A DNA stretch of 64,000 nucleotides. It comes from an uncultured Cellvibrio sp. Its GTDB lineage: Bacteria > Pseudomonadota > Gammaproteobacteria > Pseudomonadales > Cellvibrionaceae. The notes under the pieces are model-generated. The model had not been told where the DNA came from and searched no databases. It worked only from the letters and a program-made list of their open reading frames with translations. The translations under genes and the position numbers were made by a program. Shown one piece after another: positions 1 to 64,000 of this stretch. Position 1 is the stretch's first letter. The number at the start of each line of letters is the position of its first letter. The DNA lies in contig CAMLKG010000007.1 in the NCBI GenBank assembly GCA_946480695.1, positions 1 through 64,000 on the forward strand, written 5' to 3'.

Positions 1-923
1 TGCTTAAACTCCATCCACGCACTTTTGCTTGTGCCTGCCGGCAAAGACCAGCGTTCACCGAGCACCGCGCCGCGCTCGACGCAAATATAAAACTGCTCGT
101 TACCTGCACCTATGTTTGCGATTTTTGTGGCTGATTCTTTGCCGGGGTTCCAGACCACGACGCTGGGGCAGTTATGGTGGGTGATTTCGATTGAGGGCGA
201 GCCTTTAATGAATAGGGGATTGGCGATTGCCGGATAAACGCGATCTACTGGACCATTGAATTCAACGTTGCCTGCTTGATGTTTTTCAGTGTAGTTCTCC
301 AGGTTATCCAGATATTTCCTTTCCGCCAAACCTTCCACGCGTACATTACCCAGGGTGCTGGTGCGATGGTAATTATGCATTGCCCAACTGCAGTCGAAGT
401 CTTCAGTGTCGGTGTTATTAATGGTCAATTCGATTTTGGCACTGGTACCCAGGGTTATGCGCACTTCGGCGGAAAAATCATAGGGGAACAGGTTATTGGC
501 GTCGCTTTGGAAAAGGAATGCCAATTCAATGCGGCCATCATTTTGCAAATGGGTTTCACCAAGTTCCCAAAATTGATTGCGGGCGAAACCGTGTTTGGGT
601 TTACCCGGGTCTTGCTGGTTTACGCCAAACCAGGGCAGGCAGAGGGGGACGCCGCCGCGTAGTGCTGCCCCCGGCGTAAAATCGCAGTTGGGGCTTAACC
701 ACAGTAGCGCGTCCCCATCGGTGGTTTTGAATTCCAGTAATTGGGCGCCTTGCAGGGATATCACCGCCGAACAGAGCGCGGTTTCAACGACGAGTAATGG
801 CAAGCCGCTACCGGGGGAATTGGGGTATAGCTCTTTGCTGTTGGCCAGGCGCAGGAATGGATATTTAGCGATCTGTTGTTCCAATTTTTGGATATTGTCG
901 GAATCGGGAATATTGATGTGCAT
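1..923 (-). CDS. D-hexose-6-phosphate mutarotase (YeaD family), 3' end cut by window edge
   Basis: Translating the minus strand from the ATG at 921-923 gives about 307 residues with no stop before the window edge. The family interconverts alpha and beta anomers of glucose-6-phosphate in the cytoplasm. Visible signatures are the RGGVPLCLPWFG block near residue 85, KHGFAR shortly after it, the HNYH segment near residue 185 and VVWNPG near residue 260. YeaD-family proteins are usually about 290-300 residues, so probably only the last few residues are missing. The gene is transcribed divergently from rapA. The assignment rests on recognised family motifs; the sugar specificity is inferred. Confidence 0.8.
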   Translation of the reverse strand, partial: MHINIPDSDNIQKLEQQIAKYPFLRLANSKELYPNSPGSGLPLLVVETALCSAVISLQGAQLLEFKTTDGDALLWLSPNCDFTPGAALRGGVPLCLPWFGVNQQDPGKPKHGFARNQFWELGETHLQNDGRIELAFLFQSDANNLFPYDFSAEVRITLGTSAKIELTINNTDTEDFDCSWAMHNYHRTSTLGNVRVEGLAERKYLDNLENYTEKHQAGNVEFNGPVDRVYPAIANPLFIKGSPSIEITHHNCPSVVVWNPGKESATKIANIGAGNEQFYICVERGAVLGERWSLPAGTSKSAWMEFK

Positions 924-991
924 AAGGATGACCGTTACTTAATCTTTGGTTGGATTCTATAGAAATCCATGCAAGCGAACAGCCAAATTTT

Positions 992-1021
992 TTGGTTTTG
1001 TGGGCGCTAAAACAGTATGAT
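992..1021 (+). promoter_or_regulatory. candidate sigma-70 promoter of rapA
   Basis: A TTGGTT (992-997) and a TATGAT (1016-1021) are separated by 18 bases and lie about 45 bases upstream of the rapA GTG codon. The -10 match is good and the -35 match is poor, so this is only a candidate. Confidence 0.35.
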
Positions 1022-1065
1022 GCGCGCCTTTTCGACAATTTGATTTTTCCTGAGCAGGTGTTTGA

Positions 1066-4014
1066 GTGAGAAAGTCGCAGTTAGCTGATGGTTTTGTGAT
1101 TGGTCAACGCTGGATTAGCGAATCAGAAGCGGATTTGGGGTTGGGGATAGTATTGGATGTATCCAGTCGCCGCTTAACCCTGAGTTTCCCTGCGGCCGGT
1201 GAGCGCCGTACCTATGCGATGGATAATGCCCCTGTCAGCCGGGTCAGGTATGAAGTCGGCGAAAAGGTGCGCCATCAGGACGGCACTAAAATCACAATTA
1301 CCGATGTTATTGAACAAGCCGGCTGTTTAATGTACGTCGGGCTCACGAAAGACGGCAATGAGTTATCCATCCCGGAATTCGAACTCGATAGTTTTGTTCA
1401 ATTCAGTACCCCGCGTGACCGGTTGTTTGCGGGCCAGATCGACAAACACGAACACTTCACCCTGCGCTACCAAACCCTGCATTATCAAAACCAGCATCGC
1501 CAGTCAGCCATATTCGGTTTGGCAGGGCCGCGTGTGCAATTGCTGCCGCACCAGTTATATATCGCCAGTGAAGTGTCCCAGCGCCATGCACCGCGTGTAC
1601 TCCTGGCCGACGAAGTGGGTTTGGGTAAAACCATTGAAGCGGGCCTGATATTGCACCAGCAATTGATGAGTGGCCGTGTACAGCGCGCGTTGATTGTGGT
1701 ACCCGCCAGTTTGCAACACCAATGGCTGGTGGAAATGTTGCGTCGCTTTAATTTGTCATTCACGTTATTGGACGAGGCCCGCTGTAATGCGTTGGTGGGG
1801 TTGGATAGTGAAGAGGTTTCCGTCGATTACCTCGATGATTTTGAAGATGACGTTGAAAAAACGGCGGATACCAGTAACCCCTTTGAAACCGCGCAGTTAA
1901 TTATTTGTTCGCTGGATTTCCTCACTAAAAATAAATATCGCTACGAACAGGCGTTGCAAGCCGACTGGGATTTGTTGTTGGTGGACGAGGCGCATCACTT
2001 GCAATGGTCCGAAAAGAAACCAGGCAAGGCCTACACTTGCATAGAAGGTTTGGCGCAAAAAGCGAAAGGCTTGCTGCTGTTAACCGCCACCCCGGAACAA
2101 CTCGGGTTGGAGAGCCATTTTGCGCGTTTACGTTTACTCGATCCGGATCGTTACTATGATTTGGAAAAATTCATAGCTGAACAAAAAGCCTACCAGCCGC
2201 TGAATGAGTTGGTGCAGGAATTATTGCTGCACCAACAGGATGTTCCCGGGGTAATCCCCCCCAAATTATGGGAATCACTTGAGGGATATTTACCCAAGGA
2301 AACGTTAAAGGAATTACAGGGCCAGGCCGAAAACCACAGCCTTTCCGCAGCAATGGCGACGGCCGTGCATTATCTGCTGGATCGCCACGGTACTGGCCGC
2401 GTGTTATTCCGCAACACACGCAATTCGGTTGCCGGTTTCCCTGAACGGAAATTACATGCCCACCTGTTATCGTTAAGCGATGAAGATGTACTTGCATTGC
2501 AACGCCAACCCTTGGCAATACAGGTATGCGCCGAACTTTATTGGCAGCAAAAAACGGATAGCGAATGGTGGCTGCAAGATCCGCGCGTAACCTGGCTGGC
2601 TGAATGGTTGCGCCAGCATCGACGCAAGAAAACCGTGGTGATTTGCGCAAATGCTGATTCAGCGCAATCCATAGAAGAATTTTTGCGCTTGCGCAAAGGC
2701 TTTACTACCGCGGTATTCCACGAAGGCCTGAGTTTGATTGAGCGCGACCGCGCTGCCGCCTATTTTGCGGAAGCGGAAGACGGCGCGCAGGTGCTGGTGT
2801 GTTCCGAGATAGGCAGTGAAGGGCGTAACTTCCAATTCGCACAGGATCTGGTGCTATTTGATTTACCCACCAATCCTGATTTGCTTGAGCAGCGCATCGG
2901 GCGTTTGGATCGCATCGGACAAACCGCGACGGTGAATATCCATGTGCCTTATTACCAACATTCTGCCCAGGAAAAATTGCTCGATTGGTATCACCAGGGA
3001 TTGAATGCCTTTGAAAAAACCTGCGCAATTGGCCAGGCGGTATATACGCAATTCGCTGAACGACTCTTACCGGCATTGGTAAGCAATGATGAACCCGCAT
3101 TTGCCAAATTAACGGAAGAAACCCGCGCGTTTGCCAGTAATTTGGTGGAGCAATTGCAGCAAGGGCGCGATCGCTTACTGGAATTAAATTCCTGCAAGCC
3201 GGCACAAGCGCAAGCTTTGGTGCATGCCCTCGCAGAAAACGATACGAATGCAGCACTTGCCAATTATATGGAGCAGGTTTTTGATAGCTTTGGTATCGAC
3301 TTTGAAAAGCACAGCGAAAAAAGCCTGGTGCTGCACCCCAGCGACCACATGCGTATCGCAGAATTCCCTGGCTTACCCGAGAGTGGATTGACAATTACCT
3401 ATGATCGCCAGCAGGCGTTATCACGTGAAGATATGCAATTCCTATCGTGGGAGCACCCATTGGTCACAGGCGCGCAGGATTTAATTTCCCTGAGTGAATT
3501 TGGTAACACTGCGTTCTGTACGCTGAAATTACCGCCGTTGAAACCGGGTACATTGATGCTGGAGGCCTTGTTTGTATTGCTGTGTCCCGCACCGACCGAG
3601 TTGCAGTTGTTTCGTTATATGCCACAATCTTTAGTGCGGGTGCTACTGGATGATAAAGGTAAAGACTTGTCGGGCGTCCTGGGCATTAACCAGCTAAGTA
3701 AATTATTGCAGAAGGTGCCGCGCAATAATGCGCAAGACCTGGTCCGCCATGCGCGTCCGGTTTTGACGACAATGGTACAAAAGGCGGAAGAGATTACTGT
3801 CGCAAAACAGGCGGAATTAATTGCTGAAGCCACTGCCAAAGTGACTGAGCAATTAAACAGTGAATTGTCGCGGATGAAAGCGTTGAAGGCGGTCAATCCC
3901 AATGTTCGCCAGGAGGAAATCAATTACTTGCAGCAGCGCCTGGCTGCAAGCCAGCAGTTTTTAAGCCAGGCGAAAATCCGTTTGGATGCGTTGCGGGTAG
4001 TAATGACTATTTAA
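1066..4014 (+). CDS. rapA: RNA polymerase-associated ATPase RapA (HepA)
   Basis: Swi2/Snf2-type ATPase that binds RNA polymerase and helps recycle it from stalled or post-termination complexes. It is 982 residues against 968 in E. coli. The N-terminal RapA-specific domains include GQRWISESEADLGLG near residue 13. The Walker A motif ADEVGLGKT lies near residues 181-189, the DEAH box at 307-310, and the helicase C-terminal block with RIGRLDRIGQ near 610. The C-terminal half carries the RapA accessory domain. Translation starts at a GTG; nothing downstream in frame fits the conserved N-terminus better. It is a single gene, divergent from the mutarotase gene. Confidence 0.96.
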   Translation: MRKSQLADGFVIGQRWISESEADLGLGIVLDVSSRRLTLSFPAAGERRTYAMDNAPVSRVRYEVGEKVRHQDGTKITITDVIEQAGCLMYVGLTKDGNELSIPEFELDSFVQFSTPRDRLFAGQIDKHEHFTLRYQTLHYQNQHRQSAIFGLAGPRVQLLPHQLYIASEVSQRHAPRVLLADEVGLGKTIEAGLILHQQLMSGRVQRALIVVPASLQHQWLVEMLRRFNLSFTLLDEARCNALVGLDSEEVSVDYLDDFEDDVEKTADTSNPFETAQLIICSLDFLTKNKYRYEQALQADWDLLLVDEAHHLQWSEKKPGKAYTCIEGLAQKAKGLLLLTATPEQLGLESHFARLRLLDPDRYYDLEKFIAEQKAYQPLNELVQELLLHQQDVPGVIPPKLWESLEGYLPKETLKELQGQAENHSLSAAMATAVHYLLDRHGTGRVLFRNTRNSVAGFPERKLHAHLLSLSDEDVLALQRQPLAIQVCAELYWQQKTDSEWWLQDPRVTWLAEWLRQHRRKKTVVICANADSAQSIEEFLRLRKGFTTAVFHEGLSLIERDRAAAYFAEAEDGAQVLVCSEIGSEGRNFQFAQDLVLFDLPTNPDLLEQRIGRLDRIGQTATVNIHVPYYQHSAQEKLLDWYHQGLNAFEKTCAIGQAVYTQFAERLLPALVSNDEPAFAKLTEETRAFASNLVEQLQQGRDRLLELNSCKPAQAQALVHALAENDTNAALANYMEQVFDSFGIDFEKHSEKSLVLHPSDHMRIAEFPGLPESGLTITYDRQQALSREDMQFLSWEHPLVTGAQDLISLSEFGNTAFCTLKLPPLKPGTLMLEALFVLLCPAPTELQLFRYMPQSLVRVLLDDKGKDLSGVLGINQLSKLLQKVPRNNAQDLVRHARPVLTTMVQKAEEITVAKQAELIAEATAKVTEQLNSELSRMKALKAVNPNVRQEEINYLQQRLAASQQFLSQAKIRLDALRVVMTI

Positions 4015-4078
4015 TCCGTAAGGGCTTAAGCGATGGGCCCGACCGAATAGAACCAAAATTAAAACCAAGGCAAATGTT

Positions 4079-4360
4079 ATGTATATTTTTTCTGCGAATG
4101 GTCGAGCCAAGAGAGCCTTTGACGATATTAAGGAAGGGCAGATGGTTCCGTTTATTGTGTACGTTAATTTTAAGGATTTATTCGGGGCCGAGCATCTTTG
4201 CAAATTATATTTAATGCGTGCCGGATTCATGGATATTGATATTGAAAACCGTAAATTGGTGCCCAGTAATTTAACCAGCGATCCGCGTGTAATTGCCGCC
4301 GATAAAGCCATGGCCGAGGCTTTGAAAGATGGCTATATGATCCAGATGTTTGATGAATAA
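4079..4360 (+). CDS. small hypothetical protein, 93 aa
   Basis: I do not recognise the family. The protein is acidic and soluble-looking, with no signal peptide or membrane segment. It mixes predicted beta strands (MVPFIVYVNF) with a helical C-terminus (ADKAMAEALKDG). AAGG upstream of the ATG is a usable ribosome binding site, and codon use resembles the neighbours. The gene follows rapA by 64 bases and ends just before a strong bidirectional terminator, which supports it being a real transcribed gene, perhaps by read-through from rapA. Confidence 0.65.
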   Translation: MYIFSANGRAKRAFDDIKEGQMVPFIVYVNFKDLFGAEHLCKLYLMRAGFMDIDIENRKLVPSNLTSDPRVIAADKAMAEALKDGYMIQMFDE

Positions 4361-4382
4361 TAAATGCGAGCCTACCTAAAAT

Positions 4383-4420
4383 AAAAAATCGCCAAACCCA
4401 TGGGATTTGGCGATTTTTTT
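4383..4420. terminator. bidirectional rho-independent terminator
   Basis: Perfect 14-base arms (4383-4396 and 4406-4419), with core tcgccaaa/tttggcga, flank a 9-base loop. There are A residues on the left and T residues on the right, so the hairpin can end the plus-strand transcript of the 93-aa gene and the minus-strand deaD transcript. Confidence 0.9.
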
Positions 4421-4437
4421 GAATCGCAGGCTAGCCC

Positions 4438-6270
4438 TTAATCAAATTTCTTTGGGCGATAACCCGGTTTTTTAGTGGCGTTATCACGGTCATTAAAGCG
4501 GGGCTTGTCACGGCCGCCATCTTTGTAACCCCCTTCACGTCCGCCGCCTTCCCGTGGGCCAAAATCGCGTTTCGGTTTGCCGCGGCCGGGGAAATCATCT
4601 CCACCGCGTGAGCCACCTTGATCAAGGGCGATTTCCAGGGGGCGATTGCGTACCCGTACCTTCTTCAATTTTGCCAGGGTTTCTTTTGGTAGTCCCGCAG
4701 GTAAATCCACCGTGGAAAATTCATCAAATAATTTAATGTGGCCGATAAAGCGGCTTTCAATTCCTGCTTCGTTGGCGATAGCTCCAACGATATCACCGGG
4801 GCGCGCTTCATGGTTGCGGCCCACTTCAATGCGGTAGCGATCCATGTTTTCATCGCTGCGTTCGCGGCGCGGACGGTCTTCGCGTGGACCTCGGTCGCGG
4901 CTGCCACGTTCATCGCGATCGCGACGTTCGCTGCGCTCCGGTTTGATATCGGTGAATTTCACTTGCAATGGACGTTCACGTTGCAACAAATAGGCGAGGG
5001 CTGAGGCAATTTCTTCCGGCGATACATCATTTGCATGACTGTATTCAGCAAGCAAATCATTAAAGAATGAAAGGTCCGCTTGCTCTTTCAGGGTATCGGT
5101 AATTTGTTGTGTAAATTGATCAATACGGTGTTTGGTTACCGTTGCGCCGCTTGGTAATTCCATTAAGGTAATGGGTTTGCGCGTGGCTTTTTCAATGGTG
5201 TAAAGCAAACGCTTTTCACGCGGCGCCACAAACAGGATCGCCTTGCCGCTACGACCCGCGCGGCCAGTACGACCGATACGGTGTACGTAGGCTTCACTGT
5301 CGTAGGGGATGTCATAGTTAACAACGTGGCTGATCCGTTCAACATCGATACCGCGTGCGGCAACGTCAGTGGCAATTACAATATCCAGCTTGCCGGTTTT
5401 TAACCGATCAATTGCGCGCTCGCGCAATTGCTGGTTCATATCGCCATTAAGGGCAGACGCGGAGTAACCGCGTGCTTCGAGTTTTTCGGCGAGTTCAACG
5501 GTCGCTGTTTTGGTGCGCACGAAAATAATCATGCCGTCGAAAGGTTCGACTTCCAAAATACGTGTTAGCGCATCGAGCTTATTGGTACCGCTGACCATCC
5601 AGTAAACCTGTTCGATGTTATCGCCGGTGGACTGGGTGCTGGCGATTTTAATTTCCTTGGCATCGCGTAAATAGTTGTCGCACACCTTGCGAATTTCGCG
5701 CGGCATAGTTGCGGAGAAAAGGGCGGTCTGGCGGGTTTCGGGCGTGTGTTCGAGAATCCATTCCACGTCATCGATAAAGCCCATGCGGAGCATTTCATCC
5801 GCTTCATCCAGCACCAGGCTTTTCAAATTGGTTAAATTCAAACTGCCGCGACGCAGGTGGTCCATCACCCGACCGGGTGTTCCGACGACCACATGGACAC
5901 CGCGCTTCAATTGACGCAACTGGCTGGTCATATCCTGGCCGCCATAAATCGGCAGTACGTGGAAACCGGGCATTTCGGAGGCATATTTTTGGAAGGCTTC
6001 GGCAACCTGGATGGCCAGTTCGCGGGTCGGGGCAAGCACCAGGATTTGCGGGTTGGTTTGGCTCAAATCCAGTTTGGAAAGCAAAGGCAGCGCAAAGGCT
6101 GCGGTTTTACCGGTGCCGGTTTGCGCCATACCCAGAATATCGCCACCTGCCAGGAGGACGGGAATCGCAGCGGCTTGAATCGGTGACGGAATCTCGTAGC
6201 CAACCGTCTGGATAGCTTTCAAAACGGGTTCGGCAAGGGCTAAATCGGTAAATAAAATAGGTTCAGACAT
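4438..6270 (-). CDS. deaD: ATP-dependent DEAD-box RNA helicase DeaD (CsdA)
   Basis: Cold-shock RNA helicase that unwinds structured RNA during ribosome assembly and mRNA decay. It is 610 residues against 629 in E. coli. Motif I AQTGTGKT is at 49-56, the DEAD box at 155-158, SAT at 186-188, and motif VI HRIGRTGRAGR near 330. An arginine/aspartate-rich linker near 440-475 precedes a DbpA-type RNA-binding domain (about 475-555), and the tail is rich in Gly, Arg and Lys. The DbpA domain and length favour DeaD over RhlE or SrmB. AGG lies 8 bases before the ATG. About 480 bases separate it from the divergent gene. Confidence 0.93.
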   Translation of the reverse strand: MSEPILFTDLALAEPVLKAIQTVGYEIPSPIQAAAIPVLLAGGDILGMAQTGTGKTAAFALPLLSKLDLSQTNPQILVLAPTRELAIQVAEAFQKYASEMPGFHVLPIYGGQDMTSQLRQLKRGVHVVVGTPGRVMDHLRRGSLNLTNLKSLVLDEADEMLRMGFIDDVEWILEHTPETRQTALFSATMPREIRKVCDNYLRDAKEIKIASTQSTGDNIEQVYWMVSGTNKLDALTRILEVEPFDGMIIFVRTKTATVELAEKLEARGYSASALNGDMNQQLRERAIDRLKTGKLDIVIATDVAARGIDVERISHVVNYDIPYDSEAYVHRIGRTGRAGRSGKAILFVAPREKRLLYTIEKATRKPITLMELPSGATVTKHRIDQFTQQITDTLKEQADLSFFNDLLAEYSHANDVSPEEIASALAYLLQRERPLQVKFTDIKPERSERRDRDERGSRDRGPREDRPRRERSDENMDRYRIEVGRNHEARPGDIVGAIANEAGIESRFIGHIKLFDEFSTVDLPAGLPKETLAKLKKVRVRNRPLEIALDQGGSRGGDDFPGRGKPKRDFGPREGGGREGGYKDGGRDKPRFNDRDNATKKPGYRPKKFD

Positions 6271-6754
6271 GTAATAACCTGTGTAACGGATAAGTAAAAA
6301 AATACGAAACCCCAGCCACTACCCGAGCCTTACGGCCAGATCAGCAATTGTGGTTGTTATTGTATTTTGAGGATGGACATAGTCCGCACTGCGCACTTTG
6401 GGGCAGGCCGTATTGGTGCCGCTGATGCGTATTGGCGGTACCAATCATCAGCGATGAAATGCAGGGAACCTTCCAGCAAAAAAACCATAGCGGGGAGGAT
6501 TAACGGGCAGCCCTCAGACATCCTGTCTGTTCAGCATAGCCCAGGAAACGATTTTCACTATCTGAGGGCTTACTGAAAGTGCGCGAAGTATAGGGTTTTA
6601 AGTGACGGTAAGCCAGTTATATTTTGGATTGGCGGGCGATCCAACGCCCTGGAACATTCGCAACGGCACAAATTCCCGGAAGGCAGTAGAATGGCCGGCT
6701 CAATGCAAGCGACGAATTAGTCGCGTGGCTCAGTTATTGGCTCAGGGCATCACT
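6271..6754. other. intergenic region with two overlapping inverted repeats
   Basis: This 484-base gap lies between the divergent starts of deaD and the 280-aa gene. Ten-base arms agccctcaga (6509-6518) and tctgagggct (6561-6570) form a perfect inverted repeat. A second, shorter one (6515-6520 with 6524-6529, loop of three) shares part of the left arm. On the minus strand the small loop reads GGA within ACAGGATGT, close to a CsrA/RsmA site. No convincing sigma-70 promoter was found by eye. Open frames here (6367-6576, and 6602-6754 as an N-terminal extension) are not credible as separate genes. Confidence 0.5.
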
Positions 6755-7597
6755 ATGGCAGAAAAGCATATTTCCACCACCGCGTTGGCGCGAATGCTTG
6801 GTAAGGAAAGCAAGGAGTTGTTTATTTTACTGACCTCGGGTGGCTGGATTGTCAAAGTTGATAACCATTGGCAGCTCACCGAAAAAGGGCGCTTTGAAGG
6901 CGGCGTGTATGTTAATCACCCGAAATATGGTGAATATATCGCCTGGCCTGAGTCTATCCAGCATCATCCTTTATTAAAACTATTACCCGAAGCGCCGCTC
7001 AATGCCACCAATCTTGCACACAAGTGGGATGTCCCGGCGCGACTGGTGAATTTATTGCTGGCGGAAAAAGGGTTAATTAAAAAAAATATTCGCGGCTGGT
7101 TAATCAGTGCGAAAGGGAAGTCCCTGGGCGGGCAACAACAGGAAGCGGAGTCGGGTATTCCGTTTGTTACCTGGCCGGAAACAATTTTGGATGAACCGGA
7201 GCTGATTGCTTCCCTATTGCAGATCCAGGGCGATGGGGGTCTTAACGAACAGGCGGCCCTGGACGGCCATCGGGTAAATAATAGCGTTCAACGTCGAATT
7301 AATAATTGGTTATATTTGGCGCGTGTTGTTCATGCGCGTGATTATTTACTGATGTGGGAAACCGATTCAGCAGTTGCTGATTTTTATATTCCGGAAGCGG
7401 ACCTGTGTATCGAATGCTGGGCGGACCAATTGGAACAGGAAAAAAATCGCGCGGCAGTCATCAGTGGCGAGTTGGAAAAGCAACAGCTCTATAAAAAACA
7501 TAAAGTCGATTACATTGAATTTCACAACGAGACTATTCACCAGATTGACGAGATACTTGCCCGCGAGCTGCTGCGGCGAGGTCTTGCTGTTTATTAA
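6755..7597 (+). CDS. conserved protein with possible PD-(D/E)XK-like C-terminal domain, 280 aa
   Basis: It resembles a conserved gammaproteobacterial family sometimes labelled glycerol kinase, but no FGGY kinase motif is visible. The N-terminus (STTALARMLGKESKELF) looks like a small helix-turn-helix-type module. The middle repeats the theme LTEKGRFEGGVYVNHPKYGEYIAWP. The C-terminal 75 residues contain DFYIP and, ten residues later, CIECW, then helices and IEFHNETI, which recalls small PD-(D/E)XK or DUF559-like nucleases; the usual Lys after the Glu is Trp. I chose the ATG at 6755 because family members begin near here; an in-frame GTG at 6602 would add 51 poorly conserved residues. Function unknown. 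Confidence 0.75.
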   Translation: MAEKHISTTALARMLGKESKELFILLTSGGWIVKVDNHWQLTEKGRFEGGVYVNHPKYGEYIAWPESIQHHPLLKLLPEAPLNATNLAHKWDVPARLVNLLLAEKGLIKKNIRGWLISAKGKSLGGQQQEAESGIPFVTWPETILDEPELIASLLQIQGDGGLNEQAALDGHRVNNSVQRRINNWLYLARVVHARDYLLMWETDSAVADFYIPEADLCIECWADQLEQEKNRAAVISGELEKQQLYKKHKVDYIEFHNETIHQIDEILARELLRRGLAVY

Positions 7598-7632
7598 TAA
7601 CCTTTTATTAATCAGTGTTATAAGGAGTTGTT

Positions 7633-8052
7633 ATGGCAAGTGTATTTACCCAGATAATCAATGGCAAAATTCCCGGTAATTTTGTATGGAAAGATGATAA
7701 GGCAATTGCAATACTTACCATCCAACCGATTCGGCCGGGCCATGTATTGGTTATTCCGCGGGAGGAGATTGATCAATGGAGTGACCTGCCGGTGGATTTG
7801 GCTGCGCATCTAATGCAGGTCAGTCACAACATTGCCAATGCGTTAAAGGTAACCCATCCCGCCACCCGTGTTGGTTTAATGATTGCCGGTCTGGAGGTTC
7901 CTCATACCCACATTCACCTGGTACCCATGGATTCCATGAAAGACCTGGATTTCACGTTTGCAAAAAGTGCTGATGGTGAAGTATTGAAACAAACGGCAGA
8001 AAAGATCCGGGCCAGATTGCAGGCGCACGGTTATAAAGAAGCGCAGGTTTAA
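7633..8052 (+). CDS. HIT-family nucleotide hydrolase
   Basis: Histidine-triad hydrolase of 139 residues, a cytosolic enzyme type that cleaves nucleoside phosphoramidates or adenylated substrates. The triad HTHIHLVPM places catalytic histidines at 91, 93 and 95. The upstream GHVLVIPRE segment near residue 36 is typical of the family. The start has a strong ribosome binding site (AAGGAG, 5 bases before the ATG). The gene is followed after 7 bases by a membrane protein gene and may be cotranscribed with it. The natural substrate cannot be read from sequence. Confidence 0.9.
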   Translation: MASVFTQIINGKIPGNFVWKDDKAIAILTIQPIRPGHVLVIPREEIDQWSDLPVDLAAHLMQVSHNIANALKVTHPATRVGLMIAGLEVPHTHIHLVPMDSMKDLDFTFAKSADGEVLKQTAEKIRARLQAHGYKEAQV

Positions 8053-8059
8053 CCACCGC

Positions 8060-8767
8060 ATGAATTTGCTGTTTGCCCCTGGCGTGAACTTGTTTTGGAC
8101 AAGTTGCGCCATTGCCAGCCCGGCGGTATTGGCGGCAGTCGTTTTTGCGCCCTGGAAATTATTATTGGCGGATTCGCAACGCCAACATGTTTTTTTTGCG
8201 GCGGTACTGGGCCTGGCAGTTGTGTGGCTACTCCAGGTTTCAGTGTGGAGTGCAATCGCCATCCATCCACTGATGATGGTTGTTACCACCATGGTGTTTG
8301 GTTGGAGCTTCGCGTTGTTGATCGGTGCGGCCGCCTTGGTAGTGCTGGAAATTTTCCAGCTATCCCTGCGCGTGGCGACCTTGGAATGGGATATGGCGCT
8401 GGCGCAATTTGACTTGCGCGCATTTCCTGTGGATTTTGTGCTAAGCGTATTGGTGCCTGCAAGCTGGGCCTGGTTGGTCATCTGGTTGGTGGATCGGGTA
8501 AAGTTTAAAAATCCTTTTACTTTTTTTTGGGGTGTCGGATTTTTTGGCGCCATGATAAGTTGCTCGCTGATAGGCGTATGTGCATGGTTCTTGTTTTATA
8601 TCACCGGCAGCGAAATCCAATTGGAAGCCGTGCGCGAACATTTTTGGATATTTGTTTTGTTAACCTTTCCAGAGGGATTCCTGAATGGCATCCTCGCTAC
8701 AGTGATGACAGTGTTCTACCCCCAGTTGGTTAAAACCTATCGCGATGATTGGTACACCAAAAGCTAA
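8060..8767 (+). CDS. energy-coupling-factor-type (CbiM-like) membrane protein
   Basis: Integral membrane protein of 235 residues with about six hydrophobic segments and a hydrophilic C-terminus. The C-terminal block FPEGFLNGILATVMTVFYP resembles proteins annotated as energy-coupling factor ABC transporter permeases related to CbiM. No ATPase or EcfT gene lies nearby, so it could be an orphan substrate-binding component or have another role. The gene sits 7 bases after the HIT gene and 8 bases before the sulfatase-like gene, suggesting one transcript. The substrate is unknown; family recognition is moderate. Confidence 0.6.
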   Translation: MNLLFAPGVNLFWTSCAIASPAVLAAVVFAPWKLLLADSQRQHVFFAAVLGLAVVWLLQVSVWSAIAIHPLMMVVTTMVFGWSFALLIGAAALVVLEIFQLSLRVATLEWDMALAQFDLRAFPVDFVLSVLVPASWAWLVIWLVDRVKFKNPFTFFWGVGFFGAMISCSLIGVCAWFLFYITGSEIQLEAVREHFWIFVLLTFPEGFLNGILATVMTVFYPQLVKTYRDDWYTKS

Positions 8768-8775
8768 TTCAATAA

Positions 8776-10389
8776 GTGATCATAACAATAATGATACTGA
8801 TAAAAAAAATCCTGGCGTGCCTGTTAGCTGTGCTCGTGATACTTGCAGTGTTTATAGTTCTGGTAATTCCCAATCGTTTGTCCTGGATCAACCTCGCTTC
8901 ATTCGCTGTCATTCCGATCGAACTCCTGTTGCTTGGTTTTTTGTTGCTTATACCGGGCCGGGGCGGGTTAGCCCTGCGTTGGATAGCGTCGGTGTTATTA
9001 GCGGGGGGATTGGTTTTTAAAATTGCTGACATGGCTGCCTACAAGGTTTTTGCGCGGCCGTTCAACCCCATATTTGATGCCTATTTACTCGCGAATGGAA
9101 TGGATTTGTTAAACGGAGCCCTGGGGAAGTTTGCCGCTGTGTTATTAGCCATTGCATTGCTGATACTGGTTGTTGGTATTGTAATCCTGGCGTTTGTTTT
9201 ACTTTCCCGGGCGCGTCGGGTTTTATTAAATAAACCGAAAATTACCGTCATTGCATTGTTAATACTCACATGCTGTTGGGGCGGATTCCGGGTCGCGCAT
9301 TCGCCACGCGCCGCTACGGAATTTATAGGCCAGCTCGCCATGCACGCGCGCAACACTCACCACAGTGTGCGGGATATGAAAGAATTCGAACACCTACTGG
9401 CAAATCATACAGAGGCGATTCCGGTGGAAGGTTTATTCCAAACCTTAAAAGGAAAAGATGTATTAATTGTTTTTATTGAATCCTACGGCCGTACCGCGCT
9501 GGATAAACCGGAATTTGCGGACCACCTGCTGCCATTGTTGCAATCGCAAACTGAAAAATTAAAAGCGGCGGGCTTTGGTGTGCGTAGTGCATGGTTGACT
9601 TCCCCAACAGTCGGCGGATTAAGCTGGTTGGCCCATGGTACCGCCATGTCAGGTTTCTGGGTGAATTCGCAGGTGCGTTACGACACCCTGGTAATGAGCA
9701 GGCATCCATCATTGAACCAATTGTTTCGTCAGGCCGGTTGGCGTTCCGTTGGTGTTATGCCCGCTATTACCCTGGCCTGGCCAGAGGGAAATTATTTTGG
9801 TTACGAGCATGTTTACCATGCACATAATTCCGGTTATCGGGGTAAAGCATTTAATTGGATTACCATGCCGGATCAATTTACCTTGTCAGCGTTCCAGCGA
9901 AATGAATTGCAAAAAAAGGATCGCCAACCGGTAATGGCCGAAATAGCCCTTATCTCTTCCCATGCCCCCTGGACACCGGTACCGGAATTAGTGGATTGGA
10001 ACCAAATTGGCGATGGAAAAATTTTTAACCGGCAAGCTGCGCGTGGTGATAACCCGGAAGAAGTTTGGAAAGATCCGGCGCGCATCCGTTTGCAGTTCAG
10101 GCTCTCCATCGAATATACATTGAACACATTGGTGGACTATCTATTGACTTACGGAAACGATGACATGGTCGTCATGGCGTTTGGTGATCACCAGCCAGCG
10201 CCGCTGGTGACCGGCGATAGCGACAACCGCGATGTGCCTGTGCATTTTTTTGCGCGCGACCCCAAAATTCTGGACGCTGTTTCCACATGGCAATGGACTG
10301 AGGGAATGCTTCCATCACCGACTGGGCCCATTTGGAAAATGGACGAAGTGCGTGAACGTTTTATTAAAACCTTTTCTGTGCCCCATTAG
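8776..10389 (+). CDS. membrane-anchored sulfatase/alkaline-phosphatase superfamily protein
   Basis: The N-terminal ~175 residues hold about four membrane helices and the rest is a periplasmic domain. The domain shows VFIESYGRT near residue 235 (metal-binding Glu of LtaS/EptA-like enzymes), a SPTVGGLSWLAHGT segment near 280 that probably contains the Thr/Ser nucleophile, and FGDHQP near 475 (metal-binding Asp and His). Relatives transfer or hydrolyse phospho- or sulfo-groups on envelope lipids and glycans. A GTG at 8776 opens the frame and an ATG at 8791 is equally plausible; neither has a clear ribosome binding site. It converges on the methyltransferase gene 8 bases away. Confidence 0.75.
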   Translation: MIITIMILIKKILACLLAVLVILAVFIVLVIPNRLSWINLASFAVIPIELLLLGFLLLIPGRGGLALRWIASVLLAGGLVFKIADMAAYKVFARPFNPIFDAYLLANGMDLLNGALGKFAAVLLAIALLILVVGIVILAFVLLSRARRVLLNKPKITVIALLILTCCWGGFRVAHSPRAATEFIGQLAMHARNTHHSVRDMKEFEHLLANHTEAIPVEGLFQTLKGKDVLIVFIESYGRTALDKPEFADHLLPLLQSQTEKLKAAGFGVRSAWLTSPTVGGLSWLAHGTAMSGFWVNSQVRYDTLVMSRHPSLNQLFRQAGWRSVGVMPAITLAWPEGNYFGYEHVYHAHNSGYRGKAFNWITMPDQFTLSAFQRNELQKKDRQPVMAEIALISSHAPWTPVPELVDWNQIGDGKIFNRQAARGDNPEEVWKDPARIRLQFRLSIEYTLNTLVDYLLTYGNDDMVVMAFGDHQPAPLVTGDSDNRDVPVHFFARDPKILDAVSTWQWTEGMLPSPTGPIWKMDEVRERFIKTFSVPH

Positions 10390-10397
10390 TTAATTTT

Positions 10398-11207
10398 TTA
10401 ACAAGCGGCGGGCAACGCCAGTAAATCCCAATGGCCGACGCGACAGGTTCCGGTAGCTGAATGTTGCAAACGGAATTGCTTCCAATCTTCCAATGCAGTT
10501 GGGCCTATGCCAAAACCTTCCGCTACCGCACTGGCAATCCCTGAAATCAATTCGTTAATTAATGGCTGTTGCTGCCCCGTCAATTGCCAGGGACTGGGCG
10601 CCAGTTGCACTGCGTAGCCCGCTTTTTGCAATTGATCTTTTAAATAATTGACGGCGTTCGGGCCGAGGGCAGGGCCGAACCCTTTATCGCGCAATTGATC
10701 CTTATTGAATGCATTTAATACCGTCTCATCCAATGGGTGTGCCGGCGACCAGGTTGTCGTACCGTCGTAATTCAGCGCGGCATAGAGCGCGGTTTTGCGC
10801 GGGTCAAGCCGGGCAATCAACGCATCGCAAAATTCTGGCGAAACCAGGTCAAACAAGGCGGACGCGGTAAGTATATTGGCGCCGGTCAGGGGCAATTCGT
10901 TAACAATATTTAAATCCGCCTGGTAATCTTCTATTAACCATTGCTTGCCATGGCGCTTGAGCGCCTCATCCAATAACTCTCCGTCCATATCCACCAGGCG
11001 CCATACAAAATGACTCGCGCCGAGCTTGGAAAGGGCACGCAAGGTTGAACCTGTACCTGCCCCCAAATCAACAAGGATACGATCTGGTGATATGGGGTCT
11101 TCTTTTTGGCCCAGCCAATCGAGCGCGGTTTTTACCAGGGATTTATCGCGTGCTGCAAAATCAGCCGGTTCGCGTAAATCCAGCCAGGCAATAGAAAAGC
11201 TGCTCAT
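10398..11207 (-). CDS. class I SAM-dependent methyltransferase, 269 aa
   Basis: The Rossmann SAM-binding motif ILVDLGAGTGS lies at about residues 44-54, followed by an acidic motif II (RLVDMDGELLDEAL) near 70-85. The acceptor is unknown. Its start codon overlaps the stop of the upstream glycosyltransferase gene as ATGA (11204-11207), so the two are almost certainly translationally coupled. Position beside pterin- and lipid-type enzymes suggests modification of the same product; this is inference. Confidence 0.85.
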   Translation of the reverse strand: MSSFSIAWLDLREPADFAARDKSLVKTALDWLGQKEDPISPDRILVDLGAGTGSTLRALSKLGASHFVWRLVDMDGELLDEALKRHGKQWLIEDYQADLNIVNELPLTGANILTASALFDLVSPEFCDALIARLDPRKTALYAALNYDGTTTWSPAHPLDETVLNAFNKDQLRDKGFGPALGPNAVNYLKDQLQKAGYAVQLAPSPWQLTGQQQPLINELISGIASAVAEGFGIGPTALEDWKQFRLQHSATGTCRVGHWDLLALPAAC

Positions 11208-12298
11208 AATTTCCTCACATTAAAAATTAAATTAGCAACGCTGTCCGCGCACTCATCCCAGGTGGGTAAATTTTGTGCGGCGATCTGCGCACCTGCTTGT
11301 AACCGGCGGCGGTTTTCGTGATTGGCCAGCAATTGTGCAAGCGCATTTGTTAATGAATCCAGATCACCGGGAGGAATTAAAATACCTGCGCTGGCCGGAA
11401 CTAAATCCGGTACCGCACCAGTGTTGGCTGCAACAATGGGCAAGCCAAATGCAAGCGCTTCTGCGAAGGCCATGCCGTAACCTTCAAAGTGGGATGGCAA
11501 TACAAAAAGGTCTGCACGTAGAAATTCATTACTGGCATCATCTACATTCCCGACGACTGTGATTCGCTCCTGCAATTTTTTTTCCCGTATCAGTTTTCGC
11601 AAATGCGCGACCCATAGAGGATCAAACTCCATACCGCCCACAAAGCGCGCATGCCACTGCAAATGTGCAAGCGATGCGAGGGCGTTAATTAACAAATCGT
11701 GCCCTTTGCGTTTGGTGAGGGTGGCAAGGGTTAATATTTGCGGTGTTTGGTTATGGCAAGGTGCGAAGGCGCCGCGATCCGTGCCCGGGTAGGCGATGGT
11801 GATTTTTTGTTGTGGGACTGCAAAATCCTGAACAAGTATGTTGCGCGTCATCGCGCTCGTAACGATAACCGACCTCGCAGCAGCCAGCGCGCGCATTTCC
11901 GAAACTTTTAATTGTTGTGACACCTGCCTGCTTATCCCGGTTTCCAATGCCAGGGGGTGATGGCATAGGGCGATAATGATTAATCGCTGTGATTCGCGCT
12001 GTGCGATTTCACTAAGCACACCAAAGGCCAGGCCATCGACAATTACTATCGCGCCGGATGGCAGGCGCCGAAAAATATTGGCAGCTTCCGCTAATGCCGT
12101 TGCGCCAGGATTCGGAAATTCCCCGGAAAGCGTCAGGACCTCTATCGCGAATCCTTGCCTGGTTAAGGCTTTGATCAGCTCCCGGTCATAGCGGTAACCA
12201 CCGGTAAGCGTATTGATGTCGCCGGGTATTGCAAAATACACGGGGACACCAGGGGTGGCTGTTGTATTCGGATTAATCATTACCGGTATAGTTCGCAA
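11204..12298 (-). CDS. glycosyltransferase family 4 (GT-B fold)
   Basis: 364-residue cytosolic or membrane-associated glycosyltransferase. The N-terminal acceptor domain carries TGGYRYDREL at about 32-41. The C-terminal donor domain shows LATLTKRKGHDLLINAL and the EX7E-type signature EGYGMAFAEALAFG near 280, a retaining GT4 hallmark. Donor and acceptor are unknown. It is first in a minus-strand pair with the methyltransferase gene and divergent from the RibD-like gene, with 126 bases between the starts. Confidence 0.88.
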   Translation of the reverse strand: MRTIPVMINPNTTATPGVPVYFAIPGDINTLTGGYRYDRELIKALTRQGFAIEVLTLSGEFPNPGATALAEAANIFRRLPSGAIVIVDGLAFGVLSEIAQRESQRLIIIALCHHPLALETGISRQVSQQLKVSEMRALAAARSVIVTSAMTRNILVQDFAVPQQKITIAYPGTDRGAFAPCHNQTPQILTLATLTKRKGHDLLINALASLAHLQWHARFVGGMEFDPLWVAHLRKLIREKKLQERITVVGNVDDASNEFLRADLFVLPSHFEGYGMAFAEALAFGLPIVAANTGAVPDLVPASAGILIPPGDLDSLTNALAQLLANHENRRRLQAGAQIAAQNLPTWDECADSVANLIFNVRKL

Positions 12299-12379
12299 TT
12301 AATTGGCATGTTGCGCCTGGGCGGTTGAGTCGGGTGCTAATTCTGCCTTAAGATCGCTGTCACTGACACAATAACGACC

Positions 12380-12408
12380 ACAAAATAAAAGGCCCGAATT
12401 GCGGGCCT
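12380..12408 (-). terminator. hairpin with T-rich tail on the minus strand
   Basis: Seven-base GC-rich arms aggcccg (12390-12396) and cgggcct (12402-12408) form a hairpin. Read on the minus strand it is followed by ttttattttg, which looks like an intrinsic terminator. It sits between divergent starts, so it may instead be a leader or insulating hairpin. Confidence 0.45.
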
Positions 12409-12424
12409 GCTTGCCGTGACCTGC

Positions 12425-13138
12425 ATGAATTTAAATGATGTTATCGAGCGCTGGCTAATCAGCACGCAAGAATCCCTGGCCACTCCTGATCGGCCTTTTG
12501 TTACGCTCAGCTATGCGCAAAGCCTGGATGGCAGTATTGCCCTGCGTCCCTGCGAACCCCTGGCGTTAAGCAGCGATAAATCATTGCAGCTAACGCACCA
12601 GTTACGCAGCATGCACGACGGTATCCTGGTGGGTATAGGCACCGTATTAAGCGACGATCCGCAATTAACGGTGCGGCATTGGTCAGGTAAAAACCCGCAA
12701 CCCATTGTGCTGGATAGCCAATTACGTATGCCCAGCGACGCGCGTTTGCGCCATTGTGTGGATAAGCCCTGCTGGATACTGACCACCCGGGCCAACAAAT
12801 GGCAGGATCAGGACGGCGTGGAAATTTGCCCGTCACCACCCGGCGAAGACGGTCGCGTCTGTTTGGAAAATGCGCTGGCCTTGCTCTATGGGAAAGGTAT
12901 TCGCCATTTAATGGTGGAGGGCGGCGCGCATGTGATTACGGCTTTTTTAAAAGCCAGGCTGGTGGACGCGGTTGTAATTACACTGGTTCCGACATTGGTG
13001 GGTGGTTATAAAGCAGTGGGGGAATTGGAGCATGGTTCGCGCTTAAACTTACCCATTATAAATCCGTTTTTTAGCGAGCGCCTGGGCGACGACCTTGTTC
13101 TTTGGGGAACCGTGGATTATCGCGAGGGCGATAAATGA
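12425..13138 (+). CDS. RibD C-terminal-domain reductase (dihydrofolate-reductase-like fold)
   Basis: NADPH-dependent reductase resembling the pyrimidine reductase half of RibD, without the deaminase half. Family marks are SYAQSLDGSIA near residue 30, DGILVGIGTVLSDDPQLTVR near 65-85, and LMVEGGAHV near 165. RibD reductases act on phosphoribosylamino-pyrimidines, and related enzymes reduce pteridines. The ATG at 12425 is preferred; a GTG at 12416 would add three residues. It overlaps the next dehydrogenase gene by ATGA (13135-13138). A lone reductase domain beside a pterin-synthase homologue suggests a pathway other than riboflavin. Confidence 0.85.
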   Translation: MNLNDVIERWLISTQESLATPDRPFVTLSYAQSLDGSIALRPCEPLALSSDKSLQLTHQLRSMHDGILVGIGTVLSDDPQLTVRHWSGKNPQPIVLDSQLRMPSDARLRHCVDKPCWILTTRANKWQDQDGVEICPSPPGEDGRVCLENALALLYGKGIRHLMVEGGAHVITAFLKARLVDAVVITLVPTLVGGYKAVGELEHGSRLNLPIINPFFSERLGDDLVLWGTVDYREGDK

Positions 13139-14151
13139 AAACGACAGCCCGACAATTATGGTTTACAGCTCCGCGCCATGTGGAAATCCGTGAAGCAGAA
13201 ATTGGCCCGCTGGCTGCGGGTGAACTGTTGATTGAGGTTATTTGCTCGGCAATCAGTGCCGGCACAGAAATGTTGGTATACCGCGGCCAACTTCCTTCCG
13301 AAATCCCGCTCGACGCAACTATTAAAAATTTGCAGCAAAACAATTATCCGTTGCAATACGGTTACGCCAGCGTCGGAAAAATTATTCAGTTGGGCGAAGG
13401 TATGGATAGCGCCTTGCTCGGCAAAAATGTATTCGCGTTCCAACCCCACGCCAGCCATTTTGTGAGCCATATTGAGGCCCTTATTCCTGTTCCGGATGAT
13501 ATCGCGGCGGAAGATGCCGTGTTTCTCGCTAACATGGAAACCGCGGTAAACCTTGTTCATGATGGCAAACCGTTGATTGGCGAACGAGTGTTAGTGTTGG
13601 GGCAGGGCATTGTTGGATTGCTGCTGACCAGTTTGCTGGCACAAATACCGCTGACAGAATTATTAGTGGGTGATAAATGGCCATTGCGTTTGGCTTCTGC
13701 ACAAAGACTTGGCGCTACTTCATTTGATCCTTCAAATGATGATGAGCGAAGAGTCCATCAACACCGGCTAAATAAATTTCAGGGGGCGGATTTGATTTAT
13801 GAATTAACCGGTGCCCCTGACGCGCTTAATCTCGCGGTGGATTTTAGCGGTTACCACAGCCGAATTATTATTGGCAGTTGGTATGGAAACAAATCCGCGC
13901 CGGTTTACCTCGGCGGTGCGGCCCACCGTAATCGTTTGCAAATTTCCACCAGCCAGGTCAGTAGCATTGCGCCGGATTTAAGCGGCCGTTGGGATAAGGC
14001 CCGTCGTTTCGATATTACCTGGGATATGATTCGCCGCCTTGAACCGTCGCGCTTTATCTCCCGTCGCGCACCGCTAGTGCAGGCGAACGCTGTTTACCAG
14101 CAATTGGACGAGCAACCCGGTGCGTTGGTCCAGGCTTTATTTGTTTATTAA
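13135..14151 (+). CDS. medium-chain dehydrogenase/reductase lacking zinc ligands
   Basis: 338-residue MDR-superfamily oxidoreductase. The nucleotide-binding GQGIVG motif lies near residues 158-163. Where zinc alcohol dehydrogenases have GxCG(T/S)D, this protein reads SAISAGTEM, so the catalytic Cys is absent, and the four-Cys structural zinc lobe is also missing. The same loss is seen in BchC-type bacteriochlorophyllide dehydrogenases. It would oxidise or reduce a hydroxyl or carbonyl with NAD(P)H. Translational coupling (ATGA overlap) ties it to the RibD-like gene and it precedes the PTPS-like gene by 28 bases. Substrate unknown. Confidence 0.82.
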   Translation: MKTTARQLWFTAPRHVEIREAEIGPLAAGELLIEVICSAISAGTEMLVYRGQLPSEIPLDATIKNLQQNNYPLQYGYASVGKIIQLGEGMDSALLGKNVFAFQPHASHFVSHIEALIPVPDDIAAEDAVFLANMETAVNLVHDGKPLIGERVLVLGQGIVGLLLTSLLAQIPLTELLVGDKWPLRLASAQRLGATSFDPSNDDERRVHQHRLNKFQGADLIYELTGAPDALNLAVDFSGYHSRIIIGSWYGNKSAPVYLGGAAHRNRLQISTSQVSSIAPDLSGRWDKARRFDITWDMIRRLEPSRFISRRAPLVQANAVYQQLDEQPGALVQALFVY

Positions 14152-14179
14152 TGTATATCGGTTAATCGAGATAATTTTT

Positions 14180-14557
14180 ATGTATAGCGTAGCGGTCAGG
14201 CGAGATTTTATTGCAAACCATTTTTTAATCGGCGGTGATTGGGGGGCGGAAAATTTTCCCCATGCCCATCATTACATTGCTGAGGTCATTATCGAAAGTG
14301 CGCAACTGGACAAGCATGGTTACCTGGTTGATATCGTAGAAATTGAAGCGGCTTTAACCAACAGCGTTTCTTACTTCCGTGATTCACTGTTGAACGACAA
14401 ACCGGAATTTGCCGGGTTGAACCCGAGTATCGAACATTTCAGCCGTATTATTTGTGAGCGGCTGCTTGCATCCATCAATCCACCGGGAAAAGGTTCGTTT
14501 ACCGTCAAGCTTTGGGAGAATGAATATTGTTGGGCTGCCTATAGACGCGAGTTTTAA
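14180..14557 (+). CDS. 6-pyruvoyltetrahydropterin synthase / QueD family protein
   Basis: 125-residue T-fold enzyme of the COG0720 family. Zinc ligands would be H14, H28 and H30 (HAH instead of the usual HGH). The conserved helix PSIEHFSRII (82-91) and the LWENEYCWA strand (111-119) match family motifs. The catalytic Cys that normally precedes HGH is missing and Glu24 lies three residues before H28, so the chemistry may differ from QueD. The ATG at 14180 is chosen because it begins directly at the conserved first strand. It is the third gene of the RibD-like/dehydrogenase/PTPS run. Probably acts on a dihydroneopterin-like compound; not shown by sequence alone. Confidence 0.85.
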   Translation: MYSVAVRRDFIANHFLIGGDWGAENFPHAHHYIAEVIIESAQLDKHGYLVDIVEIEAALTNSVSYFRDSLLNDKPEFAGLNPSIEHFSRIICERLLASINPPGKGSFTVKLWENEYCWAAYRREF

Positions 14558-14683
14558 TTCAATTTTTCCAGCATAACAATCCTACCCATTGTGATATAAG
14601 CAGCACCTTTCTAAGGACAATTGGGTCCGTTCGGGGTTTTGCCGTGTGCTACAGTGATTTTATCTCCCAGGCAGAACCCCCCT

Positions 14684-14923
14684 ATGAAAATCACCCAGGT
14701 TTGCGGCAACGCGCTTTACTCTATTCGATTTGTAGAATTTATTAAAAGTGACGGTAAGGTGTTGGAAGCTTATTTCGAACTTATTAATCGTCCGTTTAAA
14801 TGCGTTGGTATTTTTACCACCGTAGAGTCCGCAAAAGAAGAAATGAAACGTTTAACCGATCTTCATGACCAGCTTGTTAATAAGGCAATATCCCATCGAC
14901 AAAGGATTGTACAAAGCAACTGA
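14684..14923 (+). CDS. small hypothetical protein, 79 aa
   Basis: I do not recognise it. The first half is beta-rich (YSIRFVEFI, AYFELIN) and the second half is a charged helix (ESAKEEMKRLTDL), a fold-like pattern without known motifs. The ATG at 14684 is preferred over an upstream frame extension at 14621 that adds 21 poorly coding residues. A C-rich stretch precedes the ATG and there is no clear ribosome binding site. It lies 126 bases after the PTPS-like gene and converges on the lipid-type genes. Codon use resembles neighbours. Confidence 0.5.
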   Translation: MKITQVCGNALYSIRFVEFIKSDGKVLEAYFELINRPFKCVGIFTTVESAKEEMKRLTDLHDQLVNKAISHRQRIVQSN

Positions 14924-14977
14924 TTCATGTCCGTTTTTTATACTCCCTTTTATCCGTTAGCAATTTCCAGTGGGATT

Positions 14978-15997
14978 TTAATTTGCCGAATCGAATCCAA
15001 CCCTTCCTGTATTAGCTTGGGATTTGTGCAAAACCCCGACGCAACCCAGCCCGATGACCAAGGCTGCCGCATCGCGCACGCGCATTAGTGCAATTACCAT
15101 CAGTGCGGAATCCGCAGGGATATTGAGATAATGGAAACTCCAAAAAATGGCCGCTTCCAGGGTTCCTATGCCTCCCGGTAAGGGCAACAACAATGCAAGC
15201 CGCATGGCAACAAAAAAAAGCAGGAAGCCAGTCAAGTGAAGCTGGATGCCGGCCATCCAGAGCGTTAGTTGCAGTTCCGCAATCAAACCTATCCAGCCGG
15301 CAACAGATAACAGGGTGGCATAAAGCAGGCATTTTTTTTGCTGTTGCACGCAACTGCGAAGCTCTTCGCTTAATAAATTCCAATGCGTCGTCATTGAGTG
15401 GAGATAATGATGGCGTTGCCAGCGGTGCGCAAGTTGAGCGAGGCGTTGCGATAACCATTGCGGGCGCCGAACAATTGATATTCCAAGCAATGCGAGGGAA
15501 GCAAATAGGACAAATAGTAACGCGAGGATATTTTCCCAATCGGCGGTTGCGCTCGCAGGTGTCATAAGCAGCAGGGTGACACCCAGGATCAACACAAAAA
15601 AATTAATAATGAATTCAAAAAAACGATCCAACCCCAAGCTTAATAAGCTTTTATGCAAGGGTATTTGCGCACGTCGCCAGAGCCAAAAAATTTGCAATGG
15701 TTCGCCGCCGAATTGGGGGCCGGGCGTGATAAAGCTAATGCTTTGTCCAGCCTGGCGGATTAATAGCAACTCAAAGAAATCGAGGGTTGCATGGACGGCT
15801 TTGCCAAGCAACCACCAACGCTGGTTTAGCACGAGGATAATAAGGATATTCAGTGCAACCCAAAGGACACATTCAATAGAATCCAAACCTTGGAGGCTGG
15901 AAATTATTTCACCTAGCGGTAATTGGGCCAGTGTCCAGCCAGCCAAAATGATGGCTAGCAACCACAGGAGTGCGATAAAAAAAGAGGCTTTGGTCAC
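14978..15997 (-). CDS. lysylphosphatidylglycerol-synthase-type (UPF0104) membrane protein
   Basis: 339 residues with seven or eight hydrophobic segments and no soluble catalytic domain, matching the flippase-like transmembrane half of MprF. Typical short motifs are LIRQAGQSISFITPGPQFGG near 80-100 and LPLPGGIGTLEAAIF near 275-290. Proteins of this type are thought to move or bind lipids across the inner membrane. Its ATG overlaps the upstream CDP-alcohol phosphatidyltransferase stop as ATGA (15994-15997), so the two products probably act on the same lipid. Confidence 0.82.
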   Translation of the reverse strand: MTKASFFIALLWLLAIILAGWTLAQLPLGEIISSLQGLDSIECVLWVALNILIILVLNQRWWLLGKAVHATLDFFELLLIRQAGQSISFITPGPQFGGEPLQIFWLWRRAQIPLHKSLLSLGLDRFFEFIINFFVLILGVTLLLMTPASATADWENILALLFVLFASLALLGISIVRRPQWLSQRLAQLAHRWQRHHYLHSMTTHWNLLSEELRSCVQQQKKCLLYATLLSVAGWIGLIAELQLTLWMAGIQLHLTGFLLFFVAMRLALLLPLPGGIGTLEAAIFWSFHYLNIPADSALMVIALMRVRDAAALVIGLGCVGVLHKSQANTGRVGFDSAN

Positions 15998-17115
15998 TGG
16001 GCGCCGTCCTGACGGTTTATCCAGGTATCGTCACCGCGCCATAGCACATAATTTCCAGGGCCGAGCAATAATAACCAACTGCCAATGAACAGGATAAAAG
16101 GCTGGTACCACTCAATGTGGTTGTTCATCAGGTAGCTGCACAACAGCAACAAGGAAAGCGCGGCAATACGCGCGCCTGCGCCCACGAGGATGAGGATTGC
16201 AAGCACAATCAATGCGGTGCTGTTGGCGGTTGATAATGTTTCATCGGTATTGATAAGGAGCAACACCAGCACCGCGGTGATTATACGGAGGGCAGGTTGC
16301 AGTAAATATTTACTGGATGCATCAAGCTCCGCAAAAAATACTTGTGTCTTTATATGGTTCCCATCTATACGACCCGACACAATCCACCAATCAATAACAA
16401 ACCCCATCAAAATGGGCAACATAAAAGCCACACCTAACAGCGTTGTGGCAGTTGATGGAAATACGGGAAGCATCACCGCCGCAACGAATCCCATTTGAAA
16501 GCCGGCAAACGCCCGGCGCAATTGGCTGGGCAACAGGGGATACACCGGGCGTTGAAGTTTTTGCCGGCAATAAATACCAAATATAAAAACATAATAGGCC
16601 AGGCTTACCGCAAGGAAGCTGGGATGCAGTTTGCCAAATTGGACAGCGATCAACGGTGCGACTAACAGGCCGAGCGCATCGAACACGGTATCCAGTTCGC
16701 GACCGAGCAGGCTGCTCCTGCCACTGCGACGCGCTATAAAACCGTCAAGCCGATCCAGCAACGCAGCAACGCCATAGAACACGCCGGGCAACCAGGCAAT
16801 TATCCCGGTAGGCGTTGGTTGCAATAAAAAACCCGCCGTCAATGCGATCAACCCGCCGCGGAGCAATGTGAGACCATTTGCCCAGCCAAGGTTGGGGAAT
16901 ATTGGTAAGTTTTCAGCGGCACGATTAAGGGCCGCGCGGGTCCAGGTCTGCCAGCAGGCAAAAATCCAGATACCGGTAGCGCTCATCCAATACTGCGCCG
17001 GGCTGATGTGACCGGGTGCGAAAAAAAATCCCAGGCATCCGCCAGTGAACAAAATAATTAAAAAACCTGCCGTACCAATAACACGCAATTCTCGAAAAAT
17101 TGTTGTGTTTTGCAT
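15994..17115 (-). CDS. CDP-alcohol phosphatidyltransferase family protein
   Basis: 373-residue integral membrane enzyme. The full family signature D-x2-DG-x2-AR-x8-G-x3-D-x3-D is present: D121, D124, G125, A128, R129, G138, D142, D146. Relatives join a CDP-linked diacylglycerol or alcohol to a second alcohol using Mg2+ or Mn2+. The protein is longer than PgsA or PssA (about 180-260 residues), with an extra N-terminal region of about 110 residues that includes two hydrophobic segments and additional C-terminal membrane helices. It lies 33 bases after the Mn exporter gene on the same strand and is coupled to the UPF0104 gene. The acceptor alcohol is unknown. Confidence 0.88.
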   Translation of the reverse strand: MQNTTIFRELRVIGTAGFLIILFTGGCLGFFFAPGHISPAQYWMSATGIWIFACWQTWTRAALNRAAENLPIFPNLGWANGLTLLRGGLIALTAGFLLQPTPTGIIAWLPGVFYGVAALLDRLDGFIARRSGRSSLLGRELDTVFDALGLLVAPLIAVQFGKLHPSFLAVSLAYYVFIFGIYCRQKLQRPVYPLLPSQLRRAFAGFQMGFVAAVMLPVFPSTATTLLGVAFMLPILMGFVIDWWIVSGRIDGNHIKTQVFFAELDASSKYLLQPALRIITAVLVLLLINTDETLSTANSTALIVLAILILVGAGARIAALSLLLLCSYLMNNHIEWYQPFILFIGSWLLLLGPGNYVLWRGDDTWINRQDGAQ

Positions 17116-17148
17116 CTGTTGGCCCCGCCATAATTATTATTTTTAACG

Positions 17149-17718
17149 CTATGACCCGAGTAACGTAAGTACACCCATGGCGATAAAAATACCGCACGCG
17201 GCTTTATGTGCAAAGCCCAGCGGTAATTTATCCATTAACCATTTGCCTGCAAAGATTAACGGGATATTGGCAATCAGCATTCCCAGTGTGGTTCCGGCGA
17301 TCACGGCGAGTGTCATTAACGCCCCGGCGGAATATTTTGCAGCGAGTACCACAGTCGCAATTTGGGTTTTGTCCCCGATTTCTGCAAGGAAAAATAATAC
17401 CAATGTGGCAATGAACGGGCCGTAATTGGCGAAGCGGCCCATATCCCCATCGTCTTTGTCAGGGACCAATAACCAAAGTCCGATGGCGATAAAGCTGCCG
17501 CCGATGATCCAGGAAATCCAGTGGGAAGGAATCACATCTACCAGCGCCGCGCCCACCCAGGCAGACAGGGCATGGTTTAAGAGGGTGGCGATTAATACCC
17601 CAAGGCTGATTATCCACGGGCGGCCATAGCGCGCCGCCAGGAACAACGCGAGTAATTGGGTTTTGTCGCCGATTTCCGCAATAGCAACAACCAGGGTGGA
17701 ACTAAGGAACGCTTCCAT
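17149..17718 (-). CDS. GDT1/MneA-type manganese exporter (UPF0016 / TMEM165 family)
   Basis: About 189 residues in two homologous halves of three membrane segments, each carrying the family signature AEIGDKTQ (near residues 13 and 112), the cation site of this exporter family. Members in Vibrio and cyanobacteria export Mn2+. I start at the ATG 17718 because the protein then begins MEAFLSSTLVVAIAEIGDKTQ-like, as relatives do; ATGs at 17727 and 17763 are also in frame, but 17763 lies inside a hairpin of the riboswitch expression platform. The upstream manganese riboswitch strongly supports the function. Confidence 0.9.
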   Translation of the reverse strand: MEAFLSSTLVVAIAEIGDKTQLLALFLAARYGRPWIISLGVLIATLLNHALSAWVGAALVDVIPSHWISWIIGGSFIAIGLWLLVPDKDDGDMGRFANYGPFIATLVLFFLAEIGDKTQIATVVLAAKYSAGALMTLAVIAGTTLGMLIANIPLIFAGKWLMDKLPLGFAHKAACGIFIAMGVLTLLGS

Positions 17719-17727
17719 TATTAACAT

Positions 17728-17950
17728 TACCTGGGCGGGATGAAACACAAGAGATACCGCCATGTCCCGCCCGGAGCCATGGTGGTATCTCAGGTCTCAT
17801 CAATCCGGAGTGGCGGGCGATCGGCATCGCCGCACAAAGGACGCTTTTGCCATGCCTGGATTATCCGGCAAGTCTGTTGACAAAAGCGCTTGGCATTAAG
17901 GACTCACGTCAGTGATGCCAGAGCAGATTACTCCCCCGAGAAGGGTGGGC
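17728..17950 (-). promoter_or_regulatory. yybP-ykoY manganese riboswitch and expression platform
   Basis: On the minus strand the leader contains the two hallmark motifs of this class, GGGGGAGTA (17929-17937) and GATGAGACC (17793-17801). Between them lies a TCAACAGACTTGCC element and a long helix (gcgcttttg with caaaagcgt). Directly after GATGAGACC, gagataccacc can pair with ggcggtatctc (10 of 11 bases), forming a hairpin just upstream of the exporter start that probably acts as the on/off element. Known members turn on Mn exporter genes when Mn2+ is high. Confidence 0.85.
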
Positions 17951-17952
17951 GC

Positions 17953-17981
17953 ATTATAGGTAGGGCCGCCGGAAGCAACAA
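17953..17981 (-). promoter_or_regulatory. sigma-70 promoter of the manganese riboswitch transcript
   Basis: On the minus strand TTGTTG (17976-17981) and a perfect TATAAT (17953-17958) are separated by 17 bases. The predicted start, near 17946, is just before the first riboswitch helix. Confidence 0.75.
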
Positions 17982-18077
17982 CCCCGGCACACTTATTCCC
18001 CCCCAAATCCAGCCAAATGTTTGACTGCTTATTTCGCTAGCAAAACTAAGTCGTTGATAATTCTATAAAAAGTGGAT

Positions 18078-18093
18078 TGGCATTGCGCTTGCA
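18078..18093 (+). promoter_or_regulatory. sigma-54 promoter of fleSR
   Basis: TGGCAT, five bases, TTGCA: the invariant GG (18079-18080) and GC (18091-18092) have the exact RpoN spacing. It lies about 96 bases upstream of the fleS ATG, matching the FleQ/RpoN control of fleSR known in Pseudomonas. fleQ itself is not in the window. Confidence 0.8.
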
Positions 18094-18188
18094 AATACCC
18101 GTATATCCCTGCACCAGGTGAGCAGGTTTCGCTGGATTCTTGACACTGATCGCAGACCAATACGCAAATTCCTTGCCGCGGAGTTTTT

Positions 18189-19472
18189 ATGACGCAAGCA
18201 GCGCCTTCTTTAGTTAAGGCCGTTCCGGCTACTGCCAAACCCCTCAACCTGATGGGCCAGGAGGTTAAAGTCCCGGTCATCAACACATTGGGCCGTGCGG
18301 ACAAAGGCGCGGTAATTGACGGCTTTACCGGCGTATCAGACCAGCTTGTGGATTCGTTTCACCTGCTGGAAAACCGTGTGGCTGAGTTAAACCAGGAATT
18401 GAGCCAACTGAGTGATCGTCGGCTCGGTGAGCTGGCGGAAAAGGAAAAGCTGGCGCACCGGCTGGAAAGCTTGCTGAATTTTTTACCGGGTGGTGTGGTA
18501 GTACTGGATTCGTCCGGACGGGTAGCGGAATGCAACCCGGCCGCTACCCAATTGCTGGGTGAGCCGCTGCAAGGCGAATTATGGCGCGATGTGATCACCC
18601 GTTCCTTTGCCCCGCGCAAAGATGATGGGCACGAAGTTTCATTAAAGGATGGCCGCCGTGTGAGTATCCAAACCCGCAACCTGGGTGAGGATGGCCAGAT
18701 CATTTTGCTCACCGACCAAACCGAAACGCGCCGTTTGCAGAGTGAATTAAGTCGCCATGAGCGTTTATCCGCACTGGGCAAAATGATGAGCGCCCTGGCC
18801 CATCAAATTCGCACACCCTTATCGTCAGCCATGTTGTACGCAGGGCATTTATGCAACGGAAAGCTGGATGGTGAACGCCGCCAGCAATTTTCCGAAAAAA
18901 TCCTCGGCCGCTTGAATAATATCGAGCGGCAAGTCCAGGACATGTTGTTTTACGTTAAGGGTGAGCTGCCGTTGAACGATGTTATTAGCCTGGCGCAACT
19001 ACAGGCTGAATTGGCTGAAGCGATGGAAGTGCCGCTCATGACCAGCGAATCCCATTGTGAATGGATCATCCATTGCCGCGAGCAATATATCCAATGCAAT
19101 CGCGAAGCCTTAATCGGTGCGGTATTGAACCTTGTCAACAATGCCATCCAGGCAGTAGGCCGGGGAGCGCAGTTACGCATCGAGTTTAACCATTACCCGC
19201 AAGCGTTAAATGATCCGGAACTTGCCAATGAAACACCGCAATTCTGGATTCGTGTATGCGATAAGGGCCCGGGAATCCCGCCGGAAATGTTGGCCAATGT
19301 CGGGGACCTGTTTGTAACAACCAAGGCGCAGGGTACAGGCCTGGGCTTAAGTGTGGTGAAAGCGGTTGCGCGTGCGCATCACGGTAAATTTTTATTGCAA
19401 TCCACTTTAGGCAAGGGCACCTGTGCCAGTTTGCTATTGCCTTTCGCAAATTTTTCATCGGTAGGGGAATAA
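18189..19472 (+). CDS. fleS: flagellar two-component sensor kinase FleS
   Basis: Cytoplasmic histidine kinase that phosphorylates FleR in the flagellar cascade. 427 residues without membrane segments. A coiled-coil (about 55-95) leads to a PAS domain (about 95-190, FLPGGVVVLDSSGRV). The phospho-acceptor is H205 in ALAHQIRTPLSS, and the ATPase domain has an N box NLVNNAIQAVG and G boxes DKGPGIPP and GTGLGLSVVKAV. GGAG lies 6 bases before the ATG. Two bases separate the stop from fleR, so they form one operon behind the sigma-54 site at 18078. Confidence 0.93.
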   Translation: MTQAAPSLVKAVPATAKPLNLMGQEVKVPVINTLGRADKGAVIDGFTGVSDQLVDSFHLLENRVAELNQELSQLSDRRLGELAEKEKLAHRLESLLNFLPGGVVVLDSSGRVAECNPAATQLLGEPLQGELWRDVITRSFAPRKDDGHEVSLKDGRRVSIQTRNLGEDGQIILLTDQTETRRLQSELSRHERLSALGKMMSALAHQIRTPLSSAMLYAGHLCNGKLDGERRQQFSEKILGRLNNIERQVQDMLFYVKGELPLNDVISLAQLQAELAEAMEVPLMTSESHCEWIIHCREQYIQCNREALIGAVLNLVNNAIQAVGRGAQLRIEFNHYPQALNDPELANETPQFWIRVCDKGPGIPPEMLANVGDLFVTTKAQGTGLGLSVVKAVARAHHGKFLLQSTLGKGTCASLLLPFANFSSVGE

Positions 19473-19474
19473 TC

Positions 19475-21058
19475 ATGGCTTTGGCATTGCAACAAGCTGA
19501 ATTTGAACATGCAATCAAGGTGTTGGTTGTTGAAGATGATAATAATCTGCGCGAGGCGCTTACCGATACGTTGCAGTTGGCGGATTATCCGGTAATTCCG
19601 GTGGCAAGCGCAGAAGACGCGCTCAAGCAATTGGCCTTGTATAACGATATTCGCATGATTGTTTCCGATGTGAATATGGGTGGTATGAGTGGCCATGATT
19701 TGTTACGTGCGGTCAAGCAGGATTATCCCCACATCCCGATGATGTTGATTACCGCTTACGCGAGTATTAGCGAATCTGTTGATGCGATGAAACAGGGTGC
19801 AGTTGATTATTTGGTGAAACCCTTTGCTCCGCAAACATTGGTGGAGGCGGTTGCCCGTCATTTGGGGGTTGCACAAACCTCCGGTGACGAACCTGTGGCT
19901 ATGGCGCCATCGAGCAGGCAGTTATTGCAATTGGCGCAACGTGTAGCCCAATCGGATTCAACCGTATTGGTTGTCGGCGAATCCGGTACCGGTAAAGAAG
20001 TGCTTGCACGTTATATCCATGACCACTCACCGCGCCGCAACCAGCCTTTTATTGCCATTAACTGTGCCGCTATTCCGGAAAATATGCTGGAAGCCATGTT
20101 GTTTGGCCATGAAAAAGGCGCGTATACCGGCGCGCATACCAGCAGCCCGGGTAAGTTTGAGCAGGCCAATGGCGGGACTTTATTGTTAGATGAAATTTCC
20201 GAAATGGATATTGGCTTGCAAGCCAAATTATTGCGTGTATTGCAGGAGCGCGAAGTAGAGCGCCTGGGCGGACGCAAAACCATTAAATTGGATGTGCGTG
20301 TCATCGCTACATCTAACCGCGATATGCGCAGCGAAGTGGTAGGCGGAAAATTCCGTGAGGATTTATATTATCGCTTGAGCGTGTTGCCATTGCAGTGGGC
20401 ACCGCTGCGCGACCGTTTGGAAGATATTATCCCGCTGGCGGAAAAACTATTGCAAAAACACGCCCACAAGCAAAACCGTCGCGGCGTGAATTTATCGCCA
20501 GGTGCGCAACAACAATTACTCGCATACCCCTGGCCGGGCAACGTGCGCGAACTGGATAACATCATGCAGCGCGCATTGATTTTGCAGCCGGGTAAATCTA
20601 TCCAGGCGGAAGATTTAGGCTTGGGTGGTGACGGGCCTTATTCACAAAGCCCGATGCATTACAGCCAGAAACCCAATCTGTTAGAGGCAGCACAAATTAT
20701 GAGTGCGGTACCGGAGCGTATGGCGATCGAGTCACCATTGGTGTCACCGGCAAGCGCATCGGCCTATGCCAATCCCGTGTATCGCGCCGGCCAGTTCCCT
20801 GTCAGCCAATTTTCGGTCGGGAATGTGGCGAACGATAATCTTGCATTGCTCAGCAACGCGCCGGTTAATCATGCCTCGTTAAATAATCCGGCCCTGGGCA
20901 ATGACCTGAAGCAACGCGAATACGAAATTATTATGAACACCCTGCGAATTGAACGCGGCAGCCGTAAAAATACCGCCGAGCGTTTGGGTATCAGCGCCCG
21001 CACGCTACGCTATAAAATCGCGCGGTTGCGTGAAGAAGGGTATGAGATTACCGAGTAA
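19475..21058 (+). CDS. fleR: sigma-54-dependent response regulator FleR
   Basis: Phosphorylated by FleS, it activates RpoN-dependent class III flagellar genes in the Pseudomonas scheme. 527 residues: receiver (about 15-125, phospho-acceptor D65), AAA+ domain (about 145-370) with Walker A GESGTGKE at 168-175 and the sigma-54-contact loop GAYTGA at 215-220 (Tyr for the usual Phe), then a Fis-type helix-turn-helix near 485-525. A linker of roughly 100 residues rich in Ala, Pro, Ser and Asn joins the last two. A terminator follows at 21070. Confidence 0.94.
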   Translation: MALALQQAEFEHAIKVLVVEDDNNLREALTDTLQLADYPVIPVASAEDALKQLALYNDIRMIVSDVNMGGMSGHDLLRAVKQDYPHIPMMLITAYASISESVDAMKQGAVDYLVKPFAPQTLVEAVARHLGVAQTSGDEPVAMAPSSRQLLQLAQRVAQSDSTVLVVGESGTGKEVLARYIHDHSPRRNQPFIAINCAAIPENMLEAMLFGHEKGAYTGAHTSSPGKFEQANGGTLLLDEISEMDIGLQAKLLRVLQEREVERLGGRKTIKLDVRVIATSNRDMRSEVVGGKFREDLYYRLSVLPLQWAPLRDRLEDIIPLAEKLLQKHAHKQNRRGVNLSPGAQQQLLAYPWPGNVRELDNIMQRALILQPGKSIQAEDLGLGGDGPYSQSPMHYSQKPNLLEAAQIMSAVPERMAIESPLVSPASASAYANPVYRAGQFPVSQFSVGNVANDNLALLSNAPVNHASLNNPALGNDLKQREYEIIMNTLRIERGSRKNTAERLGISARTLRYKIARLREEGYEITE

Positions 21059-21069
21059 TTGCTTCCGCG

Positions 21070-21102
21070 ATTGCCCCGCCGCCAGGTGGGGCAATTTTAT
21101 TT
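21070..21102 (+). terminator. rho-independent terminator after fleR
   Basis: Arms attgcccc (21070-21077) and ggggcaat (21088-21095) with a 10-base loop are followed by a T-rich tail. The left flank is not A-rich, so it should act only on the plus strand. Confidence 0.75.
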
Positions 21103-21115
21103 CCACCGGGATGTT

Positions 21116-21334
21116 TCAGTGGAAATAGTCAAATTCATATTCGCAAGTTTCACGCGCCAGCCGTTTGGCTTCCCATTTTTGTTCGAGCTTGCGCCGGCAT
21201 TCCATATTGCGGCGAATTTGTTGCCGCTTCGTTTTTGAAACCATCGCGTCGGCAAGAAAGCTTGCCATCGCATTGTCCAGCAACTCCTGCTCATTGATTG
21301 CATTTGCATTTGCATTTGCATTTGCATTGCTCAT
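21116..21334 (-). CDS. small PA3496-like basic protein with Asn-Ala repeats, 72 aa
   Basis: The C-terminal half (RRNMECRRKLEQKWEAKRL, then an acidic/aromatic end) resembles the conserved tail of the PA3496 family of small Pseudomonas proteins, whose role is uncertain. The N-terminus contains five Asn-Ala pairs encoded by a perfect 6-bp tandem repeat (about 21297-21328). GGAG 6 bases before the ATG at 21334 fixes the start; the longer frame to 21400 lacks this. It lies alone on the minus strand between fleR and fliE. Family match moderate. Confidence 0.7.
   Translation of the reverse strand: MSNANANANANAINEQELLDNAMASFLADAMVSKTKRQQIRRNMECRRKLEQKWEAKRLARETCEYEFDYFH
21297..21328. repeat. hexanucleotide tandem repeat (atttgc)5
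   Basis: About five copies of atttgc in tandem, inside the small minus-strand gene, encode Asn-Ala dipeptides. Unit length is a multiple of three, so copy-number changes would lengthen or shorten the protein without frameshifting it. Confidence 0.9.
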
Positions 21335-21463
21335 TGAGGGCTCCTTGGTGCGGATCGCTACGGGGATTTTCAAGCGGATGTTATTCCGCCCAAATGACAA
21401 AAATATGAAAATCCCGCGACAAAATGGTTACCTTCTGGCAACGCATTGCCGCGCGGCAAATCT

Positions 21464-21479
21464 TGGCCTGCTTTGTGCA
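21464..21479 (+). promoter_or_regulatory. sigma-54 promoter of fliEFGHIJ
   Basis: TGGCCT, five bases, GTGCA: GG at 21465-21466 and GC at 21477-21478 have the correct 10-base gap. The site is 84 bases upstream of fliE, as expected for a FleQ/RpoN-controlled basal-body operon. Confidence 0.65.
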
Positions 21480-21562
21480 AAATTCCCTGCAAAGACAAAT
21501 TCCATGGCATTTATGCCAATTTTTTGTCGGTATGTTGGTTAAGGTATTCAAGGGGCCGGATC

Positions 21563-21937
21563 ATGACAGATCGCGTAGATATCAATCGATTACTCGGCGA
21601 AATGCGCAGCTTGAAAGCGCAGACCCAGGTATTCCAACGTCCCCAGGGCGTTGCCGATGCACCCGGTGGATTACGTAGCCTTGGTGCTGTACCTGTTGAA
21701 GGGCCAACCAAGGTCCCCGGTTTCGGCGATTTAATGACGCAAGCCATTAACAAAGTGAATGACGTGCAAAAAACTTCAAGCAATATGGCGGAAGCCTACG
21801 AGCGCGGTGTGGCCGGTGTCGATATTACCGATGTGATGATTGCCTCGCAGAAAGCCTCGGTGGCGTTCCAGGCGACAGTACAAGTGCGCAATAAATTAAT
21901 TGACGCTTATCGCGATGTAATGAACATGCCCATTTAG
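21563..21937 (+). CDS. fliE: flagellar hook-basal body complex protein FliE
   Basis: FliE joins the MS ring to the rod. The ATG at 21563, with AGGGG upstream, gives 124 residues; the C-terminal block [18 protein letters not shown] and [17 protein letters not shown] is the family hallmark. The N-terminus (about 50 residues, Pro/Gly-rich) is more variable. First gene of the operon running to fliJ, 75 bases before fliF. Confidence 0.95.
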
Positions 21938-22012
21938 TTTATGGATGCTTTTAATAAGCAGTTCGGTTGAATCTTATTTAACGCTAAACAGTAAATCCAA
22001 GGTGTATTGATT

Positions 22013-23725
22013 ATGGCAACTCCAGCCGCTTCCCAAACTGACAACCTGCCGGCGGAAAAACCCAAAATGGGCGGTGATTTCCTGGAAGGGTTAAGCAGCC
22101 TGAATTTACTGCGCCAAATTGGCCTGATGGTCACACTCGCCGCGAGTGTCGCCATCGGCTTTGCGGTGGTGATGTGGATTCAGGGTGAGGATTATCGACC
22201 GCTGTATGGCCGCATGGATAACCTGGATGCTGCCAATGTGGTGGATGTGCTGGAACAAAACCAGATTAAATTTAAAGTGGACGAAAACTCGGGGGCAATC
22301 CTGGTTGCATCCGAAGATGTGCATATGGCCCGTTTGAAATTGGCTGAATTCGGATTGCCATCCAGCCCGACCCAGGGCTTTGAATTAATGGACAAGGAAC
22401 AGCCATTGGGTACCAGTCAATTTGTAGAGAATACCCGTTACCAACGCAGTATCGAAGGCGAGCTTGCCCGTACCATTACCAGTATTACCAGTATTCGCAG
22501 CGCGCGCGTGCACCTTGCAATTCCGAAGAAAACCGTGTTCGTGCGCGATGTAACCAACCCCACCGCGTCGGTGTTTGTCGAAGTATTTGCGGGCCGGAAT
22601 GTCGATCCGGCGCAAGTGAAAGCCATTATGAATCTGGTCGCTTCATCTGTGCCCGGTATGAAAATGGCCGACGTAACTGTAGTGGACCAACACGGCAATC
22701 TGTTATCAACCGGTGAGGAAAGTGCGGAACTGCTGCTTGCGGAAAAACAACACAAATATTCACAGGATGTAGAGTCCGGTGTTATCAAACGTATTAACAG
22801 TATCCTTGAACCGGTAGTCGGGTCTGGCAAATTCCGCGCGGAAGTCAGTGCCGACATCGACTTCACCGCTGTTGAGCAAGCTGCTGAAACATTTAACCCG
22901 GATTTGCCGGCAATCCGTTCCGAGCAAACCTTGAATGAAACCCGCCGCGCGGGTGATGTCGCGGCGGGAATTCCCGGTGCGTTGACTAACCAGCCGCCCG
23001 GAACCGAAACCGCAGCGCCTGAACAAATTGACCCTGTTACCGGCCAGCCGGTGGCAGCGCCGCAGCCTACTAACAATCGTGAACAGGCTACGCGCAATTA
23101 CGAGCTGGACCGTACCGTGAGTTACACCAAGCATCAACAAGGCACATTAAAACGTTTAACCGTCGCGGTGGTGGTGGATGACAAGGTGGTAACCAATGCC
23201 GACGGTACCCAGACCCTGGTGCCCTGGACTGAAAACGAATTGGAACGCTTGTCTATACTGGTGAGGGACGCGGTGGGCTTCAGCGCGGTACGGGGTGACA
23301 GTGTGAATGTATTGAACTCGCCCTTCGCCGGGCGGGTAATTGACCCCACAGTGGGCGTGAGCGAAGTTCCCTGGTGGGAACAATGGGTACTGCCCAATAT
23401 CAAATACATCGCGAGCGTACTTGTCATCCTGCTAATTGTGTTTGGTTTGTTGCGCCCGATGTTCAAAAGTTTATCCAGGCAAGGCGGCAAGCTGGCGGAG
23501 GAAGAAGAAGCTCGCCAGTTGGCGGCGCTGGAAGCGGCGGGTGGTATATCCGGCCTGGAAAATATGTCTGATGAGACGGTAACCCTTACCGGCGGCCACG
23601 CGCTTATGTTGCCGGGGCCAGAGCAGGGTTACGAAGAACAAATTAACGCTATTAAAGGTTTGATTGCCGATGATCCGGGCCGCGTGGCCCAGGTTGTTAA
23701 AAAGTGGATAAATCGCGATGACTGA
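22013..23725 (+). CDS. fliF: flagellar MS-ring protein FliF
   Basis: Forms the inner-membrane MS ring that seeds the basal body. 570 residues from the ATG at 22013 (a TTG six bases earlier is less likely). Membrane helices flank the periplasmic ring-building domains at about 37-57 and 455-475. The domains include RYQRSIEGELARTI and SARVHLAIP. A low-complexity Pro/Ala/Thr insert lies near 320-355, as in other FliF. The cytoplasmic C-terminal peptide (last ~40 residues) is the FliG-binding tail. Its end overlaps fliG by 8 bases. Confidence 0.96.
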   Translation: MATPAASQTDNLPAEKPKMGGDFLEGLSSLNLLRQIGLMVTLAASVAIGFAVVMWIQGEDYRPLYGRMDNLDAANVVDVLEQNQIKFKVDENSGAILVASEDVHMARLKLAEFGLPSSPTQGFELMDKEQPLGTSQFVENTRYQRSIEGELARTITSITSIRSARVHLAIPKKTVFVRDVTNPTASVFVEVFAGRNVDPAQVKAIMNLVASSVPGMKMADVTVVDQHGNLLSTGEESAELLLAEKQHKYSQDVESGVIKRINSILEPVVGSGKFRAEVSADIDFTAVEQAAETFNPDLPAIRSEQTLNETRRAGDVAAGIPGALTNQPPGTETAAPEQIDPVTGQPVAAPQPTNNREQATRNYELDRTVSYTKHQQGTLKRLTVAVVVDDKVVTNADGTQTLVPWTENELERLSILVRDAVGFSAVRGDSVNVLNSPFAGRVIDPTVGVSEVPWWEQWVLPNIKYIASVLVILLIVFGLLRPMFKSLSRQGGKLAEEEEARQLAALEAAGGISGLENMSDETVTLTGGHALMLPGPEQGYEEQINAIKGLIADDPGRVAQVVKKWINRDD

Positions 23726-24761
23726 TGCAAACGCTAACGCCAATGATAAGGCGGTCGCCAAGCCCGCACTGAAAATGCGCTCTGTGGACCAGGCGGCAAT
23801 TTTATTGATGTCGCTGGGTGAAGCCGATGCGGCGGAAATCCTCAAGCATATGGGGCCGAAGGAAGTGCAGCGTATTGGCGCTGCGATGACCCAATTGCAA
23901 AACGTACAACAATCGGAAGTGCAGGGGGTCCTGGCTAACTTCCTTGATGAAGTGCGCACGCTGACAGGCCTGGGTGTGGGTGCGGATAACTATATCCGCA
24001 AAATGCTGGTTACCGCCCTGGGCGAAGATAAGGCCAATGGTTTGATCGACCGCATTTTGATCGGCGGTAATACCACTGGTTTGGATACGCTGAAATGGAT
24101 GGAAGCACGCTCGGTCGCTGACATTATTCGCAACGAGCACCCGCAAATCCAGGCGATTGTTATCGCTTACCTGGACCCGGACCAATCGGCGGAAATCCTC
24201 ACCTATTTCCCGGAAAAGGTACGCCTGGACATTATGATGCGCGTTGCGTCCCTCGATACCGTGCAACCGAGCGCCTTGCAAGAACTTAACGATATCCTGG
24301 AAAAACAATTCTCCGGCAACGCCGCCTCGCAAACCAAGACAATGGGCGGTTATAAGGTGGCGGCGGAAATCATGAACAACCTGGATGGTTCAATCGAAGC
24401 GGAATTGATGGAAAGCATCAAGGAAATCGACGAAGACATGGGCAACCAGATCCAGGACCTTATGTTTGTATTTGAGAACCTCAAGGAAGTGGACGATCGC
24501 GGTATTCAATCATTGTTGCGCGAGGTTTCTTCCGATGTGCTGGTGGTCGCCCTTAAAGGTGCCGACGACGAACTCAAGGATAAAATCTTCAAGAATATGT
24601 CCAAGCGCGCGGCCGAATTGTTGCGTGACGACCTGGAAACCAAACCGCCGATGCGCCTGGCGGATGTGGAAGCCGCGCAAAAAGAAATCCTGATTACCGC
24701 GCGCCGCATGGCGGATGCGGGGGAAATTATGTTGGGTGGCGGCGGCGACCAAATGATTTAA
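23718..24761 (+). CDS. fliG: flagellar motor switch protein FliG
   Basis: Rotor protein that links the MS ring to FliM and takes torque from the stator. 347 residues; N-terminal (LLMSLGEADAAEILKHMGPKEVQ region), middle (with EHPQIQAIVIAYL, the EHPQ motif) and C-terminal torque domain with alternating charges (GADDELKDKIFKNMSKRAAELLRDDLE region, about 280-310). It begins with Asn/Ala repeats (residues 4-9) not essential to the fold. It overlaps fliF by 8 bases. Confidence 0.97.
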   Translation: MTDANANANDKAVAKPALKMRSVDQAAILLMSLGEADAAEILKHMGPKEVQRIGAAMTQLQNVQQSEVQGVLANFLDEVRTLTGLGVGADNYIRKMLVTALGEDKANGLIDRILIGGNTTGLDTLKWMEARSVADIIRNEHPQIQAIVIAYLDPDQSAEILTYFPEKVRLDIMMRVASLDTVQPSALQELNDILEKQFSGNAASQTKTMGGYKVAAEIMNNLDGSIEAELMESIKEIDEDMGNQIQDLMFVFENLKEVDDRGIQSLLREVSSDVLVVALKGADDELKDKIFKNMSKRAAELLRDDLETKPPMRLADVEAAQKEILITARRMADAGEIMLGGGGDQMI

Positions 24762-24803
24762 TCCGGCGTTGCCATTCGTTAATGTTGTTGGGATAAAGCC
24801 ACC

Positions 24804-25652
24804 ATGTCCGATTCCATATTGCCAAACCGTATTCCAGCGGAAGCGGTTGACCAGGCGACCACCTGGATCTTGCCGCCGGTCAGCGACAATGGGCGGGTGC
24901 TGTCATCCGCGGAAAAAGAAGCGCGGGAACGGCGCGAGCGGTTGTTGCGCCGCGAACAGGAAAAAATTGAAACCGTTGAGATGCCAGTGCAGGAACAGGT
25001 TCCGCAAGTGGGCATGACCGCCGAAGAAATGCAGGCGATCTTTGACGCAGCGGAGAAGGACGGTTTCGAGCAAGGGCACAAGGAAGGTTTTGCCAAAGGC
25101 ACTACCGAAGGTTATGAAGCCGGGCGCCAACAGGGCTTGAAAGAAATGCGCGCCCAGTTGGTCACCGAGCAACAACGCTTCCAGGCCTTGGCAAGCGCGT
25201 TGCTTGATCCGATACACGCGCAAGACGATGACCTTGAACAAATGTTGCTGGACATCATTTGCACGCTTACCCAAAGCGTGGTGCAACGCGAGGTTCAAAC
25301 GGATTCATCGCAGATCCTGGCGTTGGTGCGCAATGCCATCGCGGCATTACCGGTGGGCAGCAAGAATATTCGTGTATGTTTGAATCCCGACGATTTGGCG
25401 GCGATAGAAACTTACGCTGCCGAGCAACAACTGGACTGGAAGTTCTTCGCAGACGAGGAGCTGCTGCCAGGGGGTTGCCGTATCGAAACCCCGGAAAGCC
25501 GTGTGAATTTTTCAGTGTCTTCGCGGTTGCAAACCCTGCTCGAGCAATTCCTCACCCGGCAATTAGCCGCAACAGACGAGGACCTGGCGGGCGACGAGTC
25601 ACCACCTGGAGACGGATTACCACCCGCTCCTTTTTCCAGTGGTAACAGGTAG
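24804..25652 (+). CDS. fliH: flagellar export ATPase regulator FliH
   Basis: Stator-like peripheral protein that binds and holds back the export ATPase FliI. 282 residues: a charged coiled coil (about 30-75), the GxxxG-type glycine repeats typical of FliH (FEQGHKEGFAKGTTEGYEAG, about 89-108), and the C-terminal V-ATPase-E-like domain (about 120-255). A Pro/Ala-rich tail of about 30 residues follows. Six bases separate it from fliI. Confidence 0.92.
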   Translation: MSDSILPNRIPAEAVDQATTWILPPVSDNGRVLSSAEKEARERRERLLRREQEKIETVEMPVQEQVPQVGMTAEEMQAIFDAAEKDGFEQGHKEGFAKGTTEGYEAGRQQGLKEMRAQLVTEQQRFQALASALLDPIHAQDDDLEQMLLDIICTLTQSVVQREVQTDSSQILALVRNAIAALPVGSKNIRVCLNPDDLAAIETYAAEQQLDWKFFADEELLPGGCRIETPESRVNFSVSSRLQTLLEQFLTRQLAATDEDLAGDESPPGDGLPPAPFSSGNR

Positions 25653-25658
25653 GCCACC

Positions 25659-27044
25659 ATGTCCGAACGCCAACCCATTACTTCCCGCCTGCGCAACTAC
25701 GCACCCCGTAAACCGGTTTATGCGGAACCCCAGGCGGAAGGGCGCATTACGCGCGCGGTGGGCCTGACCCTGGAGGCCGTTGGGTTGAATGTTTCCGTGG
25801 GGCGCCAGTGCGAGATTATCAATAACGATAACCGCCGTATTGAAGCGGAAGTGGTAGGCTTTGCGGGCGATAAAGTGTTCCTTATGCCTATCAAGCAAGT
25901 GGAAGGCTTGCAGCCCGGCGCGCGCGTAGTGCCTGTTTCAACGCAAATGGGAATGCGCGTCGGCCCGCAGTTATTGGGGCGTGTTGTCAATGGCATTGGC
26001 CAGCCACTGGATGGTAAAGGCCCCCTGATCGGTGACGAATTCCTTGATTTCCATCCCCGCGCGATCAATCCCTTACAGCGTCACCCGATCAGCGAACCGC
26101 TGGATGTCGGGGTGCGCGCGATCAACGCGCTAATTACCGTGGGCCGCGGCCAGCGCCTCGGGTTAATGGCGGGTTCGGGTGTCGGTAAAAGTGTCCTCAT
26201 GGGCATGATGACCCGTTTTACCACGGCCGATGTCGTCGTCGTGGGATTGGTGGGCGAACGGGGCCGCGAGGTGAAGGAATTTATAGACCATATCCTCGGT
26301 GAAGAAGGCTTGCGCCGCGCCGTGGTGGTGGCCTCGCCAGCGGACGATGCACCGCTAATGCGTCTGCGCGCCTCACAGTTATCCAGCCGTATCGCGGAGT
26401 ATTACCGCGACCAGGGCCTGAATGTACTCCTGTTAATGGATTCCCTGACACGCTTCGCCCAGGCGCAGCGCGAAATCGCGTTGGCCATAGGCGAGCCGCC
26501 CGCTACCAAGGGTTATCCGCCCTCGGTATTCGCAAAGATCCCCCAACTCGTGGAGCGCGCCGGAAATGCGGCGGCTGGTGAGGGGTCTATTACCGCCTTT
26601 TACACCGTATTGACCGAAGGGGACGACCTGCAAGACCCCATCGCCGATTCGGCGCGCGCCATCCTGGACGGCCATGTGGTGTTATCGCGCCGCCTGGCGG
26701 AGGAGGGCATTTACCCGGCGATTGATGTGGAGGCTTCCATCAGCCGTGCGATGCAGAATATCGTCGATGAAGAGCACCTCAAAATGATGCAGCGGTTCAA
26801 GCAATTGCTGGCCAAATACCAGCAGAACCGCGACCTTATCGCCATAGGGGCCTATACCCCCGGCGCCGACCCGGATACCGATATGGCCATTGAGCGCTTC
26901 CCCCATTTGCGCGCGTTCATCCAGCAGGGCATTCGGCAGGGTGTGCATTTGCCGGAATCCATTTCCAACCTTAAATCGCTACTAAAGCCACCGGCGAATA
27001 CCAAGGCGAATAGCCCGCTAATGGCGCAACACCGCCAGAAATAA
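25659..27044 (+). CDS. fliI: flagellum-specific export ATPase FliI
   Basis: F1-beta-like hexameric ATPase of the type III export apparatus. 461 residues; Walker A GSGVGKS at 172-178, Walker [18 protein letters not shown] near 255, and the signature [12 protein letters not shown] near 285. Length and motifs are standard. Its neighbours FliH and FliJ form the ATPase complex with it. Confidence 0.97.
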
Positions 27045-27080
27045 TGATTAATGCGCCACGCCTCATTGAGGACCGTTACG

Positions 27081-27536
27081 ATGGCTGATTCGCGTGCGAA
27101 ACGTATGCAAGTTGTGTTGACCCTGGCGATACGCCAGGAGGACGACGCGGCACAAAAGTTAAACCAATTCCGCGAGCAATTGGCGCAAGAAGAACTCCAA
27201 CTGCAAGAACTGCGCGATTACGCTACACAATATTTACAGGAGCAGGGTGGTTTGCGCGAAGGTGTGTTGGCGCATGAATTAATAAATTACAGTAGCTTTA
27301 TCCACCGTTTGCACGAGGCTTGCAGCGAACAGGAAAGCAAAGTGGTGCGTATGCAGTCGCTCCTGGTTAACCTGCAAAAGCAGTGGCAGGTTAAACATCA
27401 AAAATGTAAATCAATTGAGGACTTGATCAAACGTTTGCAACATGAAGATGATGTAATCCTTGAAAAGCGTTTGCAGAAAGAGCTGGATGAACTAAGCTCG
27501 CTGCAATTGCGCCACCGGTCGCCTAATCAGGAATAG
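27081..27536 (+). CDS. fliJ: flagellar export chaperone FliJ
   Basis: Small coiled-coil protein in the centre of the FliI ring that hands cargo to the export gate. The ATG at 27081, preceded by GAGG, gives 151 residues, almost entirely helical with heptads (QKLNQFREQLAQEELQLQEL). An in-frame extension to 27051 is less likely. Last gene of the fliE operon; 221 bases without a gene follow. Confidence 0.9.
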   Translation: MADSRAKRMQVVLTLAIRQEDDAAQKLNQFREQLAQEELQLQELRDYATQYLQEQGGLREGVLAHELINYSSFIHRLHEACSEQESKVVRMQSLLVNLQKQWQVKHQKCKSIEDLIKRLQHEDDVILEKRLQKELDELSSLQLRHRSPNQE

Positions 27537-27757
27537 GGTGCAGCGTCCGGATCGGAGCCCGATAGGCTACTGCAAGCCCGGCGTTTTAGGCTATCCTTAG
27601 TGGGTGCCAGCCGATGGGACTAACCGCAGGGTGTTTTATTTCCCTTACGAAGGCCGTATTTATCCATCCTGGTGATAATTAAAAGTCGGTGCATAGTGAA
27701 TGACCGTGGACTGACCCAGAGCCGGGAATGATCTGAAGTTTTTTAATGAGGTAAGAC

Positions 27758-28063
27758 ATGGCGATCACGTCAACTGTATCCCCTGACGGCAATCAAGTCA
27801 CAATTTATATTCAGGGCCGCTTCGATTTTAGTTCCCACCAGGAATTTCGTAGTGCTTACGAAAAACTTTCGCACACACCCACTCATTATCGGGTTGATTT
27901 GCAAGGTACCTCCTACCTGGATAGCTCCGCACTGGGCATGTTATTGCTGCTGCGCGATTACGCCGGTGGTGAGCAATCCAATATACAGATCGTCAATTGC
28001 GCGCCTGACGTAAAAAAAATTCTGCTGATATCCAATTTTGAACAACTATTCGATATCCAGTAA
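27758..28063 (+). CDS. STAS-domain anti-sigma-factor antagonist (HsbA-like)
   Basis: 101-residue SpoIIAA-type protein. The switch serine lies in YLDSSALGMLLLL (about residues 54-66). In Pseudomonas, HsbA is dephosphorylated or phosphorylated by HsbR and then binds FlgM or the cyclase HsbD, tuning swimming against surface life. Here the gene precedes its probable regulator by 79 bases, inside the flagellar cluster. I find no clear promoter in the 221-base gap upstream. Confidence 0.85.
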   Translation: MAITSTVSPDGNQVTIYIQGRFDFSSHQEFRSAYEKLSHTPTHYRVDLQGTSYLDSSALGMLLLLRDYAGGEQSNIQIVNCAPDVKKILLISNFEQLFDIQ

Positions 28064-28142
28064 TGTCACCTTACCCTCGCCGCAAAGGTTTGTTTCCACC
28101 TTCTTTTTGTTGATTGTGTGAGTGTTGTATGGAAGCGATCTT

Positions 28143-29852
28143 ATGAATGACGTGCGACGCTTGAAAATTCTGGTCGCTGACGATACAGATACCGACAGGC
28201 TTATTTTGGAGAGTATTGTACGAAAGGAAGGGCATACCGTGGTTTCGGCCTGCAACGGTGTGGAGGCTGTCCGGGTTTACGCCGAGGAGCGCCCCGACAT
28301 TGTTTTGCTGGACGCGTTAATGCCGGAGCTTGATGGATTCGGTGCTGCGCGAAAAATTAAGGAATTGGCGGGGGATGAGCTGGTACCCATTATTTTCCTC
28401 ACCTCATTGTCAGACACCGAATCCCTGGTGCAATGCCTGGACGCCGGGGGCGATGATTTCCTTTCCAAACCTTACAATCGCATTATCCTCCAGGCAAAAA
28501 TTAAATCCTTCAATCGAATGCGCGAATTGCACAGCACTATGCTGACGCAACGCGACCAGATTGTGCAATACAACAATCGCTTGTTACAGGAACAAACCGT
28601 TGCCAAACATGTGTTTGATAACGTCGCGCACAGCGGCTGTTTAAACGCGAACAATGTGCGTTATTTTTTATCGTCCCTCGCCGTGTTTAACGGCGATGTA
28701 CTGGTCGCCGCCATGCGCCCCTCCGGCAGCATGATGGTATTGCTGGGGGATTTTACCGGCCACGGATTACCGGCGGCGATTGGCGCCATGCCATTGGCTT
28801 CCACGTTTTACGGTATGGTACCCAAAGGGTTTTCCATGACCGACATCCTGCGTGAAATTAACGGTAAGTTAAAAAACATTTTACCTGTCGGTATATTCTG
28901 CTGCGCGGTGATGATGGACATTAATTTCCGCAAGAAAAAAATTAAAATCTGGAATGGCGGTTTGCCGGATTGTTTTGTACATAAACACAGGGATGGCAGC
29001 GTCATTCCTATTAAATCCACGCACCTTCCGTTAGGGGTGTTGTCCAATCGCGCGTTTAAGGATACTTGCGAATATTTTGACCTGGAAACAAATGATCGTA
29101 TTTTTGTTTGGTCGGATGGCATCCATGAAGCGCGCAATGCCACCGGGGAAATGTTTGGTGAAGCGCGGTTAAAGCAGGTCTTTGCCAACAATCGCAATCA
29201 CAATCGTTTATTCGACGAAATCATCGAGGGTGTCCAGCAATTTGTCGGCGGTGGTGAAAAGGACGACGATTTGTCGCTGTTGGAAATCCGTATGGATGAA
29301 CCCGCGCGGGTGAATGCATTTGCGAAAGAAGCGAGCGACAAGTATGGCAATTCCGATATTGAATGGTCCATGCGTTTTGAGGTGAAACCTACCAGCTTTA
29401 AGGTATTTGATCCTTTACCCATGCTGCTGAATGTGTTGATGGAAGTACCGAGCTTGCGCGCATTTAGCAGTACCCTTTACACCATATTGGCGGAACTTTA
29501 TACCAACGCGTTAGAGCACGGTGTGTTGAAGCTGGATTCAGGCCTTAAACAAACCCCTGACGGGTTTTCAGAATATTACCGGATGCGCGAGGAGCGGATA
29601 AACCGTGTTGATAGCGGCTACGTGCGGATTAATATTTCCCACAAGACCAACGAAAATGGCGGTTTGTTGAAGGTCCGGATTGAAGACAGCGGCGATGGTT
29701 TTGATTATGCCAACCGAACGGGAAATAACTTGTCGGTATTCGGTTACAGTGGGCGCGGCATAGCCCTGGTGGAAAAACTTTGCGGTGGCGTGAGGTATTC
29801 CGGTCGAGGAAATATTGCCGAAGTGGATTTCGCTTGGGTAAGCGACGATTAA
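28143..29852 (+). CDS. receiver / PP2C phosphatase / HATPase regulator (HsbR-like)
   Basis: 569 residues, close to the 571 of P. aeruginosa HsbR. Domain order: receiver (about 5-125, with phospho-acceptor Asp in VLLDALMPELDG), SpoIIE-type PP2C phosphatase (about 185-385, metal-site motifs GDFTGHGLPAAIG and WSDGIHEA and GGGEKDDDLSLL), and a C-terminal SpoIIAB-like kinase (about 430-565, ELYTNALEHG and DSGDGFDY, SGRGIALVE). It should set the phosphorylation of the STAS protein upstream under control of the Hpt protein downstream. The ATG at 28143 has GGAAG upstream; an upstream GTG at 28122 is less likely. Confidence 0.9.
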   Translation: MNDVRRLKILVADDTDTDRLILESIVRKEGHTVVSACNGVEAVRVYAEERPDIVLLDALMPELDGFGAARKIKELAGDELVPIIFLTSLSDTESLVQCLDAGGDDFLSKPYNRIILQAKIKSFNRMRELHSTMLTQRDQIVQYNNRLLQEQTVAKHVFDNVAHSGCLNANNVRYFLSSLAVFNGDVLVAAMRPSGSMMVLLGDFTGHGLPAAIGAMPLASTFYGMVPKGFSMTDILREINGKLKNILPVGIFCCAVMMDINFRKKKIKIWNGGLPDCFVHKHRDGSVIPIKSTHLPLGVLSNRAFKDTCEYFDLETNDRIFVWSDGIHEARNATGEMFGEARLKQVFANNRNHNRLFDEIIEGVQQFVGGGEKDDDLSLLEIRMDEPARVNAFAKEASDKYGNSDIEWSMRFEVKPTSFKVFDPLPMLLNVLMEVPSLRAFSSTLYTILAELYTNALEHGVLKLDSGLKQTPDGFSEYYRMREERINRVDSGYVRINISHKTNENGGLLKVRIEDSGDGFDYANRTGNNLSVFGYSGRGIALVEKLCGGVRYSGRGNIAEVDFAWVSDD

Positions 29853-29890
29853 GTGAAACCGGAAAATTATTAATTAGCGAGATGCGGCCG

Positions 29891-30220
29891 ATGGATCACT
29901 TGGATTACGACACCTTGAAAACCTTGAAACAGGTAATGGAAGGCGATTTTGGCCTGCTCATTGAAACCTTTAAACAAGATTCAAATGAGCGGTTGAAAAA
30001 GCTGCACGATGTTATCCAGGGGACCGATGCGGATCTTATCCGCCGCGCCGCCCATAGTTTTAAGGGCAGCAGCAGTAATATTGGCGCGCCGCAATTGTCC
30101 GCCCTGTGTGCGGCGCTGGAAAAAAAAGCCCTGGCCGGGAACCTCAAGGATTTGGAAAAAGATTTGCAACAGATAGAACAGGAGTTTTTCCTGGTCCAAT
30201 CCCTCCTGGATTCCCTTTAG
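29891..30220 (+). CDS. Hpt-domain phosphotransfer protein (HptB-like)
   Basis: Histidine phosphotransfer protein of about 109 residues. The phosphorylated His lies in RAAHSFKGSSSNIG (about residues 53-66), and the four-helix Hpt bundle spans nearly the whole protein. In Pseudomonas, HptB takes phosphate from hybrid kinases and passes it to HsbR. The start at 29891 is preferred; an ATG at 29882 adds three residues. It lies 38 bases after the HsbR-like gene and ends before a consensus sigma-54 site. Confidence 0.85.
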   Translation: MDHLDYDTLKTLKQVMEGDFGLLIETFKQDSNERLKKLHDVIQGTDADLIRRAAHSFKGSSSNIGAPQLSALCAALEKKALAGNLKDLEKDLQQIEQEFFLVQSLLDSL

Positions 30221-30269
30221 AAAAACGCGGCGGTGTGCGCCCGCGGTAATTACGCCTCCTTGTCACCCT

Positions 30270-30285
30270 TGGCACCTCCCTTGCA
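30270..30285 (+). promoter_or_regulatory. sigma-54 promoter of fliK
   Basis: TGGCAC, five bases, TTGCA: a perfect RpoN consensus with GG at 30271-30272 and GC at 30283-30284, 74 bases before the fliK start. Confidence 0.88.
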
Positions 30286-30358
30286 ATCATCCCGTTGAAC
30301 CTAGTTATTGAATCGGGTGACGGCAATACCTTGCCGCCGCCGAGGCCAGGAGCAATAG

Positions 30359-31801
30359 ATGAATAGCGGTAACCTCCTTAATAATTTGTTAGCCACCACC
30401 GGTCCCGGTGCGACCGCCGGTAAAGGCACAGTTTCCAAACCGCGCGTGGACACGACCGAAAACTTTCGCGACGCCCTGGCGCAAGTACGGCCAGATGTTG
30501 CCGCTACCAAGCCCGCCACGCGAAAGGCAGCGCCCGAAACGAACCGGGCAGAAACCCGCCAGCCGGTGGACCAGGCCGAAGCTAGGGTTAAACCGAAAAC
30601 CGCTGCAAAAGAACGGCCTGTTGATCGCCCTGATGCTAAAAATGCCAAACCGCTGCCGTCGAAAAACCCGGTGAAGTGTGAACAGGCCGAGCGGGACGTC
30701 GCTGGGCCTCCTTCATCCCAACGTGAGCCTTCCGGGGAGGTTTCAGCGGAGCTTGTTGAGGCGCCGCAAACCACAGAATTGGCGATAGGCGAGGTTGCCA
30801 TCGCAACGGAAGTCCCCGCTTTGTCAGCCGGGGACGAAGCAGCTACACAACTGGCAGTGGATGGCGAAGGCGTGCTATTGGAGGATGAGGCGGAGTTATT
30901 CCAGGAAACAAGCGCAGTTTTCCCATTCATCGAGCCGCAGATGACTATTCCGGGTGCTCAGCCCCTGGTACCCGCAGGGGCGGAACTGGAAGGCGGTCCC
31001 CTGGCGATAACCGCAGCCGGTCTGTCATTGATGTCCGGTGCCGGGAATCCGGACTCCGCTGAACTACGCCTGGCGAGTGGGGCAACTCCATCCACTATTC
31101 CGGCGGGTAACCCTATTGCTTTGTCCGGCCCCGTCACCCCGGCCCTGGAATCTGCCGAAGCAATTTCCGGGGCGGCTGGCCTTGCCGAATCCCCGGGTGA
31201 CAATCCCGACTTCCTGCTATTGGGCGGCAAAGCTGTCCTGGGTAAATTGACGGAGGGAAATATAGCTGGCGAAAAAGCCATCGACCCCGCAAAACCGACC
31301 TTAACGCCCACAAGCCTGGCTGAACCCCTGGTTCGCATGGCAGAGTCGGCATCGCCCGCGGCGCGGAGTTTTGTCGCGCAAGCTGGCGTACCTGTCCCCG
31401 TCGGACAGCCACAATGGAGCCAGGCGGTGGGTGAAAAAGTGCTGTGGCTGGCCGCCCAAAATGTCAGTGCCGCGGAGATTCGCCTTGATCCGCCTGACCT
31501 TGGGCAATTGCATGTAAAAGTCAGTGTAAACCAGGACCAGGCTACGGTTACTTTTACCAGCCCGCATCCGGTTGTGCGCGAAGCGCTGGACCAGCAACTT
31601 AACCGCTTGCGCGACATGTTTTCGGAGCAGGGGTTGAACCTGGTGAATGTGGATGTATCCGACCGATCTGCGCCACAGCACGGACAGGACCAGGACCATG
31701 GAGAACACGCCGGCGCATCGGGTGATACGGATGATGAAGAATTAGCACCTGTGGCAATGACATCCATTACTTCGACAAGGCTGGTCGATCACTACGCCTG
31801 A
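30359..31801 (+). CDS. fliK: flagellar hook-length control protein FliK
   Basis: Secreted ruler that ends hook growth and switches the export gate to filament substrates. 480 residues; the N-terminal ~340 residues are low-complexity, rich in Ala, Pro, Glu and Thr, as usual for the ruler part. The C-terminal Flg_hook domain (about 350-450) shows IRLDPPDLGQLHVKVSV and LRDMFSEQGLNLVNVDV. Preceded by a consensus sigma-54 promoter and followed by a strong terminator, so it is probably a single-gene transcript. Confidence 0.92.
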   Translation: MNSGNLLNNLLATTGPGATAGKGTVSKPRVDTTENFRDALAQVRPDVAATKPATRKAAPETNRAETRQPVDQAEARVKPKTAAKERPVDRPDAKNAKPLPSKNPVKCEQAERDVAGPPSSQREPSGEVSAELVEAPQTTELAIGEVAIATEVPALSAGDEAATQLAVDGEGVLLEDEAELFQETSAVFPFIEPQMTIPGAQPLVPAGAELEGGPLAITAAGLSLMSGAGNPDSAELRLASGATPSTIPAGNPIALSGPVTPALESAEAISGAAGLAESPGDNPDFLLLGGKAVLGKLTEGNIAGEKAIDPAKPTLTPTSLAEPLVRMAESASPAARSFVAQAGVPVPVGQPQWSQAVGEKVLWLAAQNVSAAEIRLDPPDLGQLHVKVSVNQDQATVTFTSPHPVVREALDQQLNRLRDMFSEQGLNLVNVDVSDRSAPQHGQDQDHGEHAGASGDTDDEELAPVAMTSITSTRLVDHYA

Positions 31802-31835
31802 TTCACTTCCAGGCCTGTTCCGATATTCGTTTGAT

Positions 31836-31880
31836 GAGAAGCTGAGCGAAATGCTCAGCTTCTCTACACCTTTGTTTTTT
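31836..31880 (+). terminator. rho-independent terminator after fliK
   Basis: Perfect 12-base arms (31836-31847, gagaagctgagc; and 31853-31864) with a 5-base loop are followed by a T-rich tail ending in six Ts (31875-31880). Confidence 0.9.
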
Positions 31881-31935
31881 ATCAGAATTCCCCCTCGCAA
31901 ACCGCGCAGCCGCTGCTAAGCTTCAAAGGCGATAC

Positions 31936-31951
31936 TGGCATAGGTATTGCT
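31936..31951 (+). promoter_or_regulatory. sigma-54 promoter of fliLMNOPQR-flhB
   Basis: TGGCAT, five bases, TTGCT: GG 31937-31938 and GC 31949-31950 are correctly spaced, 39 bases before fliL and after the fliK terminator. Confidence 0.8.
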
Positions 31952-31989
31952 CAAACCCTTTTGATCCCTGAAAGTGACGGAGTTTTGAC

Positions 31990-32559
31990 ATGGCGGCAGC
32001 CCCACAAAAAGCAAAGAATGATGCAGGCAATGCTGAAGCAGATGCCGGCAATAAAAAAAAGAAAAAATTAATTCTGATTGTCGGTCTGGCAGTTGCGTTG
32101 ATTGCAATATCCGTGGGTGGAACAGTGATCGCGCTGAAAATGCTTACCCCGGACTCGACTGGGAAAAAAGCCGAAGCGCCCGAAGAAACCAGCCTCGCTC
32201 CGGCCATCTATTTTGATATGGCTCCCAATTTCACTATTAATTTCAATGTAAACGGTCGGCAGCGTTACTTGCAGGCGGCCATTACCCTGTTACATCGCGA
32301 TCCGGCGCTGAACGAATTATTGAAATTGCACATGCCGGCAATTCGCAATGGCCTGGTTATGTTATTGAGCGGCAAAAATTTTGAGGAATTGCAAACTCAT
32401 GAAGGCAAGGAAAAACTAAAAACAGAGGCCCTGGAAATAATCAATAACCAATTAAAAAAAGAACAGGAAGCGCTTATTGACCCAAGTGAAGACGATGGGG
32501 ACAAAAAACCTGTATCCACTGTCGAGCAAGTATTGTTTACCAATTTTGTAATGCAATAA
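31990..32559 (+). CDS. fliL: flagellar basal body-associated protein FliL
   Basis: Single-pass inner-membrane protein that surrounds and supports the stator. 189 residues: a lysine-rich cytoplasmic head (KKKKK just before the membrane), one membrane helix at about 27-49, and a periplasmic FliL domain ending in VEQVLFTNFVMQ, the expected C-terminal motif. GGAG lies 9 bases before the ATG. Opens the operon that continues through fliR and flhB. Confidence 0.93.
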   Translation: MAAAPQKAKNDAGNAEADAGNKKKKKLILIVGLAVALIAISVGGTVIALKMLTPDSTGKKAEAPEETSLAPAIYFDMAPNFTINFNVNGRQRYLQAAITLLHRDPALNELLKLHMPAIRNGLVMLLSGKNFEELQTHEGKEKLKTEALEIINNQLKKEQEALIDPSEDDGDKKPVSTVEQVLFTNFVMQ

Positions 32560-32569
32560 GGAATCCGCC

Positions 32570-33604
32570 GTGCAAGATCTACTCTCACAAGACGAAATTG
32601 ACGCGCTCTTACACGGCGTTGATGACGGCGATATAGATACCGAGTCAAATGTAGACCCCGGTACGGTAAGGGCTTATGACTTAACCAGCCAGGATCGCAT
32701 CGTCCGCGGGCGTATGCCGACGCTGGAAATGATTAACGAACGCTTTGCCCGCTATACCCGTATCAGCATGTTTAATTTGTTGCGCCGGACCGCCGATGTT
32801 TCTGTCGGGGGCGTGCAGATCCAGAAGTTCGGCGAATACGTCCATACGCTCTATGTTCCCACCAGTTTAAACATGGTGAAGTTCCGCCCGTTGCGCGGCA
32901 CCGCGTTAATTATCCTGGACGCCCGCCTGGTGTTTAAATTGGTGGATAATTTTTTCGGCGGCGACGGTCGCCACGCAAAAATTGAAGGCCGCGAATTTAC
33001 GCCCACCGAATTGCGTGTTGTGCAAATGGTGTTAAACCAGGCGTTTACCGACTTAACGGAAGCCTGGAAGGCGGTGTTTCCCATTAGCTTCGAATATGTC
33101 CACTCAGAAGTTAACCCTTCGCTTGCCAATATTGTTAGTCCGAGCGAAGTGGTGGTGGTGAGCACTTTCCATATTGAACTGGATGGCGGTGGTGGCGAAA
33201 TGCATATCACCGTTCCTTATTCAATGATTGAGCCGATTCGCGAAGTGCTTGATGCGGGGTTGCAAAGCGATAGTGACGAACACGACGAACGTTGGGAAAA
33301 GGCATTGCGCGAGGATGTCCTGTCCGCAAAGGTAGATCTGGAATGCGACCTCGTCCGTCGCGATATTACCCTGCGCGACATTGTGGATTTAAAGGTCGGG
33401 GACATCATCCCGGTGGATTTCCCCGATTACCACGTGCTTACCGCCAACGGCGTTCCCATGTTCCGTACCCAACTGGGGCAGTCCAATGGGTTCCTTGCCC
33501 TGAAAATAAAAGAATTTATTGATCGCAGCGGTGCCTACAACATTACCGGCACCAAGGGCGACCATACTAACGTGACTAAAGGTGAAAAAAATGGCAGACG
33601 ATGA
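32570..33604 (+). CDS. fliM: flagellar motor switch protein FliM
   Basis: C-ring protein that binds phosphorylated CheY and reverses rotation. 344 residues from a GTG. The N-terminal CheY-binding peptide LSQDEIDALLHG is at 5-16; the middle domain includes GGVQIQKFGEYVHTLYVP, and the C-terminal SpoA domain ends near 320. It overlaps fliN by 14 bases. Similar peptides occur in the CheA linker (see the findings). Confidence 0.97.
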   Translation: MQDLLSQDEIDALLHGVDDGDIDTESNVDPGTVRAYDLTSQDRIVRGRMPTLEMINERFARYTRISMFNLLRRTADVSVGGVQIQKFGEYVHTLYVPTSLNMVKFRPLRGTALIILDARLVFKLVDNFFGGDGRHAKIEGREFTPTELRVVQMVLNQAFTDLTEAWKAVFPISFEYVHSEVNPSLANIVSPSEVVVVSTFHIELDGGGGEMHITVPYSMIEPIREVLDAGLQSDSDEHDERWEKALREDVLSAKVDLECDLVRRDITLRDIVDLKVGDIIPVDFPDYHVLTANGVPMFRTQLGQSNGFLALKIKEFIDRSGAYNITGTKGDHTNVTKGEKNGRR

Positions 33605-33995
33605 TATCGACCAGGATGCAATGGCGGATGATTGGGCGGCCGCGATGGCTGAACAGGCCCATGCCGAAGAAACCATGACCCATGCCGTTAGCTTTGACGA
33701 ATTAAAAAATGAAACAGCGAAACCCGCCGTGGGTAGTCCGGACCTGGATGTTATCCTGGACATTCCCGTTTCCATTTCAATGGAAGTAGGGCGCACTTCA
33801 ATCACCATCCGCAATTTATTGCAGTTGAACCAGGGGTCGGTCATTGAATTGGACCGCCTGGCCGGTGAACCGCTGGACGTATTGGTTAATGGCACCCTGA
33901 TTGCCCACGGTGAAGTGGTAGTCGTGAATGAAAAATTCGGTATTCGCATGACCGACGTTATTAGTCCGGCCGAACGGATTAAAAAATTACGTTAG
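33591..33995 (+). CDS. fliN: flagellar motor switch protein FliN
   Basis: Bottom protein of the C ring. 134 residues from the ATG at 33591 (AAAGG upstream). An acidic, methionine-rich N-terminus of about 45 residues precedes the SpoA domain (DVILDIPVSISMEVGRTSI, then QLNQGSVIELDRLAGEPLDV). Start overlaps the 3' end of fliM, indicating coupled translation. Confidence 0.96.
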   Translation: MADDDIDQDAMADDWAAAMAEQAHAEETMTHAVSFDELKNETAKPAVGSPDLDVILDIPVSISMEVGRTSITIRNLLQLNQGSVIELDRLAGEPLDVLVNGTLIAHGEVVVVNEKFGIRMTDVISPAERIKKLR

Positions 33996-34018
33996 TTGTA
34001 TCAGTTGGGAAAATAAAA

Positions 34019-34777
34019 ATGAGCCCCGCGTTAACACACATAATCCATAAAATAGCAGGCGCGGGGCTGTTATTCGCAGCGGCCGCCTGTGCTGCCGATG
34101 GCACATCCGTAGCGTCTCCTTTGCCTCAATACGATGTTGCGGTAATCGCTTCGGCGGCAAGCGCCAGTGCAAGTACCATTGAAAATAATCGAGCCGTACC
34201 GACCTCGCCAGCTTCCACCACACTCCCAGGCAATACAGCAGCGGTTAACGCAACAATCACACCGGCAATCCCTGCACCGGCAAGCGATCTGCCAACAAAT
34301 AATTTACCAACAAGCAATTTACCTGCAAACCAGGCCCCAACAACGTCATCAACCACTGCCCACGCAGCTGGCTATTATCAAAACGCCAACAGCAAAAATC
34401 CAAAAATCGGCAGCGGTGGGCATTTATTGAATGTGACCCTGGGTTTGTTACTGATCATCGGGCTGATTTTCGGCCTTTCCTGGTTTGTAAAACGGTTTAG
34501 CCAGGGAACCTTTGCAGGTAACACCCATTTAAAAATTATTGCGACCATGCCTTTGGGGACACGCGAGCGTATTGCATTAATTGATGCCGGGGGACAGCAG
34601 TTACTGCTGGGAATTACACCAACACAGATTAATACCTTGCATGTATTTGATGTACCTGTCACCACCCCTGCGGGTGATGTCAACAATTCAGATTTCGGAC
34701 GCAAACTGATGGCGATATTGCAACGCCCGCATACCAATGACGAATCCGGCAACAATAATTCCGGAGTCCGGGGATAA
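34019..34777 (+). CDS. fliO: flagellar biosynthesis protein FliO
   Basis: Membrane chaperone for export-gate assembly. 252 residues, longer than E. coli FliO (about 120) because of a low-complexity N-terminal part of ~130 residues rich in Ala, Thr, Pro, Asn, with LPTNN-like repeats ([16 protein letters not shown]). A signal-like or membrane segment lies at about 10-27, and the main membrane helix at about 140-158, followed by the conserved cytoplasmic domain with [21 protein letters not shown]. Overall typical for Pseudomonas-like FliO. Confidence 0.87.
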
Positions 34778-34779
34778 TC

Positions 34780-35640
34780 ATGGCGACTGATCACATACCC
34801 GCATTAAAAAAATTAGTGATGATCGGCAGCGTTTTGTTACTTTGGTTGTTAGCGAGCGCGGTAGCCGCGCAAACCAACCTGCCGCCGGTGACCGATCCGG
34901 GCACCGGTAATTTACCGCTGGCGCAAAACAATAATTCACAACTTGGGAGCCTTCCCGCCATTCCCGGTTTACCGGCGTTGACCGTAAAAACCAACCAGGA
35001 TGGATCGCAGGAATACACGGTTACTTTGCAAATCCTGGCGATTATGACCGCGCTGACTTTTTTGCCAGCCATTTTAATGATGATGACCTCGTTCACCCGG
35101 ATCATTATTGTTTTTTCAATTTTGCGCCAGGCATTGGGTTTGCAACAATCGCCCTCTAACCAGATTTTGATCGGCCTCGCGCTTTTCCTTACGTTATTTA
35201 TCATGCAACCGGTTTTAAACAAGGTGAACCAGGACGCGTTGCAGCCCTATATAAACCAGCAGATAACTGCGCAGGAAGCACTGGCCCGGACGGCGGCGCC
35301 TTTCCACAGTTTTATGATGGCCCAAACACGCGAGTCGGATATCCTGCTTTTTGTCGGTATTGCCAAGCATCCGCCAATCGCCACGCCGGAAGAAACGCCC
35401 TTTAGCATATTGGTTCCGGCATTTATCATCAGCGAATTAAAAACCGCGTTCCAGATTGGCTTCATTATTTTCATCCCGTTTCTAGTAATCGATATTGTGG
35501 TGTCGAGCGTGCTCATGGCTATGGGTATGATGATGCTCTCGCCACTGATTATTTCCCTGCCGTTTAAAATTATGTTGTTTGTGCTGGTGGATGGCTGGGC
35601 CATGATTGTGGGTACGCTGGCCGCCAGTTACGGCGTATGA
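34780..35640 (+). CDS. fliP: flagellar export gate protein FliP
   Basis: Pore-forming protein of the export gate. 286 residues with a cleavable signal peptide (about 1-31, ending AVAAQ) and four membrane helices. Family signatures are [20 protein letters not shown] near 100-119 and [19 protein letters not shown] near 230. The gene starts 2 bases after fliO and 13 bases separate it from fliQ. Confidence 0.97.
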
Positions 35641-35653
35641 CGGAGGTATTGCC

Positions 35654-35923
35654 ATGACACCCGAAGTCGTTATGGATTTATTTGCAGATGCGTTTTACCT
35701 CACCATTTTAATGTTGCTGGTCATTATCGGGCCCGGCCTGATTGTGGGGTTAATCGTGAGTATCTTCCAGGCCGCCACCCAAATTAACGAGCAAACCTTG
35801 AGTTTCCTACCGCGTTTAATCGTAACCTTAATTACCTTGATGATCGCCGGCCCCTGGTTGCTGACAAAGTTTATGGATCTTTTTAACCGGCTCTTTTCCA
35901 GCGTGCCGGGTTTGATCGGCTAG
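35654..35923 (+). CDS. fliQ: flagellar export gate protein FliQ
   Basis: 89-residue, two-helix membrane subunit of the export gate. GGLIVGLIVS-like glycine-rich helix followed by FQAATQINEQTLSFLPR is the family signature. Start at the ATG 35654, with GGAGG upstream; a longer frame overlapping fliP is not needed. Confidence 0.96.
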   Translation: MTPEVVMDLFADAFYLTILMLLVIIGPGLIVGLIVSIFQAATQINEQTLSFLPRLIVTLITLMIAGPWLLTKFMDLFNRLFSSVPGLIG

Positions 35924-35931
35924 GTTACGCA

Positions 35932-36717
35932 ATGCAGGAATTAATATTCAGCGAAGAGCAAATCAGCCAATTTATCGGCACCTATGTGTGGCCGATGTTG
36001 CGCATCGGTGCTTTTTATTTTGCGATTCCGATTATCGGGGCCCGCACAGTGCCCGCGCGCTTGCGTATTATCCTCACGCTGTTTACCACCATGATGATTG
36101 CGCCGGTATTACCGGCGGCACCGGTAACCTTATTGTTGTCGGCGGAAGGATTCCTTATGGTTATCCAGGAAGTGCTCATCGGCCTGGCATTGGGGTTTTG
36201 TATGCAGGTCGTTTTGCATGTGTTTATCCTGGCCGGACAATTTATGGCGATGAAAATGGGTTTGGGTTTTGCTGCCATGAACGATCCCTCCAGCGGTGTG
36301 AGCGTAACTGTCCTTTCGCAATTTTATTTGTTGCTATCCACGTTATTATTTTTAAGCAGCAACGGTCATTTGGTCGTTCTGCAATTATTGATTGATAGTT
36401 TCACCACCTTTCCGGTTGGTGGAAGCGGCATGAACAGCGCACATTTCTCCACGATTGTAGCCATGGGTTCGTGGATGTTCAGCGCCGCCTTGTTAATTAC
36501 CTTGCCGCTATTCACTTCGTTGATGATCGTTAATATGTCATTTGGGGTAATGAGCCGTTCGGCACCGCAATTGAACGTATTCACCGTGGGTTTTCCGATC
36601 ACGCTGATTTTTGGTTTTATCCTCATGTGGTTTACCCTGGCCAATTTCCTGCCGGTTTATTTCGACATTATGGAAGAGGGCATAGGCACACTGCGTACAT
36701 TGGCATTGAGCCCCTAA
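35932..36717 (+). CDS. fliR: flagellar export gate protein FliR
   Basis: 261-residue gate subunit with about six membrane helices. The family motifs VLIGLALGFCMQVVLHVFILAG-like segment (about 82-103) and KMGLGFAAMNDPSSGVSV near 107-124 are clear. Eight bases after fliQ and 9 bases before flhB. Confidence 0.96.
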   Translation: MQELIFSEEQISQFIGTYVWPMLRIGAFYFAIPIIGARTVPARLRIILTLFTTMMIAPVLPAAPVTLLLSAEGFLMVIQEVLIGLALGFCMQVVLHVFILAGQFMAMKMGLGFAAMNDPSSGVSVTVLSQFYLLLSTLLFLSSNGHLVVLQLLIDSFTTFPVGGSGMNSAHFSTIVAMGSWMFSAALLITLPLFTSLMIVNMSFGVMSRSAPQLNVFTVGFPITLIFGFILMWFTLANFLPVYFDIMEEGIGTLRTLALSP

Positions 36718-36726
36718 AGGTGGGTT

Positions 36727-37881
36727 ATGGCTGAAGAAGACGAAAGCGGCCAGGAAAAAACGGAAGAGGCCAGTGCGCGAAAGATTGAAAAAGCGCGTGA
36801 AGAAGGCCAGATTCCCCGTTCGCGCGACTTAACCACCACCGCTGTATTAATGCTGGCGGCAATCGGCCTTTATATATTTGCCGGTTTTATGGCGGATAGG
36901 ATTATCGGCCTGACCCGCGCCAGTTTCGTTATTAGCCGTGCAGCGGTATTCGATCCTAACGCGATGGTCGGTACCCTGGCGGCGGCCATTTATGACGGCT
37001 TGATCAGCATCGCGCCGCTCATGGCAATTTTGCTGGTTGCATCTATCGCCGGTCCCATTGCGTTGGGCGGGTTCATATTCAGCAGCAAGGCCATGATGCC
37101 GCAATTAAGCCGCATGAATCCGATCGCGGGCATCAAACGTATGTTTTCAATGCACTCGGTCATCGAATTGCTCAAATCCCTGGGCAAGGTCGGGCTGATT
37201 TTATGGGTGACAATATTACTGCTGAAGTTTTATGCCCAGGATATGTATCGCCTGTCTGACGAGTCAGTGGGAAACGCCATCATCCATTCGCTGGAAATCT
37301 CCATCCTTGCGGTTATTACCCTATCGGCGGCGACCATCCTCATCGCGGCCATTGATGTTCCCATCCAGATTTACCAATACAATAAAAAATTAAAAATGTC
37401 GCGCCAGGATTTGAAGGACGAGGCCAAAGACACGGAGGGGAAACCGGAGGTAAAAGGTCGTATTCGCCAACTGCAACGGGAAATGGCGCAGCGCCGGATG
37501 ATGGGCAATGTACCCCAGGCAGATGTTGTTATTACCAACCCGGAGCATTTCTCGGTGGCATTAAGGTATGACCCTGAAAAAATGGATGTGCCGATTATGC
37601 TGGCGAAAGGTGGCGACCATGTTGCGATGAAAATTCGCGAAATTGCCAAGGCCCATAACATCGAAATTATCCAGTCGCCGGTGCTGGCGCGCGCTATTTT
37701 TTATACCACCGATATCGATGAGGAAATTCCCGCCGGTTTATACCTGGCGGTCGCACAGGTACTGGCTTACGTATTCCAGTTACGCAATTACCGCAAGGGT
37801 AGGGGCGACAGGCCGCAATATCCGCGCAACATTAATGTACCGCGAGAAATGCGGTATGACTCAAAAGGCAAACCGGAATAA
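36727..37881 (+). CDS. flhB: flagellar export specificity-switch protein FlhB
   Basis: Controls the change from hook to filament export by cleaving itself. 384 residues; four membrane helices (about 35-210) and a cytoplasmic domain. The autocleavage site reads NPEH from N271, where the canonical motif is NPTH; the Asn-Pro bond is kept. The start TEEASARKIEKAREEGQIPRS is the family hallmark. Last gene of the fliL operon; 128 bases without a gene follow. Confidence 0.96.
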   Translation: MAEEDESGQEKTEEASARKIEKAREEGQIPRSRDLTTTAVLMLAAIGLYIFAGFMADRIIGLTRASFVISRAAVFDPNAMVGTLAAAIYDGLISIAPLMAILLVASIAGPIALGGFIFSSKAMMPQLSRMNPIAGIKRMFSMHSVIELLKSLGKVGLILWVTILLLKFYAQDMYRLSDESVGNAIIHSLEISILAVITLSAATILIAAIDVPIQIYQYNKKLKMSRQDLKDEAKDTEGKPEVKGRIRQLQREMAQRRMMGNVPQADVVITNPEHFSVALRYDPEKMDVPIMLAKGGDHVAMKIREIAKAHNIEIIQSPVLARAIFYTTDIDEEIPAGLYLAVAQVLAYVFQLRNYRKGRGDRPQYPRNINVPREMRYDSKGKPE

Positions 37882-37952
37882 CCGGGAGGGTGTCGATTAC
37901 GTGCCTAATCCAATAGCCGGTTTTCACGGTAAGACAATGCGCAGCGACGAAT

Positions 37953-37968
37953 AGGTACGCTTCTTGCG
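37953..37968 (+). promoter_or_regulatory. sigma-54 promoter of flhA
   Basis: AGGTAC, five bases, TTGCG: GG 37954-37955 and GC 37966-37967 have the correct spacing; it lies 42 bases before flhA. The -24 element deviates from consensus, so confidence is moderate. Confidence 0.6.
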
Positions 37969-38009
37969 ATAACACGGAAAATTGGCCCAACCGTCAAGAA
38001 TCCGTAACT

Positions 38010-40238
38010 ATGGCGCTACCGACTTTCAACCAGCTTAACAATGTAAATGGCAGGGCTGTCCTTGGCTCCATTAAGGGAGCGGGGCGCGGCAATATGGGTA
38101 TTCCCATTTTGCTGATGATGCTGTTGGCGATGATCATATTGCCGATCCCGCCGTTGCTGCTCGATGTGTTCTTTACCTTCAATATCGCGCTCTCACTGGT
38201 GGTTTTGCTGGTGAGTATCTACGCATTGCGCCCGCTGGATTTCGCGGCGTTCCCCACCATTTTGCTGGTAGCAACCCTGTTGCGCCTGGGTTTGAACGTG
38301 GCGTCCACGCGTGTGGTGTTGCTGGAAGGGCACAACGGCGGCGATGCGGCCGGTAAAGTTATTGAAGCCTTCGGCCATGTGGTGATCGGCGGCAATCTAG
38401 CCGTCGGTATAGTGGTATTCATCATTTTGATGATCATCAACTTTGTGGTGGTCACCAAAGGTGCCGGCCGTATTTCCGAAGTAAGCGCGCGTTTTACCCT
38501 GGATGCCATGCCCGGCAAGCAAATGGCGATTGATGCCGACCTGAATGCGGGTTTGATCGACCAGGACCAGGCGCGTACACGCCGCCAGGAAGTTGCCGCC
38601 GAAGCGGACTTCTACGGCGCGATGGACGGTGCGAGCAAGTTCGTGCGCGGGGATGCGGTCGCGGGCATCATGATTATGTTCATCAACATTTTCGGTGGTT
38701 TCGCAATCGGTATGCTCCAGCATGACCTGGCATTTGCCGATGCCTTCGAAAAGTACACCATCCTCACCATTGGTGATGGCCTGGTGGCGCAAATCCCGGG
38801 CCTGCTGTTGTCGGTTGCGGCGGCGATCCTGGTGACGCGGGTCAACAGCTCCCAGGACATGGGCAAGCTGGTGGTATCACAAATGTTCACCTCGCCCAAA
38901 GCGCTGGCGGTAGCGGCCATTATGCTGGTGATCATGGGCCTTGTACCGGGTATGCCGCACATGGCATTCCTGGGGTTGGGTTTGATGTGTGCGGGCCTGG
39001 CGTATTACATACACTGGCGCAAGCAACAACCGGCGGTGGTGGAAGAGAATTCCTTTATTCCCGCCGGCCAGCGCTTGGCAGGGGAAGGCCCCGCGTCTAT
39101 GCCAGCCGGAAGCGGCGGTGCCAATATTACCCCGCAACGCATAACCCCGGCCTTGCCGCCCGGCGCACCCGAATCGCCCGAATTGGGGTGGGATGATGTC
39201 CAGCCTGTGGATGTAATTGGCCTGGAAGTGGGTTATCGCCTTATCCCCATGGTTGATAAAAACCAGGGTGGAGAATTGCTGGGCCGTATTAAAGGTGTGC
39301 GCAAAAAACTCTCCCAGGAAATGGGTTTCCTTATTCCTTCGGTACATATCCGCGACAACCTGGATTTAAACCCAACCGGCTACCGCATTAGCCTGATGGG
39401 GGTTTCCATGGCGGAAGCCGATGTCTATCCGGACCGCGAACTGGCCATTAACCCCGGCCAGGTGTTCGGTACTATCGATGGCATCAAGACTAAAGATCCC
39501 GCGTTTGGCCTGGATGCGATCTGGATTAATCCCAACCAGCGCGAACAAGCCCAAACCCTGGGTTATACGGTGGTGGACCCCAGCACTGTGGTAGCGACTC
39601 ACCTCAACCAGATCCTGCAACACCATACCTTCGAATTGCTGGGTCATGAGGACGTGCAAAAACTGTTGGATATGCTGGCTAAATCCTCCCCCAAGCTGGT
39701 GGAAGAGCTGGTTCCAAACACCATCAGTATCAACACCTTGCTCAAAGTGCTGCAAAACCTGCTGCGTGAGCGCGTATCGATTCGCGACATCCGTTCCATC
39801 GCCGAAGCCTTGGCGGGCAATAGCCACAAGAGTCAAGATCCCGCCGCTTTAACCTCCCTGGCACGGGTTGCTTTAGCGCGGCAAATTGTCCAAAACATCA
39901 TAGGAAACGAGCGAAACCTGCCTGTGATCACGCTTGAACCCAGCTTGGAACAGTTGTTGCTAAATACCGTGCAACAGGCACAAAAAGCCGGCGCTGATGA
40001 CAGTGCCTTTGTTGAGCCTGGCTTGGCGGAGCGCTTGCAACAATCGTTAATCGCAGCGGCGCAAAAGCAGGAGATGGTGGGTAAACCCCTGGTGTTGCTG
40101 GTTGCCGCACCATTGCGCCCGATGCTGTCCCGCTTTGTTCGCCATAGCGTCCCGGATATGCGGGTGTTGGCTTACACCGAAGTACCGGACAACAAACAAA
40201 TTACTATCGATGCCAGCGTTGGTGCTGACAAGAAATAA
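38010..40238 (+). CDS. flhA: flagellar export gate protein FlhA
   Basis: Nonameric export gate component. 742 residues: about eight membrane helices (residues 28-340) and a large cytoplasmic domain (about 400-742) that docks chaperone-cargo complexes. The conserved FHIPEP-type region (RFTLDAMPGKQMAIDADLNAG near 163-183) is present, and the C-terminal domain includes QNIIGNERNLPVITL. It precedes flhF by 30 bases. Confidence 0.97.
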   Translation: MALPTFNQLNNVNGRAVLGSIKGAGRGNMGIPILLMMLLAMIILPIPPLLLDVFFTFNIALSLVVLLVSIYALRPLDFAAFPTILLVATLLRLGLNVASTRVVLLEGHNGGDAAGKVIEAFGHVVIGGNLAVGIVVFIILMIINFVVVTKGAGRISEVSARFTLDAMPGKQMAIDADLNAGLIDQDQARTRRQEVAAEADFYGAMDGASKFVRGDAVAGIMIMFINIFGGFAIGMLQHDLAFADAFEKYTILTIGDGLVAQIPGLLLSVAAAILVTRVNSSQDMGKLVVSQMFTSPKALAVAAIMLVIMGLVPGMPHMAFLGLGLMCAGLAYYIHWRKQQPAVVEENSFIPAGQRLAGEGPASMPAGSGGANITPQRITPALPPGAPESPELGWDDVQPVDVIGLEVGYRLIPMVDKNQGGELLGRIKGVRKKLSQEMGFLIPSVHIRDNLDLNPTGYRISLMGVSMAEADVYPDRELAINPGQVFGTIDGIKTKDPAFGLDAIWINPNQREQAQTLGYTVVDPSTVVATHLNQILQHHTFELLGHEDVQKLLDMLAKSSPKLVEELVPNTISINTLLKVLQNLLRERVSIRDIRSIAEALAGNSHKSQDPAALTSLARVALARQIVQNIIGNERNLPVITLEPSLEQLLLNTVQQAQKAGADDSAFVEPGLAERLQQSLIAAAQKQEMVGKPLVLLVAAPLRPMLSRFVRHSVPDMRVLAYTEVPDNKQITIDASVGADKK

Positions 40239-40268
40239 CCCAGGTCGCCCCAAGGGCAGGAGTTGAAT

Positions 40269-41879
40269 ATGCAAGTCAAACGTTTCGTAGCCGCTGATAT
40301 GCGCCGTGCGTTAGAGCTGGTCCGCCAGGAGCTGGGGCCGGATGCGATTATTCTCTCCAGCAACCGCATCCCGGAAGGCGTGGAATTACTGACCACCATG
40401 GGCTCAGACCTGGAACTCAAGCAATTGCAAACCCGCCCGTTTTCCGAAGCGACTTTCGCCCCGAGCGAACCCTTGCTGAGCGATGGGGATATTTCACCAC
40501 GGGTGGTCGGCAAACCTCAGCGCAAGGCGGCGCCGGTAATGACTGAATTGCCTTACCACGTGAATGCAGGCTACCTGAGTGCAGGCCACCGGGATGCCGG
40601 CCACCGGGATGCCGGCCACCCCAATGCCGGTAAAACTGGTGCCCAATTGGCAGAGGATATTGAAAAAGCGCATCAACGTATGATTGCCGCGCGCAAGGCG
40701 GAAGAATCGGCCAAAGAATTCCTGGTGGGAAAAAATACGGTGGTTAATGCCGGTATCCCGCGCCATGCCCCGGTGGCCAAACCAAAAGTGAGTGTCAGCG
40801 CCGCCGAACGCTATCCGCTGGTGGATGAGGAACCTGTTACTTCACGGTCAGCACAATCCGGCGCTGCACGCTCATTCCGCGAGGCATTAATTACCGAATC
40901 GCAGATGGGGCAATCAGCCGGAAAAGGGGCGCGTGCCAAAGAAGCGGCCAATGAATTCACACACGAAATGAACGAATCCTTTGATCAGAATGCGCAACTG
41001 TCGGAGTTGCAAGCGGAAATCGCCGATATGCGTTTGCTGCTGGAACAACAACTGGACCGGCTTACCGGCCAGCAATCCATTCCCACAGATTCGCCGGTAT
41101 TGGCTAGCGTGAGTCGCCGCCTGGAACGTTTGGGATTACCCAAAGATGTGATCGCCAATGTGATTAAAGCCTGTACCAAACGTAAAACCCTGGGCGATGC
41201 CTGGCCGGATGCCCTGGCTAACCTTGCGCACCAGTTGCCGATCAATGGTCGCGATATTGTTGATCAAGGCGGGGTATTCGCATTTGTCGGCCCTACCGGC
41301 GTGGGCAAAACCACCACCATCGGAAAGCTGGCTGCACGTTATGTATTGCAGCACGGCGCTGACAAGGTCGCCTTGATTACAACCGATACCTACCGTATTG
41401 CCGCCCATGACCAATTGCGCTCACTCGCCCGTATCCTGCGTGTACCGGTACGCGTAGTCGATGAAACCAACCCGCTGGACAGCGTGTTGCGCAGCCTGCG
41501 CCATTGCGGTTTGGTGTTGATAGATACCGCGGGCTTCCGCCATGGCGATCCGCACCTGAAAGCGCAACTGCAAGCACTGGCCGAACAGCAACAGGTCAAA
41601 ACCTATCTGGTGATGTCATGTAACAGCCAGGCGCAAATGCTGAAAGCCTCGATCCATGCGTATGGCCCGGCGCGGTTGCAAGGTTGCATCCTGACCAAAC
41701 TGGATGAAACCGCCAGTATGGGCGAGGCCCTGGGTGTGGTGATGCAAAACCGCTTGCCCATCGCCTACACCACCGACGGCCAGGATATTCCCAGGAACAT
41801 TGAGGTGGCCCGTGCACACCAGTTGGTATCAAAAGCAATCGCATTGCTCAAAGCCAACGCAGCGACGGCGGTTTCTTAA
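40269..41879 (+). CDS. flhF: flagellar-number/placement GTPase FlhF
   Basis: SRP-type GTPase that marks the cell pole for flagellum assembly. 536 residues: N-terminal basic region (MQVKRFVAADMRRALELVR), a variable linker (about 90-230) that contains 15-bp tandem repeats, and the NG domain with G1 GPTGVGKTT at 341-349 and DTYRIAAHDQL near 378. AGGAG 6 bases before the ATG at 40269 fixes the start; a TTG six bases earlier is unlikely. Followed by fleN/flhG, its usual partner, after 147 bases. Confidence 0.95.
   Translation: MQVKRFVAADMRRALELVRQELGPDAIILSSNRIPEGVELLTTMGSDLELKQLQTRPFSEATFAPSEPLLSDGDISPRVVGKPQRKAAPVMTELPYHVNAGYLSAGHRDAGHRDAGHPNAGKTGAQLAEDIEKAHQRMIAARKAEESAKEFLVGKNTVVNAGIPRHAPVAKPKVSVSAAERYPLVDEEPVTSRSAQSGAARSFREALITESQMGQSAGKGARAKEAANEFTHEMNESFDQNAQLSELQAEIADMRLLLEQQLDRLTGQQSIPTDSPVLASVSRRLERLGLPKDVIANVIKACTKRKTLGDAWPDALANLAHQLPINGRDIVDQGGVFAFVGPTGVGKTTTIGKLAARYVLQHGADKVALITTDTYRIAAHDQLRSLARILRVPVRVVDETNPLDSVLRSLRHCGLVLIDTAGFRHGDPHLKAQLQALAEQQQVKTYLVMSCNSQAQMLKASIHAYGPARLQGCILTKLDETASMGEALGVVMQNRLPIAYTTDGQDIPRNIEVARAHQLVSKAIALLKANAATAVS
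40581..40625. repeat. three 15-bp tandem repeats in flhF linker
   Basis: Units gcaggccaccgggat, gccggccaccgggat and gccggccaccccaat encode AGHRD, AGHRD and AGHPN. The repeat lies in the disordered linker, in frame, so copy number could change without frameshift. Confidence 0.88.
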
Positions 41880-42026
41880 CCGGTAAATCCCTATAAGCAC
41901 ATGATTTTGCACATGAAACTGAAATTAGTCAGATGAGTTATCAATCCCTAACTATACTCAGTTCACTTTAGGGCGCCCCCCGGCTTTCCGGTAGCGCGTC
42001 ACAAAACAGGTTTGGAGTCAGAGTCA

Positions 42027-42851
42027 ATGAGCCACGTGCGACCAGTACAAGTGATCGCGGTATCCGGCGGTAAGGGCGGGGTAGGCAAGAGCAATATTTC
42101 AGTCAATTTAAGCATCGCGCTGGCGGAGTTACGTCGCCGGGTGGTACTGCTGGATGCTGACCTCGGCCTCGCCAACATCGACGTACTCCTGGGGATCCGC
42201 GCCACGCACACACTGGCTGATGTCCTGGCCGGCACCCACAGTCTGGCTGAAGTACTGGTGAATGGCCCTGCCGGTATAAAAATAGTTCCCGCATCCTCCG
42301 GCGTACAACGCATGGCGGAATTAAGTACCGCTGAGCATGTAGGCTTGATCAATGCCTTTGACGAACTGTCGGACCAGGTGGATATGCTGGTGATAGACAC
42401 GGCGGCGGGTATTTCCGATACCGTGGTCAGTTTTGTGCGCGCCGCTAACGAAGTCATTGTTGTCGTATGCGATGAGCCATCTTCCATCACCGATTCGTAC
42501 GCGCTCATTAAATTGCTTAACAAGGAATACGGCATGTTCCGTTTCCGTGTGGTAGCCAATATGACCCGGACACCGAATGAAGGTATTAACATGTTTAACA
42601 AGCTGAACACGGTATGTGAAAAATTCCTGGATGTAAGCTTGCAGTTTGTCGGCCAGATTCCCTTTGATGAAAATGTGCGCAAAGCGGTGCAAAAACAAAA
42701 AGCGCTGTTGGAGTTTGCCCCGACTTCCAAGGCCTCAATGGCGATTCGCGCGCTTGCAAAAGCGGTGGACAAATGGCCATTACCCAACACACCGACAGGC
42801 CGCCTGGAATTTTTTGTTGAACGTTTATTACAGGCCGCCAATGCGCGCTAA
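42027..42851 (+). CDS. fleN: flagellar number regulator FleN (FlhG)
   Basis: MinD/ParA-type ATPase that restrains FleQ activity and so limits flagellar number, working with FlhF. 274 residues; the deviant Walker A GGKGGVGKSN lies at 14-23, and Walker B-like DADLGLANIDVLLG near 49-62. The ATG at 42027 is chosen with GGAG upstream; a TTG at 42012 would add five residues. A gap of 90 bases precedes fliA. Pseudomonas gene name used. Confidence 0.95.
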   Translation: MSHVRPVQVIAVSGGKGGVGKSNISVNLSIALAELRRRVVLLDADLGLANIDVLLGIRATHTLADVLAGTHSLAEVLVNGPAGIKIVPASSGVQRMAELSTAEHVGLINAFDELSDQVDMLVIDTAAGISDTVVSFVRAANEVIVVVCDEPSSITDSYALIKLLNKEYGMFRFRVVANMTRTPNEGINMFNKLNTVCEKFLDVSLQFVGQIPFDENVRKAVQKQKALLEFAPTSKASMAIRALAKAVDKWPLPNTPTGRLEFFVERLLQAANAR

Positions 42852-42941
42852 CCTGAATCCGTATAAAGAAACCCTGAAAACGTTGTTGTACAGTCAATTC
42901 ACACATGCAATTGCATCGACTGGTTGTAACGAAGGTGCTCG

Positions 42942-43685
42942 ATGGCCGTTGTCAATGGTTTAGCCATGTACGAAAAGAAAACCCTACGCGATGCGCAGAT
43001 CAATATCGAAGACTACGCGCCTTTGGTCAAACGTATCGCCTATCACATGATGATGCGTATGCCTGCCAGTGTGCAGGTGGACGACCTTATACAAGCCGGC
43101 ATGATCGGCTTGATCGAAGCCTCCCAAAAATATGACATGTCGCGCGGGGCAAGTTTTGAAACTTACGCCGGCATCCGCATTCGCGGGGCCATCGTCGATG
43201 AAATGCGCCGCGGCGATTGGGTACCACGCTCTGTGCATCGCAATGCGCGCCGTGTCTCCCAGGCGATCGCCGCCGTTGAAGCGCGCACCGGCCGCGATGC
43301 CACAGATGCCGAGGTCGCAGAGGAACTCGGCGTATCCCTCGGTGAATATTTTGTGATGCTGCAAGATTCCAATAGCAGCCGGTTATTCAGCTACGAAGAA
43401 ACCTTCGGGGAAGAAGACAGCAACATCGACGCATCGGAACACAGTAGCGCCTTTACCAGTCCGTTGGACGGTATGCAGCGCGATGGCTTGAAAAGAGCGC
43501 TGGTGGAAGCTATCCGCCAATTGCCGGAGCGCGAGCAACTGGTGCTCTCCCTTTACTACGACCAGGAACTGAACCTGAAGGAAATCGGTTTGGTATTGGG
43601 GGTCAGTGAATCGCGTGTCAGCCAAATCCACAGCCAGGCCGCCGCTCGCTTACGTAACAGGTTGGGAGACTGGCAACCAAACTGA
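42942..43685 (+). CDS. fliA: flagellar sigma factor FliA (sigma-28)
   Basis: Directs late flagellar and chemotaxis genes once FlgM is exported. 247 residues: sigma region 2 (VKRIAYHMMMRMPASVQVDDLIQAGMIGLIEA region, about 25-60), the ETYAGIRIRGAIVDEMRRGDWVPRS block, and region 4 (LKEIGLVLGVSESRVSQIHSQA near 215). GAAGG is 6 bases before the ATG. It follows fleN, as in Pseudomonas. Confidence 0.97.
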   Translation: MAVVNGLAMYEKKTLRDAQINIEDYAPLVKRIAYHMMMRMPASVQVDDLIQAGMIGLIEASQKYDMSRGASFETYAGIRIRGAIVDEMRRGDWVPRSVHRNARRVSQAIAAVEARTGRDATDAEVAEELGVSLGEYFVMLQDSNSSRLFSYEETFGEEDSNIDASEHSSAFTSPLDGMQRDGLKRALVEAIRQLPEREQLVLSLYYDQELNLKEIGLVLGVSESRVSQIHSQAAARLRNRLGDWQPN

Positions 43686-43777
43686 TCAAGCCCGCGCTAT
43701 GGATTAATAAATGCAAAGCAAGGCCGCCATAGGCTTGAATAATCTATCCAGGCGGGAAATTGGGCTATGATTTGCAT

Positions 43778-43805
43778 TAAAAGTTGAAGATTTAGGTGCC
43801 GCAAC
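43778..43805 (+). promoter_or_regulatory. candidate sigma-28 (FliA) promoter of cheYZAB
   Basis: TAAAAGTT (43778-43785) and GCCGCAAC (43798-43805) resemble the TAAAGTTT and GCCGATAA elements with a 12-base gap (11 in the usual form). It is about 70 bases before the cheY start. Fit is imperfect, so this is a candidate only. Confidence 0.4.
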
Positions 43806-43874
43806 TGGCCGATGCTTCAACTCCTACTAGACTATGAGTAAATAAAAATCCCGTCCGGGTGAGTGGAGGTTACG

Positions 43875-44258
43875 TTGGATAAGAACATGAAAATCCTGAT
43901 TGTTGATGACTTTTCAACAATGCGACGGATCATAAAAAATTTGCTGCGCGACTTGGGGTTCTCCAATACCCACGAGGCAGATGATGGCGTTACCGCGCTA
44001 CCAATGCTCAGGAGCGGCGATTTCCAATTTTTGGTGACCGATTGGAACATGCCGGGCATGACCGGAATTGATTTACTGAAAGCCGTGCGCGCGGATGAAA
44101 AACTTCGCTCCCTGCCGGTGCTTATGGTGACTGCCGAGGCCAAGCGCGACCAGATTATCGAAGCGGCACAGGCCGGGGTAAATGGCTATGTCGTCAAACC
44201 ATTTACGGCACAAGCCCTGAAAGAAAAAATCGAGAAAATTTTTGATCGTGTCGGTTAA
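43875..44258 (+). CDS. cheY: chemotaxis response regulator CheY
   Basis: Single receiver domain that binds FliM when phosphorylated. 127 residues with the phospho-acceptor Asp in [13 protein letters not shown] and the switch Lys in VVKPF. The best start is a TTG at 43875 because GGAGG ends 5 bases before it; an ATG at 43887 gives MKILIVDD, the usual CheY start, but is 17 bases from that site, and a GTG at 43863 is too close. The protein beyond residue 4 is unaffected by the choice. First gene of the cheYZAB cluster. Confidence 0.95.
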
Positions 44259-44290
44259 TAACCCGGATCAAATAATAAAAAGGCGTTGCC

Positions 44291-45094
44291 ATGGCTTCTG
44301 ACATCCAAACATCCATCAATAACGAATTCGTCGTTGAATTAAAAGAGTGTGCGAAGTTGCTCACTGAAAAATTGCAAAGCAACCAATTCGAAGACGCATC
44401 GATATTGATCCAAACCATCACCCAGGCGCGCGATCGTCATATATTCCAATCGGTAGGGCGTTTAACACGTGGATTGCACAACGCCATTGTGAATTTCAAT
44501 GTGGATGCAGACCTCTCCAAAGAGCCCCCGAAAATCCAGACATCCGATATTCACGATGCCTCCAACCGTTTGAGTTACGTTATTGAACTCACGCAAAAGG
44601 CGGCAGAAAAAACCATGGACATGGTGGATGAAGCCGCGCCCATCGCTATGAACCTGGGCCACGAAGCGAACAGTTTGCGGGATGAATGGGCACGCCTTAA
44701 GCGCCGTGAAATGAGTGTGGATGAGTTCAGGTCGCTTTACCAGCGCATGGATAATTTCCTGGGGCAGATGGTTACCGGCACCGAACAACTCAACAAGAAT
44801 CTGCAAAATATCGTATTGGAGCAAGGCTTCCAGGATTTAACCGGACAGGTTTTGAAACGCGTCATCGGCTTGATCAATGAGGTCGAAAAAGACCTGGTAA
44901 GCCTGGTTCGTATTGCCGGCCAGGTGGAAGAAATTGCCGGTTTGGCAAATGATCGCGAAACACTTGCCCATGACCACGAAATAATCCAGAAACGAAAAAC
45001 CGAAGCTGAGGGACCGCAAATTAATAAAGCGCGTGCGGATGTGGTTGCCGGACAGGATGAAGTTGACGATTTATTATCGAGCCTCGGTTTTTAG
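44291..45094 (+). CDS. cheZ: protein phosphatase CheZ
   Basis: Dephosphorylates CheY-P. 267 residues, nearly all helical, forming the long four-helix bundle; the catalytic region QGFQDLTGQVLKRV near 178-191 carries the family Gln. The C-terminal CheY-binding peptide (DEVDDLLSSLGF) is at the very end, as expected. The gene follows cheY by 32 bases. Confidence 0.95.
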   Translation: MASDIQTSINNEFVVELKECAKLLTEKLQSNQFEDASILIQTITQARDRHIFQSVGRLTRGLHNAIVNFNVDADLSKEPPKIQTSDIHDASNRLSYVIELTQKAAEKTMDMVDEAAPIAMNLGHEANSLRDEWARLKRREMSVDEFRSLYQRMDNFLGQMVTGTEQLNKNLQNIVLEQGFQDLTGQVLKRVIGLINEVEKDLVSLVRIAGQVEEIAGLANDRETLAHDHEIIQKRKTEAEGPQINKARADVVAGQDEVDDLLSSLGF

Positions 45095-45117
45095 TGGCTG
45101 GATACGAGGAATCTTGA

Positions 45118-47424
45118 ATGAGTTTTGGTGATGACGAAGACATTCTCCAGGATTTCCTGGTAGAGGCCGGGGAAATCCTCGAACGCCTCAGCCAGCAATT
45201 GGTGGATTTGGAGCAACGCCCTGAAGATAAAGATTTATTGAATGCCATTTTCCGTGGTTTCCACACTGTAAAAGGCGGTGCCGGTTTTTTATCCTTAACA
45301 CCCATGGTGGAATGTTGCCACGTTACCGAAAACCTGTTTGATATTTTGCGCAACGGCAAACGTACAGTTACGTCTGAATTAATGGACGTGGTATTGCAAG
45401 CACTGGATATGGTGAACCAGCAATTTGAACTGGTTTCCCAGCGCGAGGAACTACCGCCGGTGGACCCTGCGCTGATCAATGCGCTGGAGCGTTTGGTTTC
45501 CTGCAAGGATCTTCAGGAAGTGCCGGGCCAGGCTGCGGCGGAAGCCGTGGGCCAGGTTTCGGAAACCAATACCGCCGGTAATCCTGCAATGGTGGGTGGC
45601 GATATTACCGATGTGGAATTTGAACAGTTACTGGATGCAATTGCCGGAAAACCGGCGGCTGCGGCAGTAACGTCTGCGCCGGCTAATCCAACGGGTGTCG
45701 CTGCCGGTGCCAGTGAAGAAATTTCCGAAGATGAATTTGAAGCGCTGTTGGACCAGCTGCATGGAAAAGGCAAGGGCCCCGGTGTTGTTGCACCGCCGCC
45801 CGCTACCACGCCCGCCGCCACTGCGAGCGCCAGCGGTTCCGCGTCCGATGATATTACCGACGATGAATTTGAAGCATTGCTGGACCAACTCCATGGAAAA
45901 GGGAAAGGGCCCGGTGTTACCCCAAGTGCCGCGCCCCTGGCCCCGGTCGTTGCCGCGCCGCCTGCAAAAGTGCCCGCCGGTGGCGATTTAATTACCGATG
46001 ACGAATTTGATGCGCTACTCGACCAATTGCATGGAAAAGGCAAGGGGCCGGGTTCAGGCGCTACCGGTGCGGCAATTCCTGCATCACCTGCGCCGGCCTC
46101 GGTTCCCGCACCAAAGCCGGTGGCCAAACCAGCGGCGGAGACAAAGCCCGCAGCACCCGCCAAGGTCGAGCAACCTAAGGCTGCACCGGCACCGGCCGCT
46201 ATAGCACCGGCATCCACTGCTGATAAGGATGCACCGCAAGTAGAGACCACCGTACGTGTTGATACGCAACGCCTTGATGACATTATGAACATGGTAGGCG
46301 AATTGGTATTGGTGCGTAATCGCCTGGTGCGTTTGGGCAATAGTTCCACCAATGAAGCCTTGGTAAAAGCCGTTGCAAACCTTGATGTGGTAACGGCTGA
46401 TCTACAGACATCCGTAATGAAAACGCGGATGCAACCGATCAAGAAAGTCTTCGGTCGCTTTCCACGTGTCGTGCGCGATTTGGCGCGCAGCTTGCGAAAG
46501 GAAATCCACCTCGAATTGGTGGGTGAAGAAACTGATTTGGATAAAAACCTGGTGGAGGCGTTAGCTGATCCGCTGGTGCATTTGGTGCGTAATTCTGTTG
46601 ACCACGGAATTGAATTCCCAGAAGTGCGCGAAGCAAACGGCAAATCCCGTGTCGGCCAGGTAGTGCTTGCCGCTGAACAGGAAGGGGATCATATCTTGTT
46701 GTCCATCAGCGATGACGGTGCGGGTATGGACCCGGTTAAATTACGTCGGATCGCCGTTGAAAAAGGTATGTTTGATGAAGACACGGCTAACCGCCTGTCC
46801 GATACCGAAGCTTACAACCTGATTTTTGCCCCCGGGTTTTCCACTAAAAAAGAAATTTCCGACGTGTCGGGCCGCGGCGTTGGAATGGATGTGGTGAAAA
46901 CCAAAATTACCCAATTGAACGGAACGGTGGAAATCAAATCGGAATTGGGCAAAGGCACGCGCTTTATTATCAAGGTGCCCTTAACCCTGGCCATTATGCC
47001 GACGCTGATGTTTATGCTCGGACAACAAACTTTTGCATTCCCGCTGGTCAGCGTGAATGAAATTTTCCATATGGATTTAACCAAAAGCCACGTCGTGGAT
47101 GGCCAGGATTGTGTCGCGATCCGCGATCAGGCCATTCCGCTTTTTTATATGAAAGATTGGTTGGTGAAGGCCAGCCATGGCGAACGCCCCGACAATGCGC
47201 ATGTGGTTATTGTTACCGTCGGCACGCGTCGCGTTGGTTTTGTGGTAGACCAATTGATAGGCCAGGAAGAAGTGGTCATCAAGCCATTGGGAAAAATGTT
47301 GCAGGGAACACCGGGCATGGCCGGCGCTACCATCACCGGTGACGGCACCATTGCATTGATCCTCGATATTCCCAGCCTGTTACGCCGCTACGCAAAAGGA
47401 TCGGCGAGTTGGGGACACAATTAA
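45118..47424 (+). CDS. cheA: chemotaxis histidine kinase CheA with repeated linker peptides
   Basis: Array kinase that phosphorylates CheY and CheB. 768 residues: P1 Hpt domain (about 1-105, H49 in FHTVKGGAG), a long Ala/Pro-rich linker (about 110-375), P3 dimerisation (TTVRVDTQRLDDIMNMVGEL from about 376), P4 ATPase (HSVDHGIE-like NSVDHGIE, DDGAGMDP, GRGVGMDVV) and P5 CheW-like domain. No P2 CheY-binding domain is visible. The linker holds one degenerate (162-179) and three near-identical copies (202-224, 246-268, 292-314) of a motif D-E-F-E/D-A-L-L-D-Q-L-H-G-K-G-K-G-P-G. With parC and parP nearby these are probably LID-type polar-localisation motifs. Confidence 0.95.
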   Translation: MSFGDDEDILQDFLVEAGEILERLSQQLVDLEQRPEDKDLLNAIFRGFHTVKGGAGFLSLTPMVECCHVTENLFDILRNGKRTVTSELMDVVLQALDMVNQQFELVSQREELPPVDPALINALERLVSCKDLQEVPGQAAAEAVGQVSETNTAGNPAMVGGDITDVEFEQLLDAIAGKPAAAAVTSAPANPTGVAAGASEEISEDEFEALLDQLHGKGKGPGVVAPPPATTPAATASASGSASDDITDDEFEALLDQLHGKGKGPGVTPSAAPLAPVVAAPPAKVPAGGDLITDDEFDALLDQLHGKGKGPGSGATGAAIPASPAPASVPAPKPVAKPAAETKPAAPAKVEQPKAAPAPAAIAPASTADKDAPQVETTVRVDTQRLDDIMNMVGELVLVRNRLVRLGNSSTNEALVKAVANLDVVTADLQTSVMKTRMQPIKKVFGRFPRVVRDLARSLRKEIHLELVGEETDLDKNLVEALADPLVHLVRNSVDHGIEFPEVREANGKSRVGQVVLAAEQEGDHILLSISDDGAGMDPVKLRRIAVEKGMFDEDTANRLSDTEAYNLIFAPGFSTKKEISDVSGRGVGMDVVKTKITQLNGTVEIKSELGKGTRFIIKVPLTLAIMPTLMFMLGQQTFAFPLVSVNEIFHMDLTKSHVVDGQDCVAIRDQAIPLFYMKDWLVKASHGERPDNAHVVIVTVGTRRVGFVVDQLIGQEEVVIKPLGKMLQGTPGMAGATITGDGTIALILDIPSLLRRYAKGSASWGHN
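45721..46059. repeat. three imperfect 69-bp repeats in the cheA linker
   Basis: Units at 45721-45789, 45853-45921 and 45991-46059 encode the repeated DEFEALLDQLHGKGKGPG motif. Spacing is 132 and 138 bases. A fourth, degenerate copy precedes them near 45601. Confidence 0.85.
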
Positions 47425-47492
47425 TTTGACAACGCGCCTTATCATCGGCGTTTTATTGTTTCCAAGGCAGTCGCTACTGCGGAGTATATTCA

Positions 47493-48626
47493 ATGCCTGT
47501 CCGGGTATTAGTGGTTGATGATTCCAACTTCTTTCAGCATCGCCTGAAAGACATTATTAATGAACACCCGGATTTAAAAGTGATTGGTATCGCCAGTAAT
47601 GGTCGCGAAGCGGTGGAAAAAGCGGCAGAGCTAAAGCCCGATATTATTACGATGGATTTTGAAATGCCGGTAATGGATGGCGTCACCGCCATTAAACACA
47701 TTATGGCTAACCGCAAAGTGCCGATCCTGATGTTTTCCTCCCTTACCTACGAAGGCGCAAAAATTACCCTGGATGCCTTGGCAGCCGGTGCGCTGGATTT
47801 TATCCCGAAAGATTTCGCTGAAGTCTCACGCAGTTCCGCGTCACTCAAAAAAAAATTACACGAGCGCTTGCTTACGCTTGCCGGCGCAACTGCAAACCTG
47901 CAAGCGGCAACATCGGTTCCCGGTGCGGAACCAAAACCTGCGTCGGCTGTAACAAATAGCTTACGCGCGGGAACATCGGTTAATCCCGCAACATCCGCCA
48001 AAACCGCTACACCGGCGGAAGAAAAATCCGCGCACACCGACCACTACCGCTTAAAAAATAAACCCAGGATTTTGGTGATCGGCGCATCCACGGGTGGGCC
48101 GGTCGCATTGGCTGAAGTATTGATTGCGTTGCCTGCGACCTTTCCATTGCCCATCGTATTGGTGCAGCATATGCCGGAGAACTTTACCAAAGCATTTGCG
48201 GAGCGTTTGAATAAACAATGCAATATCCGGGTACGTGAAGCTGCTGATGGTGATCAGTTGCAACCGGGTCTGGCGTTGCTGGCGCCCGGCGGCAAGCAAC
48301 TTATGCTGGATAAACGCAATAACGGTTCAGTGCGGGTATTGCCCGACGACGACCGCGTTACCTACAAACCCTCACTGGACATTACCTTCGGATCAGCTGC
48401 GAATACCTTTGGCGATAAAGTGCTGGGAGTCGTGCTTACGGGTATGGGCTCGGATGGATGTAAAGGTGCCGGCCTGTTAAAGCAGGCGGGCTCATCCCTG
48501 TGGTCACAAGACGAAGCCAGTTGTGTCATTTATGGTATGCCCATGGCAGTCGCGCGTGCCGGTTTAACAGATAAGGTGCTGAGCTTGAAAGAAATCGGGC
48601 CACGCCTGGTGCGAGAGGTAATGTAA
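47493..48626 (+). CDS. cheB: chemotaxis methylesterase CheB
   Basis: Removes methyl groups from receptors. 377 residues: receiver (about 1-120, phospho-acceptor D55 in MDFEMPVMDG), an Ala/Thr-rich linker (about 125-185), and the esterase domain with catalytic S199 in GASTGGP, His in VQHMPENF and Asp in GMGSDGCKGA. It overlaps motC by one base (TAATG). Confidence 0.96.
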   Translation: MPVRVLVVDDSNFFQHRLKDIINEHPDLKVIGIASNGREAVEKAAELKPDIITMDFEMPVMDGVTAIKHIMANRKVPILMFSSLTYEGAKITLDALAAGALDFIPKDFAEVSRSSASLKKKLHERLLTLAGATANLQAATSVPGAEPKPASAVTNSLRAGTSVNPATSAKTATPAEEKSAHTDHYRLKNKPRILVIGASTGGPVALAEVLIALPATFPLPIVLVQHMPENFTKAFAERLNKQCNIRVREAADGDQLQPGLALLAPGGKQLMLDKRNNGSVRVLPDDDRVTYKPSLDITFGSAANTFGDKVLGVVLTGMGSDGCKGAGLLKQAGSSLWSQDEASCVIYGMPMAVARAGLTDKVLSLKEIGPRLVREVM

Positions 48627-49372
48627 TGGATGTACTAAGCATTATCGGCGTTATCGTTGCATTTGCGGCAATCATCGGCGGCAATTTCCTGGAAGGCGGC
48701 GGCATAGGAACATTGGTCAATGGCCCCGCTGCATTTATCGTTATTGGCGGTACCCTGGGTGCGGCCATGTTGCAAACCTCCAAAAGCAGTTTGAAACGCG
48801 CATTAAAAATAATCCGTTGGGTATTTAAACCGCCTTACGTTCCATTTAAACAGGGTATTGCCAATATCGTTCGATGGGCCGCCGCCGCCCGTAAAGATGG
48901 TTTGCTAGGGCTGGAAGCGGTTTCCGAGCGGGAAAAAGATCCTTTCGCAAAAAAAGGTTTGCAGCTATTGGTGGATGGCAATGAACCGGAAGTCATCCGC
49001 CGCATTCTGGAAACCGATTTGATTGTGGATGAACAACGCGATTTTGATGCGATTAAATTTTATGAATCCATGGGCGGTTACGCACCTACCATCGGTATTA
49101 TCGGGGCGGTAATGGGATTGATCCATGTCATGAACAACCTGGCTGATCCGGCCACATTGGGGCCGGGCATCGCTATCGCATTTGTGGCGACGATTTACGG
49201 CGTGGCATTGGCCAACCTGGTATTTATCCCGATTTCCAATAAATTGCGTATGTGTGTGAATGAAAATTCGCAATACCGCGAGCTGATTATCGAGGGCATT
49301 ATCGCGATTGCCGACGGCGAAAACCCGCGGTCAATTGAAATGAAACTTAACGGTTATTTGCATCCGCATTGA
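48626..49372 (+). CDS. motC: flagellar motor stator protein MotC (MotA/PomA family)
   Basis: Stator subunit with four membrane helices; 248 residues. The conserved motor segments GGYAPTIGIIGAVMGLIHVM (about 150-169) and GIAIAFVATIYGVALANL (about 181-198) are present. Paired with motD, as in the second stator set of Pseudomonas. Its ATG overlaps the cheB stop. Confidence 0.94.
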   Translation: MDVLSIIGVIVAFAAIIGGNFLEGGGIGTLVNGPAAFIVIGGTLGAAMLQTSKSSLKRALKIIRWVFKPPYVPFKQGIANIVRWAAAARKDGLLGLEAVSEREKDPFAKKGLQLLVDGNEPEVIRRILETDLIVDEQRDFDAIKFYESMGGYAPTIGIIGAVMGLIHVMNNLADPATLGPGIAIAFVATIYGVALANLVFIPISNKLRMCVNENSQYRELIIEGIIAIADGENPRSIEMKLNGYLHPH

Positions 49373-49385
49373 GGCGAGAATTTTC

Positions 49386-50222
49386 ATGGTGCGTCGCAGG
49401 CGAAAAGATATTCATGTTAATCACGAGCGCTGGTTGATTTCCTATGCGGATTTCATCACGTTGTTATTCGCATTTTTTGTGGTGATGTACTCGATCTCCC
49501 AGGTCAATGACAGTAAATACCGCGTGTTGTCCGATACTTTTATTGAAGCCTTTAACCAGCCGACGGATTCCCAAAACAACGCTGAACCGGTCCAGCAATC
49601 GAACCCGTCCGAGGTAATTACCCCCATTGATATGGGAAAAATAGTTCCGTCCAACCCTGGTGAGCATGGAACACCAACGGAAGTTGTGGATCAAGGTGAA
49701 GCTGCCAGTTCGGTTGCATCTGAAGGATTAACCACTCCCGACGAGCTTTCACAAATCTCGGACCTGGTAACCGAAAAGTTTTCGCAGTTAATTGATGACC
49801 AAATGATTACCGTATCCAGCAATGAGCTATGGCTGCAAATTGAATTAAAAGACAGTATCTTGTTCAGCTCCGGCAGCGCGGAAACCAGCGAGCAGGCGCA
49901 AAGGATTTTTAATGAGATTGCGCTGATCCTTAAAAATTATTCGAACCCCGTACAGGTTGAAGGTTTTACCGATAACATTCCAATCAATAGCCCCAAGTAC
50001 CCCACCAACTGGGAATTGTCATCGGCTCGCGCCAGCGCAATTGTGAAATATTTAGCGACCCGCGGCGTTGCACCGGAGCGTTTGTCGGCAGTAGGCTATG
50101 GCGAGTATCAACCAGTCGCATCCAATGCAACTGAAGCGGGTCGGGCACAAAATCGACGTGTCGCTATAATGATTGCCAAACGCAAAATGGATCGCCCCAG
50201 CGTAAAAATCCAGACGCCATAA
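49386..50222 (+). CDS. motD: flagellar motor stator protein MotD (MotB family)
   Basis: Ion-channel partner of MotC anchored to peptidoglycan. 278 residues; one membrane helix (about 18-37) with the conserved ion-carrying D22, a variable linker (about 50-150), and an OmpA/MotB domain (about 165-270) with GFTDNIPI and NWELSSARASAIVKYL. The gene ends one base before the convergent stop of the minus-strand gene. Confidence 0.93.
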   Translation: MVRRRRKDIHVNHERWLISYADFITLLFAFFVVMYSISQVNDSKYRVLSDTFIEAFNQPTDSQNNAEPVQQSNPSEVITPIDMGKIVPSNPGEHGTPTEVVDQGEAASSVASEGLTTPDELSQISDLVTEKFSQLIDDQMITVSSNELWLQIELKDSILFSSGSAETSEQAQRIFNEIALILKNYSNPVQVEGFTDNIPINSPKYPTNWELSSARASAIVKYLATRGVAPERLSAVGYGEYQPVASNATEAGRAQNRRVAIMIAKRKMDRPSVKIQTP

Positions 50223-50223
50223 A

Positions 50224-51099
50224 TTATTCGCCAAAGGTGTTGAGCTGGATGATGGTTCTGTTGTTATCCTCCAGCAATTTTGCGCCCCACTGCAAATTTT
50301 CTATCTGGTTAAACAGGTCATTAAAACTGCCGTCTTCAATAGCGAGCTTTAATCCTGTTTCTATACGCTCAGCAAGGCGTTGATTATTTTTGCTGACATA
50401 GAAGTACACGGGATTGTCGTAACGCAGGAATAAGTATTTTTCCAGGGCAATTCCATGGTCGGTATACTCTTTAACTTCCGTACGGACCTGGTAAACGCCC
50501 CGCGAAAAATAATCGAACCGGTTTGATTTCAACATTTTAAATAAATTGAAATAACTCATGCTCAACACCAGGGGCAGGTTATTTTCCTCCATGACTTGTC
50601 GATCTGGCCAATGCGACCCTATACCGCCTTTGTATTTGCGCAAATCCTCAAGGTTTTTTACCGTTGAAAATTTTTCCGTATCTTCGGCGCGGATCAAAAA
50701 TACCCGATAGTCGCTCAGGTTTTTTAGCAAGCGGATTTTAATAGGGTCCACTGCGTAATTCAGGCCCCGTGCATAGGGCATCCAGGTAACGTCTACGCTG
50801 CCGCGTTCTATCTCGCGCAACAAGCGCTTATTGATGGGCATGACCGGAACGAATTGGATTTCATAGTCGCCGTGGGTGGGCACAGTTTTCGCCAACGCCA
50901 GTTTTAACAAACGGCTGTAGTAATAGTCATCATGGCCCTGGTCGAGGTTTTCTTCGCAGGAAATAACCACTTTGGTGATACCGGGAGGGTTATCGGCTGA
51001 CTGACTGTCGTTGGAAAGGGGCTTGGGGGTAAAGACTGCGAGCACCAGGCCGATAACGAGGATCGACAGGGTGGGATAAGGGGAAAGGGGTTTGGACAT
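50224..51099 (-). CDS. periplasmic solute-binding-protein-like protein (family 3 type)
   Basis: 291 residues: N-terminal hydrophobic segment (about 9-25, signal or anchor) and a type II periplasmic-binding-protein fold, with a typical IERGSVDVTWMPY near 95-108 and a C-terminal helix pattern LKLAIEDGSFNDLFNQI. No membrane transporter or sensor kinase gene lies beside it. It is the only minus-strand gene within the motility cluster, between motD and parC. Start at the ATG 51099; GTG at 51108 would add three residues. Ligand unknown; similar proteins may serve as receptor-linked sensors. Confidence 0.7.
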   Translation of the reverse strand: MSKPLSPYPTLSILVIGLVLAVFTPKPLSNDSQSADNPPGITKVVISCEENLDQGHDDYYYSRLLKLALAKTVPTHGDYEIQFVPVMPINKRLLREIERGSVDVTWMPYARGLNYAVDPIKIRLLKNLSDYRVFLIRAEDTEKFSTVKNLEDLRKYKGGIGSHWPDRQVMEENNLPLVLSMSYFNLFKMLKSNRFDYFSRGVYQVRTEVKEYTDHGIALEKYLFLRYDNPVYFYVSKNNQRLAERIETGLKLAIEDGSFNDLFNQIENLQWGAKLLEDNNRTIIQLNTFGE

Positions 51100-51362
51100 G
51101 GTTACCACATCGGATTGTTATCAGTTAAAGCGGCACATAAATTTGCGCTTCAGTCTTAGTACCCAAGTTTAGCTTACCGATTGAAATCTGCTTCCGATTA
51201 AAAAATGAACGCAGTTCGTTTAACATTATTTATCGCTAGCGGAATTGGTTATGGATGATGATAATCGCGCCATATAAGATGATCGGGCTACCCGGCATAG
51301 AGATTGCTTTAAGGCTATTAATGATGAATATGTCTGGTATTTGACGCCAGCGAGGTTTACAC

Positions 51363-52196
51363 GTGCGTATCTTGGCAATCGCGAATCAAAAAGGTGGCGT
51401 GGGCAAAACCACCACCACAGTGGCATTGGGCGGCTTTATCGCCAGTGCCGGCCACAAGGTGCTGCTCCTGGATATTGACCCCCATGGTTCACTTTCCACC
51501 TGGTTCGGGATTGATCCGGATAGCCAGGCCCTGAGCAGCTATACACTATTCCAGGAGCGCAAGGAGTTATCCCTTGCGTCGGTAAAACGCCTGGTCCTAC
51601 CCACCCAATTCGCAAATATTGACGTGATTCCGGCTACTACTGCACTGGCTACCCTCGAACGCCAGGCAATTGGCCAGGACGGTATGGGGTTGGTGTTGGG
51701 CAGGGCAATGGCATTGCTGGCGGATAGTTACGATTACGCCCTTATAGATACGCCACCGCTACTCGGTGTCCTGATGGTTAACGCATTGGCCGCATGCCAG
51801 CACCTGGTGGTTCCGGTGCAAACTGAATTCCTCGCCTTGAAAGGCCTGGAGCGCATGGTTAACACCCTGAATATGATGTCGCGCTCGCGCAAGAAAATGC
51901 TGGAATATACGGTGGTGCCTGTTATGTTTGACCGCCGTACCCAGGCGTCAGTCACCAGTTTACGTACTATCCGTAATACCTATCCCGAGCAATCCTGGCC
52001 AGGGTACATCCCGGTGGATACCCGTTTCCGCGACGCCAGCAAGGCTGGTATCCCACCGCATTTGTTTGATCCGGCCAGCAGGGGAGTGGAGGCTTATACC
52101 TCGCTGTGGCATTGGTTGGACAAAAAATTCAAGCAGCAAGAATTAACCGCCCCATCAACACCCATGATGGCCAGCAAGGCAGGTGCAGCCTCGTGA
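51363..52196 (+). CDS. parC: ParA-like polar partitioning ATPase ParC
   Basis: MinD/ParA-family ATPase that positions chemosensory arrays at the pole in Vibrio; name by synteny (not topoisomerase IV ParC). 277 residues from a GTG; Walker A KGGVGKTT at 10-17 and IDPHGSLSTW near 38-47. Shares a GTGA overlap with the next gene (52193-52196). 263 bases without a gene lie upstream, crossing from the minus-strand gene. Confidence 0.88.
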   Translation: MRILAIANQKGGVGKTTTTVALGGFIASAGHKVLLLDIDPHGSLSTWFGIDPDSQALSSYTLFQERKELSLASVKRLVLPTQFANIDVIPATTALATLERQAIGQDGMGLVLGRAMALLADSYDYALIDTPPLLGVLMVNALAACQHLVVPVQTEFLALKGLERMVNTLNMMSRSRKKMLEYTVVPVMFDRRTQASVTSLRTIRNTYPEQSWPGYIPVDTRFRDASKAGIPPHLFDPASRGVEAYTSLWHWLDKKFKQQELTAPSTPMMASKAGAAS

Positions 52197-53248
52197 GTTC
52201 CGAACAATCGGCGGGAGATGGTATGCCCACACCTGATGACATTCTCAACAGTTATCTGGACGATTTGCTTGGCGGTGAAGACCCCTTGGGGGCCGCACTC
52301 GAAGCAATGGAACCCCAAATAACACCCCTCGCTGCCAATGCCGGTTCAGCGAGGGTGGTGCCTTTGCCAGCAAAAAAACCGGTGGAAAAATTGCCGGAGG
52401 ATAAATCCGCGACGCATTTTCGCGCCGGGTTGCCGCAGCAAGAAGTCCCTGTCAAACCCCGCGTTGTGGTTGAGTCGAAAGCTGCGTTTGTTGAACCTGC
52501 TACTTATGTAGAACCGGAATCCATCCAGACTCAAGAGCAAAAGCTAAAACTGGAAAAGCTGTTGCAATCGGCCCGCACGCAATTGCTTGTGGAAACGCCA
52601 GTTGTTACACCGGCCCAGGTTGATATTAAATCCACGTTCATTAATAACCCTGGTGAAATCCAGGATTGGGTAGTTGAAACGCCTGTAGCAACAATCACCG
52701 AAGTGGTGCCGGAATTTCCCCCGGCAGAAAAAAGGATCGAATCTGTATATTTTCGAATGGAAGGATTGGAGTGGCTGGAAAACGGCAGGCCCCAATGGGC
52801 GCAATCACGTTTTGATGTGCTGCTTTTCCAGGTTTCCGGGCTAACGCTGGCCGTCCCGCTGATTGCCTTGGGACAAATTCAACCGTTAACGGATGAATTG
52901 ACTCCCTTGTTTGGCCAAGCCGACTGGTTTATGGGGTTGCAGCCCACGCCGGCCGGCAAAATCCGCACTGTGAATACCGCAAGGTTTGTAATGCCCGAGC
53001 GCTACGACGAATCCTTTCTCCAAACGGCAAAATATGTCATTTCCATTAACAGTGTTCCCTGGGGCCTGGCGGTAGACTCGGTGAACCAGCCTATCACCCT
53101 GGTGCCGGAAGATGTCAAATGGCGCAGCGACCGTAGCAAGCGCCCCTGGCTAGCTGGAACGGTAAAAGACCATATGTGCGCCTTGCTGGACATTCCGCGT
53201 ATCGGGCAACTGCTTATCGAAGCCGACAAAAATTTTGTTCCCGCCTGA
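52193..53248 (+). CDS. parP: CheW-like array-coupling protein ParP
   Basis: 351 residues: an N-terminal helix (PDDILNSYLDDLLGGEDPLG), a disordered Ala/Pro/Val-rich middle (about 40-185) and a C-terminal CheW-like domain (about 200-350: FDVLLFQVSGLTLAVPLIALGQI; PAGKIRTVNTARFV; LCALLDIPRIG-like). In Vibrio, ParP joins receptors and CheA LID motifs to ParC. Start GTG at 52193 overlaps the parC stop; an ATG at 52223 has the better ribosome binding site (GGGAG) and would shorten it by 10 residues. CheW follows after 109 bases. Confidence 0.85.
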   Translation: MSSEQSAGDGMPTPDDILNSYLDDLLGGEDPLGAALEAMEPQITPLAANAGSARVVPLPAKKPVEKLPEDKSATHFRAGLPQQEVPVKPRVVVESKAAFVEPATYVEPESIQTQEQKLKLEKLLQSARTQLLVETPVVTPAQVDIKSTFINNPGEIQDWVVETPVATITEVVPEFPPAEKRIESVYFRMEGLEWLENGRPQWAQSRFDVLLFQVSGLTLAVPLIALGQIQPLTDELTPLFGQADWFMGLQPTPAGKIRTVNTARFVMPERYDESFLQTAKYVISINSVPWGLAVDSVNQPITLVPEDVKWRSDRSKRPWLAGTVKDHMCALLDIPRIGQLLIEADKNFVPA

Positions 53249-53322
53249 GGCCGCAATCGCCAGTTCGGCACAGTGGCATACCAAAAGTCCTCGGCTATAG
53301 TTATTACGACCTTTATTGATTT

Positions 53323-53341
53323 GCCGCCCATCGTTGGCGGC
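53323..53341 (+). promoter_or_regulatory. small hairpin before cheW ribosome binding site
   Basis: Arms gccgcc (53323-53328) and ggcggc (53336-53341) with a 7-base loop lie just upstream of AGAGGA, the cheW ribosome binding site. Could modulate translation; role unproven. Confidence 0.4.
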
Positions 53342-53357
53342 TCCAGAGGAAAATTAA

Positions 53358-53843
53358 ATGGCAACTGATGTAGCAAAAAATAAAAGCACTGATGATCCCG
53401 TATTGCAATGGGTGACGTTTCGCCTCGATGGGGAAACCTATGGCATAAATGTTATGCAAGTGCAGGAAGTGCTGCGTTATTCAGAAATTGCGCCGGTGCC
53501 CGGTGCGCCATCCTATGTCCTGGGTATCATCAATTTGCGCGGCAATGTAGTGACGGTAATTGATACCCGTCATCGCTTTAATTTATCCAGTGGCGAAATT
53601 ACCGATAACACCCGTATCGTCATCATTGAAACGGATCGCCATGTCATTGGCATACTGGTGGATAGCGTTGCCGAGGTGGTTTACCTGCGCCAATCCGAAA
53701 TTGAAATGGCTCCCAATGTGGGTAACGAGGAAAGCGCCAAGTTCATCCAGGGTGTATGCCACAAAAACAATGAGTTGCTGATCCTGATTGATTTGAATAA
53801 ATTATTGACCAGTGAAGAGTGGTCAGAATTGGAAGATATTTAA
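53358..53843 (+). CDS. cheW: chemotaxis coupling protein CheW
   Basis: Links receptors to CheA. 161 residues, a single CheW domain, with FRLDGETYGINVMQVQEVLR, APSYVLGIINLRGNVVTVID and VDSVAEVV. AGAGGA precedes the ATG. Distinct from the ParP C-terminal domain. 40 bases before the DUF2802 gene. Confidence 0.95.
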   Translation: MATDVAKNKSTDDPVLQWVTFRLDGETYGINVMQVQEVLRYSEIAPVPGAPSYVLGIINLRGNVVTVIDTRHRFNLSSGEITDNTRIVIIETDRHVIGILVDSVAEVVYLRQSEIEMAPNVGNEESAKFIQGVCHKNNELLILIDLNKLLTSEEWSELEDI

Positions 53844-53883
53844 TTCCCTACACCACTTATGGAAATAAGTGCCGGAATATCCC

Positions 53884-54270
53884 ATGACGTTGTTGGAAAT
53901 CGGTTTAATAATTTGTTTGGTAATGAGCGCGCTTGCCCTGGCAATTGCGCTTTTTGTATTTACACGTTTTCGCCAGCAAGCGCTGGATACCGAAAAATTG
54001 ATGCAACGTTTGACGCGGGAAGTCGCGGCATCCAGTAGCGGCTCCGTAGGAATGGGGCAACGTTTACTGGCGATGGAGAAACGGCTGCAATCAGCAGATG
54101 ATAAAAAGGCGGAAAAAATCGATTATTACAATGACGACGAATTCCAGTCTTACTCCCAAGCCGCACAAATGTTCAAAATGGGAATGGATGCGGAGGAGGT
54201 GGCACGCCGTTGCGGCTTGTCGCGGGCGGAAGCATCCTTGTTGGAAATGATGCAAAAATCCAGTCGCTAA
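53884..54270 (+). CDS. DUF2802 family membrane protein
   Basis: 128 residues: N-terminal membrane helix (about 3-24), coiled-coil linker, and a C-terminal helix-turn-helix-like segment (AQMFKMGMDAEEVARRCGLSRAEASLLEMM) typical of DUF2802. The family usually lies next to cheW in polarly flagellated gammaproteobacteria, but its role is unknown. ATG at 53884 chosen; a GTG at 53869 would add five residues. A bidirectional terminator follows. Confidence 0.82.
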   Translation: MTLLEIGLIICLVMSALALAIALFVFTRFRQQALDTEKLMQRLTREVAASSSGSVGMGQRLLAMEKRLQSADDKKAEKIDYYNDDEFQSYSQAAQMFKMGMDAEEVARRCGLSRAEASLLEMMQKSSR

Positions 54271-54287
54271 TTTCGCGTCGATTTGCA

Positions 54288-54321
54288 ATAAAAAAGGAGA
54301 TCAAGTGATCTCCTTTTTTAT
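54288..54321. terminator. bidirectional rho-independent terminator
   Basis: Arms aaaaaaggagatc (54290-54302) and gatctcctttttt (54307-54319) with a 4-base loop; A-rich left and T-rich right flanks serve both the chemotaxis operon and the convergent yciK transcript. Confidence 0.92.
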
Positions 54322-54333
54322 TAGGTATTTCCT

Positions 54334-55080
54334 TCAATACTGGAACGATTGGCCACTCACACCCAGCGAATCATCACTTAACAGATAAACATAGGCAGGC
54401 ATCAAACTTTCCGGTGTTTTTACCGTGGCGGGATCTTCCGCCGGGTAAGCGGCGGCGCGCATTGCGGTGCGGGTAGCGCCGGGGTTGATACTGTTGGTGC
54501 GGATGCGTGTTGCCCCGTCCAGTTCATCGTGCAAGGTTTGCATAAAATTCTCCGCCGCCGCTTTTGATGCCGCATATGCCCCCCAAAATGCACGGCCTTT
54601 AAAGGCAACGCTGGAGCTTGTAAACAACAAACTGGCGTTTTGGGATCGTCCAAGTAACGGCAATAACGCCTGGGTCAACATAAAGGGAGCGTTCACATTA
54701 ACTTGCATGCAACGCAACCAGGCACTTACCGAATAGTTGGAAATCGGTGTGCGTTCCCCCAGGTCAGCCGCATTAAATAAAATTCCATCAAGGCGCCCGA
54801 AGGTATCTTCAAGCGCGTTACACATATCGTCGTAATCTTTTTCCATCGCGCTTTCAAAATTGATGGGATAAATGGCCGGTTGCGGATGGCCGGCCGCTTC
54901 AATTTCATCGTAAACCTGTTCCAGTTTGCCCAGGGTGCGGCCCGATAAAATGACTGTCGCGCCGCACGCCGCAAATGTCTGCGCAGCGATTTTCCCGATG
55001 CCATCACCGGCACCGGTGACCAGGATAATTTTATCGGCCAGCGATCCTGGACGAATGACGTACTCTCGCGGGGTTTGCAT
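54334..55080 (-). CDS. yciK: short-chain dehydrogenase YciK
   Basis: NAD(P)-dependent SDR family protein of 248 residues; cofactor motif TGAGDGIG at 22-29 and active-site Tyr and Lys in YAASK near 168-172. Substrate not established. Last of the minus-strand set ubiG-mupP-yciK, the order known in Pseudomonas. Confidence 0.9.
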   Translation of the reverse strand: MQTPREYVIRPGSLADKIILVTGAGDGIGKIAAQTFAACGATVILSGRTLGKLEQVYDEIEAAGHPQPAIYPINFESAMEKDYDDMCNALEDTFGRLDGILFNAADLGERTPISNYSVSAWLRCMQVNVNAPFMLTQALLPLLGRSQNASLLFTSSSVAFKGRAFWGAYAASKAAAENFMQTLHDELDGATRIRTNSINPGATRTAMRAAAYPAEDPATVKTPESLMPAYVYLLSDDSLGVSGQSFQY

Positions 55081-55094
55081 ATTCGTATCTCCCG

Positions 55095-55763
55095 TTACAA
55101 ATATTTTTCAACAATCGGCCAGATTTCATCCGCATGGTTCACGCAATAATCCGCGTTCCAATTGGCGGGGTCGTCCCCTTCATCCAAATAACCGTAGGCA
55201 GCAGCGATGGTGATGCTGCCCGCGCCTTTTCCGCAATCGATATCGCGCTTGTGATCACCGATATAAATTATTTCTTCGGGACTGCAATTGAGTTGCTTTC
55301 CGGCGAGGAACAATGATTCGGGGTCCGGCTTGCTCCGCGCTACATGGTCCGGGCATATAACACTGAGTGGCGCAGGTTGGAGATTCAACGCAGCCATTAA
55401 GGGCAGGGTGTAGGTAGCCGGTTTATTGGTCGCAATACCCCATGAAATATTGTTGTCGGCAAGCTTATCAAGCAGCTTGGCGATTCCCGGAAAAGGTTTG
55501 GTGTATACCGCAAGGTGCGCCAAATACAATTCAAGCAAACGCTGGCGCAAGGGGTCAAATTGCTCATGGCTTTCTTCAAGGCCAAATGCCAGTTTAACAA
55601 GCGCTTTTGATCCATTGGAAACGCTGGTGCGAATGGTTTCAGCGGGTAATGGCGGTTGGTGCTGTTCCGCCAATAACCGGTTGACGACTACGACAAAATC
55701 CGGCGCGGTATCCAGGAGGGTGCCATCCAGATCAAACATTACGGCGCGTATAGGTTTTGCCAT
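55095..55763 (-). CDS. mupP: N-acetylmuramic acid 6-phosphate phosphatase MupP
   Basis: HAD-superfamily phosphatase in the Pseudomonas cell-wall recycling route from MurNAc-6-P; the relatives were long called Gph. 222 residues; catalytic Asp pair D11 and D13 in DLDGTLLD, a cap domain (about 20-90), and the last motif IYIGDHKRDID near 165-175. Location between ubiG and yciK supports MupP over phosphoglycolate phosphatase. One-base overlap with ubiG (55763). Confidence 0.82.
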   Translation of the reverse strand: MAKPIRAVMFDLDGTLLDTAPDFVVVVNRLLAEQHQPPLPAETIRTSVSNGSKALVKLAFGLEESHEQFDPLRQRLLELYLAHLAVYTKPFPGIAKLLDKLADNNISWGIATNKPATYTLPLMAALNLQPAPLSVICPDHVARSKPDPESLFLAGKQLNCSPEEIIYIGDHKRDIDCGKGAGSITIAAAYGYLDEGDDPANWNADYCVNHADEIWPIVEKYL

Positions 55764-56467
55764 TATTCACTCACCTTTTTTGCATGAACCAAATAATTAA
55801 CACTGACATCGTTTGGATCAAGCTTGTAGTGTTTGGTAAGCGGGTTGTAAGTCATGCCGGTAATTTCCTGCAATTCCAAACCGGCGGCGCGCAACCATTG
55901 CGCTAATTCCGAAGGGCGAATGAATTTGCCATACTCATGGGTGCCTTTGGGCAGGAGTTTTAAAATATATTCAGCACCGAGAATTGCAAACGCGTAGGAT
56001 TTCGGGTTGCGATTAATAGTGGAAAAATAAACATCACCCTCGGTTTTCACGAGTTGTGCACATGCATTGACAACGGAAGCCGGATCGGGAACATGCTCCA
56101 GCATTTCCAGGCAGGTAACCACATCAAATACCCCGGGCATTTGCGCAGCTTTATCTTCAGCGGTGATTTGTTCGTAACTCAAGGAAACACCGGTTTCCAG
56201 GGCGTGCAAGCGCGCTACCGCCAGCGGGGCTTCCCCCATATCTATACCGGTGACATCGGCCCCGCGCAGTGCGAGGGATTCAGCAAGGATGCCGCCGCCA
56301 CAGCCCACATCGATTAATTTTTTGTGTGCGACGGGCGAGCGCTGGTCAATAAAATTGGCGCGAAGCGGATTAATATCGTGCAGCGGTTTGAATTCACTGT
56401 TTTTATCCCACCACCGGCTGGCAAGTGCTTCGAATTTTGCTATTTCGGCAGTATCAACATTGGCCAT
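55763..56467 (-). CDS. ubiG: ubiquinone biosynthesis O-methyltransferase UbiG
   Basis: SAM-dependent methyltransferase acting twice in ubiquinone synthesis. 234 residues; SAM site [16 protein letters not shown] near 50-65, [11 protein letters not shown] near 115-125 and the C-terminal [13 protein letters not shown] region. Length and motifs match. It shares its last base with the mupP start (TAATG on the minus strand). Confidence 0.95.
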
Positions 56468-56485
56468 GGTATTTATCTCGTTAAA

Positions 56486-57814
56486 TTAATGGGTGGCGAT
56501 TTGTTTTCGCCACCAATTGGCTTTGCCTAAAATTTCGCGTTCATTGAGTGTCTGGAGTTCGCGATTCTTAAGCAGGTATTTTCCCTCAACCCAGACATGG
56601 GTAACGGCTTGCCCCGAATGGGTATAAACCAACTGCGATGCCGGGTTATAAACGGGTTGCATGGCGAGTTCACCCAGGTCGATAGCGGTAATATCAGCGG
56701 CTTTGCCAATTTCCAGGCTACCGATATATTCATCCAGCCCCAATGCCCTGGCACCGTTCAGTGTTGCCATACGCAATGCGCTATGGGCGCCTAGCGCGGC
56801 GGCATCGCCCGCTACCGCTTTGGCAAGCAAGGCAGCGGTTTTGATTTCGCTGAACAAATCCAGGTCGTTATTGCTGGCGGCGCCATCCGTACCTATGGCG
56901 ACATTGATCCCGGCTTTTAATAGGCGATCAACCGGGCAAAAGCCGCTCGCCAGCTTCAAGTTGGATTCGGGACAGTGAATAACATGGGCCCCGCTAGTTT
57001 GCAGGAGGTTTATATCGCTGTCGTCAATTTGGGTCATATGTACTGTTTGGGTAAGCGGTGAAAGCAATCCCAGATCCATCAAGCGCTGGCTCGGCCTGCA
57101 ACCATATTGTTTGATCGAGTCAGCAATTTCCTGTGCCGTTTCATGGAGGTGGATATGAATCGGCATATCCATTTCATGGGCCAGTACCGCGATTTTTTGC
57201 AGCGGTGCGTTGGACACCGTGTAAGGGGCGTGGGGGCCAAACGCAATATTGATCAAATGGTTGCTGCGAAAGGTATCGTGCAGGCTCAGACCCTTATTCA
57301 AATATTCATCGGGACCCAATCCCCAGGCGGTGGGGAAATCCAGGATAGGGAAGGCCAGCTGGCAGCGGATACGCGTATCCAGGCATGCCTGCGCCGCTTG
57401 CTCGGGGTAAAAATACATGTCGGCAAAGCAAGTGGTGCCGGTTTTAATCATTTCGGCAATGGCCAGTTCTGTACCATCGCGCACGAAGTCCTCGCCCACC
57501 CAGCGGCCCTCGGCGGGCCAAATATGGTCGTTAAGCCAGGTATGGAGAGGGTGGTCATCAGCATAGCCGCGCAACAAGCTCATCGCGGCGTGACCATGGG
57601 CATTGACGAGCCCGGGGATTAGGGCATGGCTGCCGAGGTCAACGATTTCGCGCGCGTTATAGCGCTGCTCGGCGCCGTCGGTTGGAATTATCGCCAGTAT
57701 TTTGCCTTCGTGAATCGCTAATGCGCAGTTTTCCAATATCCGGTTTTCCGGCACTACCGGGATTATCCAGCGCGCCTTGATGAGTAAATCGATGCTAAGC
57801 AGAGTGGTAGGCAT
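56486..57814 (-). CDS. methylthioadenosine/S-adenosylhomocysteine deaminase (MtaD-like)
   Basis: Amidohydrolase-family (TRZ/ATZ) metal-dependent deaminase of 442 residues. Metal ligands H73 and H75 in NAHGH, a further His in HIHLHET near 215, and the D in GTDGAASNND. In Pseudomonas the homologue deaminates 5'-methylthioadenosine. Eighteen bases upstream of ubiG on the same strand, so probably cotranscribed. Confidence 0.9.
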   Translation of the reverse strand: MPTTLLSIDLLIKARWIIPVVPENRILENCALAIHEGKILAIIPTDGAEQRYNAREIVDLGSHALIPGLVNAHGHAAMSLLRGYADDHPLHTWLNDHIWPAEGRWVGEDFVRDGTELAIAEMIKTGTTCFADMYFYPEQAAQACLDTRIRCQLAFPILDFPTAWGLGPDEYLNKGLSLHDTFRSNHLINIAFGPHAPYTVSNAPLQKIAVLAHEMDMPIHIHLHETAQEIADSIKQYGCRPSQRLMDLGLLSPLTQTVHMTQIDDSDINLLQTSGAHVIHCPESNLKLASGFCPVDRLLKAGINVAIGTDGAASNNDLDLFSEIKTAALLAKAVAGDAAALGAHSALRMATLNGARALGLDEYIGSLEIGKAADITAIDLGELAMQPVYNPASQLVYTHSGQAVTHVWVEGKYLLKNRELQTLNEREILGKANWWRKQIATH

Positions 57815-58208
57815 AGTGAACAGTCAGGATGAAAAGCAGGGCGGACAGTATACTGGAATGGCAGGGTTCGGCCATGCCCGATTTCGGTATTCGGGTAACG
57901 GTGCCGAAGGCCATCAGAGGGGCGCAGGTTTCATGGATGCGAATTTTTCCGACAAGGGAGAATTGATTCCCTATCTGCATAACCAGCGGATTTTATGGTA
58001 CCATCGCGCCCCTGAATTGTGCCGTAGACGCATTTTTAGCCAACCCGCTAGTAGGGTAGCCGTTTTTGCATCTAACCGATTAATGCCCTGTTAAAGCGTC
58101 CAGCGCGAGCAAGGCGAATCGAAGCCGCCAGTTTTTGTTCCTTAATATTTGTTCCTTAATATAAGTAAACTAGCCGAAGCCTTAATAAAAAAGGAAAGCT
58201 GTATTCCC
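57815..58208. other. intergenic region between mtaD-like gene and gyrA
   Basis: 394 bases between divergent genes. It contains a 14-bp tandem duplication (58135-58162) near gyrA and a TATGGTACCATCG segment (57994-58006) like gyrA promoters of relatives. Open frames here, for example 57777-58094 on the plus strand, have no supported function. No RNA gene was recognised. Confidence 0.6.
58135..58162. repeat. 14-bp tandem duplication upstream of gyrA
   Basis: ttgttccttaatat occurs twice in direct tandem (58135-58148 and 58149-58162), 47 bases before the gyrA start, within the likely leader. Confidence 0.9.
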
Positions 58209-60848
58209 ATGGTCGAATTCGCCAAAGAAATATCACCGGTCAGTATTGAAGACGAACTCAAGCAGTCATACCTCGATTACGCCATGAGCGTTATCGTTGG
58301 CCGTGCCTTGCCTGACGTGCGTGACGGATTGAAACCTGTGCACCGTCGTGTGTTGTTTGCGATGAGCGAACTTAACAACGATTGGAATAAGCCATACAAA
58401 AAATCCGCGCGTGTGGTGGGTGATGTAATCGGTAAATACCACCCGCACGGTGATTCGGCGGTTTATGACACCATCGTCCGTATGGCCCAGCCCTTCTCGC
58501 TGCGCTATATGCTGGTGGATGGCCAGGGTAACTTCGGGTCAGTCGATGGCGATAACGCGGCAGCCATGCGCTATACCGAAATCCGTATGGCTAAAATCGC
58601 CCACGATTTATTAGCTGACCTGGATAAGGAAACTGTTGACTTCGTGCCCAACTACGACGGCACTGAACAAATTCCCGCTGTATTGCCCACCCGCATTCCC
58701 AACTTATTGATCAATGGCTCCTCAGGTATCGCCGTGGGTATGGCGACCAATATTCCACCGCACAATTTGAAGGAAGTTGTGCAGGGTTGCTTGGCGGTTG
58801 TCGATAACCCGGACATCACCATCGATGAGCTGATGGAATTTATACCTGGTCCGGATTTCCCGACCGGTGCAATTATTAATGGTCGCGCCGGTATTGTTGA
58901 AGCTTACCGCACGGGCCGTGGCCGTGTGGTAATGCGTGCAAGGGCCGAAGTTGAACGCGACGAAAAGTCTGGCCGTGAAACTATTATCGTCACTGAAATT
59001 CCGTACCAGGTTAACAAAGCCAAATTAATTGAGCGCATTGCCGAGCTGGTTAAAGAAAAGAAAATCGAAGGCATTAGCGAATTGCGCGACGAGTCTGACA
59101 AAGACGGGATGCGCATTGTTATTGAAGTTAAAAAGACTGAATCAGGCGACGTGCTGCTGAACAATTTGTTTGCCCAAACCCAATTGCAAACAACGTTCGG
59201 GGTAAATATTGTCGCTTTGGACGATGGCCAGCCAAAAATTCTGAACCTGAAAGAGTTGCTGGAAGCATTTATCAAGCACCGTCGCGAAGTGGTAACCCGC
59301 CGTACCGTTTATTTGCTGCGTAAGGCGCGTGAGCGCGGGCATATCCTGGAAGGTTGGGCTGTTGCGATTTCCAGCATTGATGAAGTAATCGATCTGATTA
59401 AACGCTCCGCATCGCCGGCAGAAGCAAAGGAAGGTTTGATTTCCCGCGGTTGGGATGCAAGCGCAATGACCCCATTTGTGGAGCGTGCCGGTAAAGATGC
59501 GTGCCGTCCGGAGGACCTCGGTCCTGAATTTGGTATTCGCGACGGCAAATATTATTTATCTGCCGAGCAAGCACAAGCGATCCTGGATTTGCGCCTGCAT
59601 CGCCTCACAGGAATGGAGCACGATAAAATCCTCGCCGAGTACGAAGAGAAATTGGCGCAAATCGCCGAGTTCCTTGAAATCCTCGGCAATGCTGTGCGTT
59701 TGATGGAAGTGATTCGCGAAGAATTAACGCAAGTAATTGCCGATTACGGCGATGCCCGCCGCACTGAAATTATTGCCTCTACCCTCGATTTAACGACGGA
59801 AGACCTGATCAACGAAGAAGATCGCGTGGTTACTATTTCTCACGGCGGTTATGCGAAGAGTCAACCGCTGGCGGATTATCAGGCCCAGCGGCGCGGTGGT
59901 ATGGGTAAATCAGCAACGGCAGTAAAAGACGAAGACTATGTCCAGCATTTATTGATCGCCAGTACCCACGATACTATTTTGTTATTTACCAACGCCGGTA
60001 AGGTGTATTGGTTGAAGGTTTACATGATCCCTGTCGCCGGCCGGCAGTCGCGCGGTCGCCCTGTAGTGAATTTGTTGCCCTTGGAAGAAGGGGAAAATAT
60101 CACGTCGATCTTGCCGGTAAAATCTTACGACGACGATCATTTTATTTTCATGGCTACGGCAAATGGTACCGTCAAGAAAACAGTCCTAACGCAATTCTCG
60201 CGCCCGCGCAGCGTTGGTTTGCGCGCAATTGAATTGGATGAAGGCGATACACTGGTTGGTACTGCAATTACCAACGGCGCATCGGACGTAATCCTTTTCT
60301 CAAGCTCAGGTAAAGCGGCGCGTTTCCGCGAATCGCAAGTTCGCGCCATGGGGCGTACCTCGCGTGGTGTGCGCGGTATTCGTTTGGCTGAAGGGCAGAG
60401 CGTGGTGAGCATGGTCATTCCGTTGGCTGGCGGCCAGGTGTTGACTGTGAGTGAAAATGGTTACGGCAAACGCACTGAAGTGAGCGAGTTCCCGGCGAAA
60501 GGGCGCGGTTCGCAAGGTGTGATCGGTATGCAGACCACGGAGCGTAATGGCCAATTGGTGGGTGCGGTGCAAGTATTCGACGGTGAGGAAATCATGCTGA
60601 TTTCTGATCAAGGCACCATGGTTCGCACTCGCGTTGATGAAGTTTCTGTGCTTAGCCGCAATACCCAGGGCGTGCGTTTGATCAAACTGAAGGAAGGCGA
60701 GCGTATGCAAGGGTTGGAGCGCATCGAAGAAAGTGCCGATGAAAATGCCAAGCGTGAGCTTGCAAATGCCGAGGGCGGAGAAGTTGAAGACATGCCAGAC
60801 GATTTAGCGGTGGAAAGTTCTGCTGGCGATGAATCTTCTGACGAGTAA
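58209..60848 (+). CDS. gyrA: DNA gyrase subunit A
   Basis: Type II topoisomerase breakage-reunion subunit, 879 residues. Catalytic Tyr in MRYTEIRM near residue 122. Quinolone-resistance positions show the susceptible residues S83 and D87 (HGDSAVYD). The C-terminal half (about 520-830) carries the repeated beta-pinwheel blades and ends in an acidic Glu/Asp tail. The ATG at 58209 matches the [12 protein letters not shown] start of relatives; an in-frame extension to 58149 begins inside the tandem duplication and is unlikely. Confidence 0.97.
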
Positions 60849-60865
60849 CCAGGCGAGGCGATTCT

Positions 60866-61975
60866 ATGTCATCCGAACAAATTGAAGCAGCCAGGTTATT
60901 GGAATTGCGCAATAAAATTGATGCAATTGATGAAGAAATCGGTCGCTTGATTTCGGCGCGCGCTGCTTGTGCCCAAGAGGTTGCCGATGTTAAGAAAGCC
61001 AGCTTGCCGGAAGATGCCAGCATTCTTTTTTATCGCCCCGAGCGTGAAGCCCAAGTCTTGCGTAAGGCGATGGAGCGCAATAACGGCCCGCTGAGCAATG
61101 AGGAAATGGCGCGATTGTTTCGCGAAATTATGTCCGCTTGCCTGGCATTGGAAAATCCAATCAAAGTCGCATACCTTGGCCCCGAGGGTACCTTTACGCA
61201 GCAGGCGGCATTAAAACACTTTGGTCATTCGGCTGTGGTTATGCCTTTCTCCGCAATTGACGAAGTATTTCGCGAAGTGGAGGCGGGCGCGGTTAACTAT
61301 GGGGTTGTACCTGTTGAAAACTCTACCGAAGGCGTGGTGAACCATACCCTTGATAACTTCATGGGGTCGAATTTAAAGATTTGCGGTGAAGTTGAACTGC
61401 GTATCCACCACAATTTAATGGTTTCGGATGTTACCAATGTCAATAGCATTACCCGCATCTATTCCCATTCGCAATCCCTGGCACAATGCCGTAAATGGCT
61501 TGATGCGCATTATCCAAAAGCTGAACGTATTGCCGTAGGCAGTAATGCCGAAGCTGCCAAGCGTTTAAAAGGCGAGTGGAATGCTGCCGCCATTGCCGGC
61601 TCAATGGCCGCCGAATTATATGGCTTGAAAATGATCGCGGAAAAAATTGAAGACCAGCCAGATAATTCAACCCGCTTTTTAATAATTGGCAAGCAATCAG
61701 TACCGCAAAGCGGCGTTGATAAAACTTCCATAGTCGTTGCCATGCGCAATGAACCGGGTGCGCTCCATAACTTACTTGAGCCATTCCATCGCCACAATAT
61801 AGACCTTACTCGCGTGGAAACCCGCCCATCTCGCACAGGTGCGTGGACTTACGTTTTTTTCATCGATTTTGTAGGCCACGTAGATAATCCGCTGATAACC
61901 GATGTGATGAAAGAGGTGGCATCACGTTGTGCCGACCTTAAGTTGCTCGGTTCCTACCCCAAAGCGGTGTTATAA
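60866..61975 (+). CDS. pheA: bifunctional chorismate mutase/prephenate dehydratase
   Basis: Commits chorismate to phenylalanine. 369 residues: AroQ mutase (about 10-95, LRNKIDAIDEEIGRLISARA), dehydratase (about 100-275, with NSTRFLIIG) and ACT regulatory domain (about 290-367). In Pseudomonas serC lies between gyrA and pheA; here pheA follows gyrA after 17 bases. Confidence 0.96.
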   Translation: MSSEQIEAARLLELRNKIDAIDEEIGRLISARAACAQEVADVKKASLPEDASILFYRPEREAQVLRKAMERNNGPLSNEEMARLFREIMSACLALENPIKVAYLGPEGTFTQQAALKHFGHSAVVMPFSAIDEVFREVEAGAVNYGVVPVENSTEGVVNHTLDNFMGSNLKICGEVELRIHHNLMVSDVTNVNSITRIYSHSQSLAQCRKWLDAHYPKAERIAVGSNAEAAKRLKGEWNAAAIAGSMAAELYGLKMIAEKIEDQPDNSTRFLIIGKQSVPQSGVDKTSIVVAMRNEPGALHNLLEPFHRHNIDLTRVETRPSRTGAWTYVFFIDFVGHVDNPLITDVMKEVASRCADLKLLGSYPKAVL

Positions 61976-61979
61976 ATTT

Positions 61980-62894
61980 ATGTCATCGCCATTAATCAAT
62001 AAATTCGTTGTTGTTGGTATTGGCCTGATTGGCGGGAGCCTGGCGACAGGTTTAAAGCAGCGCGGAGCCTGTGCTGAGGTTATTGGTATTGCGCGTAAGG
62101 GGGATACCTGCGCCGAGGCTGTTAAACATGGTGTGGTTGATCGTGCCTATACATCGCTCAGGGATATTGCCCACGAGTTGTCACAGGGTGATTTAATTTT
62201 TATTTCTGTTCCAACCTTGTCGGTTAATTCAGTGCTCGCAGAAATTAAGGATTATATTTCACCCGGCGTCACGGTTACTGACGGTGCCAGTGTAAAAGGC
62301 AGTGTATGGCAAGCCGCCACAGACGTTTTTGGTGAGGCACCTGCGCAATTGGTGTTAGGGCATCCGATTGCAGGTTCGGAGAAAAGCGGGGTAACTGCTG
62401 CGAATCCGAATCTCTACGAACATCATCGCGTTATTTTGACACCCCTGGAAACGACGGGGGCAGAGCATCTGCAACTGGTCACTGAAATGTGGCAGGCCGT
62501 GGGTGCCGAAGTATTGTCCATGTCGGTTGAGGAGCATGACGAAGTCCTCGGTGCGACCAGTCATTTACCCCATGTGATTGCCTATTCCTTGGTGGATACG
62601 CTGGCCCAGGATATAAACAATCCAAATATTTTTCGTTATGCCGCAGGAGGTTTTCGCGATTTTACCCGCATAGCATCCAGTGATCCGGTTATGTGGCATG
62701 ACATTATGCGGGCGAACAAATCGGCGATTTTGAAATCGATGGATTTATTTATCGATAACCTGTCGCGTCTTCGTAAAGGAATAGAGGATGGAAATAGTGA
62801 CTATTTACTGAATGTCTTTAGTCGGGCCAAAGAGGCCCGTGATGAATTCACCCTGATGTTGGCCAAGCGCAATGCTGCAAACAAGGATAACTAG
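61980..62894 (+). CDS. tyrA: prephenate dehydrogenase TyrA
   Basis: NAD-dependent oxidative decarboxylation of prephenate toward tyrosine. 304 residues; nucleotide motif GIGLIGGS at 13-20, GHPIAGSEKSGV near 120 and ATSHLPHVIAYSL near 193. No fused EPSP synthase domain. The ATG at 61980, 4 bases after the pheA stop, has no clear ribosome binding site and is probably reached by coupling with pheA. Confidence 0.92.
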   Translation: MSSPLINKFVVVGIGLIGGSLATGLKQRGACAEVIGIARKGDTCAEAVKHGVVDRAYTSLRDIAHELSQGDLIFISVPTLSVNSVLAEIKDYISPGVTVTDGASVKGSVWQAATDVFGEAPAQLVLGHPIAGSEKSGVTAANPNLYEHHRVILTPLETTGAEHLQLVTEMWQAVGAEVLSMSVEEHDEVLGATSHLPHVIAYSLVDTLAQDINNPNIFRYAAGGFRDFTRIASSDPVMWHDIMRANKSAILKSMDLFIDNLSRLRKGIEDGNSDYLLNVFSRAKEARDEFTLMLAKRNAANKDN

Positions 62895-62939
62895 GCACCT
62901 ATCCAAACTTTCAGGAATAAACTTAGAAAGATTTAATCA

Positions 62940-62968
62940 TTAAACCCTGCGCTCCCGGTCTATATAAT
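62940..62968 (+). promoter_or_regulatory. candidate promoter of cysDN
   Basis: A perfect TATAAT (62963-62968) is preceded by TTAAAC (62940-62945) at 17 bases. The -10 match is good, the -35 weak. No CysB box was identified by eye. Confidence 0.5.
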
Positions 62969-63028
62969 CGCCGCTGTTTTTCAACACTTGCGCTAAGACC
63001 CGCGCTGATTTCAACTTGGTAACTTTGA

Positions 63029-63937
63029 ATGTCAAACTATAACTTGACTCACCTCAAGCAACTCGAAGCTGAAAGTATCCATATTATTCGTGAAGTGGCC
63101 GCCGAGTTTGATAAACCGGTAATGCTTTATTCTATCGGTAAAGACTCGGCAGTAATGATGCACCTCACAATGAAGGCTTTCTATCCCGGCAAACCGCCAT
63201 TCCCGTTGATGCATGTGGATACCACGTGGAAGTTTCGCGAAATGATTGAATTTCGCGATAAGCGTGTAAAGGAATTAGGTTGGGATTTAATCGTACATAT
63301 TAACCAGGAAGGTGTGGACATGGGTATAAGCCCCTTTGTCCATGGTAGTGCCAAGCACACCGACATCATGAAAACCCAAAGTTTGAAGCAAGCTTTAAAC
63401 AAATACGGTTTTGATGCTGCGTTTGGTGGTGCGCGTCGCGATGAGGAAAAATCCCGCGCAAAAGAACGTGTTTATTCGTTCCGCGATAAAAATCATCGCT
63501 GGGACCCGAAAAACCAACGTCCCGAGCTGTGGAATATTTATAACGGCCGCGTGGATAAAGGCGAGAGTATTCGTGTCTTTCCGTTATCCAACTGGACTGA
63601 GCTTGATATTTGGCAATACATCCATTTGGAAAACATTCCGATTGTTCCATTGTATTTTGCAGCCAGGCGCCCGGTAGTCGAGCGCGATGGCACCTTGATT
63701 ATGGTTGATGACGAACGTATGCCCATTGGCCCGAACGATAGGGTTCAGGAAAAGATGGTGCGATTCCGTACCCTGGGTTGTTATCCACTAACCGGTGCCG
63801 TTGAATCTGAAGCGACCACTTTGCCGGAAATTATCCAGGAAATGTTGCTTACAACAACGTCCGAGCGTCAGGGGCGGGTGATTGACCACGACAGCTCCGG
63901 CTCAATGGAAAAGAAAAAGCAGGAAGGCTATTTCTGA
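63029..63937 (+). CDS. cysD: sulfate adenylyltransferase subunit 2 (CysD)
   Basis: Catalytic small subunit of ATP sulfurylase, forming APS from sulfate and ATP with CysN. 302 residues; PP-loop SIGKDSAVM near 36-44 and the [15 protein letters not shown] block near 133-147. Start and length are standard. The next gene, cysN, starts 47 bases later. Confidence 0.97.
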
Positions 63938-63983
63938 TTTTCCGGTTTCGCATCATTTTATTACTGATTGTAAAGAGAACCTT

Positions 63984-64000
63984 ATGAGTCATCAGTCCGA
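63984..64000 (+). CDS. cysN: sulfate adenylyltransferase subunit 1 (CysN or CysNC), first codons only
   Basis: An ATG at 63984 preceded by AAGAG encodes MSHQS before the window ends. The same beginning is known in Pseudomonas-type CysN, and the position after cysD fits. The rest is outside the window, so a fusion to CysC cannot be judged. Confidence 0.85.

Follow-up and report, generated by a model that had tools for sequence, protein, structure and literature searches.

Eight genes of an uncultured Cellvibrio sp., lying between positions 8776 and 17115 of the window (the whole stretch of 64,000 nucleotides that was analysed), almost certainly form one functional unit, and their product is very probably a pyrimidine or pterin derived from GTP. 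The best explanation as a whole, which we hold with moderate confidence, is a single pathway, with export, to a pterin- or pyrimidine-type molecule that bears a sugar and often a methyl group and probably serves as a lipid head group.

The gene cluster of the window

The cluster is composed as follows:

8776..10389, + strand: SULF, membrane enzyme with a sulfatase/alkaline-phosphatase-superfamily domain, predicted to be a phospho-alcohol transferase of the LtaS/GacH/EptC type
10398..11207, - strand: MT, class I SAM methyltransferase, 4-base overlap with GT4
11204..12280, - strand: GT4, family 4 glycosyltransferase, likely ATG start at 12280 (PF00534, 107.7 bits)
12281..12424: intergenic region from which GT4 and the RibD-type gene diverge, the site of GTP cyclohydrolase II (GCH2) in many relatives (gene order)
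12425..13138, + strand: RibD_C-type pyrimidine reductase without deaminase domain (PF01872, 141.9 bits)
13135..14151, + strand: DH, zinc-less BchC-like medium-chain dehydrogenase, 4-base overlap with the RibD-type gene
14180..14557, + strand: PTPS-like protein of the T-fold type, signature ExxxH[AS]H (PTPS PF01242, 81.3 bits)
14978..15997, - strand: LPG-TM, LPG_synthase_TM (UPF0104) flippase-like membrane protein (PF03706, 106.4 bits; TIGR00374, 89.6 bits), 4-base overlap with the CDP-OH gene
15994..17115, - strand: CDP-OH, CDP-alcohol phosphatidyltransferase with intact catalytic motif DGxxARx8Gx3Dx3D and an extra C-terminal membrane part (CDP-OH_P_transf PF01066, 50.1 bits)

The seven families named in the original prediction were confirmed, and together with the adjacent sulfatase-like gene all of them are intact. 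The couplings that it had described (RibD/DH, GT4/MT and CDP-OH/LPG-TM) are indeed 4-base overlaps. Its genes also stood, but on the basis of the sequence and the conserved N-termini three of the starts are likely to differ, being 12425 for the RibD-like gene (not 12416), 14180 for the PTPS-like gene (not 14120) and 12280 for GT4 (not 12298). Rfam gave no matches at gathering scores over the whole window, and a promoter scan found 4 promoters, versus 12.8 in shuffles.

Conservation and co-occurrence of the gene set

DH was used as the marker for neighbourhood searches. The 81 loci chosen in this way consist of the window and the 80 top-ranking of 313 encoding stretches; some end at contig edges, and two (L067 and L068) stem from a single assembly and are identical in layout and scores. 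PTPS was found in 79 of these loci, RibD in 77, GT4 in 73, LPG-TM in 60, GCH2 in 59, CDP-OH in 58 and SULF in 35, and MT in 50 with a second MT type in another 6. Among the fully flanked loci (at least 8 kb on either side of DH; n = 46 including the window, contig-end loci being left out) all seven families were present in 36, either MT type being counted. The gene set occurs in Gammaproteobacteria, Alphaproteobacteria, Actinomycetota, Chloroflexota and Haloarcula, and in other gene orders at 16 distant Pseudomonadota loci; much of it lies on plasmid records (12/28 examined) of Streptomyces, Agrobacterium, Rhizobium, Methylosinus, Microbacterium, Thiodictyon, Palleronia and Haloarcula. Cytochrome b561 and YceI are neighbours of the cluster.

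DH is present in 16 of 274 gammaproteobacterial genomes, and in this collection all 13 MT matches, 13 of the 14 CDP-OH matches and all 8 SULF matches fell in DH-positive genomes (Fisher p 9e-20, 1e-18 and 2e-11, respectively, uncorrected for kinship, which inflates the significance). In 6 of the 8 genomes with SULF its gene lies on another contig or at a distance from DH. Half of the DH-positive Gammaproteobacteria gave no SULF match. In the counts over the 274 genomes scoring was limited to a few top candidates from each (no more than 5 to 9 among those listed), so that absences there are not proven. MT gave no match in the two Methylomonas genomes tested (G005 and G006) or in G417 and G579, and a match of 28 bits only in G571. 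The original prediction had taken the genes for one shared pathway, to be given up if homologues proved to be scattered independently. That test, run on the neighbourhoods, the plasmid records and the genome-level co-occurrence, did not refute it, and the shared pathway is strongly supported. Chance neighbourhood was rejected on the 36 complete loci out of 46 and on the co-occurrence in the 274 Gammaproteobacteria.

A division into two chemically unconnected but co-selected systems, one for a soluble glycosylated pterin (GCH2-RibD-DH-PTPS-GT4-MT) and one for decoration of membrane lipid or periplasmic glucan (CDP-OH, LPG-TM and SULF), appears improbable to us. It would account for the separate transcription units in the window, for the OpgG/OpgH-type glucan genes (MdoG and MdoH matches pooled) that adjoin 11 of the 16 distant clusters and for four of the 46 fully flanked loci (L014, L030, L060 and L078), which have the first half while CDP-OH and LPG-TM are absent near DH. 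Against it stand the occurrence of 13 of 14 CDP-OH matches and 8 of 8 SULF matches in DH-positive genomes, which for SULF holds even when it is unlinked, and two Haloarcula records in which CDP-OH immediately precedes GCH IIa-DH-PTPS-MT with overlaps or gaps of at most 25 bases. Among the other fully flanked loci, LPG-TM was not found in L036, and L074 shows DH and LPG-TM only.

A proposed route from GTP to a pterin-like ring

No GTP cyclohydrolase had been seen in the window, and indeed a six-frame profile search for GTP cyclohydrolase II did not find one. The expectation that the first step is encoded elsewhere fits two Cellvibrio relatives (G001 and G002), where a cluster-type GCH2 is found at a second locus (364 and 359 bits, versus 250-257 bits for the riboflavin-type copies read in G003, G004 and G007), but in 59 of 81 loci the enzyme lies in the cluster itself. 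The upstream gene of L004 is an example of a GCH2 match (PF00925, 232.7 bits). Only two GCH2 matches each were found in G003, G007 and G008, of the housekeeping type where read. In two Haloarcula records GTP cyclohydrolase IIa adjoins DH, accompanied by a window-type PTPS. GCH II and IIa thus replace each other between clusters, and the entry is probably from GTP to a ribosylamino-pyrimidine.

That these are housekeeping queuosine, folate or riboflavin genes that became neighbours by accident is hardly credible. The database names '6-carboxytetrahydropterin synthase' and 'GTP cyclohydrolase II' point that way, and genome G011 (Chloroflexota) has no GCH2 or PTPS matches apart from the cluster copies, so that riboflavin synthesis there may depend on the cluster GCH2 as well. 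In 10 of the 11 genomes checked, however, additional GCH2 and PTPS-family matches lie outside the cluster, the arrangement is kept across two domains, and the PTPS signature is unlike those of PTPS-I, II or III. A rule that couples a formyl-making GCH to a creatininase was also considered. It fits Streptomyces fungicidicus plasmid p1, where GCH2 has Met at the position of the Tyr of the others read and a creatininase-family gene is a neighbour, and Haloarcula hints at it, with GCH IIa in two records and a creatininase in another, but it was dropped because creatininase occurs in the distant loci L111, L112, L114 and L125 and yet the Tyr is kept in all three GCH2 read.

The RibD-type protein (a 240-aa ORF) consists of the RibD_C domain only and has no deaminase domain, which sets it apart from bifunctional RibD. 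It belongs to the DARPP/RibD_C reductases (best solved relative 2azn, 89 bits) and scores 117.1 bits against the archaeal DARPP reductase equivalog TIGR01508, below the cut-off of 186.45. For DH the closest NCBIfam is BchC (TIGR01202), of which it is a relative and not a member (79.2 bits, cut-off 291.25). The catalytic zinc of zinc-dependent MDR alcohol dehydrogenases is bound by a Cys and a GHE motif; DH has QYGYA where GHE would be, C37 is not conserved in the 81 sequences, and DH thus falls outside that group.

The PTPS-like protein is a member of the T-fold superfamily (COG0720, PF01242) with SCO6650 (3d7j) as its nearest structure. In the 74 PTPS sequences above 180 bits the signature ExxxH[AS]H has Glu in 74, the first His in 71, Ala or Ser in 74 and the second His in 74. 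Compared with the motifs given in PMC5041015, namely CxxxHGH for PTPS-I (QueD), CxxxxxHGH for PTPS-II (BH4) and ExxHGH for PTPS-III (folate), it lacks the Cys of the first two and differs from the third in having Glu one residue further from HxH and Ala or Ser for Gly. The alphaproteobacterial/Streptomyces subtype has lost the second His of HxH as well, and with the Cys missing too the protein may not catalyse PTPS chemistry at all. E113, the presumed pterin (ring-binding) anchor, is invariant in both subtypes.

We lean slightly towards a pterin ring over an open pyrimidine. We consider it unlikely that the pathway ends in an open, decorated pyrimidine or in a flavin- or toxoflavin-like compound, in which case ribitylaminopyrimidine would come from the RibA- and RibD-type enzymes and the PTPS-like protein would serve for binding or as a scaffold only. 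RibD_C and GCH2 are riboflavin-type enzymes, and the altered signature and the distant subtype without one zinc-site His are in line with such a product. The retention of the T-fold family and the anchoring Glu in both subtypes argues against it, and the nine families found in at least 34 of the 81 loci include no deaminase and no synthase of lumazine or riboflavin. The toxoflavin pathway also has a pathway-specific GCH2, a RibD-type enzyme and a methyltransferase; it is not known to include a PTPS, GT4, CDP-alcohol transferase or flippase.

Proposed decoration, membrane linkage and product

MT had no Pfam match. D47, G49, G51 and G53 of its VDLGAGTG stretch are invariant (16 sequences, alignment A3), the pattern of class I SAM methyltransferases. 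GT4 distances agree poorly with those of the other families (r 0.32-0.42; 0.57 with CDP-OH and 0.72 with MT), which together with the genomes without a clear MT match indicates that the decoration varies.

CDP-OH is a CDP-alcohol phosphatidyltransferase with invariant D121, D124, G125, A128, R129, G138, D142 and D146 (18 sequences, A5), and LPG-TM is above the cut-off of both PF03706 and TIGR00374 and belongs to the lipid flippase/MprF TM domain family, by which it is predicted to be flippase-like in transport. The adjacency of a sulfatase-type membrane enzyme was correct, and the label sulfatase is borderline (PF00884, 25.1 bits, cut-off 25); a PDB sequence search gave only matches at E 0.056 or worse. 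The modelled fold of SULF was closest to LtaP, LtaS, GacH and EptC, with arylsulfatases only 2-3 Z units below, and the model predicts a phospho-alcohol transferase fold of the LtaS/GacH/EptC type. N-terminal membrane helices and an alkaline-phosphatase-type domain (model and PDB matches) are shared with LtaS, OpgB and EptA, from which SULF differs in the low identity of its best matches (9-14%) and its borderline Pfam score. T278, E235, D471 and H472 are invariant (22 sequences) and may correspond to the Thr nucleophile and metal ligands of LtaS.

Within Cellvibrio's family, all 8 DH-positive genomes examined (G927, a ninth, was left out) carry OpgG (PF04349), compared with 3 of 16 DH-negative ones; of 16 other DH-positive gammaproteobacterial genomes, 7 have it. 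Osmoregulated periplasmic glucan as an obligatory acceptor was rejected on the latter count and on the presence of the cluster in Haloarcula and Streptomyces, which are not known to make such glucans.

We infer the substrates, ring closure, order of steps, lipid linkage, final acceptor and product as follows. The eight genes would together serve biosynthesis and export, and would be passed on, transferred and lost for the most part as a block. GTP would be opened by GCH II, encoded in the cluster or at a second locus, or by archaeal GCH IIa, to 2,5-diamino-6-ribosylamino-pyrimidinone 5'-phosphate or its formyl form, which the RibD_C-type reductase would convert to the ribityl compound. The zinc-less DH may then oxidize a side-chain hydroxyl, and a C2' ketone and the 5-amino group would close to a pterin of the 7,8-dihydroneopterin-phosphate type without GTP cyclohydrolase I. 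The PTPS-like protein would hold the ring via its conserved Glu and remodel the side chain, GT4 would add a sugar and MT a methyl group. CDP-OH would attach all or part of the product to a phosphatidyl group. Passage across the membrane may be aided by the UPF0104 protein, and the LtaS/EptA-like enzyme would, in some proteobacteria, move the phospho-head-group onto an outside acceptor. The original prediction of a decorated pterin-like molecule, perhaps lipid-linked, would fit the presumed ring-binding Glu kept by the T-fold protein; to lipid linkage itself we give an even chance. A more far-reaching proposal, rather unlikely as it stands, is that several bacterial phyla and haloarchaea make a pterin without GTP cyclohydrolase I (by GCH II/IIa, ribosyl reduction, oxidation and ring closure) which is glycosylated, often methylated and displayed on a phospholipid head group (and, in some proteobacteria, also on an acceptor in the periplasm, for example osmoregulated glucan), membrane-anchored and perhaps redox-active, an idea that derives from the b561 and YceI neighbours.

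Glycosylated pterins of the limipterin and cyanopterin type are known. The pathways to these and to tetrahydrobiopterin resemble the proposed one in a PTPS-family step and in a glycosyltransferase acting on a GTP-derived pterin, whereas the cluster has a GCH II/IIa entry instead of GCH I, a RibD_C-type reductase, a BchC-like dehydrogenase and membrane-lipid enzymes. The Streptomyces cluster of the SCO6650 type (structure 3d7j), found on plasmid p1 of S. fungicidicus, differs in its PTPS: the Glu and the second His of HxH, which the window type has, are both missing from the S. fungicidicus protein. The Bandarian group has reportedly worked on the S. coelicolor proteins. The product and role of the gene set appear to be undescribed; no description was found in searches of open-licence literature (titles and starts of abstracts).

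The analysis provides a defined and testable gene set for proteins recorded as 6-carboxytetrahydropterin synthase, zinc-binding alcohol dehydrogenase and sulfatase in hosts that range from Cellvibrio, methanotrophs and rhizobia to streptomycetes and Haloarcula, and it gives a context to SCO6650, whose solved structure was deposited as that of an uncharacterised protein. It proposes a pterin route that would bypass GTP cyclohydrolase I, and predicts that bacteria and archaea alike contain an overlooked metabolite derived from GTP, which is probably a lipid of the envelope.

Gene set in the window and its conservation

The predicted gene set is present in the window with its 4-base couplings, and three likely starts shift slightly: from the sequence and conserved N-termini, the probable starts are 12425 (RibD_C-type reductase, RibD), 14180 (PTPS-like T-fold protein, PTPS) and 12280 (family 4 glycosyltransferase, GT4).

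8776-17115, both strands: whole cluster, in the order sulfatase-like gene, methyltransferase, GT4, RibD, dehydrogenase, PTPS, then the membrane pair
first in this order, + strand: sulfatase-like membrane protein (SULF)
minus strand: SAM methyltransferase (MT) and GT4, 4-base overlap
+ strand: RibD and zinc-less BchC-like dehydrogenase (DH), 4-base overlap
28 bases beyond DH: PTPS-like gene
minus strand: CDP-alcohol phosphatidyltransferase (CDP-OH) and LPG_synthase_TM/UPF0104 membrane protein (LPG-TM), 4-base overlap
14621-14923, + strand: small ORF (100 aa) after the PTPS-like gene and before the membrane pair
17149-17763, - strand: membrane protein with two EIGDKTQ motifs, presumably a UPF0016/GDT1-type manganese or calcium exporter
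18189-27536, + strand: two-component regulator pair, then flagellar-looking genes (which we take to resemble fliE/fliF/fliG), unrelated to the cluster

The DH places the window in a Cellvibrio-like bacterium, since it shares 77% identity with a protein labelled Cellvibrio sp. and 78% with the DH of Cellvibrio mixtus J3-8. The 100-aa ORF had no match in Pfam or NCBIfam, and its family occurs in 3 of the 81 loci described below, the window counted. No Rfam match was found in the window.

The cluster is a conserved unit. A genome contig collection scanned with a DH alignment yielded 313 encoding stretches, and the best 80 of these plus the window (81 loci) were searched with six-frame profiles. 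Besides DH (81/81 by construction), PTPS was found in 79, RibD in 77, GT4 in 73, LPG-TM in 60, CDP-OH in 58, MT in 50 (with a second MT type in 6 more) and SULF in 35. Titles among the best 80 include Cellvibrio, Methylomonas, Pseudohongiella, Saccharospirillum, an Opitutaceae bin and Anaerolineales; many of these records are bins, and a few or more of the names seem to be wrongly assigned. All seven families (SULF being the eighth gene) occur, with either MT type accepted, in 36 of the 46 fully flanked loci (at least 8 kb on either side of DH, window counted). In the others the six-frame profiles did not find MT (L004, L012, L015, L029), LPG-TM (L036), CDP-OH and LPG-TM (L060, L078) or these two and MT (L014, L030), and in L074 they found nothing but DH and LPG-TM.

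Accessory neighbours were counted near the cluster in these 80 near loci (best 80 of 313), 16 distant and 12 plasmid loci. Osmoregulated periplasmic glucan genes lie beside 11 of the distant (among L111-L126), 5 of the near (L032, L036, L054, L061, L066) and 2 of the plasmid clusters (L168, L183), the OpgG type in 5/80 near and 6/16 distant loci and the OpgH type in 5/80, 9/16 and 2/12; OpgG was rejected as an obligatory partner. A YceI-family periplasmic protein gene adjoins the GT4/MT pair in 13/80 near loci (13/81 with the window; L039, L040, L044, L049, L055-L057, L062, L063, L069, L071-L073) and lies near the cluster in 2/16 distant (L120, L123) and 0/12 plasmid loci. The corresponding near, distant and plasmid counts are 5/80, 5/16 and 2/12 for FkbM methyltransferase, 7/80, 4/16 and 3/12 for cytochrome b561, and 0/80, 4/16 and 2/12 for creatininase.

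Co-occurrence across genomes, phyla and plasmids

The same 274 gammaproteobacterial genomes were searched for each family, and 16 of them have DH (E <= 1e-45). At E <= 1e-15, all 13 genomes with MT (Fisher p 9e-20) and all 8 with SULF (p 2e-11) were among these 16, as were 13 of the 14 with CDP-OH (p 1e-18), the p values being uncorrected for kinship; the lone CDP-OH match without DH (G512) was weak, at 59 bits. Scoring was limited to the top few candidates of each genome, so absences in this test are not proven. The agreement between SULF and DH is not a matter of adjacency, because the two are unlinked in 6 of the 8 genomes (on another contig in five, 1.9 Mb off in G057). In G539, DH is on one contig and MT and CDP-OH are together on another; in G472, only MT is separated from DH in this way. 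Between families, evolutionary distances correlate at r 0.64-0.86 (GT4 excepted), as common descent alone would also produce. The weak correlations of GT4 (r 0.32-0.42 against six families, 0.57 against CDP-OH, 0.72 against MT), together with the lack of an MT match in Methylomonas G005 and G006, mark the GT4/MT decoration as the variable part.

DH is patchily distributed, as only 36/201 Chloroflexota and 9/100 genomes of Cellvibrio's family carry it (E <= 1e-45); in one of the latter (G927 C12:723858-724875) it is split, with its two pieces matching in separate frames. Among 398 sampled Pseudomonadota genomes DH was present in 17 (E <= 1e-50), distantly so in 16 (174-209 bits), and a PTPS-profile match (26-69 bits) adjoins it in all 16. 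The 13-20 kb surroundings of these 16 loci differ in gene order and contain GT4 (16), RibD (12), MT (10), CDP-OH (8), GCH2 (GTP cyclohydrolase II; 6) and SULF (5). Clustering recovered PTPS and DH in 15 each; the remaining PTPS (L121) reached only 26 bits in the profile search and the remaining DH (L122) was read within a longer ORF.

When a distant-type DH served as protein query against 72,556 plasmid records, 28 matched, and 12 of these were inspected. In 8 of the 12, CDP-OH is annotated near DH: three archaeal (Haloarcula halophila, Haloarcula sp. GH36, Haloarcula marismortui, the last with no PTPS listed in its incomplete gene table) and those of Streptomyces fungicidicus, Agrobacterium tumefaciens pAt, Thiodictyon, Microbacterium and Rhizobium sp. 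SL42. Methylosinus trichosporium OB3b, Rhodobacteraceae SC52, Palleronia and Neorhizobium have DH, PTPS and other members, with no CDP-OH listed near DH in their likewise incomplete tables.

GTP cyclohydrolases and the first step

It had been claimed that the window lacks a GTP cyclohydrolase, and a six-frame profile search found no GCH2 in it, yet GCH2 belongs to the cluster in 59/81 loci (best 80 of 313 plus window), usually immediately upstream of RibD; that of L004 was identified by Pfam (232.7 bits). Cellvibrio G001 and G002 have a third GCH2 copy outside the cluster that scores 364 and 359 bits with the cluster-type profile, against 250-257 bits for the riboflavin-type copies of G003, G004 and G007, and we infer that the window organism has its own cluster-type copy elsewhere in its genome. 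Also outside the cluster, Cellvibrio relatives have a further ORF (about 291-299 aa) that contains two PTPS-like stretches (G001 C1:305463-306230, G002 C12:305620-306387, G003 C4:218469-219248, G004 C9:201842-202621).

In two Haloarcula records, which have a window-type PTPS-like protein (42% identity), CDP-OH and DH flank a gene for GTP cyclohydrolase IIa (the first at 315.7 bits, NCBIfam cut-off 306), an enzyme that is unrelated to GCH2 by descent and yields a formylated ribosylaminopyrimidine. This replacement points to a ribosylamino-pyrimidine as the entry compound, not a GTP-cyclohydrolase-I pterin. The Tyr matching E. coli Tyr105 is present in 55/56 cluster GCH2s, the remaining one having been missed by the search motif. 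In the cluster GCH2 of S. fungicidicus (L167:14611-15270), which has a creatininase-family gene nearby, Met replaces the Tyr kept in the other cluster GCH2s read. A Met-type GCH2 of S. coelicolor is reported to halt at the formyl compound. Against this reading of the first step, G003, G007 and G008 each have two GCH2 matches only and the cluster copies in Chloroflexota G011 (L075) are the sole GCH2 and PTPS-family matches of the genome, so that the cluster's role and that of riboflavin synthesis may coincide in some genomes.

Proposed pathway

Our observations are confined to the gene set, its co-occurrence, the predicted folds and the cyclohydrolase swap; knowledge of the families suggests the following chemistry. 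GTP cyclohydrolase II or IIa would supply ribosylamino-pyrimidinone phosphate, which the RibD_C reductase would convert to the ribityl compound. DH would then oxidise C2', and condensation between this ketone and the 5-amino group could yield a dihydroneopterin-phosphate-type pterin, so that reduction plus oxidation would substitute for the Amadori step of GTP cyclohydrolase I. PTPS-like protein, GT4 and MT would complete the molecule, and CDP-OH, the UPF0104 protein and SULF may serve its attachment and export. In the open-licence literature searched, neither a description of this gene set nor a known pathway combining these steps was found; the families are all known ones, and what is new is the pathway that they would form.
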